From: Nymphaea colorata
Taxonomy: Eukaryota; Streptophyta; Magnoliopsida; Nymphaeales; Nymphaeaceae
Direction of reading: 5' to 3'
NCBI RefSeq assembly: GCF_008831285.2
Contig: NC_045146.1
Coordinates: 20,785,289-20,849,288 of the forward strand
DNA: 64,000 nucleotides
The notes beneath the pieces are model-generated. The model was not told where the DNA came from. It searched no databases and saw only the letters and a program-made list of their open reading frames with translations. The stretch's first letter is position 1. Each line of letters begins with the position of its first letter. A program made the translations under genes and the position numbers. Of this stretch, positions 1 through 64,000 are shown piece after piece.

Positions 1-2505
1 TTCATCTAAACGTTTCGAATCAAGAAACATTGGAAACCCCAGGGAATCTGAAGGCATCGCGTTAGGTGGCTTAAAGCCTTGAAGATGAAGGTCTAAAGTT
101 CGAACCTCAAGCTGTTCGTGGTTTACCCATTACGGCCAAAGTAACGGGAAGCTTTGTTGGTAGACACGGTAAGGATACTACCAGGTTGTTGTAGGAAAGT
201 TACACGGTACTTGTGCACTTCTTTTTCTAGTTCAAGTGCTAGCAAGGCCTTGTATCCTTCAAGAAAAAATGGAGCTGAATCGGCACCCTACCTTTTTGCT
301 TGAATAGATAAATTTAAAAAAGATTTTATAAAGTTAAAAATTCAGCAGGTACATCGATCCATTTTAAGTGTTTATGGAAAAGGGACCGATTTTACAAGCA
401 GCAATCTAACAACTCTGTAGCAACATCCTGTTCTTCGATGTTGCATGCTTGACTCAAAATTCTGGTTTAAATCAATTTCAATATAGTTAGCCAAGGACCT
501 TTTGTTTGGGAGAACTCGGAGCATGAAATCTTCTCTGTTCTCAGTGCACCAAAAAGATTTCAATGACTTTTAGGTGGGTCACACTGTGACAACAGTGGCG
601 GTGGAAGATAAAGTAGGAGGTTGGCTGTCAATTTCACAGTACAATAACTTTTGGTGCTTTGCCGTATCATCTGATCCAAGGTTGGTGAAAATGGTTAAAG
701 GGTGCTCTCATGGCCAAATGGTGCTAAAAGATAAAGAAGATGTGTTCATTTATCTTTTCGAACGGTATAATAACGCATGATCATCAAGCAATTCTAACAG
801 GTAATTTCTCAGACTCCTTAATGTGTTTTATTATATGAACCCAAGTGCAACGAACTGTCTATCACTGCTAAGCCCTAGTTTTCCCGCTATCCTTTATATT
901 TTCCTTTTGATACTCGAACTGGGGTTAGGCAGACCATTACGAGATTATGCCAAAAGAAGATGCACCTCTGAATCGACTTATTTTAACTTGACGCGTCCAG
1001 GTCCAGACTCCTTGCCAAACGAGATTAAGTTGACGCGGACATACTTCAGGCCCCACTCCAACCCCTCAGCAAGGGAAACGAGTTGTTGCTACTCACCATC
1101 AACCCCTCAGCAAGGGTAACGGAGTGGTTGCTACTCACCATCAACCAGAAAAGCCTCTTTGGCAATTTCTTCTGCAAGTAGAACGTCTAAACAGAAAGAT
1201 GAACCACGTTTGCTTCCCATTTCAAATTGGTTAGTTATTGTGAATTACAATTTTTTCCCAACCCCCCAAGTCGTTTTGCTGTTCCACCAAACCCAGAATA
1301 GAATGGTTGGCGGCCGCTTTCCTCCCAAAAGGCAATGAGAAAGAAGTCAGATCCCACAACGAGTATTCTACTGTTTTACTCACCGTTTTAACAGTTTTGT
1401 CGATGCCACGCCCACATCCGAACACTAAAGACAGAGTTTCTGCGCTTAGGTGTCTAGCACTTCATGCTCTCTTAATTTGGTACGTTGAGCCACGGCCCAG
1501 ATCGTGATCAAGTAACGCGTTCGTCCCATGTGCGGCTCATTGACCCAACACCTTCACCCGAAAGCGCCTGCTTTAAAAGACAGAAAGTGACCCGCTGCCA
1601 ACAAAGGGATTCCCTCTCACATCCATGTTAATTTTCACTACTTTAATCAATATAATCGGCAATGCTACAACAGCCCCTACACAATGAGATATTTTGAGAA
1701 GCACAAAAAGAAGAAAACAGTCGACCTCCCGGCTGAAAAAATATAATCAGATCCACCCATCAAACAACACCTTCCAGTTCCACCAACGCTGCGACTATCA
1801 TCCACTGCAATTCAAACAAAGAGGCCGAGGCCGAGGCCGACGTAAGAGATGATAAAATTCGGCCAAATTAAAACGGTTCTTACTTTTCAACAAGAGATTC
1901 CAAATTGCAGTTTGGAAAGAAAAGCATCTCAGGGACGCGAAACCGACAAAGATGGTAAAGCAACATCTTTTTCTCTAGCAATTTAGGTATCAAATTTCTG
2001 AACATTACGATGCGACTCTACTTCAAGAGATGAAGAAAGAGCGTACCACATCGTGTCTAGCTTTTCATTCAGGGGAAGAAACACATGCACGCCAGTACCA
2101 AGCCAACCAATCCTTGCCCGAGAAGCCTCATCGAACCCCACCGAAGAACCTGCACCACCAAATAGTGGAGATGAACAAGTACAACAGCTGTGATATTATG
2201 GAAACATCTAATGTATCGTGAAATATGTTCGAACACCGAACGAGGACAAGTGGAAGAAACGACATCTACATTTTTGTTAAAAGGCAAACAGCATTTCTTA
2301 TTTTAACTTGCAGATTGTGATGTCATGCTATTTTCTGGGTGTAAGTCGACGATGCTTTCTCAATATTTTCCCGCTGAATTCTCATGCTTTTTCAATGTAT
2401 CTAGCCTAGAGTCCTAGACCTCTCACGGTTGAACCGACTCGGTCTAAGTATGTCGTATCGTTCGCAATGTACCGGCTGCCGACGAGTCTTTGAACAGCTG
2501 ATTTT
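1..2505. other. Upstream intergenic region, no gene recognised
   Basis: I see no convincing gene here. A 69-codon open stretch near 574-780 follows a TTTTAG acceptor-like sequence and has protein-like composition, but I recognise no family and no matching exon, so I do not call it. A short GAGGCC triplet repeat lies near 1821. The downstream part (about 2290-2505) is the 3' flank of the minus-strand glucanase gene. Confidence 0.5.
1059..1141. repeat. Two-copy imperfect tandem repeat, about 41 bp unit
   Basis: Unit 1 is 1059-1099 and unit 2 is 1100-1141, both beginning CAACCCCTCAGCAAGGG and ending GCTACTCACCAT, with a partial third start after 1141. The units differ by a few substitutions and one inserted base. 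Confidence 0.85.
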
Positions 2506-3856
2506 TTACACTTTTGAGCGGAGCAGGCAGGAGGAGGAGGAGGAGTGCGGAAATCGTACCACGGCGGAGGAGACCGAAGTGACGGATGGCGCCGAAGATG
2601 AGTTCGCCGATTTGGCACCAGTCGCAGGCTGAGTCGGAGGCAAGACGACCGAAGTATTGAATGGGGTGGGGGACTGATCGGCCGGAGGAGATGCCGAGCC
2701 GAGCCGAGCGGAGTCAAGGCCGACGGCGTATGAAGGAGTTCCATCAGGCTTGAAGAGCCCGTAGTTCCTCTCCGAAGTCGGTCCGGGCTTCATATTCTCG
2801 TTGAAGAGCGCGAATACGTATACCTCCAAGGGAGAGTTGGGCCGCTTCGGCGTCCCCTTCCGCTGGGCCGCGATCTTCATTAGGTTCCCGTTGTACGCCC
2901 GGGCGTTCCCCGGCGTCGCGCCGACCTCCTGCGCGTCTCCCTTTGACGGCCACCCCGTCTCCGAGACCTTGACCGTCAGATTATGATGGCCCTCCGCCTC
3001 AAGCGCAGAGTGCACAGCGTCGATCTGCGCGAACAGCATGTTATCGTAGTGGAGACCCGTGTTAGGGTCCGTGTTTCCGGCGTTTGGCTGGAATAGGACG
3101 TAATCGAGAGGGACGTTCTTCGGATCCCCCATGTATGCGAAGAACGGGTAGGCGTTAATCAGGAAGGGCGATCCAGTCCGCGCGTGGAAATCCAATAGCG
3201 GGCGGAGGGGTTTCACGAGATCTTGCCGGAAACTGCTGGTCGATGGCGGGTACGACGACTGCAGAACCGCAAGCGAGTGAGCCGTGGTCACCTGTACCTT
3301 GTTCGCCAGCCGCAGAGTCCGCAGCGCATTGTAAACGTTCTGCATCGCCGGGACGAGGTTCTGGATCAACGACGAGTCGTTTCCGGTGAGCACCTCGTTG
3401 CCGACAGTGATGCAGCTGACCCTGGTCTGAGGCAAGTAAGCTAGAACGTTGGCCTTGACCCAGGCATAAGCCTTCGCCGGATCGGTCATCTTGCCGACGT
3501 CATCGTTCGGGATTCCGATAACGAACTCGATGCTGGTATTGCGAAACGCATGGAGGACCTGCGGATCGGAGTCATAAAGCTTGACCTTGCTAACATTGAT
3601 AGATTGGAGCAACCCGACCACTCTGTCCGGCGAAGGAAGATTGTTTCCCAGCTGCCCGTAGTTGATGCCCACCGCCGGCGGCGACGCAGTCGCCGAAAAA
3701 AAGACACCTAAAACCAGAGGAACGAAAAGCATTCCATCATCGGCGAGTAAGTCCCGGAATCTCCCCGGAAAATTTGAGAGAAGGGGTTGGAAATTGCATA
3801 CCTGAGAGAAGAAGAAAGGCAAGGCGGTACCACCGGCATTGGGAATCGAATCCCAT
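2506..3856 (-). CDS. Glucan endo-1,3-beta-glucosidase (GH17), two exons
   Basis: A secreted family-17 glycosyl hydrolase that cuts beta-1,3-glucan (callose) in the wall or apoplast. I model two exons: 3802-3856 and 2506-3707, with a 94-bp intron (donor GTATGC, acceptor TTTTAG) that splits the signal peptide, as is common in this family. The joined protein is 418 residues, starting MGFDSQCRWYRLAFLLLS, then GVFFSATASPP, then the mature start VGINYGQLGNNLPSP. The general acid/base is the Glu of TVGNEVL and the nucleophile is the Glu of VSETGWPS; RNYGLFKPDG also fits the family. Unspliced reading would add an unlikely upstream extension, so I prefer the spliced start. After the catalytic domain comes a Ser/Pro/Thr-rich linker but no X8 domain. 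The C-terminus ends in a Ser-rich stretch instead of the hydrophobic GPI tail often seen; a leucine-rich run lies in another frame there. Enzyme call firm; 3' end uncertain. Confidence 0.93.
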
Positions 3857-6560
3857 TTCCTTCGAGTTCTCTTCTTCTCTCTTTTGGCCTCTTTCGGAGT
3901 TTCTCGGAGCGAGCGAGCGAGCGAGCGCAGAGCAGAATGGGGGAGGGGGGAGTGTGGGAGAGTTGGAGTGGAGCTCCCTGCTGAAAAAGAAAAAGGGTTG
4001 CCAGTGGTCGGCGGAAATTTGACGCTTCGTGACGAGACCCGGTGGACCATTAGTTTTTCGAGTTCCAGAAAGGTCCTCGCCCGTCCCAGAAATGAAAAAA
4101 AAGCATTTCTCCGTTCTCGTATGGGGAACTGGTGATGGCGCCGTGGAGAATTTCGGTCTTCCGCCATTTCTTGCGCGAAATAGTAGGCTGACCGTTATGC
4201 CCTTTTCATGTTGACGTGATGAGCTCAGGGTTTCGGGCAGGGGCTTGGAACGGACACAAAATTTAGACCCGACAGCGATGTGGATCCGTATCCACCCATG
4301 GGCATTGCAAGTGATCGGAGCAGTATCTTTGGGGAATTGATTTTGCATAATTCCAGAAATTTAAATGCTAAAGAAAAAAAATCAACCCCATGAAGGAAAG
4401 GCGTGTGATGAGAAGCCAGCTGGCACATGGGCTTTTACCGACTTTAACAAATGCTCCTTTTTTCCTGTATTGGATGGCCACGTATATTTTCGATGGGGGG
4501 CTGAGTATCGAGGAGGTATTTCATATTCAGTAAGGAGAGCAGAAGCAACTGAAATCTACAATATTCAATCGGAGTTATAAATAATAAACGTGAGAGTACA
4601 TGCTGGGTATTCGTTCATTGTTAACAAGCAAAACAACAAATGGCTTTCGGAATCACGTTGTTTCCTTCTTCTTCGAACGATTTATGAAAAAGTAGTCCTC
4701 ATTGTCTTCTTGCTCAAGAAGTCGAAGTAAAGAAGTCCAGTCCGATCACAGTTGCACTTGACTCTGAAGCAGAAACGGAGTCGGTCAGGTACAACTACCA
4801 CTACCCATTGCATCCAAAAAAGCAGTAGTTGGATTTGGGTCTTCAGTTCACCAGTAGGCCCCTCTCTGTTTTCACTCCCACCCCACATCAAAGCAAAACT
4901 GGCTTCATACCAAACTTTAGGTTCAACATCTTACGAGGGAAGTTCCACGGGTCGACGTGAAATGAGTTTGCAACCTGGCCCTTCAAGAGCATTTGATTAG
5001 GCCTAGGCATCAGATCAGTCGGGCTAATTTGGGCCTTGTACACATTTTTCAGACCTGGCTTGGTCAGATTAAAACAGTTTTTTAATATATAATTATAATT
5101 AGTTGTGATAATATATATAAATAATATTAAAAAAAAGACTTATTGAGTCGGGTACCCAACCCGATGCCTAACTAACCTTATATTTGATAGAAAAAACAAA
5201 TGTATATTGAAGTACGTTTCACAACCACCACATTCTTTTGTCGAAAAACATAATGTAATTACAGACTTTCTATCTAAGTCTAACAATCAAACGCTAGATA
5301 TAATTATACCATGTTTACTAAACAAGAACAGAGTGTTCTTAAAATATGCATTCTGTGAGTGAAAGTGTTGGAGACAAATAAAGGAATGTTAAGTGCTTGC
5401 TTGCTATTAAAGGGGGGAAGGGTAGCGGTGGTAGGATTGAAACTGTGAGGTAGTTGCTGCAACATCTTTTTGAGGAAAATTATGGGGCCTTAAAAGTGCC
5501 TGCTCTAATCATACACACAGCATGGGAATGATGTTTTGCAGCTTTTGATTGCACACACACCGGGGGAGTAGGGGTTATAAAGATTCACGTCGCCATAAGA
5601 GAGAGTGGCTCCTCCCGCACACACACACCCGCCTCCACCCAAAACAAAGTGTTTTTAAATGTAGGGCTCGAGCCCTGCTCAGACTTGAGTCGAGTTTCAT
5701 AGAATATACTCTGCTTGATCTCGACTTGACAATATGGTATCACACTCATGTTGTTTGACTTGTTTAACTCATTTCACTCATTCAGTTGCTAAATGTTTAG
5801 CTATTCTCTCACCATTTATTAATAATTGAGCTGAGTCGAGTTGTTACAATTTGAAACTCGACTAATTCAACATTTCGAGCATATATTTTAAACTCGAGCT
5901 GCACTCATTCGTCCTTCCATACGTCCTTTTCTGATTTATGTGGTTTGCATTCATATTAAGAAAATTTTCTACCATGTAGTTGGAATTGATATTGTTTTTC
6001 TAAATCATTCTTAAAATTTTGGTCATGATGCTTACATATTGCTTCTTCTTTTAATCTTCGCCTCAACAAATATGAAATAAGAATCAATCTAGATCTATTA
6101 ATTCTAACTTAATTAGAATAGAATAATAAAAAATGTAAGAGAGGAACAAAAGTAAAAACGTATCCGGACAAAATGGTCTTGATGCAGTGATGCTGCTTCC
6201 TTTGGAGGAAGCGCGTTCCCCGTACCCTATCGCTTCCCTGATTGAGTTCCAGCCCATTAAAGTGCATTGTTTAAAATAGAACTTTTTTCTATTTAAAACT
6301 CAGGAAAAGCTGATCTACCTTTGAAAAGACATGTGATTTTAAAAGATTACCTGAGTTGCGACATTTTTGTCATGATATTTAACGTCGCGTGTTTGGTTGT
6401 CAAGCCTTCAGGAACGATATCTGGGAAACCGAGTCGAGTATAACCGAGCCACACTACGACGGTCAGCTAACCAGAACCAACCGGGGCAAACACGAAAATT
6501 TAAGTCAGCGTCTTGGAATTTATGGGCATATGGTGGACGTTTTCTGTAATTGGAGGAAGC
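3857..6560. other. Intergenic region between the glucanase and the SR gene
   Basis: The first few hundred bases are the divergent 5' flank of the glucanase, with a GCGA-type microsatellite near 3909-3927. Further on I see AT-rich sequence, a MITE-like element (listed separately) and, around 5,660-5,905, a stretch rich in CTCGAG and GAGTCGAG motifs that partly pair with each other and look like another small palindromic element. No coding sequence is supported. Confidence 0.5.
4997..5175. mobile_element. MITE-like element with TTAGGC termini
   Basis: About 180 bp with an AT-rich core. The left end reads TTAGGCCTAGGCATC and the reverse complement of the right end reads TTAGTTAGGCATCGGG, giving imperfect terminal inverted repeats. 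The same end motif (TAGGC or TAAGC, then GGGCATCGGG) recurs in the element at 39852-40114, so both probably belong to one family. I could not fix a target-site duplication. Confidence 0.45.
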
Positions 6561-8671
6561 CTTTCTCTTACACTCCTACAGAGTCCACGCGAGAGGCTGG
6601 GAGTCGGTCTGCATCTCTGGACTCGCGGACGGAGCACACCCCGCCGATCGGGTTGAGTTCGTGACGAGAAGAAGGCAAAGTGGTTACACTCGACGATCGT
6701 AAGAGCTCTCTTTCTCTATTGAATCGCTTCTGTCTCAGATTCTCAGAATCTTGTGAATTGCAGCAGCGAAAACCTAGCGGGATCAACGCTTTCTCGGAAG
6801 CCCTTCTCGAAAGGCGTATTGGGCCTAGTTTGCATTGCCACATTGATTTTTTCCGGGTTCGATCGATTTCCGGACCCTCCGCTGATGTCATATCCGAGAT
6901 TTTTGTTGTTAAAATCGCGAAAATCGTTGCTTTTTCCTGCGAGCAATCCATTGTAGCTCTCCTGTATGGACTTGTTCACCTGTGTTTTGTTTCTGTGGTT
7001 GCATAGTCGAAATCGCGTGGTTGTGTACATTTGATTGGGCATCTCTCTTGTTATCTAAGTAACATGGTTTGCTGTCGTTTATTTTTTAAATTGATAAGTT
7101 GATCTTTTTTGTCCCCATTGCGGAAGAAATGCGAGTATTTCAATTGGAACGATAGGTCTCCTATGTGGAACCTTTTCTTGTGAGTGTTAGGATCTTGTGT
7201 TGGTGCTTGAGCTAGCTATTTCGCCCAATTGTCAGAGCGATTGGCTACATTGTTAGATGGGCGCGCTTTTTGTCTTCATGCAGTCCTATGTCTTTGTAAA
7301 CTGTTGCACTAACAAAGGAGGCATTGGGGAGGGGATATTGTTGGACGGACGGCTTTTTGGTTTCAGATATAGAGGGATTCTGAAATAACGGAAGCTTCGT
7401 TTTTTGAAAGGGTCAAGAGTTCTGAAAGATTTCCCACAAGTGTTCCTTAAAAAAACTTCTCCTGCTTCTAGCTTAAGAATTTTCCAGGCAACGGCTGGTC
7501 TAGTTATTCCTCGAAAATAACATGAGAATATTTGCAAAACATCTGTTGTTAATATTTATCTCGTTCTGAAACAAACCTTTTCCCTTTCTTATATCAGGGA
7601 ACAACCTAGATTTTCAGTTTCTCTCGATGCCACTAAGACTGCATGATTGTATGGAAATTGGAAACTTGGCACGAGCAGTTTTTACATAATCCCATATGGT
7701 TATAGTTTTTTCCCCTTCTTCATCCTGTGATTTTTCTTGGAGGAATGCTATTTCTTTCTCTTTTTGGCAAGTGTAAAAGCAATGCAATTAATGACTGGAT
7801 ATATCTGCTTATCCATAAAATATGGACTAACTACGTGTACTACTTCATATGCTCTTCCATACTATGTGTGTCGTGCATGTACGCTTCCACCATCTTCTCT
7901 TGTCTTCTTCTTTCCAATCCTTCATAAACTTTAGATATTATGGCACCCTGAAACTAGAAAGAGAATATCTATTTTATTGTCATTTTTTTTATGCTTAATC
8001 ACAATGTAATTGGACCTGCATGACTGTGACTTGGAGGATGCTTAATGTTAAATGTTCTTCTAGACCAGCGCAAAGAAGAATTTTTACTTAATATATCTAA
8101 CAGATAAAAATGATTGGTTATATATGTATACCTTATACTTTCAGGCATGTATTTCTCTTAAGCTGGTAAAGAGGAAAGCTAGTTAAGGTAAATGTATGGA
8201 TCTTTCTCGACCTTGTTACATCACATAACAAAGTCTTTCTTTATGATAGATGCAAGGCGCTTGGACAATCAGGAGTTTTGTACCTGTACATAGGGAGATT
8301 AAGTGGGAGTGGGACATATCTGTGTGGAAATATGGGTATCTTGGAAAAAGAGCTTTAGCAACTCTGCAAGGAGCAAAAGAGAGGATGAATTTGGTCCAAT
8401 TTTCTTGCAAACCTATTGTTTTTGGAGCTTCTTGGAGTGTATTAGCATTGGAGCTTGTGGAGCATTTGCCACATCAAAAATTTTGCTCCTGGTTTGATTT
8501 TATAGTTTTGGTTTGGTTTGTATTATAGAGAAATAGGGTCCACAAAGTCATACTGCTGTGTTACCACGTCCTGTCTCTTGTCTAGGATGTCTATTATACA
8601 TCAGGAAGCATATATTTGGGGTACTTTTTTTTTTTAAATCTGTTGAGCTGACATATTCCACTGCAGCAACA
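6560..8671 (+). other. Probable 5' leader and leader intron of the SR gene
   Basis: The start codon of the SR gene lies just inside an exon that opens at 8667 after TTCCACTGCAG, so at least one upstream non-coding exon is required. The pyrimidine-rich stretch around 6,650-6,780 is a plausible transcription start and leader exon. The T-rich sequence from there to 8,666 reads like a long leader intron. Open frames in it (for example near 8,250-8,530) show no recognisable protein. Confidence 0.5.
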
Positions 8672-11365
8672 ATGACTGGTCGATCAGCTCGAACAATATA
8701 TGTTGGCAATCTGCCAGGAGATATCCGTGAATGGGAAGTTGAAGATCTCTTTTACAAGGTTTTTTCCTACCAACTTCATTTCTTTTGACTAGCTGGTGTG
8801 GTTAATTCTTATGCACATAATCGAAATTGCTGGTTATTTATGTTACACCACGGAGCTGCTAAATCTCCTTTACAAGGTTGTGTGTTATTAATTTCATGCC
8901 CGTTGACTAATTAGTGTGATTAATGCTCAACCCACATCGTTGAAATTATGGGTTATTTATGTCAAACCATGGAACTGGTAACATTCCATTTGAAAGCTCA
9001 AATTCTTTAGAACTCTCATTTAATCATGCTGTACTTCCAAGTGTTGGTCTGCATGACTGTCTTTGTATGAGAAACCATCTTATTTATTGTTATTTTGGTG
9101 GTTGAGGAATATATCATTTCCTAGTAATGTGAGGATTCTGCGTCTGATCATGTACTTGTCATTTTAGTTTTACTTATTCTTTTTGTTGTTACTCTTGGGG
9201 CCTTTTTTTAACATATGAAGACAGAAAAATTTTTAATAGCTAGGTATATGTGGTGTGTTATGTTCCATCTCTTTATAATTGTGGTTGTAAAATAGGAGCT
9301 TTATTGTATTTTCTCACATGTTCGTCATGTCTGCTCTTTTTGCTTCTTTTGATAAATTTATCTTGTTTCCCTGATCTGCAGTATGGTCCCATAGTGGATA
9401 TTGAATTGAAGAATCCACCTCGCCCTCCTGGCTACTGTTTTGTAGAGGTATCGTTTCTTTAGAGATCTTTGCCTACTTAATTGTTATCTGGCCTTGTTGT
9501 GCTGTTAATGAATTGTTTTTGTTTTAAGCAATCTGTTGTTATTTAATGCCCTTGCATCTACTTCTCACATAGTTTGAGAGTGCTCGTGACGCAGAAGATG
9601 CGATTAGAGGAAGAGATGGTTATAGTTTTGATGGCTACCGTTTACGGGTACGTTTTAGTGTCTTCTTTGGGTTCTTGGCCTCTATACTTGTATGTCTTAC
9701 CATGCTAATACTACAGGTTGAGCTTGCACATGGAGGTAAGGGAATGTCTTCTTCAAGCGATCGACGTAGTGGTCATGGAGGTGGTAGTAGCAGCCGTTAT
9801 GGACCTTCAAGGCGTTCAGAATATCGTGGTTTTTGTCTTTGACTTTACTATTTCTTTATTGTCTTGGGTGCCTTTTGTTATCACACCTTTTTTCCAACAA
9901 GTAGCTTTATTGTTTATGTTTTCTCCTTTTCTTTGCTATATCTCATTGTAGTTGTTGTACGAGGATTGCCTTCGTCAGCATCCTGGCAAGATTTGAAGGT
10001 ACTGGGGTTCCTTTTTTTTTTTCTTTTCATCACAAATGAAGAAACAGAAATTTATAGTTCCTCTTGTGCTTTTTAGGATCATATGAGAAAGGCTGGGGAA
10101 GTTTGTTTTGCCCAAGTTTTTCGTGATGGTGATGGTAAGGTTATATGATGCTTCATGTATACAGATACATGAGTTTTTCTTTCTATCTAAAGTTATCTGT
10201 CTTATCCTTCATAAGATTGTTTCTCAACAATTTATGTCCATTATGTAGTATATAATTCAATTGCATTTTATCTTTCCCTCTTTTTCCTATCGAATTTCTT
10301 TGTATTTTATTTCGCCTTCTCTTTCGGGGTTGATACATTATTTTATGAGTAACCAGTGATTGAATATGGATTTCAGGAGCGATGGGGCTGGTTGACTACA
10401 CCAATTATGAGGACATGAAGCATGCTGTAAGTATTAACTTTACAAGCTATGCTCACAATTATGATGCTATATTGTATCATTGTTTATCACTCATTTTGTA
10501 TGTATCGGCTTCTGTCTTCGTCCAGATTCGGAAACTTGATGACACTGAATTCCGAAATCCATTTGCACGTTCTTATATTCGGGTAAATTCTTTTTTGTTA
10601 TCCACCATCTCTCGATTTGAGATTCTGTTAGCTTGATGTTAACTCTATGCTGAATAGCATCTACCATGGAAGTAGTGAGAGTTCTTCTAGGTATCCTTTA
10701 CCAGGTGGCGGGTGTGCGAAGAGGAAGTTTTGATTGGTGTTCAAGGTGAAGAACCTAAATCAAGCCTAAACCTTGTCCCTCCACAACCTGACCTTAGCCA
10801 TAGTGTGACAGTGTCGTTCTTGGGTCTCAGTCAGGGTTCATATCTCAAGGGCCAGGCAAACTAGATTTTTTTGCATGGGAGGGTAGGATGTCATAAGAAA
10901 ACACTTACTGCATTACTGGCTGGAGATTTGACATGCTCTGAAACAGGTCAAATGTTATGAAAAGAGTGCATCAAGAAGCCGAAGCCCAAGTAAAGGCCGT
11001 GAAAGAAGTCACAGCAGAAGTCGAAGTCCAAGACGGGAAAGGAGCCCAAGGTACCTATGTTTTTGATTCTTTGTCGCTCTTTAAAAGCCATGATATGATT
11101 GTGATTTTCAATCATTTGAGCTATATTTCCAATTGCAGCAAGTCTCCCAGGCGTTCTGGCTCTAGATCAGCATCAAAATCACCTCCTGCCAAATCCGTGT
11201 CCCCGGCAAAGTCCAGGTAGTTTACCCTAGGATTTTTTTTGTCCCACTTTCTCCTCAAGTTCTATTTATTGGGCTTATCTGACTATTGTATTATCTTGGA
11301 GCAGGTCCAGGTCCAGGTCCAGGTCCAGGTCTTTATCTCGTAGTCCTGTAAGTGTCGATGTCTAA
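8672..11365 (+). CDS. SR34: SR splicing factor of the SF2/SRSF1 type (SR34/SR30-like)
   Basis: A nuclear serine/arginine-rich pre-mRNA splicing factor. Eleven coding exons join in frame: 8672-8758, 9382-9447, 9573-9647, 9717-9828, 9952-9998, 10077-10134, 10377-10426, 10526-10582, 10947-11050, 11139-11216, 11305-11365, giving 264 residues. RRM1 carries RNP2 (IYVGNL) and RNP1 (GYCFVEFE) in about residues 8-80. A Gly/Ser/Arg linker follows, then the pseudo-RRM with its signature SWQDLKD (residues 124-130). From about residue 190 the protein is an RS domain ([25 protein letters not shown], a run of SR dipeptides). It is somewhat shorter than typical SR34 proteins. The last exon reads through GTAAGTG into a stop, so a further intron and a longer tail are possible. 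Paralogues SR30 and SR34a cannot be excluded; the family is certain. Confidence 0.93.
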
Positions 11366-13135
11366 ACACCTTTTCCTTTAATTGTTTCTTTTGTTGAACA
11401 TGTCGTTTTACTTTGCTGGTGTGAATAGCTTCTACTCTAGGCCTAGGGCAATCTTTATGGTCAATATCTGATAACAGAATTTCGTGTTTTCAGGCATGAA
11501 TTTCTCAAGGTCGACCCTCGTAGAGGAACATGTACTCCGGTTTCATGCTTTGCAAGGACGACAGACTTAAACATTCTCCATTTAATGGATACTTCATTTG
11601 ACTTTTTGGTCTGTTTTTGTTGAATTGAACCGCCAAAATCTCTTGATTTGGTTGGGAATAGAAAATTTACTGCCTTGGAACTTTGCTCAATAGTTTGTTG
11701 CATGGTCGTCTTTCTGTAGGGCTGCGGCATTTACTATTTTATTAACTCAGGTCATCTTCTTTCTTCACTCTCTTATTCCCAAATTAACAATTCGTTTGGT
11801 GGCGTCAAAGTTTCTGCCTTGAGACGATTAACAGTGTTATGATGGTTTTCCTGCTACAATTTGGCTGCCCAACTCAGGTTCGGGAACTTTCAGTTGTTAC
11901 CTGAACAAAATGGTTCGCACTTCTCCAAAATTTGAAACCGAGAAGCCAAGTTTCTGCACAACTGAAGTTTTACGTGACCAAGGTGGGCGTTCAAGTATCC
12001 TCTTAGTTCTTGCCATGCTAACCCTTTCAACATGAATAGATTCTTCTTACCATGCTAACCCTTTCAACATGAATAGATTCTTCTTAGTTAGACATGGACT
12101 AGGATACGGTCAAGGCATTACATGTCAGGGCCTTACTGAGTCACCTTAGTATATGGATTCTCAATCAAAACGATGATGATCTTCTCATATGGTTGATTTA
12201 GAAATCAGATCAAGCAATTTTGATACTAAACCAAAATGTGACTGGATGACTAGATTTTAGCAATTGGTTTGCCTCCAAGGCATGTTGGTAGTTCCAAGGG
12301 GCATAATATTTTAGCTGGTTGGACTGCTAAGTTGGTGAAAGTTTGGTTGTCAGTGATCGTCATTTTTTTAGAGTATGAACACTGCATGCTCCTACCCAGG
12401 TTTTGTAACCATCAGAGGAAGGAGAATGAGAAAAGGGTTTCGGCCTCTTATAATTATCTCTCCCATCCGAATACATATGGATATCGATATGGATTCACTA
12501 AACCTCCCATCCACGCGCTTCAATTTAAGGTTTGACATGTTTTTTGGTCCATTCCAGTTTTACCCGATATGTATTTGAATATGTAGTCAGGAACTTTGTT
12601 CAATTAATTTTTATGTGTAAACGATTAGTCCTAGCCTATTTCACTGGATTCGATATACGTGTATCTCTGCTCTTTCGGGTTTAGGGTCAGGTTTCGGTGC
12701 GGGTTTCATCCTTATTTATTTGCTTAAAGACGGAACTTGTGGCGTCGAAAAGCATAAGGATGGTGTGGTAAGTTCGGGTCGATGTCCACCAACACCACGT
12801 TCCTGCCGGTTCGGACCTCCACCAAGACCAGCCACAGCCAGGCCCAGGGGCATCGCCGAGTCGTCTATTTACTCGAAGACACTGAACCGTGCCGGAGTCT
12901 TGAATCGTCTCCGAGACCATTAAAAACCCTAGGCTAATAGTTTCTCTCCTCTCCCGCAGGCGTGTCGCCCATTCTGCATTTTTGCCTAGGAGACTCTTCG
13001 CCTGCCTTCTTTCTGGTATGCCCTCCTGAACCGTAGTGTTTTCAATATTGCAGTTTGTCTTGTACGTTTTCAATTTCTTAACTTCCTGTGTTTTTCTTCG
13101 GGAATTGCTTTGAACAGAGGCTTGATTCGTTTACA
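11366..13135. other. SR gene 3' flank and P1 gene 5' flank
   Basis: The first part should contain the SR 3' untranslated region. The last 400 bases are the P1 promoter and leader; the segment from about 12,760 to 13,070 is copied at 46,970-47,240. A perfect tandem duplication lies at 12013-12086. No other gene is supported. Confidence 0.6.
12013..12086. repeat. Perfect 37-bp tandem duplication
   Basis: The 37-bp unit beginning CCATGCTAACCCTTTCAAC occurs at 12013-12049 and again, without change, at 12050-12086. The identity implies a recent duplication. Confidence 0.95.
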
Positions 13136-15256
13136 ATGGCTGCCGGCGAGCTTGCTTGCACCTATGCTTCTTTGATCCTCCATGATGATGGCATTCCCAT
13201 CACTGTACGCCCTCAATCTCACTTCCTCGTGTCTTGTTCTCTTTGTCTCTTCGTTCGGTTCCCTCGTCATCTGCCAATGATTTTGCTTTCTTTTGCCTTC
13301 TTGTTCCATTTCCTGTTGTCTTTACTTTCTTTGATAATTATTGGTGAGATTTGGACCTTATTAATGAGATCTGATGGGTAATAGGGATGCTTGATTGTTC
13401 CTTGTTTAGGATGGTTTTTTAGAATGAGCCTCTCTCTCTTTCGGTCTCGTTTCTGGGAGTTATTTGCTGAACAACCTACTGGTTTTGTGTGTGTGTGTGT
13501 GTGTGGTTTCATCTTTTTCAATGGTTACATCTGCGCAACGGCCAAGGCAATTTATTTTATGACTAAGATCTGCTCCTTTTGTTGGCTTTCTCTGATAATG
13601 CTCTCTGAATCTGGATAACTGGGTTTAACTAGCTCCTTAAACGACTTCTCAAACAAATGGTTGAAGCTTGTTTTTCTGGTTCAACTGAAGATATCAGTTA
13701 AAACTCTCACGTAGAATCGAGTTTTCACAGTTAATGTGAAACCCTTTAAGCTTGCATATGGACGTTCTGTTTTATCTTTAGTTGTTGTGTTGGTATTGGT
13801 TTTAGTAAATCCATGTTTATTTTAGTCCTCTTTGATAGTTCACTGGACTAAATTGAAAATAATCAGAATATTACTGATATGTTTGTCTATAGTTCTAAGT
13901 GTTGACTTGTGCTTTTCATGTAATAATGCATATCATTGTTAGAAGCAGATTATGAAAAGCCATATTATGTGATCATTACCTGGCAAAGTAGGTGTATAGC
14001 AAACTAATGATGTCAAAACAAGTGATAGATGGAATGCTTGAATAAGGTTCCCTCTAGTTGGTTCGTCTCCCCTTTGAGGATGGTTGGCATATGCTCCCTT
14101 TACGAGAATATTGTGCTTCGTGCCTGTACTATCACACAGAGAAGAAACTATACCAGGGAATAGGATTTTTAACATAGTTGAAGACCTAGGTTGTGGACTC
14201 ATAAAACTAAAAGCCAGTAACACATCATTGTTGCAGTTGTACGTATATATGCGTTGCATTTTATTTTTCAATCCTTGTTTTCTTTTAAAATAAGTGCGAA
14301 ACAAGCCGATGCAGTTCCTGCGCAAAACTTTTGATGGGTATGATAGGAAGGAATATGGCGCCAATGTCTACCTACCAAAAACTTTCGGCCAGGATAAGGT
14401 TTTGCCTGTCTAGTACATGAACTTATAGAATTATCTTGTGAAATATTACATCATCATATTAAGACCTCAAATTTTAATCGATCAAGTGAATTAGACCTGT
14501 CAAAGCAAACCTCTATAACCTTTCACGACCGACTTCTGTTTCCTGATTTGGCAGTTTAGATATTGTCCATTAGTTGGGCATAGTAAATCATGATTAAATT
14601 TCTCTGAAGGAAATGTAAGGCTGAAACGTAAGGGTTCATTTTCCAGTGGTGAACCTATTTTTTCATACTTATTTTTAATTTACATAACGACATGGTTTCA
14701 AATAAAAAATTTTGATTGTTAGATTGTATGCAATGTTTCTCGTTGTCTTTGTGTGCAATTGTGGGGGGTGTTCTGTCTCTTTAACGAGCTGTTAATGAAC
14801 TTATTGACAGGCAGAGAAGATTTCGACATTGGTGAAATCAGCTAATGTTTCAGTTGAATCTTACTGGCCCAGTTTGTTTGCGAAGTTGTTGGAGAAGCGG
14901 AACGTTGAGGATCTTATCTTGAGTGTTGGATCGGGTTTGTAGCTTCTTGTGTTTTTCATCGTGTTTCTTCTTTGATTTTCTTTATTACATTGTTTTGTTG
15001 AGTTCCTATTTGCTCTACAGGTGGAGGTGGTGGACCTGTGGCAGTATCTGCTCCTGTTGCTGGTGCTAATGCAACATCTCAGGCTGCTGCTCCTGCTGCT
15101 GAGGAAAAGAAGGTATTTATTCAAGCATTTGCCATATCGTTGGCTGTTTTCCAAAAGAAATTTTGGCTTGCTTGTACTGAATTTTCCTTCTCTTCATTGT
15201 AGGAGGAACCAAAGGAAGAGAGCGATGACGATATGGGATTCAGCTTATTTGATTAG
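13136..15256 (+). CDS. RPP1: 60S acidic ribosomal protein P1
   Basis: A stalk protein of the large ribosomal subunit that, with P2 and P0, recruits elongation factors. Four exons (13136-13204, 14811-14934, 15021-15112, 15203-15256) join in frame to 112 residues, the usual P1 length. The N-terminus [19 protein letters not shown] and the helical dimerisation part ([16 protein letters not shown], then [12 protein letters not shown]) match P1, not P2. A Gly/Ala-rich hinge follows, then the acidic tail ending [11 protein letters not shown], the conserved stalk C-terminus. Intron 1 is 1.6 kb and contains a (GT)n microsatellite near 13,485-13,505. The promoter, exon 1 and part of intron 1 are partly duplicated at 44.4-45.0 kb and 46.97-47.24 kb; only this copy is complete. 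Confidence 0.96.
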
Positions 15257-16363
15257 TTTCTCTCACGTAACTTAGATTGTTCTGTTCTTGCTTTTTTGCT
15301 AAATTGCACAATTTTGACAGCGTCGCACCTTTAAGAAATGATTTTAAGCTGCTGATTCTTTAAGAAATTTAACTTGTTCATTTTTTTTCTTCCGTTGCCT
15401 CTGGAGGTTCGCTGATCACCTTTACACTAAGAATTGTTGGCAACGAACATGGCATACCTTTTGGTTAAGACGGACTCGTTGGTTATAATATGGGATTTTA
15501 ATCACTGTGCTTATTTGCTGCTCAGTTTCCCAACTTTAAGGCTTGATTCTTGGCGAATACGATGTTTCAATGAGAAGATGTTTCTTTTACCAGTGTCTTG
15601 ACATTGCATCAGCAATCGCATGACTCCCGAATTGATCTGTGATTTTCACGTAAAAAAGTTCTCTGAACCCGCGAACAATTGTTTCTTACATCATCGCAAA
15701 CACTTATGTGCGGCGTCCTCTTGCACCTGGAGATGCTCGTCCCTATATGTCCATAACTTCGCGATCTCTTTAAAGTTTAAATTCACCGAGCTTGCTTGGC
15801 GGACTGCAATGGAAGCACACGGTACCCTCCGAAATGGGGCAGTTTACCGGACCTCTCCCCTGAAGACTTCCCAAAGGGCAAATGAATTTTCAGATGTTCA
15901 ACCAGCCCGCCATTCATTAACAGGGTTAGTGGCAGGCGAGGCTCAAATGCGGTGACAGGCCGCGTTCATTGAGCAAGTTCAAATATAGCTCGGAGGTTCC
16001 CACACCACGAGCAAGTAGAAGCAATTGAAAGAACTTAGACCCATCTAATATCTATATTCATTCCCGTGGCAACATTAACCCGGATATACATGTATTGCAA
16101 AAGAACCAGAATAGGCTCCATGTTCAGATGGCAACTTGGTCCGCTACATCTTTGCGCTAGAGGAGGCAGATGCGAAAGAACAACTAGAATAGGATACCAA
16201 GATACAGGCATTAACCCGGATATACATGCATAGAGAAGCTGATACCGACACCTTTGCAGCCTACTTTAGCGAGACAAGGCAGTACTACTACTATTATTTC
16301 CAAGGGAAGTTTCAATTAGCAGCCATCAGTTAGTAGATTCCGAAGGAACAAGGATCCACTTGT
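15257..16363. other. Convergent intergenic region, P1 and GBSS 3' flanks
   Basis: This holds the 3' ends of two convergent genes. A short direct repeat (CATTAACCCGGATATACATG) occurs near 16,072 and again near 16,209, inside the likely GBSS 3' untranslated region. I see no further gene. Confidence 0.6.
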
Positions 16364-19300
16364 TCAAGGAGTGGCAACATTATGCTTGGCGAGGGGTTCG
16401 ATCTCCTCCCCTTCGAATCCAGGCTCACTGCCTGCAACCTGAAGACTCAGCAACGTGTCTTCCCATACCTTCGCAGGGCCCTTCCATGAAAAGTCTTGGG
16501 CCATGCAGTTCTTGATCATCTCCTTATGAGCAGGTGTTCCATAAACAGCCAGTGCTCTCTTCACTGTGGCTACAACTGCCTTCACGTCCGCTGGATCGAC
16601 AGCATCACACTGAACGGACAAAGAAAGAAAGACAATTAAACAGTGCGGGGATAGAGAGGAACCCCAAAGAGGAATTTCGAAAACAAAAGCAGATGCATAC
16701 CTCCACGTTGAAGTCACCCATCTGAAATCCAGTAAACCCGTCCTTAACTGTGTCGGCCAGTCCACCGGTAGTGGTGACAAGACATGGCTGAAATTCATGA
16801 AAAGTAACATTAGTGTCTCACAGCCTAATAGTGTCTCGCAGCCTATGAACAAGTAAACTCATCGACAAACCATATACCCTAAAACGGTTCATAATTGGGG
16901 TCACAGTTTTGAGCTATTGCATGAAATATTATGTCCCGCACCCTGAGCATATAAATGCACCGGAAAGTACACAGATATGCACATGCCTTTTGTCTTCATG
17001 CAAATATGGGATGACATTAAACCGCCACTCACAAGCGTAACCAGATTAGAACATAAGGTTGCATTGTAAACAAGCCTGCTGAAATATGAAATCTAGCAAA
17101 AAGCTATGAGCATACCGTTCCATATGGCATTGCTTGTAGCTGGACAAGCCCACAAGGTTCAAATCTACTGGGAATCAAGATAAAGTCTGCCCCCGCCATT
17201 ATCTTATGGGCAAGAGGTACATTAAATTTAGCTACTCCCCTGGCCTTATCTGGGTACAAAACTTCCAACTCTTCAAGCTGCTTCTCCATGTGCTTTTTCC
17301 CCGTTCCCTGCATAAACATGTTCCCAATGTAACCATTTGCAGGGACCAAGTTTCATAGAAAAGTGTGACTACTGTTGGCGCAAGTAAATGAAATGCAAAA
17401 GAATCCTATGTAACTTCAATTAGCACTTTTTTTCTTTTGAAAGTTTAGCTGGATTACGTACAAGAGCAATTAATTGAATGTTCTCCCCAATAAACTCAGG
17501 CACAGCAGCCGCTAGGATATCAGAACCTTTCTGCTCTTCAAGCCTACCAACGAAGGCAAATAATGGGACGTTCCTGTCCACAGGCAGCCCAACTGCTGCT
17601 TGAAGTGCTTCTTTCAGAATAGGCTTGGCCTTGGACACCTGCAGAATTGATGTCAGTCCTGCATACCAATTTTGCTGTGATATCTGAAGAACGATAGCTT
17701 TGTAGATGCAAACTCACAGTTGTATCGTCATAGTTTAAGTCGATATATTTGTCCATTCTCGGATTCCATTCGATTGCATCCATCCCGTTAACTATCCCTA
17801 GTAACTTAACTGTCCGAAGGATGTGGTCCAGTTCCACTCCTTTGGCTGCCCCAGATATAATTTCGAGCGCATAGTATGGACTCACTGTCAGAACGATGTC
17901 CGATTCCAATATTCCAGCCTTCATCCAATTAATTTTCCTGCCTACCACAGGCTTCTTATAGCTGCACAAACAATAGAGCAGGGTTAGAAATTTAACGCCG
18001 TAATCTATAAGCACATCTAGAGCACGCAAAATCAGAGGCCAATAAAATCTTACCCATCCATGAAGTCAAAGGAACTTCTGAAGTGATCTGGAAGATTTAA
18101 AAGCCGGAAGTCTGCAAATGCAAACCTACCTTGGTAGGCCATATTATGGATGCAAAATGCAACCTGTTATTGCAACAGGGTTCAAAAAGAATCAGAAAGA
18201 GAACATGTAACACTAAAATCAATTTGGCTTTGACTGCAGCTAGTTACCTTTGCATTTGTATACATCCCTTTTGATTGATACACACTTTTCAAGTAGCATG
18301 GAAGCAGAGCAGTGTGCCAGTCATTGGCAACAAAAACAACATCCTCTCCTGCTTGCAGCAAATGCAAAGGGTTAATGACAACATCGCTTATTGCATTTTC
18401 ATGGATAGAAGGATCAAAATGCCTAAATTGAAATTTTACCATAAGGACCAGAGAAATATTTGTTAGTCAGATTGAGTATTCTTGGGGCTTCAAGAGCTGC
18501 CTGCACACCAAGGAAAGAACTTTATTATGGGTGGCTATAGCATATACTAGTGATAACTGTAGGACGATACAGTAAACAACAGATATTGTCAGAAGGAGAT
18601 TATACTACATCGCAAAGTAACATGAAACAAACCAAAAAATTAAGAATCAGCAAAAAGGAAAATAGAATACAAAGTAACAAATATTTATTTAGTTTTAAAG
18701 CAAAAAGCAGAAATGGGTTCCATAATTTTCTTTCATGAATAACAAGAACTCTCCTCACCAGGCACAACAGGCTAAATCTTAGCTGGTTGTCCTTGTAATC
18801 TTCTCCTGTCTTCGGGCCATATATCTTGCCACTAGTTTTTCCCCATACCTAGATGTCATTGATTAAAGAATCAACTGAAGAATTTGAGCTAGTCATATAA
18901 CATCAATCTGGATCTACAGCTAAGTTTACAAGAAGAGTTTAATAGACCTTCTCCAGGAACATAGGGTGATCAACAAAAATACGATCAACTCCTCTCTTGT
19001 AGCAATGGAAGAACCTCACAGTTTCAATTCTGTCACCGACCTTCAACTGCAAATAGGTAGATTGTTATTATCACATGCAACTCATTATCAATGTAATGCA
19101 GTTGAACCAGAAAAAACATCTGTAGTGATGGAAAGTATGCAATATATTCAAGAATTCCATAAGTACCTCAACCAGCACACTAGTGTCCCATCCATCTCTG
19201 TACTGATCATAACGCGGCGCGACTGTCATGACGCGGTTGCCTCTAGCCTGTACACAAACCAACCAAAACAACCGTTCAGGTGATAGCAATTTGACAGGTA

Positions 19301-19853
19301 CCCTTCAAATGAAAAAGAAATTGTTATGTGCATATAACAAAACTCAAATAAGAGCTAACCAAATAGTGAGAAATGCTATGTATGATAAAAATGACTTAAG
19401 GTCAGATTGCAGGCTTACAGCCAGGGCTGGAGGAAGTCCAGAGAGCACATCACCAAGCCCTCCGGTTTTACTCCATGGACCCACTTCAGCAGTGACCAAT
19501 ACAACAGTCATCCCTGACTTGTTGCACTCGATCGCCCCATCGGTCCTCACAACCTCTTGCTTAAAACCTGTTCTCTCAGACTGGTTGGACATTGCTTTGG
19601 CGCCATTGGTCCTCACACCCTCCTGCTTAAACCCTGTTCTGGCAGCATGGTTGGAAATTGCTTTGGTGCATGCTAGCGAATCAGCTATACTTGAAGATCT
19701 CAATCCGTTGTATGACTTGAGTTGGTGATTTTGAAGAAGGGATCTGCGAACAGCAACATTGTTTGCAAATGGCACTGTCTCAGAGTCACAGGCCCCGCTG
19801 GATATAAAGTGAGATGCGCCTGATACCAAGTGGGTGGCATTCAATGTGGCCAT
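16364..19853 (-). CDS. GBSS1: Granule-bound starch synthase I (Waxy)
   Basis: A plastid GT5 glycosyltransferase that extends amylose from ADP-glucose inside starch granules. Twelve coding exons join in frame: 19419-19853, 19167-19247, 18948-19046, 18759-18848, 18440-18500, 18248-18348, 18054-18163, 17718-17961, 17462-17638, 17116-17307, 16701-16787, 16364-16609. The product is 640 residues, about 25-30 longer than usual. The first ~110 residues form a Ser/Thr/Asn-rich transit region. The ADP-glucose-binding KTGGL is at residue 129 ([10 protein letters not shown]). Other landmarks: [61 protein letters not shown] and the second glycine-rich motif TTTGGL. All landmarks and splice sites are intact, so it should be functional. 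The extra length is mainly a tandem 22-residue duplication before the catalytic domain. A non-coding leader exon and intron lie upstream. Confidence 0.97.
19530..19661 (-). repeat. In-frame 66-bp tandem duplication in GBSS exon 1
   Basis: Residues 65-86 ([16 protein letters not shown]...) and 87-108 ([16 protein letters not shown]...) are two copies of a 22-residue unit. They lie between the transit region and the conserved [16 protein letters not shown] start of the catalytic domain. About 15 of 22 positions agree, so the duplication is not very recent and has kept frame. Confidence 0.9.
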
Positions 19854-19948
19854 TGCAGTTTCCTAGCGAACACAGTAGAAAAAAATCAACAGTTAAACTC
19901 TTAATCAACTAAGCTGCCGAAATCAGCAATGCACAAAGAAAAAAAAAA

Positions 19949-20027
<79 letters not shown>

Positions 20028-21016
20028 AGAATCAGCTAGCTTTCAAAAATTCAGTAGAAATTACATGATTCACAAACTAGCTAACGATCGATCAATCAGT
20101 AACCCTTTTGCCCTTCCGAAAAGAAACTTGAATAAATGACTATTTTATATGTACTATCAACTCAGATCAGTCAAGAATTCAAAATTATGGTAATCAAACA
20201 CGCTCTAGACAAGAAAACAACGGGACCGGAAAACACTACCTATAGCTGACAAGAGCTGTATCCCCTTTCCATCTAATTCACAGAAACCTGGTCTACAGCC
20301 CTTCAAATCTTACAAAGAAAAATCATTACTATAATCTTCCCATTCATCCAACCAGAGAGAAGGTGACCCAGTAATTACAACTCCTGAAAGAACACAAGGA
20401 TCAACCAGAAACATTCCTATGCATGGGCGTGGTTATATCATCTATCGCCATCCGCCTGGCTTCCAAGACTACATGATTCATGAATACAAGGACAGCCTAT
20501 ATCGTGTTTTCTCTCTCCCGTTGCCAAGGAATCTGCAAACGAGACTCCTAACAAAATCCACCTATCTTCGTAGTCGCAGCAACCCAACCATGCACGGGCC
20601 ACTCGCTAAAGCTTCTTGAGCACCCTTCAACACAGTGACAACCACAAAGAAACTAATGAAAAAAAGGATCAAAACACCAAGCCGCTTTTTCCTTTTTATC
20701 GAGCTTTTACGGAGACCCTCAAAATCAGAAAACGAAAACCTTTTCTTCCCAAAATGAAGCAAATCCTCCTAAAACACATGAAACTATCTCAGCCATCCGA
20801 ACATTTTATCAACAAAGGCAAAATGATTCCATACCACGGAAAAAAAAAATCGAAAGCGAGAAACTAATAAACCTATCAAAATCTACTTCAGATTCAGGAA
20901 ATGATGAACAGCATCCTTACGAAAAATCTCACAGTCCACAACTCACTCACCAGACAAGATCAAACGCACAAACCAGACTAAGCAGCAACTATATAGCATC
21001 AGAATGGATCCCTTAC
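19854..21016 (-). other. GBSS leader intron
   Basis: On the minus strand the leader exon ends with AGGAG followed by GTAAGG (donor at 21016-21011), and an acceptor lies just upstream of the start codon (CGCTAG before GAAACTGCAATGG). This gives a leader intron of about 1.15 kb. A leader intron in this position is known from Waxy genes such as rice Wx, where its donor site affects expression. The donor here looks intact. The intron contains a long (AT)n tract. Confidence 0.75.
19951..20024. repeat. (AT)37 microsatellite in the GBSS leader intron
   Basis: An uninterrupted AT dinucleotide run of about 74 bp directly after an A-rich stretch. It should be length-variable, and it can fold on itself in the pre-mRNA. 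Confidence 0.98.
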
Positions 21017-23362
21017 CTCCTCTGTTCTTCCCGAAAACTGGCCAAAGGAAGAAGCGGAGATGGAAGGCCCGCTCTGCGCCTCCCACTGCCAGAAGCGTGA
21101 ATTATGAGAGAAGTGAAGTGATGGGCAGAGCGGTGGTGGCCGTCAATGCAGTGGGTGCTCTACTATTTGTAGGAACTTGCTACGTCGTCGTTTTCCCGAG
21201 GGCAGGACGTCCACGTGGCAAGCAGTTGGTGGCTCTCCTCGGGGGATGCGAATCGCCGGGCCCTCGATCGTAGGAGTTCCGAATCGCGAGAGCGGAGAGG
21301 AGAGGAGGTTCTGAGAAGGGAACTGGACTGTGGGGCCGAGAAGCGAGAACCACCGCATCGAATATGCGGACCATGAACACGAGCACCACAGGGTTAAGTC
21401 ACGTGAGAGCTGCTTCGATGACAGCAACGGCGATCTTTTTCGTGACACCATTCTACGGTTCTAATGCAACTTCACTCCCGTCCGCGCAACAGAGGCAGTA
21501 AAAGAGTGGATGCATTATGCATACTAATTTGATCTTTTAACCTTTTGGAGAAACATTAATATCTTAATTGCATTAGCAAGTTAAATATTTTTTTCCTATT
21601 AAATATGTTCAGCAGCGATTCTATCATGAAGTCTTGAGCTAGTGTTAAAGTATCGATGTATGGTAATAATTCGAATTCTTATGTATGCTTGGCAACGCTG
21701 AAGATTAAGAACATGGTGTGAGGGTTGTGGCATTGGATCCAACGATCTATCGGCTATAAAAGTTGGTGCATGTTGCATTTGGTTGGAACTTGAACAAGGA
21801 AGAGGACAACGATTCTTAAGTTTGCAAAGTTTATTTTCAAACTAGAAAATTATTCATAAATGTAAATAACAAATGAGTACATGTGATTAACAGTGTTCTT
21901 GTGTAAAGCTCCCTTTTCTGGGGATTGGCGCCTCTGAAACTGTTTCTCTCTCTCTCTTACTTTATTGGGTCAATTATTAAATGAAGCCAAACGTCACTAA
22001 CATCCAAAGAAGAAGGGGTTTGGTAGGGTTGGTGTGCAGTCAGAATTGATAGCATTATTGTTTTCAAAATGTACCAGGCAGTAGTGGATACATTGAAACC
22101 CTGCTGTCACAGGTGTCTTTGGTTCCAAAAATATCGGACCCGGATGGCAATGAGATCTGAACACTTCATGATACCCTTTAAGCGATGTGATGGTTGGGGT
22201 TTGGATCCAACAGCTCTGATGAACCATTTGCTCAGCTAAATGTCCTTCAAGTAAACGTTTACATCTACATATTCTACTTAGTAAAAACGCTTGATGTCAA
22301 ATACAAAATTCTTATCTGGGTTTTAGCCATATCATTTGGAGATGAATTGGATCCATGATCTATAATAGAAAAATTCTATGGCAACACACACTCGCATTTG
22401 AGACACATGCAAGACGCATGTTAAACTTGATCATAAGTGTGACAATCCCAGAGAGCTGGTAACAATGCATAGCGACGTGCCATAGACAAGAAAGTGATGA
22501 AAAACATTGAGCGGCCAAAGCTTAAAGGGTTTATATAAAAGGAAACAAGAGGAAACAACAAATTTTTTTTATTGATTTGCTGAAATCCTACCTTTCCTGC
22601 TAAATTTTCTAAGTTCTCCATTTAATTCACTTGAAAAAGAATGTAGCATTGAAATACATGGATCAAGCAGAGCCACAGGCAGACGAGGAGGCACAGACCT
22701 CCTCCTACTTGCCAAAATATTTTTCGGACACCATATAAAATTGTTTTTTTTTTTTACATCTCATTTAAAAGTTTACATATGTATTTTATAGAATATGCAC
22801 TTCCTGACTTGAAATTTCTTGCTCCGAAGTCAATCTGAGGAAGGTGGCTCGATTGTAGTGTAGCAGCCGACCTACAATCATTCCCAATCTGACGTGATAA
22901 TCACGAGCAAAACACAGTGGCAAAATATCTAGCTACGATGGGGAGATGCCAGATGGATGGGCCAGGTCCGGTGCTCAACCTCAGAAATGGGTGGCTTGAG
23001 CTGAGCGCCACCAGTTCCATGCATTTGAATTTTATGTGTCAACAACAGATCCACAGTTTTTTTTTTTTTTTTTTTTTCATTTTCCGAAGTTGGGAAGTTG
23101 GCTTGGACCTTTAGCTGGTCTTTCCTGGCCTCTATCTCAAGTTGGAACTTTGTCCAATCCCTGACTCATTCTCTTGGCTACGATGCATTCTCGATCTTCA
23201 GTGGTGCACAGAACTTGAAACGACCACTTGATCCCCTGTTCTGGTGGACTACCCAAGTCCTCTTTCTTTTCTATGAAACACTCCCCGTGCTCTCGGGTTA
23301 CTGCTCCGGGAGTTAACTGAAGAACTACTCAACTACTCCATCCAAACGCCGTTAATAACAAG
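21017..23362. other. GBSS promoter and intergenic region
   Basis: About 21,017 to 21,130 is the likely GBSS leader exon, with the promoter beyond it. The rest is AT-rich intergenic sequence with a poly-T run of about 20 near 23,058. No gene is supported. Confidence 0.5.
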
Positions 23363-25229
23363 ATTTGTGGTATGACAACCACAACCGTAGCTTTTATAAA
23401 CGTCGGACCTGAAATCCATAATTGTGAAGTCCACTGTTTGCTTCAGCATTGGATTTTACCTAATGTAGATTTGAGATCAGCTTCGAGTTTCAGACCCAAG
23501 GCTACAAGAGGCGTTTGTTTATCACGAATACAACACTCGAGGTGAATTGAGACCACTGGGGATCTATGATACAAGGATTTAAGGTCTGACCCCCTTCCAT
23601 CCACCCTCAAATCAAATCCTCATTTTCTTTATAGATCTAAAATCCGGTGTTATTTACTGCCTGTGGGCTCTACATAAAAAGGATTTCAGATAAGGGTCAT
23701 ATGTAAGACCTCATGCTATTAAACACCCTGGTTAGGGGAGAGGCAACTTAAGTACTACAACCAGAGTAGGTAAACTCATTGTATACTTTTCCGAGAGGAC
23801 GTGGTCTATTGTTATATAGCCATTTCTGTCATATAGCCGAACCACCCTACTTTTTATTAGTTTTAGTAAACAGGCTCTCGCAATGCGCAAGTGAGATGAG
23901 CGGTGCAGATTGCATGTGACCGTTAAATTAGTCATATACAAATTGAACTGACATGGGAGACATGCTAAAATCAGGACCTGTGCTAAAGATTTTTCGCCTG
24001 AAGATTGCCAAGTCTGACACCCAACATAGGGCCAATCGCATGTTTGTACAACCCCATCGTGGTTGCATCTGGATTTGGACATGGACAAAGCACGTTTAAA
24101 AAAGAGTCCAGATCCAATGAGTTGTGATCTCTTCAAAATTAAGGTGAACAAGTTTTCGGGCGTTGCCGGACCTGCACCGTGCAGGATTTCTCGGAGAAGC
24201 AAATATTTCATAAATTTTGAACATGTAAACACTCTTACCATATTTCATGCACCGGGCAAATGGGGAGGCATTCTCTTCCACAACAAGGAGCCCCATCACC
24301 GCCACCGGCCTTTTCTATACGACGAACAGCTAGCGGCAAGAAAAAGCCAGTGGTGGCAATGGGGGAGGCAACAGACTGCCCATCCATTTTCTTTTTACAT
24401 TTCCTTTTTTAAAAGAAAGGGACGAGGCAGTGTCACCTCCTCCACGGCCGCTGGCTTTTCCTTACAGCCGACAAGAAAAGGCAGGCCGTCAAGCGCCCAA
24501 GCGTGGGGCACATCCTTTTGTTTTCTTTTATTATTAAAATGTGGGCTATCTACATACACGGGCCAGACCAGCCGAGTACCGTTCAGATTCTCTTACCGGA
24601 GCACAACTGCAAGTCCCTCCAAGGAGATGGGTCCTGCGGCCCTTGAGATAGATGGGTGCTTCATGGTTGGGAAAATGGGACTAATTTCTGTGATTCAGAA
24701 CCCATGGTACACCATTGGTGGCTGAAGAGAACCTCAAAGCATTTTACTTAGTGATACAGAGGAAGAGATTGGGCAAGGAAAAAAAAGAAGCATGATGACA
24801 CTCCAAAACTCATTTTGAGGAAAAAAATGATTTTCCCTCCAAAACATAGTTTCACGAACGTTTGGCTGACACAGAAAATGAGTCGCAAGTGTATTCCAAC
24901 TAATGACGTTGTTTGGACGCCAGCAGTTGAGTTCAAAAATTCAAGTTTCATTCCAGTTCAACGATATAAAGTGATCGGTGCGTCGTCGAAGGATTTTGTA
25001 TTATCACCAAGCGGATGTCAACTGCTTTGCTGTCAATATGTACAAATATGTGTAAAAACTTAAGACATGTTATAATATTTTGGGTGAAAACTTTGTGAAG
25101 AGCACATAAAAAATTGCAAAAGGATTAAGAAAATTTTACAAATATCTAGTGAAAGGAAAAAAGAGCATGAATGACATCCATAAATGACGTCAGTATCTGA
25201 TTGATAGAAAGCTTTGAGGTTATACGGGC

Positions 25230-27170
25230 CATATACGCTCTATGCAACAGAACACAATAACGCAAGCCGAGAAGAAATGGACCATCAACGTGATAGGATA
25301 TGAATTTGAAGTGATGTATCAAAAAGGAATTGAAAGGGAGGTACCCGGTGGATTGTCCAGACAGGTTGAACATGAGGGGGACATGGAACCACGTACAGTT
25401 TATTTATATTGCATAGACCCATTGCCAAAATCTGGCAGCATTAGAGATGGAGCATCATGAGTTCCTCATCATGCAGTAAAAGAGGAAACAACTTGGAGAA
25501 ATCTAATCTAGAATGTACTGGTATCGATGGAGAGAACCAGTAGTCCAGTACTGTATTCTCATAACTGAGTTTTTGTCCCTCCAAATTTTACGGTCATACC
25601 CATACTCCTAGCCACATTCCATTATGATGTGGCAGCTGGACACTAGGGAGTCAAATTTAACCAGTGCATGCATCGAGAATTCTTTTGGCCAGACATGAAA
25701 AGACATATAAAAGCCAATGTGCAAGAATGTGAACACATGTACAAGGCCGAATATGAAACGCTCAAACCTGCTCGACTTCTTCAACAATTACCTATGCCAG
25801 CAAGGGTATGGGAAGATATATTGATGTTGATGGACTTTATCGAGGGACTACCAAAATAAAGAGGAAAATCAGCAATACTGGTTGCAATTGCTCTACTTTC
25901 AATGTATGTGCATTTCATCGCACTAAATCATCCCTACTTAGCCAAGGATGTGGCACAAGTCTTTCAAGAACAAGTTGGGAAGTTGCGCAGGATGCCCCAG
26001 TCTATAATAAGTGATAGAGATCTGACACTTAAGTAAATTTTCGCAAGAATATATTAAATCACAAGGTACCAAACTCCATCTCAGCACAACATACCACTCT
26101 CAGTCTCACAGTCAAACGGTAGTCCATAGTGTTTTGGAAACTTATTTAAGGTTGCGTGGAGCACCAACCCCATGACTGGACAGAGTATCTGTTGTGGGCT
26201 GAGTATGCATACAACACCAACCCATTCTTCTAAGGAGAGATCTCTTTTTTAAAGTGTTCTATGGCCCATCACTATCAGACTCGCAAAGTTTCATCCATAA
26301 ACAGAATACCTAGACGAAGTGGATGTACAATTGTTGATGAGGGACAAGGTTCTAGAAGTGTTGAAGGAGATATTAGCTGCAGCACAAAACCGTATGACAC
26401 AGCAACATAATAAACATCATCATGATAAGAAATACAAAGGTTGGGGAGTGAGTCTATTTGAAGAACTTTCCAGCAACTAAGGTTCCGAACAGGGCTAAGG
26501 GAATGCATAAGTTTACAGCCAAACATTCTTGCCGCTTTCAAATCTCTGAAAAGATTGGTGAAGTGGCTTATTGACTCCAACTTCCCACCATTCTAACGTA
26601 CATCCAGTCTTCCATGTCTCAAGATCGAACCCATGTTATCAGGAGGTTGCTAATACAGCCACCCCTACTCCGTTATCTTCCACAGTCCACTACTTCACAT
26701 TCTCTATTTCCATTTAGGGTGCCGTAGCGAAGATCAGTCCGAAGATCAGCAAAGTCTGTAATCTAGTAGATAGTGGAGTGGCAAGGAAATGCTGCACCAG
26801 ATCCCAGTTGGAAAGACACTCAACAAGTGCAGAATCGCTTTCCAGAGTTCACACCTTGAGGACAAGGTATTGTTTGAGGGTGGGCGATTGATAGTTGGGC
26901 TGATACAAAGTCTTAAAATGTAAATGACTATAATATAGTATGAATAAGAGTAAGGGACGTGGATCCACTTAATATGAGGTCCTGCTTGTATCACCCTTCA
27001 TAATATGTATGTATGTATGTATGTATAAATTAATGAAAGTAATCCTCTCGCTGATGTTGGGATTTGCCCTAATTTGGTGAGTAATTGTTCTTTCTTCTCG
27101 ATTTCCCTTCGTATTCTCTAAAGCTGCTGGGCAGAATCGGTAGTAGAAGGAGAGTAAGAGAAGCAATCAA
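25230..27170 (+). mobile_element. Ty3/gypsy retrotransposon fossil (partial)
   Basis: Parts seen, in order: the end of the RNase H region, the zinc-binding N-terminal part of integrase (FFWPDMKRHI context), an integrase core with the WEDI...DFIEGLPK signature, and a probable 3' LTR from about 26,888 following a purine-rich stretch. The element is broken in many places and lacks its 5' half. Its RNase H end and part of the LTR are also in block B, so it predates the duplication. Confidence 0.8.
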
Positions 27171-29045
27171 AGTTCCTTAAGCAAAGACATATACGTATGA
27201 AATCTAGTGGTCAAGAAGAGTGTCTGCATGAAACTTTAACCATGGGCATCAAATTGATTCATACAGAAAGCAAAGCACTAATTTGTCAATAGAAAGAATT
27301 ATCATTAGAAAGAGATATTCATGTTTTCTGCGCAATGAATTGAAAAGAGGATAGAAATTCTATATCGCACTCTAAAAGAGTTAAAATAAACCATAAAATT
27401 AGTAGAAAAAAAATCTGCATTACACACTGTATACATGCCTAAGCTATGGGATGCTCCAACTTTGGATCCTATAAGAATAAATATGCAAAACGTAATCAAT
27501 ATTGGTATAAAATATAGAACTGTTTATCTTTTCTACAGATAGAGAACAACACCAGCATCCAGGACAAACTGAACTGACCTGAAGTGCCTAATCAACCATC
27601 TTAGAGAAAGCTGTAAAAGTTTGCATCACTTCCAAACCTGCCAAAATTGAATGTTAGATATGAAATCAAAATTATTGTCTATTAGTACGATGCATTCAAT
27701 AAAAACACACCTTAGCCTTCCTAATTGGAAGATAGAACCTAGATTAAAGAATCTCCTCAGAACCTGGAAAGCCCTGTTCTCTGCAACAGCTCAAAAGAAT
27801 AGAAAAGGAGGAAAACATATAAGTTGACTTTTTAGCTACAGTATGTAAGTTTGCATTGCAGGGAAAAGAAAGGTCAAATATTGTTACCAAGCTTAGAACA
27901 TTGAACAGTCCCTTGTGCATTTTTAACTAAAGAGAGATTCCCCTTGTAGGACCTTAATCAAGTCCCCTTTGTCAAATTGTATATTATATATTCTTAATGC
28001 CACTTTTGAACATATACTGTGCAACTCATAATATTGTTCTCTACTGGAAAAAAAAAAGAGACCCTCCAAGACCCTCTTAATGGCACAAGGGTAAACTGAA
28101 GACATCAAATTCAGTTCAAGTTTAGTTCCCGTGAAAGAATGTCCAAATCTGTGCATCAACACAAAAAGTAAGGGACTTAAACCACCATAGTAGTTTGATA
28201 AAAACCACTATAGACATCTTGCCAGGTTCATGTATCAAAGAAGAAAAAATCGTAATCCAAAAGAAAAGGAGAAAAAGAAGGAAAAACTAGATCCAAACAA
28301 GTAAACATTCTTCAATCAAACAAGTGCACAATTAAAGCTGACCACAAAAAGAGTAAGTTTGTTATCAATTATTTGTAAAAGCAGGACATCTATATCTGCA
28401 TGAACTTTTCTTTCAAGAAACAAATTAATCTGGTGCTTCTAATACAAATAAGTACCCTACCTTCTTCCATGTAGCGGCAGGGAAACAAGCATGTGGGTTT
28501 GCAACTCACAGGTCAACCGATGTACATTCAGCATGTCAAGACCTCTGTGCTTAATGGAATGCGTAATGTGAAAGCTTGATTAGCATCAGGAAAATAAGAA
28601 ATTGACATGTGTGCAGACTAGAGGCCAGCCTGGTTGCTTTATACTCTAGGGGAAAGAATGACCTACATAGGTAAAAGACAACTATAAAAGACAAGAACTC
28701 TCAATCAACCATCAGCTCATAGTTGATCTTAGAAACTTCTAATATCCTACCTAAACTGTCTTCTGCATGGACAGAATTTGCTTTTGAGTTAGCTTATAGG
28801 GTACCCTAGGAGAATCTCCTAGTAGCAACTGAAACTCCCCCTCTACCTGTGTTGCTAGTGCCCTAGTTATGCCAAAGTGAGACTTCTTTTCCACTAAACA
28901 CGGCACTTTTGCTGAGAAGGGCCATCAGCCTCTTTAAGTCGAGACCCAACCTTTTCAGTTGTAATTGCATCAACAAAAGTGAAGTACACAGGTGTTCAAT
29001 GAGTCGAGCCAACTTGGGCTTCACTTGAGCTTGCTTGGCTAACAC
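27171..29045. other. Block A non-coding sequence with possible decayed exons
   Basis: AT-rich, intron-like sequence matching 57,690-59,611 in B. A few minus-strand pieces have splice-like borders, for example after CAATTTTGGCAG near 27,640 and before GTAGGG near 28,460, and may belong with the orphan exon at 35681-35770, but I cannot reconstruct a gene. Confidence 0.4.
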
Positions 29046-29398
29046 CTATGTGACACGGGTACGCTTGTTTTGCCCAGGTACCTATAACAACCTGACCCAC
29101 TCCTGAGCTTGAGCCCCAGGTTCGGCAGATCCCAACCCGCCCCTTAGCAGTTTCGTCTCCAACCCTAAAAAGGCTAGGAACCAAGACAATCATCTCATTA
29201 ATGGCACCCTTTATAAGCCCTTGAAGATCTCTCACAATCTTTGATACAGGACTAAACTTTTGAGGCATTACAATCCATCCCCCTTAAGGCACACGCGTCT
29301 GCGCGTGTGGGACCCCAGGTCCAAGTGTTGAACTGGCTCTAATACCACTATAACAACCAGACCCACTCCTAGGCTCGAGCCCCTGGTTCGACGGATCC

Positions 29399-32300
29399 TA
29401 TTGAAGTATGTTAGATGGGTCTCGGGACCGGGTCCGGATCCATATCCTATCCAGCTTGTAGCCCTTGTTGGGCATTATTTAAGTCGTGTAACCCTAATCC
29501 TTAAGGTGTGAATGAAAGACTAAGGAGAGAGATGGCGGCTAGTGGGCATCGGCTCCTCCTCATTTGTGGTTTTTTCCCTCTTGTTGAGGGTTTTCCACGT
29601 TACATCGTGATCGTTGTTTCTCTTCCTCTTCTTGTTCGTGTTTCTACATGGCATCAGAGCCGACGAGTTTGGGAAATTTTTAGGAGTTGTGAAGTTCCAA
29701 CCCTAATATCTCTCACCGCTACCACCGCCGCCGCTGCAACAGCCACCGCCGCCGCTGATCCCAATACCACCGTCGCTGTTTCCGCCGCCGCCGGTGTCAC
29801 CCTTTGTGCCGTCGCCGTCACAGCCACTCTTGCGGCGTCGCTCTTGCGCCGTTGCTCTTGCGTTGTTGACTGTCGCCGTCGTCATTGTCCCTTGCGCCAT
29901 TGCCTTTTGAGCCGTCGTCTTGCTTCCCGGAGAAGGAAGATATGCATGCTTAGGCGCTTCCTAGGCTTGCCTCCCCCTATTCATGTCACTTCCTAGGGGT
30001 CTTTTGCAAATCCGGTGAAGTGCATCCGCCTCTTATCTGCAATATCTTGCTTGGTTGATCTTTGATTCCATCTTCTTGCTTTTTTTGGCACCCACCGTGC
30101 AAGAAGAGGTGGCTGGTCCGTGACTTGGTAGAGGACGTAAAGGAGGAGAGGAGTGTAACTTGAGGATTGCCTCAACGTCCGCCGGCGTACTGGCGATCGC
30201 ATCCCCCTTTCCTTACAAAAGACCGGGGTTAAATTGGTCTTACGGGTGAAGACTTTCCTCATCTCGAAGTTGAATTCCTATTCACTTCTATACCTTGATA
30301 CTTGCTGGTTTTGCCTCTTGAATCTTGATTCCAGCAAGGAGAACGTGTGGCGCAACCTCTACCCGTGGGAGATTGCAACCCGAGAGAGAAAAGGAACCGC
30401 TTCCGTCGAGCGACATCGACGATCGTTTCCCCCAATCGACATTCTGTTCACTCTTGGGGTTGATTGGGAAGCCGGTGAAGATATTACCTCTCTCTCTTTA
30501 TCGTTTCTGTCTAGATAGAACTTGATTTTCTCTCGTTCTTGTGATTCTATCCAAGGATATTACTACTCGTTGGTGCTCTCCGTTGTCACCGGTGCCTCTC
30601 TTGTTGTATCGTTGCTCGTGCCTCCTGTTGGACTATCTATGATTATGGCAGCTTCTTCATCTATAGACGTGATGGCGGATTGCCGTATGGGAGAGTGGAT
30701 CATTGACAGTGGCGCTACTCACCACATGACTGGTGATCCTAAGGTCTTTCATGGATATAAGATTTCATCAGGAAAGGATCGTGTTTCCCTTGCCGATGGT
30801 TCATCCAATGTTGTAAAACGCGTATCGTAAGCCGTATCGGTCGGGCTTTAAGATACGCCGTATCGTAATGTATCGTAACGTATCGTACCCGTATCGTAAA
30901 TTTTTAAAAAATAATAATAATAATTCAGAAATTTTTTTAAAAAAAATCGAAAAATTCATAAAAAATAAGAAAAAATTAAAAATAATAAATTCTTCATAGA
31001 AAACATGTTTTAGTCTTTTAGATAATGATAGACTTATTATTTTGCTAAATGCTATAAACTTACGCGTTCACGGTTCATCATTCATACTTCATAGACATCA
31101 AAATTCATAACAATATCTTCTTTTTCATCATCTTCATGGTAAAAAACCCGTTTCCTCCCAATGGGAATCAGCCACCCATGCACAAATCCATGGTTTAATA
31201 GATGATTTCACTGTGAAAATCGATGAATTCACAATGGAAATCGATGATTTCCCTCTAAGGCAGTACAATCTATAGATTAGAAATGAAGAAGGGGTGGGTT
31301 TTTATAAAAAAACTCAAAAAAATGGGGTTCAAGCCCCTTTTTTAGAAATCAGCCTGTATCGTACGATACGGGCTGTATCGCATCGTATCGTACGATACGG
31401 GGGCCCGTATCGCACGTATCGTACGATACAGGTACGATACACCCCCCATTTACGATACGGGGGGTATATCGTATCGTATTTTGTAAACGATACGATACGT
31501 ATCGTACGATACATATAACACTGGGTTCATCTATCTCCGTGGCTGGAAAAGGGAGTCTCCCACTTTTGAACAAGTTCTTAGTCCACAATGCTCTACATGT
31601 TCCTCATATTCCCTTGAATCTCTTGTCGGTTAGCAAGATCACGAAAGAGTTAAATTGCGAACTTATATTTTCCGCTGATCGCTGTGTTATGCAGGACTTG
31701 GTGACAGGGAAGAGGATTGAGATTGGTCTACCTTCTGACGGGCTCTATCGTTTACCTATGCGTGCTGCTCAGGCTCTCATGACGGCAGTCAGCCAAGCCA
31801 CAAAGAATAGAGAGGACTCCCTTCAATTGCTTCTACGTTGGCATGAGCGCCTTGGACACTTGCCTTTTGGCCTTCTTAGACAGTTGTTTCCTGATCTATG
31901 TTCCAGGTTAGATATGACTATGGTGTCTTGTGATGTCTGTCACCTGGCCAAACATGTTAGGGCTTCATACCCTTTGTCTAGCCATCGGTCTAAAGAGGTC
32001 TTTGCCATGATTCATTCTGATGTGTGGGGGCCTGCAGGGATTCCTTCTTGTCATGGTTTTCAATATTTTATCACCTTTATAGATGATTGTTCGCGTAACA
32101 CTATTGTCTACTTGTTGAAAAACCGTAGTGAAGTTCCTACTGTCATAGAGACTTTCATTGCTTATGTGGAAACTCAATATGGAGCATCTGTTAAGACATT
32201 TCGATCTGACAATGTTCGAGAGTATATGTGCCAGTCTGTTGATAACTTCTTTCGAAAAAAGTGAATTGTTCATGAGACTGCCTGTAGGTATACCCCTCCT

Positions 32301-35000
32301 CAAAATGGAGTTGCTGAATGAAAAAATCGTCAGTTATTGAATATGACTCGGGCTCTTCTTTTTCAACGTCATGTTCCAAAAAGGTATTGGGGGGATGCTG
32401 TGCTAACCAGTGCGTATCTTATAAACCGGTTGTCTAGTCGTGTGTTGAATGAGAAGACGCCTCACTCTATGTTATCGGGGAGTCGTGAACCTTTCTCTCT
32501 TCCACTCAAAGTTTTTGGTTGTGTTTGCTTTATTCACAATCATAGTCATCACATTAAAAAGCTTGATCCAAGGTCTATTAAGGGCATTTTTTTAGGGTAT
32601 TCTCCCACTCAAAAAGGGTACAAGTGTCGAGACCCTTCCACTGGTCGGGCCTATGTTACCAAAGATGTCTCCTTGAACATGTTTCCTATTTTGGTGAGAA
32701 TCCTCCTCAGGGAGAGTACTCTATGTCACATGAAGAGTATTCTCCGAGTCAGGAAATTCAGTTTACAGATTTTTTGGACTACAGGCGTGAATCCATTGGT
32801 CCATCTAGTGAGGTGCATGAACAGGAGAAAAATGGAGAGTGTTCCACTGAGGCAGAAGAGAAATGCAATCGTCTATTTGGGCAAGTTTACTCTAGGCGAA
32901 GAGTTTGTACAGATGAGATGACAGGTGGTGAGAATTCTACTCCCAATCCAATTTGTACAGATGAGATGACAGGTGGTGAGAATTCTACTCCCAATCCAAT
33001 TAGTCCTTCCCTGGATGACCCAAGTCGTGCGCAGGAGCAACCTGTTGAAGAAGAAATTCAGACTGTTGCTGCTAGTGAAGAGCTTCTCATCGCCCTGCGA
33101 AAGGGTGTCAGGTCATGTACTCAACATCCTATTAATAACTTTGTTTCATATTCTAAACTAAGCAAGGACTACAAATGCTTTGTATCTTCTCTTTCTTTGA
33201 CTATGATTCCCAGGAATGTTGCTGAGGCTCAGAGTGATCCTAAGTGGACTTATGCAATGCAAGAAGAGATGGAAGCCTTGCGAAGAAACATGACATGGGA
33301 AGTTGTAAAGATTCCTGAGGCGGCTCACTTGGTTGGATCTAAGTGGGTCTACACCATCAAGTACAAACCAGATGGGAGTGTTGAAAGATACAAAGCTCGT
33401 CTTGTGGCCAAGGGGTTTAGTCAGAAATATGAGATTGATTATTTGGAGACTTTTGCTCCTGTTGCGAAGATGAAGACTGTCAGAGTCATTATCTCTTTAG
33501 CTGTGATGAAGGAGTGGAAGATGCACCAACTTGATGTCAAGAACGCATTTCTCAATGGAGACCTTGAAGAGGAAGTATATATGTGTATGCCTCCAGGATA
33601 TGAGGAACCTGAAAAATGTTGCAAGCTAAAGAAAGCATTATATGGGCTCAAGCAATCTCCTCGAGCATGGTTTGAACGACTCAGACTTGTCATGAGACAG
33701 TGTGGATACCATCAAGGGAATGGAGATCGTACACTCTTTGTGAAGAGAAATGAGCAAAAGGTTACTATTTTGTTGGTATATGTTGATGATATGATTGTCA
33801 CAGATGATGATGAAGATGAAATAATGAAGTTAAAGAAACTTTTGGCGATCGAGTTTGATCTTAAGAACCTTGGTAAGTTGAAATACTTCCTTGGCATAGA
33901 AATTGCTAGGTCTGGGACTAGCCTTGTGCTAAATCAACGGAAGTACACTCTAGATTTGTTAAAGGAGACAGGGAAATTAGGGTGTAGACCAGCTTCTACT
34001 CCTCTAGATGTTGGCCATAAGCTAAGTCTTAGAGACGGAGAGCCACTCTGTGAAGAGGCAAAAAGAAGATATCATTGTCTTGTAGGGAAGTTAATTTATC
34101 TTACTCTCACTAAACCTGATATTACCTTTGCTGTGAATGTGATGAGTCAGTTCATGCATGCTCCCACGGATGCCCACTTGAAGGCTATTGACAGGATCTT
34201 GTGCTACTTGAAGAGGAATCCTGGCAAAGGTCTCTTATATGTCAAGCAAGACACTCTTGGGATTGAAGGTTATTCAGATGCAGACTGGGCAGACTGTATT
34301 GACACTAGAAGGTCCACCTCTAGCTATTGTATTTATTTAGGAGAGAATCTAATAGTGTGGAGAAGTAAAAGGCAAGATGTTTGTTCGCGTTCCAGTGCTG
34401 AAGCAAAATACAAAGCTGTTGCTATGGAAGTTTCTGAGCTTTTGTGGTTGAAAGTATTGTTGACTGATATTGGTATAAAGGTTGAAGAACCAATGAAGAT
34501 GTACTGCGATAACAAGTCCGCAATTAACTTGGCCAACAACCCTGTGCTTCATGACAGAACAAAGCATGTTAAGATTGACCGGCATTTCATTCGAGAGAGA
34601 ATTGATGCTAAAGAACTTGTACTTCCTTACATGAGATCTGAAGACCAAACGGCTGATGTTCTGACGAAAGCTTTATCTTCGACCTCATTTGAGAAATGTA
34701 TCCAAGTTGGGCATGTTTGATATGTATGCCCAACTTGAGGGGGAGTGTTGAAGTATGTTAGTTGGGTCTCAGGACCGGGTCCGGATCCGTATCCGATCCA
34801 GCTTGTAGCCCTTGTTGGGCATTATTTAAGTCGTGTAACCCTAATCCTTAAGGTGTGAATGAAAGACTAAGAAGAGAGAGAGTTTGGCGGCTAGTGGGCA
34901 CCGGCTCCTCCTCATTCGTGGTTTTTTCCATCTTGTTGAGGGTTTTCTACGTTACATCGTGATCGTTGTTTCTCTTCCTCTTCTTGTTCGTGTTTCTACA
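29399..35000 (+). mobile_element. Ty1/copia LTR retrotransposon fossil
   Basis: LTRs at 29399-29648 and 34746-35000, a primer-binding site beginning TGGCATCAGAG directly after the first, a purine tract before the second, and a 5-bp target duplication GATCC. Parts seen: protease-like region near 30.7 kb, GAG-pre-integrase and integrase about 31.5-32.6 kb, reverse transcriptase about 33.2-34.1 kb (YVDDM), RNase H to 34.7 kb. I recognise no gag domain. The order integrase before reverse transcriptase makes it copia. It is broken, with at least three breaks besides a hAT-like insertion. LTRs differ by about 4 %, so it is fairly young (order of one to a few million years under usual plant rates). 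A 54-bp direct repeat lies near 32,907-32,999. Confidence 0.95.
30806..31523. mobile_element. hAT-like non-autonomous DNA transposon inside the copia element
   Basis: 718 bp flanked by the exact 8-bp duplication GGTTCATC (30798-30805 and 31524-31531). The ends are CAATGTTGTA on the left and, reverse-complemented, CAGTGTTATA on the right, short terminal inverted repeats of hAT type. Both sub-terminal regions are packed with CGTATCG/CGATACG palindromes, many as GTATCGTACGATAC. No transposase is encoded, so it would need one in trans. Confidence 0.9.
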
Positions 35001-35479
35001 GATCCCAACCCACCCCCTAGCAGTTTCGGCTCCAACCCTAAAAGGGCTAGGAACCAGGACAATCATCTCATTAATGGCCCCTTTTATAAGCCCTTGAAGA
35101 TCTCTCACAATCTTCGATACGGGACTAAACTTTTAGGGCGTTACAGTACCTGTGTCGGTACGTGGGTACGACGACACGGGTATGGGTACAACTGCATTTT
35201 AAAACTTTTAAAATTATGTTTTCAAACTTAATTTTTTTCTAATTTTTTATTTTCCCTTCTTTTATATTTCCCTTCCAATAAGATTCTATATTTTTCTCTC
35301 ATTTTGAGATTTTTGTAGATTATAAGCCTATTAATACTTTTTTTTTTCATTTTATCATTTTTGAAAATATAAAATTTGCGGACCCACGCACCCACAATTT
35401 TCAAAATTGCCATGTCCGATCCTGTACCACCGTACCCGCACTCGTACTGTACCGGCACCGATGTGACATAGGCTAGCAC

Positions 35480-38164
35480 ATTATATATTCCCCTTACATG
35501 CAATGCTTTTAGCCTTTTACTCATTTTGACAGGATAGCACAAGAGGGAACATGTTCTGTTAATTGAAGATGGATAAATAAATAAAGAAGGAACCCACACA
35601 AGTAATGTTGGTCAATTTCTTCAGTAGATAAAGCAGCCCATTGGTCTTCAATGAATAAGGGTTTTGATATTAGAGCTCACCTTTATGTAAGTACCACTTC
35701 TCTTGGACATATCCCCAGCATCTAAAGAAATAACCGACCAGCTTAAGTTGGATGCCAAACCCTCCTTTCGCTGCAATAAGGAATTTACCATTTTCAGCCA
35801 GTGCTATAAGCAATCTAAAATGGATATTACTTCAAGATGAGATTCTATGAACCAAATACTAGGGAAACCATGGAACAGACTTTTTCTCAGCTTTACAAAA
35901 TTATTAGAAACATTAGGCAACACTAACAAAACAAAGTCAGGACCTAAGTACAGGGAAAAACACCAAGAACCAGTATAATAGAAAAAAGTTCAATAAGAGG
36001 AACAACAGTTGAAGTTGTAAATTAAAAAAAAAAAAACTTGATAGTATCAAAAAGGTTAACAATAGATTGCTTTGATTTAAACGAAGGTGCAGGTCATAGG
36101 TATAAGCAACACGACCACTCTTTATGTAAGACTTTACCATTGTATCTGTCAGGCCAGGCTGCAAAAAGCAAAACCACCAATTTCTTCAGCAGATAAGAAA
36201 GAACAAAAAAAATAAAAGATGAGGTAATACCCCACTATTAGTGCAATTTTGACAAAAAACTTTGCTGATGATCATCAAATTGTAATCACCAACTAAAGAA
36301 TTTCACAGAGTAAACTGTACAAGATGCCCATTGAACACCACACTTGAGTTTGCTACAAAATTGCAACCGATGGTTGATAGACTGCTCAAATATAAAAAAA
36401 ATGATCCAATACAAATGCATTTTTACTTTGTTACTATGAAGAACTCAAATTTACACAAAAAAGGAAGGCAAGAAGAACTGAATTCTACATGCAGTTTTTG
36501 ACACCACAGATAAAGGAAAACCTCCAACCTTGCATGTTGTTGATACCTGTTTATTTTTAATTGTCACCTACGCATCTTTTGCATTAAGAATCATGGCACA
36601 AAAACACTGACAATATAATCCTTGGGTTGAAAGCTAACAGAGAAAATATTGTTCGAGGAACTGCCCAGAAGAACTCGAATGCTAATGCAAGTAGATCTTG
36701 ACCACCAAGCAAGTTATTCCAAGATTGACATCAGTTATTTCTTCACAGAAAAAGGGCTGCTAGCAGGTAAAGGAACATTGATATCAGTTGTTTCTTCACA
36801 ACCTACTTAAAGCAAGTACCATAGTGACTCTTAAACCCCAAGAGATTTACATATGGTTCTGATTATGGAAGACTAAATGGGCATTTAATCAAGATCTGCA
36901 CACAACAACAACATCAACATCAAAGTTCTTCCAACCAATAGTTGAAAAGTGAGCAATCACATCCAATAGCGGAATTTATTAACAAGTATAAACTATCTGA
37001 TGCATCATTAAAATGACTAAGAGCAAGCCCAAAAAAAATCTTTAGCTACCAAAACATCGTTCGGGAAACATTGTTCGGCTCAGCAGATAGTAGGAAACAA
37101 AATCAACAATAAAAATTTTCAACAAAGAACAGATAAATGTAATGTTTTTTTCGACAGACCTGCTTCAAAGAGATCAGAAAGTCAGCTCCCTTGATAACTC
37201 ATGCATCTTGAAAACTTCCTTGGTAATCCTGCAGGGGCAGGATGTTGTCATTAAGCCGACAGTTTATCAAATGCACCAACCAGATCCATAGATAATTATG
37301 TGCTGCAGATTCTTTTGGAGCAAAAAGTTTATGCTCAGCTGGAAGAAATCAAAATGCATATGTTTTTGTTTCCAGACCTCCACAATTGTGTTGTAGCTCT
37401 GATTACTAATTTTGCTAATGCAGATGACACATGTGTCGAGCCGACTTGTGCTGTGCTTCTTGATTTTGTTCACTTTCAATATACCATGTTTACATTAGTT
37501 TTCAAAACCAGCAAGGTACTGACACATGCAGTTGCACCACATCAAATTAGAAACCTAATAATTACCTATTTCATTCAAAATCCTGATTGAGAATGTTTAT
37601 ACTAGATTCCACCGCCAGCAAGAAGTAATTATTGACATGTGAAAGGAAGAACAATATAAAAATCTACAACGAGCGAAAAGCTTCAACCAAGTGAAGCAAA
37701 CTGTTAACAGTTGACGCTAATCTTGCATATCGCATATTTACAATAGATTTTGAGGTCGTCACAATCATAATCCAAGTCAAATGATGTTACAGCTAACATG
37801 ATCATAAGTTATCACAATGAATCCGAATTAGAGAAGCCTCACACAATGAATCCGAATTACAGAAGTCACGTTTCAGGGCTCGCACTATCTCCTACCTAGC
37901 ATCATATTCTGAACAAAAGGATAAAACTTATTGAAACAAAAATTCAGTTTACAATTCTAAAAATTTCATAACGACAAAATCTTGTGTATAGATTCTAAAT
38001 GTGCACTGTTAAGTTGTAAAGTAGGGAGTTTAATCTAGCATTATTAACTGTGCTAGATTATAACCTAGCACTGGTAAGTTTAAAATAGGGAGTTCGAAAT
38101 TGCTTCTTGTAACATTTCAACCTAAGGAGGAGATACATTACATAGGAGAAGGAGACAAAGAGAA
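35480..38164. other. Block A non-coding sequence with orphan exon
   Basis: Intron-like AT-rich sequence matching 59,970-62,680 in B. It contains the orphan exon listed next and, on the minus strand, a 21-bp exon-like piece flanked by TTTTTGCAG and GTAAAG near 36,135-36,160 (PGLTDTM). Another piece after CTGCAG near 37,230 reads VIKGADFLISLKQ but has a stop upstream in frame. Confidence 0.4.
35681..35770 (-). pseudogene. Orphan 90-bp exon of an unidentified gene (copy A)
   Basis: Exactly 30 codons in phase 0, bounded by an acceptor TATTGCAG and a donor GTGAGC on the minus strand. It starts RKEGLASNLSWSVISLDAGD and continues to SGTYIK. The B copy at 60174-60263 keeps both splice sites and frame, with two Leu-to-Val changes. 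I do not recognise the protein. Neighbouring exon-like pieces contain stops, so I treat this as part of a decayed gene, but a live exon is possible. Confidence 0.5.
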
Positions 38165-38730
38165 GCTCCAGCCGAGCATACCGGATGCTCTGGTTCTTGA
38201 CGTCCTTGGGCACCTACGAACGAAGATCCGTATCAGACGGCTGGAGGTTCTCGAACACGCCGATTACCTCGCTGGCCTCCGGCTTGCTCTTCGTCACGCT
38301 CAGCGTGATCTTCCCCTTGGACGACAACGAGCCCTTGATGTTCTCCTTCACCACATCCTCCTCGTTTCCCTGCCCTCCGTGGGGTGAGCCACGGCATTGT
38401 CGGATCCAACCTTGCCAACCCTCCCCTGGGGGTTGAGAAAGGACGATCCCCGGTAGGAAGGCACCAGGAACTCGCCCCCGGAAATATCTGTCTTGCTAGA
38501 GGCCGCGAGCCCTTTGACAGTGAAAAGGAAGAGGTCGCGCTCGCCACTCGCCACGAGGGAGGTGAACGGTGCCGGCCAAGTAGTCGATCCCGTCGTTCTC
38601 CTCGAACTTGATGGAGCCATCGGAGGAGACCTAGAAGGGGCACTCGATCACGTCCAGGGTGTAGGTGAGGTGGGTGACGAGATTCTTCTAGTGGAGCTCC
38701 GGCGGGGCGTTCTTGCTGATGCCCTAGACC
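38165..38730 (-). pseudogene. PSBO: PsbO (33-kDa oxygen-evolving complex protein) pseudogene, copy A
   Basis: The C-terminal half of PsbO, the manganese-stabilising protein of photosystem II, read across shifting frames. Recognisable pieces from the N side: [104 protein letters not shown]. It has at least two frameshifts and stops, one of them (before VPKDV) shared with copy B. The normal final stop after LES is missing. The N-terminal half and transit peptide are absent. No introns interrupt the matched part. It was already a pseudogene before the A/B duplication. Confidence 0.88.
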
Positions 38731-39450
38731 TTTCGGCATCTTCAATGGTGCAGGAAGCATGTCGAAATCCCCAACCAGCCATGGTGTTCTCCGATGAGAG
38801 TTGCAGAAAGAGAAACCTGTAGTGTTCTGATCGGACAAAGAAAGGCTCCAGCGGCCCATGTGAGGGCGATCCGATGGGTGCGTATCTTACAAAACAATAA
38901 AGAAATGGCGGGAGAGAGAGCGCGCTCGCCGGAGAGGGAGAGTGGGAGCTTCTTGTAACAGCGGGCGCCTTTTTGATGACCAAAGTCTCGTAACTGTTTA
39001 CAAAGAGGAAAAGCGACTCGCAGTCGCACGTCCAGCGGCCTAACGTGGAAGGTGTCCGCTTCCCTCCAATTTCTGCCAGCCAACATGTATTTGAAAAAAA
39101 ACAAATACAACGAATAGTTATTTGCGACAACCAAATCGGAAAAGTAGTTAAACTTTAGAAATCAATCTTTTCCTTTAAAATCCAATTTATACATCGGTCT
39201 GTGAGTTTTTCTCGTTTGAATTCGAGTTCATTACACGTTTAACTCTATGAAGAGTAGTTTAGAATATTGAAAAACTCATATCTCTAAATGGCTTATGACC
39301 ATCTACTTATTTTACCAACTCATCTCTCTCTCTCACGAAATCGCAATCCCAATATAAAATATTCGAACTGTTTAATAATCAACATCTAAGTTTTTTTTGG
39401 TTGATAATACCCATCTTATTTTTCAAATTTACAATATTGTATATACGAAC

Positions 39451-42400
39451 GAAACTCTATGATTCAGATTCAAACTTTTTTTACCAGCCACTGGTTAAAC
39501 GCCGGTGTAAGCTGATCCGTACTGGACATATTGCCTTCAGGTACTAGTCTTATATCCATACTGGTTTCAGTCATTCCCTTTTCTTTTGCAATTTTTCACT
39601 TTTATGTCTAACAATCTACATTACCTAATGATCTTTATGTTCAAAATATTATGAATTTATCGAAAAATTTATATTTACGGGCCTGACCCTGCCACGATCT
39701 GTCGTTTATGTAAATCATTATTTTTTCCTATGTTTTACATATAATTTTTTAAACTGTAGCTGCAACTTACTTTTATTTAATTATTGCCAATCAAGTAACC
39801 AGGAAATTATTTATCCCTTGGAAATTATCCCGTAGCTCGAAGGATTAGATGTAAGCTTGGGCACTAGGTCAGGGGCCACCAACATGTACTCAGTCCCCAG
39901 TACTCATTTGTTTTTATATATATATATAATATTTTATTATGATTAATTATATTTATATATTATTTTAGATTAAAAATATATTTTTTAATTTAATCGAGTC
40001 GAGCTCGAGCTCGGGTTTTAATTGTTTGACTGAGCCCAGGCCTAGGTTTTGGGTGTTGGGCCAGCCTGAGCCCAGCACCTCATTGGGTCAGACAAAGCCC
40101 GATGCCCAGGCTTAATTAAATGGAAAACATAGTGACAATACTGACGCAAGATTGAATCCCCGCTCAAGGCAAACCTTGCCCTAGGGCCTCTACGGCCTCA
40201 AAATTGGTTTTAAAATTAAAATTCTAGAAGCAAAATTCCACATGAAAATTGGAATGAAAATTCAGTTACAGTTCCCCATTGTATTTGATAGTTTGGAATT
40301 TTAGTTACAAAATTGACAACGACACGTTTGGTAAAACAAGAATTCAAATTACAGAATTCATGAATTAAAACCTTGTCACAAACAGAGATGAAAAAAATTC
40401 CAAATTTATGGAATCACAATTTCAACCTTGTCACAATTCCGGAATTTTCAACATATAATTCTGAAATCAAAATTATGATACAATTCTTCTTATTCGTCGA
40501 TTCCGACGGGATATCAACCACTTGGAGAACTTGCTGCTCCCTCTTGCCCTGGCCATTATAAGACCAGAGTAGCGATGACATCAAAATGACATTTTGGAGT
40601 GTCATGCAAACAGCTTCTTAATTAATTACTTTTATTTGTAGCTTTGTGCACTTACATTGTACCTGATCCTTTCAACCTTCAAAGAAAAGCACCGGCCTTT
40701 GTGCAAACAGATTAAAGAACGCTAAGGCAGGTGCATGCACATTGGTCTAAGTTATGTTTTGAATATTAAGCTGTATTTGGAACAATGGGTCCGCCAAATT
40801 TTCATCTCTACTTGTGTCTTGAAGATTACCATCACAGGTAGGCAGAAGTGAAGGTAAAGAATGTCAAGTTGATGACCACAAGTAAATAAGTTAGCCCCGT
40901 TGACATCCCAAACTGCGACTCAGAAAATAAATGAGACAAGGCGATGGAAGTTCTCACAACCAACAAAATTAATGTTGGTACTTGAAGAAAATAGTCAAAA
41001 TGCATGGTAGGTGGAGAAGCTGAGGCAGGCATAAATGAAGTTGGCATGCTTGTTGTGATGTGTGGCAAGGAATTCACACCAAAATCCATAGTTCATCAAA
41101 TTAAAGGTTTTCATTCAGACTTAAGTTCCACTTGAGGTTGTCCATTTTATTCTTTACACTCTCTGATGTTTGATTTAAGATTGGGGGAGAGAAACACTGA
41201 TCTTTAATTCATAGATCTAAAGTCCAAAAAATCTGAAAATCATATATGATCAGAGGAAAGAAATAAGAGATAGACCTCCATAATTGAATAAGTGACTTGT
41301 AGTTATCGGGTCACATCTGTGAAAGAAAAAAAGGAAAGGTCAGAAGATGCTGCGCACATGGTGGTTCACTCACACTGAGAGAGAGACAGAGAGAGAGAGA
41401 TGTCGTTGACGGCAGGGGACGAAGTTATGTGAAAGGTGGCAGAACTGCATGTGCAGCGAAACAACAGAGGCCTTCTTCCAACAATTCTGCGATGTTTCCC
41501 GGCAACTTCCGTTCTGGCATGCATGGACCTATTGAAATCTGAAGCCTGATTCCATTCCTTTCCTTCCTGAGAGCAACCAAAAGTGACCTAATGGAGGGTT
41601 GGTCCGAAATCAGTGAAATTCTGTAAGAAAACCAATAAATTAAAGCACGCTTTTAGCAAGACTCCCTTGAAGAGTGATATACGTTTTGTTTGTATTGAAA
41701 TATAAAATGGTGCGGAGTTGCTTAGAGATACTGTCAAGTACGAACAGCTTTCGTGGTAAGGAGCCATTCGTTGGGGTTTCTTGGAGGCTGGGTTGAATGT
41801 TGCTACCTAGTGCTTTGGTCAAAGGAGCCCACAGAAAAAAAGCTCCCCGAAGATTCTGGTTTAGATCTGGCTGCAGTGCTCCAGAAAAGTTGAAAAAAAA
41901 AAGTTAAAGTAGAATTTGGAATTATTTCCCGGCGAGTGGGTGAGAGGTGGCCTGGAAGACAATTTTTTGACAAAAGAATGACTTCCCGGGACGGGCCAAG
42001 GCCGAAACATTGGATCCCATTTCTTCGGTGCGGCTGACCCGTCGGCTAAATGAGGCTACTTATTTTGAAATTTCCATGTTTTCGCCGGCTGGTTCGTCGG
42101 TTGATACGAAGGACACAAGAAGGGCCCCCCCTCCCAAAAGCCATCGCCAGTAGGTAACTAACTGGCCAGGATCTGTGTTTGGGAAGACCAAGTTGATCAC
42201 GGAGCAATAGTCATCACACGTCTCTCTTTGCCCTGGCCCTGAATGGATCCCGACCGTCCATTTACCTAAAACGGTCAGGCCCCAGACGGAGGTAGACCGT
42301 GGACATGACCACACCTTTATTTTTCTTTTTCCCGTTTAGACTTTACCAAGTGAAATTCAAATTCCGGCCGGTAAGCAACGAAAGTGGCAAGTTAAGAAAA

Positions 42401-42832
42401 GGCCGGGTCCTCGTCTTGATACAGGAGCTGCCGATCCTCTCAGAAACAAAGGTATGATCTCATGGAATCAGCATTCATAATTCCGCGAAACAAATTTCGA
42501 TGAGTATAAACAGGAAGATTTACAGGGCACCAACTTTTGATAAACCGGGGAGAAAAAACAAAGAATTGGCGAAATAGTCCAAATACGAAACCATTCCAAG
42601 TGAATTTAAACCACATGGAAATTTCGTACACTCAAAAAACCTAGACACATACACGCCTACCAAAAATGGACGCCCTTATTGAGGACGTCTTACGAATAGC
42701 TCTTCCTCCCTGACGTCGCAGGCTTCCCTTTCTCCGCCCGAACCCGAAGGGGCCAGTTTCACAGCTTCCGCTTCAGAGAGCCACGATGCGAGGAAATCAA
42801 GAAGTGACGGAAGAGCACGAAAACACAAAGAA
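39451..42832. other. Spacer between duplication blocks, first part
   Basis: AT-rich sequence with a MITE-like element at 39852-40114, a stretch at about 40,240-40,500 rich in partly complementary GAATTC/AATTCC motifs that resembles a decayed MITE, and a GA-rich tract near 41,377-41,400. No gene recognised. The last 200 bases are the 3' flank of the small gene that follows. Confidence 0.5.
39852..40114. mobile_element. MITE-like element related to the one near 5.0 kb
   Basis: About 263 bp with an AT-rich core. The left end TAAGCTTGGGCA pairs with the right end, which reads TAAGCCTGGGCATCGGG when reverse-complemented. GC-rich inner arms contain GAGCTCGAGCTCGGG and AGCCCAGGCCTAGG. The AT-core plan and end motif match the element at 4997-5175. 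Confidence 0.5.
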
Positions 42833-43178
42833 TCATCTGTGAGCCGTGATCAGAGTCTCGATGAATCGCAGGCCGTCGAACCTCGGTGCGAACTTATCGG
42901 CGGCCAGATTCCTCTGTGACGCCGAAGAAGAGCCATTTCCGCCGGACAGCGCCTGAAAAACGGGGGAAAAGTAAGACACATGCCGGAAATCTCAATAACC
43001 AGGAGAGGCGAAAAAAAGAAAAAAGAAAACCGCCGATCTCCCTCCGCGAAACGAAACAACAACGGGATCTTACCTCGTCCGAGGGCTTCAGAAGGCGGAT
43101 CTGATGATCGTCCGAGGAGGTGAAGGCCGCGGACGACGCGGCAACAGCAGAGGCAAAGAAGATGCCGGACCTCTTCAT
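42833..43178 (-). CDS. Small plant protein of unknown function, two exons
   Basis: Exon 1 is 43074-43178 (35 codons, ATG in GGAGATGAAGAGG), followed by a 121-bp intron with donor GTAAGATCC and acceptor TTTTTCAG, then exon 2 at 42833-42952 (39 codons and TGA). Both exons are phase 0. The 74-residue product starts MKRSGIFFASAVAASSAAF, with a small-residue hydrophobic N-terminal stretch that could be a signal or membrane segment. It has a Ser-rich middle and ends KFAPRFDGLRFIETLITAHR. That end resembles short plant proteins of unknown function as I remember them, with a conserved FAPRFDGLRFIETL block; I cannot verify the match. Clean frame and canonical splice sites over a short GC-rich gene support a real gene. 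Function unknown. Confidence 0.75.
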
Positions 43179-44391
43179 CTCCCTCGCCACGGAAATCACG
43201 GACAAGAAAGAACGAGAGGATACGGAAGACGGAACTCAGTCCTGACGCCCCTTCCCAGACGATCTCACATCTCCTTCTTCCGCGTGTTCCCCTCTTTTTA
43301 CACGCGTTCCGGGTTTCAAAATTAACGAAACTTAAATCTCCCGTTAGATTCCGCCACCCCGTAGACTTGCCCCTGCCACGTAGGCCGATCTGACGCCGCG
43401 TCACGAACGGTGGACCCTTCCCAGAATCTCTGAAGACTCCAAGGGCACTTGGCCTTCTAGCTACCACGTGGCAGCCATCTGGTGACTCGGCCTCGCCTTT
43501 CGGTGACCATCCGACCACCCCCACATTAAAAATACACTTCAAGCCGCATCGACGCGTTGTGAGTTGGACCAAGCGGTAAAAGAAATGATGCGTGGCCATT
43601 AAGCAGAAGCTTACGATATTTTTTTTTTTTTTTATATATATAAACTGATACCCACGGCCAGAAAAAAAGAAAAAGGAAAAACGAATTTGAATTTACGATT
43701 CTGGTTTTGGGGGCGGAGATTGTTTGCCTCGGTGTCCTGCCAGGCTCCACATCACCACTTTCTTTGGCGCAGGAGCAACGGGGTCCCAATATCAAACGGT
43801 CAGCGAAAGAAAGATGTTGATGTTGGAAACCTGAATAAAGCACAAACAAGAAAATGTTTCGTTTTGTTTAGATGTGTTTTTAAAGATAATTTAGTCGTTC
43901 GTTTATCCAGAAACACTATGAGTCCATTCATTAGTTCGGCTGAATTGGTTATGAATTGACGAAATACAATATTCAAGAAAGATAAACAGTGAGGTAATAA
44001 TACATGCTGCTATTTACGCTTGAAGATGTTAGATCCATTGAAGAATAATGCGATTTTGCAGTGTAACGCAATGTTGTAAAAACTTAACATCCGAACAGGA
44101 CCATTTGTCATTTCTTAAATCTAAATCCAATCCGATTTTGCAAATCTAATATTATTAAGTCTTTTTCATACTCTATTTTTTCAGAACAGATTCTCAAGAC
44201 ATTAGATCCAAATCCAATACGTTGACGTGCTTATGAGTGTGAAAATGTTTGGTACTTGACTTGGTGGCTCGACACAAAAGGCAATTCAAATCAATCTTGG
44301 ATTATCCAGACCTAAGGCTTTCAGATACACCCAAGTGTCTTAGGTTACTCATTTGAGCACATCGTTCACTCATTTGATTTGACGTTTTAAA
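43179..44391. other. Promoter side of the small gene and intergenic sequence
   Basis: The GC-rich first 400 bases are the likely 5' region of the minus-strand small gene. A poly-T/AT stretch lies near 43,620-43,640. I see nothing coding in the rest. Confidence 0.5.
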
Positions 44392-45040
44392 CATTAAAAA
44401 CCCTAGACATTGAAACGTCTCCGAGACCATTCTGCGTTTTTGCTTAAGAGCCTCTTCGCCTGCCTTCTTTCTTCCTGTTGTTTTTCTTCGGGAATTGCTT
44501 TGAACAGAGGCTTGATTCGTTTGCAATGGCTGCCGGCGAGCTTGCTTGCACCTATGCTTCTTTGGTCCTCCATGACAATGGCATCCCCATCACTGTACGC
44601 CCTCAATCTCACTTCCTCGTGTCTTGTTCTCTTTTTTCTCTTCGTTCGGTTCCCTCGTCATCTGCCAATGATTTTGCTTTCTTTTGCCTTATTGTTCCAT
44701 TTCCCGTTGTCTTTACTTTTGTTGATGATTATTGGTGAGATTTGGACCTTATTAATGAGATCTGATGGGTAATAGTGATGCTTGATCGTTCCTTGTTTAG
44801 GATTGTTTTTTAGAATGAGCTTCTCTCTCTTTCGGGCGCGTTTCTGGGAGTTATTTGCTGAACAACTTAGTGGTTCTGTGTGTGTGTGTGTGTGTGTGGT
44901 TTTATCTTTTCCAATGGTTACATCTGTGCAACAGCCAAGGCAATTTATTTTTTGACTAAGATCCGCTCGTTTTGTTGGCTTTCTCTGATCATGCTATCTG
45001 AATCTGGATAACTGGGTTTAAGTAGCTCCCTAAACGACTT
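44392..45040 (+). pseudogene. Partial copy of the P1 gene (leader, exon 1, part of intron 1)
   Basis: Matches the P1 gene from about 12,910 to 13,640 with a shortened leader. Exon 1 at 44526-44594 is open ([20 protein letters not shown]), with the splice donor GTACGC kept, then intron 1 sequence including the GT microsatellite near 44,876-44,898. Exons 2-4 do not follow; the match stops inside intron 1. Because intron sequence is present it is a DNA-level copy, not a retrocopy. Confidence 0.92.
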
Positions 45041-45595
45041 TTCAAACACCTCTGTTTGACATGACTCCCAATCTCGAAAGCAAACCCACACTGGTGGTGT
45101 TGTCAGCATCCAAATGTCCAGGAATTGGATTGTGTGAGTGGAGGAAAATGTTTTCCTTTTTCACAATATCTTTTGTCCATCTCTCCGTAGCATTTCTCCT
45201 ATTTTGTTCATCGAAATAAATAAACAGCTCCAATATAATTTAAAGGCATATATGTTCGCACCGCATTCTTTGGCATCTTGTTGTCGTGTAGGTTCCTCAC
45301 TCCATCATCTCTTCCTTTTTCAGTTGGATTAAAAAGGAAACCGAAAGAAAGATGAAATCTGTAACTTCAACTACAGCCATTTTCATCAACCACCCTTAGA
45401 TTTGGTAGATGGAGGATTGGAGGACAGGCCAAGACTTCTTCTTGATAATATTTATATCAGTAAGTTCCTTGACCACACCAATTTTGGTAAACTATGAGCA
45501 CATCATAAGTATCAGAAGCCCTCGTTTAGCAACATTAACATATTGTTATTGGAAGGCACATAAACCATAGAAAATTTTTGGCAACAATTTCGAAA

Positions 45596-45886
45596 CTAGT
45601 GCATCATAAATAGGTGGGAAGGGATGGGCTTGCCGCACCTACTGGCGACGTCGACCACCTTTTGCATGCTGATCATCCTTTCAATTTCAGGGGTGATGCG
45701 GCCGCAGACGCGGACGAGGTTGGCGCCCCTGACCGCATTGCAGCAGTCCTCAGAAGGAGGCACCGGCGGCAGCTCCCTGGCCACAAACGGTGTGCACCGG
45801 GCACCCAGAATTGCCAGGTCTTGGTCACTAAAGCCTGGCAAATTCTCCAGCACCAGCCCGGCCAGCAACAGGCCCAACACTACCAT
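45596..45886 (-). CDS. Lipid-transfer/prolamin-superfamily-like small secreted protein, possibly decayed
   Basis: A 96-codon single-exon frame, ATG at 45886-45884. The N-terminus MVVLGLLLAGLVLENLPGFS is a signal peptide. The rest resembles the small plant helical LTP-like proteins of the eight-cysteine superfamily: PPSEDCCNAVRGANL, then ITPEIERMISMQKVV and RCGKPIP. Only five cysteines remain (31, 48, 49, 61, 84). The first Cys, the first of the CXC pair (here VRVC) and the last (normally just after the CGKPLP region) are missing, and the protein stops early. It may be a pseudogene with an open frame or a divergent member. It lies between two partial copies of the P1 gene, inside rearranged DNA. 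Family fit from memory; the Cys pattern is directly visible. Confidence 0.6.
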   Translation of the reverse strand: MVVLGLLLAGLVLENLPGFSDQDLAILGARCTPFVARELPPVPPSEDCCNAVRGANLVRVCGRITPEIERMISMQKVVDVASRCGKPIPSHLFMMH

Positions 45887-46112
45887 GCCCACTCTGTAGA
45901 ACAGAGAGGATCTCCAGAGAGGATCTCCATGCCGCTCTCTCTCTCTGCCTCGCCCGGTTCCCTTCCCTTGCTACACTGTGGCCGTGTGCATGAGAGCAAG
46001 AATAGCCCTTAAGGACTTCATTAAATTAAATGTGGAGGAACACGAGCCACATTTAATCCAAAACAATAGGTGGTAGTTGGCGTCTGCTGTTCACCTACCA
46101 CCTGCATTCATT

Positions 46113-46626
46113 AAATTACATAACTTCATTAAGTTTGCAATATGTGATGAAACATACAAATCCAATTGACTGTCATCAATGCACCTTTCGGTTTTTAATG
46201 GTGCAAAATAAAAAACAAAAAAGCATTCAGCCATAAAGATAAACAGTTGAGATATATATATATTAAATAAACTTTCTGCCTATTGTCCTTAGGTTTGACT
46301 TAACGTGATAGAGAGGAGTAAAACATTCATTCTCATCAGAAGCAAATTTAGGTTCATTGATCTGTACGGGCATCTTTAGCTGTCCGTACAAAATTAGTTA
46401 TTTTTCTGATGAGAATGTTTTACTCCTCTCTATCACGTAAAGTCAAACCTAAGGACAATAGGCAGAAAGTTTATTTAATATATATATCTCAACTGTTTAT
46501 CTTTATGGCTGAATGCTTTTTTGTTTTTTATTTTGCACCATTAAAAACCGAAAGGTGCATTGATGACAGTCAATTGGATTTGTATGTTTCATCACATATT
46601 GCAAACTTAATGAAGTTATGTAATTT
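46113..46626. repeat. Long inverted repeat (hairpin 1)
   Basis: Arms of about 235 bp (46113 to about 46347, and about 46392 to 46626) separated by about 45 bp. The left arm begins AAATTACATAACTTCATTAA and the right arm ends with its exact complement. The arms are nearly identical, with a few small differences near the loop. No transposase or obvious target duplication; it could be a foldback element. A transcript would form a long hairpin. Confidence 0.93.
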
Positions 46627-46630
46627 ACGC

Positions 46631-46842
46631 CAACTCACCATCACCATACAATAGGACAAAAATTTTGCTTTGTCTTATTGTATTGAGAAAGGAAACGTAA
46701 CGCATAAGTAACATGAGATCGCATTAATTAAGTGCTCTCAACTTCATCGCATAAGAAAGAGTTTAACTTATGCGTTACGTTTCCTTTCTCAATACAATAA
46801 GACAGCAAAATTTTTGTGCTATTGTATGGTGATGGTGAGTTG
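46631..46842. repeat. Second inverted repeat (hairpin 2)
   Basis: Arms 46631-46709 and 46766-46842, about 78 bp, starting CAACTCACCATCACCATAC, with a loop of about 56 bp. It begins five bases after hairpin 1. After it, at about 46,855-46,950, the loop region of hairpin 1 (AGAGAGGAGTAAAACATTC through the GATCTGTACGG part) recurs in direct orientation, so the two hairpins seem to have formed in linked events. Confidence 0.93.
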
Positions 46843-46962
46843 GTGAGTTGATGAAGTAGAGAGGAGTAAAACATTCTCATCAGAAGGAAATTTAGGTTCA
46901 TTGATCTGTACGGTCATCTTTAGCTGTTCGTACAAATCAGAAGCAAAATTAGCTGTCGAAAA

Positions 46963-47249
46963 ACAAGGCTGGTGTGGTAAGTTCGGGTCGATGTCCACCA
47001 ACACCACGATCCTGTCTGACCCGACCGTTGGGCCAGGGGCATCGCCGAGTCGTCTATGTACGCGAAGACACTGAACCGGACCGGAGTCTTGAAACGTCTC
47101 CGAGACCATTAAAAACCCTAGACATTGAAACGTCTCCGAGACCATTCTGCGTTTTTTCTCAAGAGCCTCTTCGCCTGCCTTCTTTCTGGTATGCCCTCCT
47201 GAACTGTAGTGTTTTCAACAGTGCAGTTCAGTTTGTCTTGTACCTAAAT
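46963..47249 (+). pseudogene. Second partial copy of the P1 5' region
   Basis: Matches P1 upstream DNA from about 12,760 to 13,065 (GTGTGGTAAGTTCGGGTCGA onwards) and ends at CTTGTAC, where it is joined directly to the start of block B. It shares an extra ACATTGAAACGTCTCCGAG stretch with the copy at 44.4 kb that the intact gene lacks, so these two copies are closer to each other. Confidence 0.85.
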
Positions 47250-48299
47250 TTGTGGTATGACAACCACAACCGTAACTTTTATAAACGCCGGACCTGAAAT
47301 CCATAATTCAGCATTGGATTTTACCTAATGTGGATTTGAGATCAGCTTCGAGTTAGAGATCCAAGGCTACAAGAAGTATTTGTTTATCACGAATGCAAGA
47401 TTCAAGGTGATCTGAGATCACTGGGGATCTATGATACAAGGATTTGAGGTCCGACCCCCCTCCATCCACCCTCAAATCAAATACTTATTTTCTTTATAGA
47501 TCTAAAATCCAGTGTTATTTACTGCCTGTGGGCTCTACATGAAGAGGATTTCAGATAAGCCTCATATGTAACGCCTCATGCTACTAAACACCCTGGTTAG
47601 GGGAGAGGCAACTTAAGTAGTACACCGGAGTAGGTAAGGTAAACTCATTGTATACTTTTCCGAGAGGACGTGGTCTGTTGCTATGTACCCAATTCTGTCA
47701 TATAGCCGAACCACCCTACTTTTGTTAGATTTAGTGGACAGGCTGCCAATGCGCAAGTGAGATGAGCGGTGCAGATTGCATATGACCGTTAAATTAGTCA
47801 TATACAAATTGAACTGGCGAGGGAGACATGAGTCTGACCCCCCGGGACCCAATATACGGCCAATCGCATGTTTGTACAATCCCGTCGGGTTGCATCTGGA
47901 TTTGGACATGGACAAAGCACGTTTAAAAAAGAGTCCGGATCCACTGAGTATTAACCCCCGTCTTTTTTTTTTTCATTTGTGATCTCTTTAGGCGAAAAAG
48001 TTTTCGACCTGGACCGTGCAGGATTTCTCGGAGAAGCAAAAACTGTCGTACCATATTTTAGGTACCGGGCAAATGGGGAGGCATACTCTTCCACAACAAG
48101 GAGTCCATCACCGCCACTGGCCTTTTCTATCCGGCGGACAGCTAGCGGCACTTTTCTTTTTTAAAAAGAAAGGGACGAGGCAGAGTCGCCTCCTCCGCTG
48201 CCGCTGGCTTTTCCTTACAGCCGACAAGAAAAGCAAGGCGCAAGCGCCCAAGCGTTGGGCACATTTCTTTTTGTTATATTATTAAAAAATGGGCTATCA

Positions 48300-49410
48300 A
48301 TGTGAGTCAGAGGGCTGTTCATGAGCGAGTTCGAGCCGAACTTGGCCAAGCTCGGCTCGCAATCGACTACAGAAAGAACGAGCTCGAGTCGAGATTCTTA
48401 AAGCAGGCTCGAGCTCGAATCGACTACTGAAAGTCGAGCTCGAGCAAAAATTTAACACAAGCCATACGAGGTCTACCCCATCGATGGGTCTCACGATCCA
48501 TCGTATGCCGCTTGTTGTGGAGAGCACACGGCATTCTTTAGTAAAAGGCGAAAGAATAGAAACCTCTGTGCTCACCACGCGAATGCGTGAGTTGAATCGT
48601 TGCCCCTCTCTTCATTATATAGGCGACTGAGGGCCACCGATTTCTTCCGGCTCATCGATACAGGACTAAATATCGCACTTTTGAAATCTCGACTTCTCTG
48701 CACAGGAGGAAACGGAGGTCCGTCCGTCCTTGGGTCTTTGAGTTCTTTTAATGCAGCCCGAACCGTCAACAGTTCGGGTCCAAGGCACCAAATAATCAAA
48801 GCCAAAATCCGACTCTGTGAAAGCTTGGAATTCATGTCGGGATCCGGACTTGATTTGTAAAAGTGTGAGTCCAAATCGGAACCAAAGCTGAATACCAATG
48901 TCGATCTCTATGCACCAAGGCGATGGACTTGAACAAATTGGATCTGCATTCTGTTTTCTCAGTTCTTGCCAGGTAGGGTTCACACCACAAGGAAACCCGT
49001 CAAGTAGATGCTTAACCAGCGGGTTTCACGTATAAAGCCTCATACTGTAGAGTAAGGCTACTCGATATCCAGGTCCAAGCCACACCCACATAAAGCCTAA
49101 TACTTAATACTTTTGGAACCAGGTTTTCTTAATAAAATCTCAAACTATCAACATGACTGAAGATTAAACTAGTCATTCTTTTTAGTCCTGTATCAAAACT
49201 TTTCAAAGAGAAGCTACAAAATCTAATGACTTTGTCCCACCATGTTGTTTTGTGTGTGTGGGAGACCTCGATGGGGAAACCTCGTATGCTGTGTGTTAAA
49301 TTTTTTGGAAAACCGGTTCACCGTTTCAATTTATTTAATACCGAGTCGAGCTAAAGTTTTTAGAAAACCGGTTTCTTGAACCGGTTCACCGTTTCACTTT
49401 ATTTATTCTC
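48300..49410. other. Block B-only insertion of about 1.1 kb, unclassified
   Basis: Absent from A between the GGGCTATC and GGCACAACTGCA/GAGCACAACTGCA positions (about 24,550-24,600). It begins near GGGCTGTTCATGAGC and has many GAGCTCGAG/CTCGGCTCG palindromes in its first 150 bp. Near its end an ACCGGTTCACCGTTTCA motif occurs twice. It is probably a mobile element, but I found no clean terminal repeats or target duplication. Confidence 0.45.
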
Positions 49411-49864
49411 TTAGCGGGGCACAACTGCATGTCCCTCAAAGGAGATGGGTCCTACGGCCCTTGAGATAGATGGTGCTTCATGGATGGGAAAATGGGAAAT
49501 TTCTGTGATTTAGAACCCATGGGACACCATTCGTGGCCGAAGAGAACCACAGAACATTTTACTTAGTGATACAGAGAGGAAGAGAGATTGGGCAAGGAAA
49601 AAAAAAAGGCACGATGAAACTGCAACACTCATGTTGAGGACAAAAATGATTTTCCTTCCAAAACATAGTTTCACAAACGTTTGGCTGACAATGGGTCGCA
49701 AGTGTATTCCAACTAATGACGTTTTTTGGACGCCAGCAGTTGAGTTCAAAAATTCAAGTTTCATTCCTGTTCAACGATATGAAGTGATCGGTGCGTCGTC
49801 GAAGGATTTTGTATTACCACCAAAGTTCAGCGGATGTCAACTGCTTTGCTGTCAATATGAGAAC

Positions 49865-51893
49865 ATATTCTAACCAATTTTTAATATATATATATATATA
49901 AAGCTCTACAAAATATCTGGAGTCAATATAAATATGAGAACTATGTAGATTAATATGAGTCGTCTGATCCTTTTACATTTGGTACAAACAGTAACATGTG
50001 TAAAGTTATCTTTTCAAAAAGATGCATAACAGTTCATAATTTGACTTTGGAAAACTAACTTTGCATGGTATACCATGTGAGCAATCAATCAAACATGATC
50101 ACGCGCATGAAATCAATTTATCCAATTTTAATGTTTGCTCATATGTCATATGTGAATGTGTTTGTTTGTTTACCCAAAATTTTGAATGCATGTACCGGTC
50201 TCCCTTACAAGAAAAGAAGAGTCTCCATTTTAGTCACTCTTAAACCAAGAGTGTTCCTGAAAGGCGCAGAGAAGGTCTCTTAAGGCATTTCATCCAACAT
50301 TTGCATATCCCATTGGCTTGCCTCTGAATACACGGCGAAGAGTAACCAATCGGACATGTATCTTTTTCACCTAGATTTATGGTGAAAACAGTCACAGCTT
50401 AGAGGTACAGCATTCCGCGGTCATGCATTTTTAGAACATTTTTTACGGTTTTAAGATGATTTGAATAGTTTGTAATCTTAGTTTTCGTACTGCCGATTAA
50501 ACTTCTGTGTCCTCAGATAAACTTCCATGTCCTCAAAAATGAAATAATATTGAGAAACTTTTTTATTTAAAAATTTTTGCAACAAAGTACCGCAAAAAAC
50601 TTCAGTGAATCAGCACAAATGTAAGAAAAGCTTTGAAAGACAAGCATTCGAAAAGAAAAAGCTGGCGACATTTTAAAATTATGCCCAAAGATTTCAATAT
50701 CGTTAGAACAAAGCTAAATTTTTCCAGAAATAATAAAAAAGTCCATAAGACCATTCTTTTGTCAGAATAATCGTTAAATCAGTAATAGTAATAGGTAACC
50801 ATTTTGCCATGTAAAAATTTATCTGAAAAAGAAAATAGTTTTCGATTTTTTTTTAGAAATAAGTTTGATTCAAAGTGCATTTCCGTAATTTAACCATTCA
50901 TTTTTAGCGTTTTCCATTGGAAGGTGGCTATTTCAGAGCTACATGAAATGTTGGGTGCCTATTTGATGACATTTAGAAGTTGAGCAGCAATTTGTTAACC
51001 ACCCATTTCCGGAGCTGCTTTTCTCTCATTTTTTCAATGACTAAAGCAACAGCAAAGACATGTGCAACATGATAATAAGTAGAGAAGGAGATGAAATTAA
51101 CAGGAACAGTACTGCCCGGAGCACAGCTTCACAGAAAAGTTAGTCTACCATAACCTGAAAAAAGTCAATCAACCAAATAAGTTAAGAATATCCAACAAAA
51201 GTTAAAAGACAAATTAAAGAGTGGATTCTGCATTCCTCAGAGACTGAGTCTCCAAAAAAATCAGCTCCCCAATTTGGTTTCAAAATCATACAGCCATGGG
51301 ACTTGATTTCCTAACTTGCCCGGTAGAAGATTAACATAAAAATCAGAAGCCTCTGGGAGCGTAGAGAATAGCTCCATATACTAACTAGCTAATATGGTAT
51401 AACTAATATAATACAGCACTTGAGAATGGAAAGAAAAAAGGAAAAGAAAAACAGAAAGAATACTTCAGCCGAGGAATCTATGTTGCAGTCGGTTGATCAA
51501 AGGAGAGTGCCCTCCATTGCCTACTACATGAAACCTAGCAAAGGACAATGACTTCTGTGGGTTAAAGTGAAGGAGCACAATATTATGACTGAAAACATCC
51601 AAACATATTGAATGTTGGACAGAAGTCCAAAGGAGAAAAAAGAAAAAATGAAAGATGATGTTTTCATCCAATTATGGACAGTTGGTCACAACTGATATCA
51701 TGTTAGAGGTGTCAACTGCTTTCCTGTCTCCAAAGCATAACTGTAGTCTCAATTTATCTAATTTCTACTTTTATCTGTATCGATTTGTCAAATATCAACA
51801 TATCAACTCTCCAGTTTTTATCAATAGGAATTAATGAGTTATCTCTTGTTTTAATCAATCATGTGCCGTAGTGAGATGATATTTTATAATAGA
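49865..51893. other. Block B-only sequence, no gene seen
   Basis: AT-rich sequence with a short (AT)n near 49,890. No coding region, RNA gene or element ends could be supported. Confidence 0.45.
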
Positions 51894-52348
51894 AGTAACA
51901 CCCAAAAAATTTAGTTTCGTATTGAAGATTGTGAGAGATCTTCGAGGGTTTATAAAGGGGGTTATTACATAAATGGTTGTCTTGGTTCCTAGTGTTTTTG
52001 AGATTGGAGCCGAAACTGTTAGAGAACGGGTTGGGATCCGCCGAACTATGGCCCGAGCCCAGGAGTGAGTCAGATTGTTACAGTGGCATCAGATCTAGTT
52101 TAACACTCGGATCTAAGGTCCCACACGCACGGACGCGTGTGCCTTAAGGGGGATGGATTGTAACACCCAAAAAATTTAGTTTCGTATTGAAAATTATGAG
52201 AGATCTTCAAAGGTTTATAAAGAGGGTTATTACATAAATGGTTGTCTTGGTTCCTAGCATTTTTGAGGTTAGAACCGAAACTGCTAGGGGACGGGTTGAG
52301 ATCCGCCGAACCAGGGGCTCGAGCCCAAGAGTGGGTCAGATTGTTACA
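51894..52348 (+). mobile_element. TRIM retrotransposon, uninterrupted
   Basis: Same family as the TRIM in block A, opposite orientation. LTRs 51894-52082 and 52159-52348 with a 76-bp internal part: a primer-binding-like GTGGCATCAGATC after the first LTR, then TCCCACACGCACGGACGCGT, and the purine tract CTTAAGGGGGATGG before the second. The 5-bp target duplication ATAGA is exact. No coding capacity. Confidence 0.9.
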
Positions 52349-52353
52349 ATAGA

Positions 52354-53027
52354 TATTGGCATGCCATGCAATTTACATATGGTTTCTAGGAAAGCTTTGG
52401 CTACTACCATGGCAAAAAATGGGTGATCAAAGTACACAAAAATGCATTGCTTAGAAGTTTGTCCAGAACTTCTATTTGAAGGGTCTCGTATGCTGCTGGT
52501 CCTTTCGATGTCAGGCCAACAAAAATTGTGATAGATCATACGAAGCTTTGCAGAACTTTCCCAAACAAAGAGAAGAGCATAAAGTCTAAAATTTAAAACA
52601 ATCCAAAATAAAGAAGCATTTTTCAAAAGTTTGATAAAAATCTCGAAATTTAAGTTTGACAAAAATTTTTGACATGTTTGCAAATATATATGAGTTCAAA
52701 ACTTTATAATTGTTCATTCCTGTTAGAGATTTAGAAAAACTCAAAAAAGTTTAAGAAGTGTCTAATTCTTATTTAAAAAAAGATGAAAATTTGAGAAAAA
52801 AAGTTTCCAAAACCGTAAAAACTTGAGCTACCTTAATGCATAAAAATTAAGAAAAATTTGCAAATATTTGAGCAGAAAAAGTACGAGCATAAGAATCGGT
52901 TTTTCAAAAAAAAAAAATCAGTTTATAAATGTTCATTGAGCATTAAAACTTTGTGAACTTTAATGAAGAAAACTATAAAAGGTTGTCTCAACAAAGGAAA
53001 AGTTTGACAAAATTTTTAATTACTTTA
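52354..53027. other. A-rich sequence between the TRIM and the Harbinger-like element
   Basis: Low-complexity A/T-rich DNA. It shares short similarity with about 56,080-56,290 on the other side of the Harbinger-like element. No gene seen. Confidence 0.4.
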
Positions 53028-53512
53028 GGGCCCGTTTGACGGGCTGGAAATTTCCTGTAGCTCAGGAAAAAAATTTCAAAATTTTAAAACTTTTCCAGTT
53101 AATCAAACGGAGAAATTTTTTAATGACCGTTGCAAGTGTTTTCGGAAACATCTTTCCACCGCGAGGGGTGGAGAAATGTTTCTGGAATTTTTTTTTTGCC
53201 CGTTACCGCATAAACTCATCGCGCGTCCGGCTCCTCTCGTCTTCCTCTTCGACGCTTCATCCTCGGCTGTTGCTGCCTCAATCCCCTCGTCGTCCCTGTC
53301 GCCCTCTCACTCGCCTGCTGTGAAGGTAATCATCTCTCTCTCTCACTCTTTGTCTTGTGAGTTTCCCCGTGTACCTGAGAAACAAGGTCGCTAAGGGCTT
53401 CGAGGGCGCTAATCCATGCCCATTGTTCAGGTGAGTCAGCGTCGCTCTTGCTTCTTGGGGGTTTACGTCCTGCTTTCCGAGGCCTTTTTTCGTCGGAGGC
53501 CGTCGATCGAAA

Positions 53513-53647
53513 ATGCCGAAGAGGGGAAAAGGGAGGGAGGAGGACTGGAACCCTAGCTCCGGCGACTCCGACGGTGACGCGCTGGCGAAGAAGGGCGCCA
53601 AGCGGTCGTTTGGCGGCAGCAGCGACGACGGGATCGTTGTCTGCGAG
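53513..53647 (+). pseudogene. KIWI: Exon 1 of a KIWI/PC4-type transcriptional coactivator gene, rest absent
   Basis: Forty-five codons from ATG to a donor GTATTC: MPKRGKGREEDWNPSSGDS, then a Lys-rich AKKGAKRSF and the end SSDDGIVVCE. This matches the N-terminus of plant KIWI, a PC4/Sub1-type RNA polymerase II coactivator that binds single-stranded DNA; IVVCE is the end of the tail before the PC4 fold. The following PC4 exon (ISKNRRV..., IREFYVKDGK) is not found in either the next 2 kb or the rest of the window. A GC-rich leader precedes it, so the piece looks like a copied promoter plus first exon. If transcribed, it could make a truncated or chimeric product. Confidence 0.75.
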
Positions 53648-54642
53648 GTATTCTCCCTTGCCTTTTTATGTAATCGTTTTCCTTATCGTGATAGTTTGGG
53701 CGGATGCCCTTGTTATTTTTTCCTCCCTTTCACGGCAGGGAAGCCCTAACCCTTAAAATTTGTGCAAGGATAAACACGAAATGATTTTCCCTTTTGTGAA
53801 TGATCTGGATTCATTTCCCTTTCCAAGCGAAAACCATTACTTGCTTTCCCAAAGTTTCCACTTCTGCTTCTATTAGCTTAGCGTTTCGTTATCTGCAGTA
53901 GTGGAACGATTGCTTGTTTCTGAGCATCTTCTTAGTCGATTTGAACTAACCGACAAGAAGTTTAGGGATAGGTTCGATGTTGTCTTCATTCTTCTTGTCT
54001 TTCTGTCTATCTGCTTTTCGTTTAGTCGTTTGCGCTTTTTTCGCACTTTGTCATTCTCTGGAGCTTTCTTTGAAGGGTTCACAAGAAAATTTCGATCGCT
54101 GCGAGGGATGGTCCATGGACTCGAGCTTTTTCTGGAGTTCTCTATTGCATACATTGCATACATATGTTAGTTGCCTTGTAATTGCGATTTCTGTGTGTCT
54201 TTTTGCACAAAACGTCTGGAAGTACTTCTAAGTAATAGCTTAGTGCTCCTGTAGAGAGTTTAGAATCAGGTGGTTCTGTAGTAACTGATGCTTGTTTCGG
54301 GGTTAGGATGATGGGTTATGCGGAGAGTGGGGAAAGACAAACTCTGTTCTGGTCGTTATCTTGTATTTAGAAGCATCTGTATTGTGTTTTTTGTTGGTTG
54401 CGTTTATCCTCAAGAATGTGATTGTATGAGCTCCTCTATGTGATAGAAACTGGGACTTTATTCAGTTTTTTTTCGGTTTGTACATGTTCCTGATCTTTTA
54501 CTACTCCCTCATAAATGTACATTCTTTCCAGCAGAAAGAGTATTAAATGTAGCCTGATAAACAATTCGGTTGTGCGTCATTAATGTATTATAATGTAATG
54601 TATTATATGTATTTATGTGCTCTTGTTGTTGTTATGCATAAT

Positions 54643-54644
<2 letters not shown>

Positions 54645-54678
<34 letters not shown>
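54645..54678. repeat. (AT)n microsatellite
   Basis: An uninterrupted AT dinucleotide run of about 34 bp within the Harbinger-like interval. Confidence 0.95.
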
Positions 54679-54682
<4 letters not shown>

Positions 54683-56535
54683 TTTGGGCTGACAATGTCC
54701 ATGCGGCTGGGCAAGGCTCCAAATGTCTGGCCTAACATCCATCTTTATGTGTATCTGTTTCACTTGACTGCATGTTTGATTTATATTGTAATATTACTTG
54801 CTACAAAATTACACATTAAAGATGCCGTGGTTTTATTCTCTCTCAAGACAACAGGGACGAATTTTTGTGCAGAACGAAAGTGTTATTTCAGGGGGATAGG
54901 TCTTTATTCTCCAAGATGGATGAGCTATAATGTTCGTTCAAATGTAATGTTCTTGTTTTTCCTTGTGTTCAACTAGGAGCCATGAAATTGGAAGCAACAA
55001 AAGGAGCTCACTTTGGAAGGATTTGTAACACCTCAAGTTCCAATCGAGGTTAGATCAGTATCTGTGAAAATGGACATATTCTCAGTGTTGAATTTCATAA
55101 TCCTGTCATCAAAACTATGCTGGCAAAATGTTCCAACTTTTCGTTGTAAATTTGATGTATGTGCAACTAGAAGATTGTCCATGTTACAAATTTTCTTTAC
55201 GTCAACATCTGCAACTACTCCATTAAATAAATGGTCAGTGTTATGTTTTTACATTACCACTTGGTTTTAAGCACAGTTTCTTTTTCTTCTACTAAGCTTT
55301 TTATGATTAGTATGCAACCATTTCATGACTGCCTGTAACATGGCAACCCTTGAATTACTTGAGTTTCCTGTTCCATGATAGCCCCTAGTCATGGTAGCTC
55401 CGGTTGGATTTTTATGAACATTTCTCTCTGCATAAACCAAAGCAGGATGTACTCTTCCGGACTGAGGAGGATTTCTATGGTCTGTGTTCTATTTAAAAAT
55501 TCTGGAAATAAGTTTCTTATATCAAACTAAGAAATGTATTTCTGGAAATCTGGAAATATATTTCTTAAAAATCAAACACAGAAATATGTTTCTGGAAATA
55601 TATTTCTCATTTATCACACACTCATCAAAATGGGAATCAGAAATATTTTTCTTATTCTCTTTTTCCAGAAAATATATTTCCAGAAATATATTTCCAATTC
55701 CATAATTCCATGCCATCAAACGGCCCCTTAGTGAAAATTGACCAACAATCAGAAAGACTGACAAGAAATCATGAATAGCTGACCAATCTGGATAAATAAT
55801 CATGAGCATATAAATGAAAGTTTAGCTTCCTAATAAATGTTACAGAAATCAACATTTTGAAGAAGTTATAATTTAAGGAACAAACTAGGGCGGTGCAAGA
55901 ATGACCCCCTGGCACACCATTAGTTCGATGAGAAATAGAAAGGAATATTGAAAATTCGAGTTGGTGAAGCTGAAGCAGCTACTTTCGCAAAATGATTAAA
56001 GAATTTTCACATACCAAAGATTTGTCAAAGACTGTTATAACAAATGGAATATTTGAAAAACTGTTAGAGATATAAAATCAGGAAATGTTTTTAAAAATTT
56101 TGAAATTTAAAAAAAAAATTAAGCTGAAAAAAAAAATTCTCTCAAGTTTGTTAACATATATGAGTTGAAAACTTTATTACTGCTCAAGAGTGTCAAAGAC
56201 TAGAACAAGGCTTAAAAGGGTTTGAAATGTTTTCAAACCTTGGTTCAAAAAATTGTGAAAATTTAACCCCAAAAATGTAACAAAGCTCAAAAATTGTAAG
56301 AAGTTAAGACATGTTATAATATTTTGGGTGAAAACTTTGTGAAGAGCACATAAAAAATTGCAAACAATTAAGAAAAATTTACAAATATGTAGTGAAAGGA
56401 AAAAAGAGCATGAATGACATCCATAAATGACATCACTATCTGATTGATAGAAAGCTTTGAGGTTATACGGGCCATATACGCTCTATGCAACAAAACACAA
56501 TAACGCAAGCTGAGCAGAAATGGATCATCAACGTT

Positions 56536-57424
56536 GTTAGAAGTTAATTAGAGGTTTTCTTAAATTTTAAAAAGTTGGAAGGGTCCACTTTATTGTTATC
56601 TTATTTCTAGTGGACTAATTTTGTAAAGTTGTCAACACACCCTAATCCCTTTAATATGAGATTAGGGTTACATGAATAGAATCTAAAAGTTTCCTCTCTC
56701 TCTCTCTCTCTTTCTCTCTCTCGTGTCCTTTTCTTCCTCCTCAAAAATGGTATCAGAGAGAAAGACCTAGGGCTGTGAGATCTAGGCCACGCTCCTCCCC
56801 TCCTCTCCTCCTTTCTCATCTCTCCTATCAAGCTATCACGTCTGAAATCCCTATTGATTACAAAAGGAGCAATCAGACTAGTTGGTGGAAAGGGGCTAAT
56901 CATGTTTAACATGTTGAAGACGTGATTAGCACTCTGACGTGATTAACAACAAATCTGATGTTGTTGCGTATGGTGCTGTGATGGAAGAAGGTCAGGCCAT
57001 CGACAAAGGTATGCTAATCAAATCTGATGTCGTTGTGTATGTTGTTGCCATGGAAGAAGGTCAGGCCATCGACAAGGGTATGCTGATCTGCTTGGTTGGG
57101 TGCTGCCTCTTGGATCTTCCCATTAGAGAATCGTTGAAGTCAAGTGGTGCAGACTGGTTTCAGATTTTTTTTTTTGACAGAATCGTTGAAGTCAAGACTA
57201 GTTTCAGTTTGCCTTGTTTTCCAGCATAGTGGACGTTGAGCGGAGCTGTTCAACCTACGCTTACTTGCTGCCTAATATCTATCTCTAATATTGCTGCCTG
57301 AGATCTACATCTGATAGCACCTGAAACTAGTCAGCTATTCTCTGGTTGTGTTCATATTGCTGCACGTTTGGTTGTGTTCATCTTGTTGCACGTTTTTCTT
57401 TTGCTGTGATCCATGTATATTCTA
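56536..57424 (+). mobile_element. Copia-type LTR retrotransposon remnant in block B
   Basis: An LTR at about 56536-56747 starting TGTTAGAAGTTAATTAGAGG, with a CT microsatellite near its end, then a primer-binding site TGGTATCAGAG. About 670 bp of leader or coding remnant follow, including a 69-bp tandem duplication. It replaces the gypsy integrase region found in A. The element is broken and largely missing; no second LTR is seen. Family assigned from the primer-binding site only. Confidence 0.65.
56951..57088 (+). repeat. 69-bp tandem duplication
   Basis: Two units (56951-57019 and 57020-57088) beginning AAATCTGATGT and sharing GGAAGAAGGTCAGGCCATCG. They stay in one frame and differ at about 9 positions. 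Confidence 0.92.
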
Positions 57425-59611
57425 TAATATAGTATGAATAAGAGTAGGGGACGTGGATCCACTTAATATGAGGTCCTGCTTGTATCACCCTTCGTAATAT
57501 GTATGTATATATATACACACACACACGCTGCAGGTGAGGGTGACCCGACTTTTATGAGAAAGTTAATGAAAGTAATCCCCTCGCTGATGTTGGGATTTGC
57601 CCTAATTTGGTGAGTAATTGTTCTTTCTTCTCGATTTCCCCTTCGTATTCTCTAAAGCTGCTGGGCAGAATCGGTAGTAGAAGGAGAGTGAGAGAAGCTA
57701 TCAAAGTTCCTTAAGCAAAGACATATATGTATGAAATCTAGTGGCAAAGAAGAGTGTCTGCATGAAACTTTAAACATGGGCATCAAATTGATTCATACAG
57801 AAAGCAAAGCACTAATTTTCCAGTAGAAAGAATTATCATTAGAAAGAGATATTCATGTTTTCTGCGCAATGATTTGAAAAGAGAATAGAAATTCTATATC
57901 GCACACCAAAAGCAGTTAAAATAAACCATAAAATGAGTAGGAAAACAATCTGCATTACACACTGTATACACGCCTAAGCTATGGGATGCTCCAACTTTGG
58001 ATCCTATAAGAATAAATATGCAACACATAATCAATATTGATAAATAATATAGAACTGTTTATCTTTTCTACAGATAGAGAACAACACCAGCATCCAGGAC
58101 AAACTGAACTGTCCTGAAGTGCACAACCAACCATCTTAGAGAAAGCTGTAAAAGTTTGCATCACTTCAAAACCTGCCAAAATTGAATGTTAGATATGAAA
58201 TCAAATTATTTTCTATTAGTACGATGCATTCACAAAAAACACACCTTAGCCTTCCTAATTGGAAGATAGAACCTAGATTAAAGGATCTCCTCAGAACCTG
58301 GAAAGCCCTCTTCTCTGCGAAAGCTCAAAAGAATAGAAATTCTTGACATTAAAAGGAGGAAAACATATAAGTTGACTTTTTAGCTACAGTATGTAAGTTT
58401 GCATTGCCAGAGAAAAAAAAGGTCAAATATTGTTACCAAGCTTAGATCATCGAACAGTCCCTTGTGCATTTTTAACTAAAGAGAGATGCCCCTCGTAGGA
58501 CCTCAATCAAGTTCCCTTTGTCAAATTGTATATTATATATTCTTAATGCCACTTTTGAACATATACTATGCAAGTATGCAACTTATAATATTGTTCTCTA
58601 CTGGAAAGAAAAAAAGACCTTCCAAGGCCCTACTAATGGCACAAGGGTAAACTGAAGACATCAAATTCAGCTCAAGTTTAGTTCCCAAGAAAGAATGTCC
58701 AAATCTGTGCATCAACACAAAAAGTAGGGGACTTAAACCACCGTAGTAGTTTGATAAGAACCACTATAGACATCTTGCCAGGTTCATGTAAAGATGGTGA
58801 ATCAAAGAAGAAAAAATCGTAATCCAAAAGAAAAGGAGAAAAAGAAGGAAAAACTAGATCCAAAAAAGTAAATATTCTTCAATCAAACAAGTGCACAATT
58901 AAAACTGACCAAAAAAAGAGTAAGTTTGTTATCAATTGTTTGTAAAAGCCGGCATCCATATCTGCATGAACTTTTCTTTCAAGAAACAAATTAATCAGGT
59001 GCTTCTGATAAAAATAAATACCCTACCTTCTTCCATGTAGCGGCAGGGAAACAAGCATGTGGGTTTGCAACTCACAGGTCAACCGATGTACATTCAGCAT
59101 GTCAAGACCTCTGTGCTTTATGGAATGCGTCATGTGAAAACTTGATTAGCATCAGGAAAATAAGAAATTGACATGTCTGCAGACTAGAGAACAGCCTGGT
59201 TGCTTTATACACTAGGGGAAAGAATGACATACATAGGTAAAAGACAACTATAAAAGACAAGAACTCTCAATCAACCATCAGCTCATAGTTGATCTTGGAA
59301 ACTTCCAATAGCCTACCTAAACTGTCTTCTACATGCACAGAATTTGCTTTTGAGTTAACTTATAGGGCACCCTGGGAGAATCTCCTAGTAGCAACTGAAA
59401 CTCCCCCTCTACCTGTGTTGCTAGTGCCCTAATCATGCCAAAGTGAGACTTCTTTTCCAGTAAACACGGCAGTTTTGCTGAGAAGGGCCATCAGCCTCTT
59501 TAAGTCAAGACCCAATCTTTTCAGTTGTAATTGCATCAACAAAAGTGAAGTGCACAGGTGTTCAATGAGTCGATCCAACTTGGGGTTCACTCGAGCTTGC
59601 TTGGCTAGCAC

Positions 59612-59961
59612 CTATGTGACATGGGTACACCAGTTTTGCCCGGGTACCTGTGTCGGTATGTGGGTACAGCTGCATTTTAAAAATTTTAAAAAATATATTT
59701 CAAACTTAATTCTTTTCTAATTTTTTATTTTCCCTTCTTTTATATTTCCCTTCCAATAAGATTCTATATTTTCCTCTCATTTTTCTCTAATTTTGAGATT
59801 TTTTGTAGATTATAAGACTATTAATACTTTTTTTTCCATTTTATCATTTTTGAAAATATAAAATTTGCGGACCCGTGTACCCACAATTTTCAAAATTGTC
59901 ATGTCCGAACCTGTACCGCCGTACTCACAACCCGTACCGTACCTGCACGCATGTGACATTG
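59612..59961. mobile_element. hAT-like MITE, uninterrupted copy in block B
   Basis: 350 bp flanked by the exact 8-bp duplication GCTAGCAC (59604-59611, 59962-59969). Ends are CTATGTGACATGGGT and, reverse-complemented, CAATGTCACATGCGT. The interior has GGTACC and CCGTAC palindromes around an AT-rich core. It contains the single GTACC that is the empty target of the TRIM in block A. Confidence 0.88.
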
Positions 59962-60173
59962 GCTAGCACATAATATATTCCTATTCCCATTACATGCAAT
60001 GCTTTTAGCCTTTTACACATTTTGACAGGATAGCACCAGAAGGAACATGTTCTGCTAACTGAAGATGAATAAATAAATAAAGGAATCCACACAAGTAATG
60101 TTGGTCAATTTCTTCAGTAGATAAAGCAGCCCATTGGTCTTCAATGATTAAGGGTTTTGATATTAGAGCTCAC

Positions 60174-60263
60174 CTTTATGTAAGTACCACTTCTCTTGGA
60201 CATATCCCCAGCATCTAAAGAAATAACCGACCAGCTTACGTTGGATGCCACACCCTCCTTTCG
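60174..60263 (-). pseudogene. Orphan 90-bp exon of an unidentified gene (copy B)
   Basis: Same 30-codon exon as 35681-35770 in block A, with acceptor TTACAG and donor GTGAGC kept and no stop. It starts RKEGVASNVSWSVISLDAGD. Conserved frame and splice sites in both copies suggest either recent decay of the parent gene or a still-used exon. Confidence 0.5.
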
Positions 60264-62679
60264 CTGTAATAAGGAATTTACCATTTTTAGCCAGTGCTAT
60301 AAGCAATCCAAAATGGATATTACTTCAAGATGAGATTCTATGAACCAAATACTAGGGAAACCATGGAGCTGACTTTTTCTCAGCTTTACAAAATTATTAG
60401 AAACATTAGGCAACACTAACAAAACAAAGTCAGGACCTAAGTACAGGGGAAATCACCAAGAACCAGTATAAGAGAAAAAAGTTCAATAAGAGGAACAACA
60501 AATTGAAGTTGTAAATTTAAAAAAAAAAAATTGATAGTATCAAAAAGGTTAACAATAGATTGCTTTGAGTTAAACGAAGGTGCAGGTCATAGGTATAAGC
60601 AACACGACCACTCTTTATGTCAGACTTTACCATTGTAGCTCTCAGGCCAGGCTGCAAAAAGCAAAACCACCAATTTCTTCAGCAGATATGAAAGAACAAA
60701 AAAACGAAAGATGAGGCAACACCCCAGCTACTAGTGCAATTTTGACAAAAAACTTTGCTGATGATCATCAAATTGTACTCACCAACTAAAGAGTTTCACA
60801 GAGTAAACTGTACAAGATGCTCATTGAACACCACACTTGAGTTTGCTATAAAATTGTTACTGATGGTTGATAGTCTGCTCAAATATAAAAAAATGATCTA
60901 ATACAAATGCATTTTTACTTTGATACTATGAAGAACTCAAATTTACACAAAAAAGGAAGGCAAGGAGAACCGAATTCTGGATGCAGGTTTTGACACCACA
61001 GATAAAGGAAAACTTCCACCCTTGCATGTTGTTGGTACCTGTTTATTTTTAATTGTCACCTACGCATCTCTTGCATTAAGAATCATGACACAAAAACACT
61101 GACAATATAATCCTTGGGTTGAAAGCTTACAGAGAAAATATTGTCCGAGGCACTGGCCAGAAGAACTCGAATGCTAATGCAAGTAGATCTTGACCACCAA
61201 GCAAGTTATTCCAAAATTGACATCAGTTATTTCTTCACACAAAAAGGGCTGCTAACAGGTAAAGGAACATTGATATCAATTGTTTCTTCACAACCTACTT
61301 AAAGCAAGTACCATAGTGACTCTTAAACCCCAAGAGATTTACATATGGTTCTGATTCTGACTATGGAAGACTAAATGGGCATACACTAAAATGAAGATCT
61401 GCACATAACAACAGCATCAACATCAAAGTTCTATTCCAACCAATACTTGAAAAGTCTGCAATCATATCCAATAGCGGAATGTGTTAACAAGGATAAACTA
61501 TCTGATGCATTTCATTAAAATGACTAAGAGCAAGCCCAAAAAATATCTTTAGCTACCAAAACATTGTTCGGCTCAGCAGATAGTAGGAAACAAAATCAGC
61601 AACAAAATTTTCAACAAAGAACAGATACATGTAATGGTTTTTCGACAGACCTGCTACATAGAGATCAGAAAGTCAGCTCCCTTGATAACTCATGCATCTT
61701 GACAACTTCCTTGGTAATCCTGCAGGAGATCAGGATGTTGTCATTAAACCCAGAGTTTATCAAATGAACCAACCAGCTCCATAGATAAATTATGTGCTGC
61801 AGATTCTTTTGGAGCGAAAAGTTTATAATCATCTGGAAGAAATCAAAATGCATTTGTTTTGTTTCCAGACCTCCACAATTGTGTTGAAGCTCTGATTACT
61901 AATTTTGCTAATGTAGATGACACGTAATCGTGCCGATTTGTGCTGTGCTTCTTGATTTTGTTCACTTTCAATATAGCATGTTCACATTAGTTTTCAAAAC
62001 CAGCAAGGTCAGTACACATGCAGTTGCACCACATCAAATTAGAAACCTAATAATTACCTATTTTACTCAAAATCCTAACTGAGAATGCTTATACTAGTTT
62101 CCACCACCAGCAAGAAGTAATTATTGGCATGTGAAAGGAAGAACAATATAAAAATCTACAACGAGCGAAAAGCTTCAACCAAGTGAAGCAAACTGTTAAC
62201 AGTTGACACTAAAGTTGCATATCGCATATTTACAGCAGATTTTTAGGTCGTCACAGTTATAATCCAAGTCGAATGATGTTACAGCTGACATGATCATAAG
62301 TTATCACAATGAATCCGAATTAGAGAAGCATCACACAATGAATCCGAATTATAAAATTCACGTTTCAGGGCTCGCGCTATCTCCTACCTAGCATCATATT
62401 CTGAGCAAAAGGATGAAACTTATTGAAACAAAAATTCAGTTTACAATTCTAAAAATTTCATAACGACAAAATCTTGTGTATAGATTCTAAATGTGCACTG
62501 TTAAGTTGTAAAATAGGGAGTTTAATCTAGCATTATTAACAGTGCTAGATTATAATCTAGCACTGGTAAGTTTAAAATAGAGAGTTGGATATTGCTTCTT
62601 GTAACATTTCAACCTAAGGAGGAGACACATTACACAGGAGGAGGAGACAAAGAGAAGCTCCAGCCGACCACACCAGATG

Positions 62680-63215
62680 CTCTGGTTCTTGACGTCCTTG
62701 GCCACCTACGAACAAAGATCCGTATCAGAAGGCTGGAGGTTCTCGAACACGCCGATTACCTCGCTGGCCTACGGCTTGCTCTTCGTCACGCTCAGCGTGA
62801 TCTTCCCCGTGGACGACAACGATCCCTTGATGTTCTGCTTCACCAGATCCTCCTCGTCTCCCCTGCCTTCCGTGCCACGGCATTGTCGTACCAAACGTTG
62901 CCAAGCCGGCCCTTGGGGTTGAGAAAGGACGAGCCCCGGTAGGAGGGCACCAGGAACTCGCCCGCGGAGATATCGGGCTTGCTAGAGGCCGCGAGCTCTT
63001 TGACAGTGAAAAAAAGGAAGAGGACGCGCTCGCCACTCGCCACCAGGGAGATGAACGGTGACGGCCAAGTAGTCGATCCCGTCCTTCTCCTCGAACTTGA
63101 TGGAGCCATCGTAGGAGACCTCGAAGGGGCACTGGATCACGTCCAGGGTGTAGGTGAGGTGGGTGACGAGAATATTGTGGTGGAACTCCGGCGGGGCGTT
63201 CTTGCTGATGCCCTA
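62680..63215 (-). pseudogene. PSBO: PsbO pseudogene, copy B
   Basis: Partner of the copy at 38.2-38.7 kb. Recognisable pieces: [66 protein letters not shown]. It keeps the Trp near the C-terminus and the FEV that copy A has lost, but shares the stop before VAKDV and has its own frameshifts. Like copy A it lacks the transit peptide and N-terminal half. Confidence 0.88.
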
Positions 63216-64000
63216 GACCTTTCGGCATCTTCAACGGTGCAGGAAGCATGTCGAAATCCCCAACCAGCCATCGTGCGCTCCGATAAGAGTTGCAGAAAGA
63301 GAAACCTGTAGTGTTCTGATCGGACAAAGAAAGACTCCAGCGACCCACGTGAGGGCGATCCGATGGGTGCGTTCTTGCAAAACATGGCGGGAGAGAGAGA
63401 GCGCGCGCGCCGGAGAGGGAGAGTGGGAGCTTCTTGTGACAGCGGGCGCCTTTTTGATGACCAAAGTCTTGTAACCGTTAACGTGCCCAACGTGGAAGGG
63501 GTGTCCGTAACATTTTAGGTAGTGTTTGATGGTGAGGGATGTTTGTTTAAAATAACAAACTCGGAATCATTTTTTGAATAATGTTTTGAGAAACATATTT
63601 TGGAAAAGTTATTCGCGACAATCAAATCGAAAAAGTAGTTAAACTTTAGAAATCAATCTTTCCCTTTAAAATCCAATTTATGCATCGGTCTGTCAGTTTT
63701 TCTCGTTTGAATTCGAGTTCATTACACGTTTAACCCTATGAAGAGTAGTTTAGAATATTGAAAAACTCCTATCTCTAAATGGCTTATCAAGTTTAAGCCA
63801 TGGATTTATTTTACCAACTCATCTCTCTCTATCACGAAATCGTAATCCCATTATAAAATATTCCAACTGTTTAATAATCAACATCTGTCTTTTTTGGCTC
63901 ATAATACCCATCTTATTTTTTCAAATATATGGTTTTAATATCAAGTTTTATTGTTTTTGAAGTAAAAAAGAAGTCCATATAATTGGTTTTTATAATAAAT
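63216..64000. other. End of window, block B flank
   Basis: Matches about 38,731-39,450 of block A, except for about 100 bp near 63,510-63,610 that A lacks. No gene seen; the duplication probably continues beyond the window. Confidence 0.55.

Follow-up and report, generated by a model that had tools for sequence, protein, structure and literature searches.

The window, a 64-kb stretch of Nymphaea colorata DNA, contains a glycosyl hydrolase 17 gene and a copia-type retrotransposon in which RVT_2 and integrase domains are recognized. Starch synthase exons (Glyco_transf_5), presumably those of a granule-bound starch synthase, are found on its minus strand at 17547–19862. The same strand carries, at 45599–45970, a small ORF for a lipid-transfer-type protein, for which Pfam LTP_2 and Tryp_alpha_amyl both score above cut-off. 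The present analysis deals with the 2.7 kb at 53028–55727, a candidate transposable element bounded by inverted repeats and enclosing the 5' end of a coactivator-like gene. Its features are as follows.

53025–53027, no strand: TTA, putative left copy of a 3-bp target-site duplication
53028–53042, plus strand: left terminal inverted repeat GGGCCCGTTTGACGG, a PIF-type end
53028–53196, no strand: left end zone, rich in hairpins; an inverted, worn copy of the end may lie at 53092–53110; inner limit putative
53197–53512, plus strand: putative GC/CpG-rich leader (5' UTR, perhaps core promoter)
53513–53647, plus strand: first exon of a KIWI/PC4-type coactivator, 45 codons, with intact ATG and donor-like GAG/GTATTC
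53648–55470, plus strand: non-coding interior, taken to be a portion of KIWI intron 1; right limit putative
55471–55727, no strand: right end zone, AT-rich, with strong hairpin potential; inner limit putative
55713–55727, minus strand: right terminal inverted repeat GGGGCCGTTTGATGG, read as reverse complement
55728–55730, no strand: TTA, putative right copy of the target-site duplication

Terminal repeats and end zones

The matching ends with adjoining TTA that the first-pass annotation had placed at 53028 and 55727 are correctly located: their terminal 15-mers agree at 13 positions and differ at two, and a longer ungapped alignment gives 19 matches over 23 bases. Both ends have the form G(N)5GTT, their length lies within the 14–25 bp of PIF/Harbinger terminal inverted repeats, and TTA on both sides agrees with the 3-bp TTA/TAA duplication of that superfamily. 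The first 11 bases of the left end are identical to those described for the maize ZmPIFa end, GGGCCCGTTTGTTT, which is likewise flanked by a TTA duplication (PMC6327408), and for the melon AndroPIF end (PMC11161486), the start GGGCCCGTTTG being common to all of them. Membership in the hAT superfamily was considered and rejected, as no 8-bp duplication is present (TTACTTTA and TTAGTGAA match by eye at five of eight positions).

Each flanking TTA is informative, since the local TTA frequency is only about 0.03 per position. TTA alone cannot pair the two ends, as it accompanies every PIF end. The sequence GGGSCCGTTTGAYGG is found at six sites in the window when up to 3 mismatches are allowed (2.62 expected), and its only exact occurrences are the two ends of the element. 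The window was also scanned for pairs of TTA-flanked inverted 15-mers with at most 2 mismatches, lying 100–5000 bp apart, at a GC content of at least 53%, of at least 40%, or without a GC filter. At 53% or more, one pair was found, against none in 40 first-order Markov windows, while at least one pair appeared in 5 of 300 third-order windows. One pair was again obtained at 40% or more (at least one in 14 of 300 third-order windows), and three without filter, for 0.3 expected. The end pair by itself is thus about a 1-in-60 chance event (5 of 300 windows), which is suggestive; it deserves more weight because its sequence is that of a published PIF end.

A further link between the two ends comes from the motif ATCAAACNNAGAAAT, which occurs three times in the 64 kb, at 53102, 55521 and 55571, always on the plus strand and only inside the two end zones. 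Since it is common to both zones, and since its core TCAAACNNAGAAAT is expected only 0.06 times (from 100 first-order windows), both ends look like members of one family. The two occurrences on the right belong to a 50-bp tandem repeat of two copies (55501–55599).

Each end zone also folds strongly on its own, with z-scores relative to mononucleotide shuffles of -7.5 for 53029–53112, -4.8 for 53029–53230 and -8.7 for 55471–55728. The left zone contains an inner inverted near-copy of its own end, TTTCCAGTTAATCAAACGG, at 53092–53110, which matches at 15 of 19 bases (score 22). This near-copy lacks the GGG end and an adjoining TTA, its score only equals the maximum seen in 52 kb of background, and a score of 22 is also reached against the right end by a second interior site, at about 55.1 kb. 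Moreover, it overlaps the subterminal motif that recurs twice in the right zone. It may be a genuine inner end, and is treated here as a lead, not as proof. Around the inner limit of the right zone (55465–55520), neither end has a conspicuous copy, with scores of 12 and 16. The highest-scoring inward-facing end matches of the whole interior lie elsewhere and reach 18 and 20, the 99.9th percentile of the background being 20.

The two complete short MITEs that would have accounted separately for the two ends were thus searched for at both end zones and not found, the left inner copy being worn and without TTA, and none standing out on the right. Decayed MITEs at the end zones are possible. The zones look neither like two complete MITEs nor like a simple pair of arms, and rather resemble what is expected from a published model in which neighbouring elements fuse, as discussed below.

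Leader, exon and non-coding interior

A GC-rich stretch begins directly behind the left end zone (59% GC in 53197–53660, compared with 26–30% in the flanks), while on the other side the interior is bounded by the AT-rich right end zone. The leader between the left zone and the ATG is 316 bp long. The proposal of a captured promoter is retained in part: this leader is rich in GC and CpG, and a transcription start may lie inside it, but at only 316 bp a full promoter is unsupported. The leader might also include a 5'-UTR intron, with a donor-like AAG/GTAATC near 53326 and an acceptor-like TTCAG ending at 53430.

The exon at 53513–53647 is open from the ATG to the donor-like site and translates as MPKRGKGREEDWNPSSGDSDGDALAKKGAKRSFGGSSDDGIVVCE. 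It aligns without gaps from residue 1 with a provisional Arabidopsis KIWI reference sequence (41% over 46 columns, E 6e-5); against the KIWI N-terminus alone it scores 32.0 bits, whereas 200 shuffles reached at most 23.5. The earlier description of an intact first exon of a PC4-type coactivator, with its start and donor, is borne out by the open frame and by this comparison. The name KIWI for the exon depends on that provisional reference. In the reference protein the PC4 domain covers residues 44–95, so that the window exon stops about where this domain begins. The exon alone was recognized neither by Pfam nor in the PDB, where the matches obtained (neocarzinostatin, E about 0.8) were dismissed as chance. 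No literature on plant or Arabidopsis KIWI with PC4 was seen among the matches listed, judged by title and start of abstract.

The absence of a subsequent PC4 exon, also asserted in the first-pass annotation, holds throughout the 64-kb window, including the 8.3 kb downstream of the element. The best other matches in the window had E 0.14 with the KIWI query, including an in-frame stop, and E 0.55 with the PC4 query. As a power control, human PC4 (43–48% identical) was inserted into random DNA in the form of two exons, both of which were detected, at E 8e-6 and 2.5e-4 with the PC4 query and at 6e-5 and 0.003 with the KIWI query.

Between the two ends, host gene sequence of the kind that characterizes Pack-TYPE elements is present as the KIWI-like exon, an assignment which rests on the provisional KIWI reference. 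The interior also holds 18 ORFs of at least 42 aa. Seven of these 18, including 54599–54973, were scanned against Pfam and contained no transposase or other domain at cut-off; all their matches were discarded as lying under the respective cut-offs. Searching the element against the window returned one 28-base AT-rich match and otherwise nothing at E ≤ 0.01. Rfam found nothing at gathering scores in 49000–58000, and the TTA-flanked end, sought as an exact pattern, was absent from the viral contigs scanned, as expected for plant DNA.

The surrounding tandem duplication

The element lies within a diverged tandem segmental duplication, in which 23363–39431 corresponds to 47248–63929 with 80–94% identity in the matched blocks. 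The first copy is contiguous at about 25041, where the second has an extra 6.43 kb (49859–56288) that contains the element. The matching block on the right is short (25043–25291 and 56288–56534); it is followed by an unmatched stretch in both copies, the match resuming at 26918 and 57413, respectively. The KIWI piece is therefore either foreign to the other tandem copy or lost from it. This other copy was examined as a possible exact empty site and rejected as such, because the difference exceeds the element: with 6.4 kb missing instead of 2.7 kb, it demonstrates no more than its own lack of the KIWI piece. No exact empty site was found in the window, where the joined flanks gave three weak junction-spanning matches, each with E 0.88.

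The immediate flanks of the element, 52552–52984 and 56000–56464, are AT-rich and align with each other as diverged direct repeats (score 85, compared with at most 41.5 in 60 shuffles).

The two tandem copies have received different insertions, the copia element (about 29.1–35.1 kb) lying in the first and the 6.4-kb stretch in the second. The extremities of the copia element, or their close vicinity (29.1–29.4 and 35.0–35.1 kb), are matched on the opposite strand, with about 80% identity, by a tandem pair at 51895–52348; this pair possibly represents LTR remnants.

A candidate Pack-PIF and its published relatives

The best explanation, to which a probability of roughly 0.6 is assigned, is that 53028–55727 is one PIF/Harbinger element, non-autonomous and 2,700 bp long, of the Pack-PIF type. 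Its end zones, of about 170 bp on the left and 250 bp on the right, would belong to one MITE-like family and lie between TTA target duplications. The host DNA that they enclose, approximately 2.3 kb, would derive from a KIWI/PC4-type gene, of which it would comprise the 5' part: the leader, the first exon and a portion of intron 1. The two ends would have acted as a pair, the element being moved in trans by a PIF transposase and its ORF1 (Myb/SANT) partner. The gene piece may have entered through the fusion of two neighbouring elements whose inner ends were lost, or else through template-switch repair inside one element, as described in PMC8277862. This reading is favoured because the ends fit PIF, the TTA flanks and the subterminal motif are shared, the gene is truncated, the end pair is uncommon by chance, no further PC4 exon lies in the window, and the diverged tandem copy is without the KIWI piece. 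Several findings count against it: the strong folding of each end zone alone and the inner inverted near-copy on the left; an interior tied to the ends by position only; an end pair that by itself reaches only the chance level given above, with TTA expected at every PIF end; and a KIWI identity that depends on a provisional reference, Pfam and PDB being blind to the exon alone. The first-pass idea of a Pack-type Harbinger element thus agrees with the ends, the TTA, the shared motif and the truncated gene, but falls short of proof, as no exact empty site was found.

The same folding and the same near-copy would also be accounted for by two independent MITEs of the PIF family, each with its inner end worn, flanking by chance a relocated 5' fragment of KIWI and never having moved together with it, each PIF insertion bringing its own TTA. 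Such an arrangement is rather unlikely, since no end copy stands out near the right inner limit and the best interior matches do not exceed the background; the left inner copy, devoid of GGG and TTA, is no better than the top of the 52-kb background, and the motif it overlaps is found twice on the right. A single Pack-PIF is favoured over two such MITEs.

The extent of the difference between the tandem copies raises another question, namely whether the KIWI piece came with a larger event covering 49859–56288, such as filler DNA or a rearranged insertion, with the PIF ends being incidental. The whole 6.4 kb is indeed missing from the tandem copy at about 25041, not the element alone, and the direct repeats flanking the element point in the same direction. 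The position of the GC-rich genic stretch directly behind the left zone and its closure by the AT-rich right zone argue against such an event, which is considered improbable; the lack of any domain at cut-off in four of the 14 listed ORFs in the rest of the 6.4 kb, which were scanned, adds thin evidence to the same effect. Slightly more doubtful still is a native KIWI gene whose first intron outlasts the window, with one MITE upstream and one in the intron. MITEs often lie near genes, and the exon, its start and its donor are intact, but no PC4 exon follows in the 8.3 kb downstream or occurs elsewhere in the window, although planted human PC4 was detected. The contiguous flanks of the tandem copy without KIWI also speak against a native gene, with the reservation that this copy may have lost KIWI.

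Compared with ZmPIFa and AndroPIF, the candidate Pack-PIF differs in carrying host gene sequence and in showing no recognized transposase or ORF1 in the ORFs scanned. Its ends also follow the G(N)5GTT rule stated for Medicago PIFs (PMC2213677). The PIF/Harbinger-like MtPH elements described in that paper have tandem repeats in the subterminal part of one end zone or of both, to which the repeat at 55501–55599 is comparable. Some MtPH repeats hold a AAACNNCTTATT motif loosely similar to ATCAAACNNAGAAAT, but the MtPH sequences differ from that of the window element, and the words "captured" and "gene fragment" are absent from the main text of the MtPH paper (PMC2213677).

It had been remarked that gene capture is less often described for PIF/Harbinger elements. 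This is a fair statement, yet Pack-PIF elements have already been documented in maize, in a survey that also covered rice (Gisby and Catoni 2022, PMC8903248). The class is therefore not new, and as reported there, one maize example supplies the second exon of a gene. The origin proposed in the same paper is the fusion of two neighbouring elements once their inner ends have been deleted or mutated. Like the maize Pack-PIFs, the window element has PIF-type ends, TTA flanks (mostly TTA/TAA in maize), a piece of a host gene and a non-autonomous character. For the maize clusters already known, related copies exist and the parental genes are named, whereas a single locus was read here, and the interior, at about 2.3 kb, exceeds by far the pieces of 163 and 58 bp described for Zm-Pack-PIF cluster 18 (PMC8903248). 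Animal Pack-TIRs likewise hold host sequence between their terminal inverted repeats, and those present in a single copy are mostly attributed to gap filling without transposition (PMC8277862). That study deals with animals, and the terms "Harbinger" and "PIF" do not appear in its main text.

A role of the element as a mobile first exon is speculation. It is conceivable, at long odds, that two MITEs of the same family joined around the KIWI 5' end into a Pack-PIF with a working transcription start, start codon and donor, each insertion of which could equip the host sequence downstream of it with a first exon ready for use, encoding an acidic KIWI-like N-terminus. As a single unreplicated locus, it constitutes a modest addition to the Pack-PIFs, which are less studied than the Pack-MULEs. 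If the Pack-PIF reading is true, an element with a gene leader and first exon between MITE-like zones would provide a useful test case, both for the model in which two neighbours become one element and for the idea that transposons carry new first exons.
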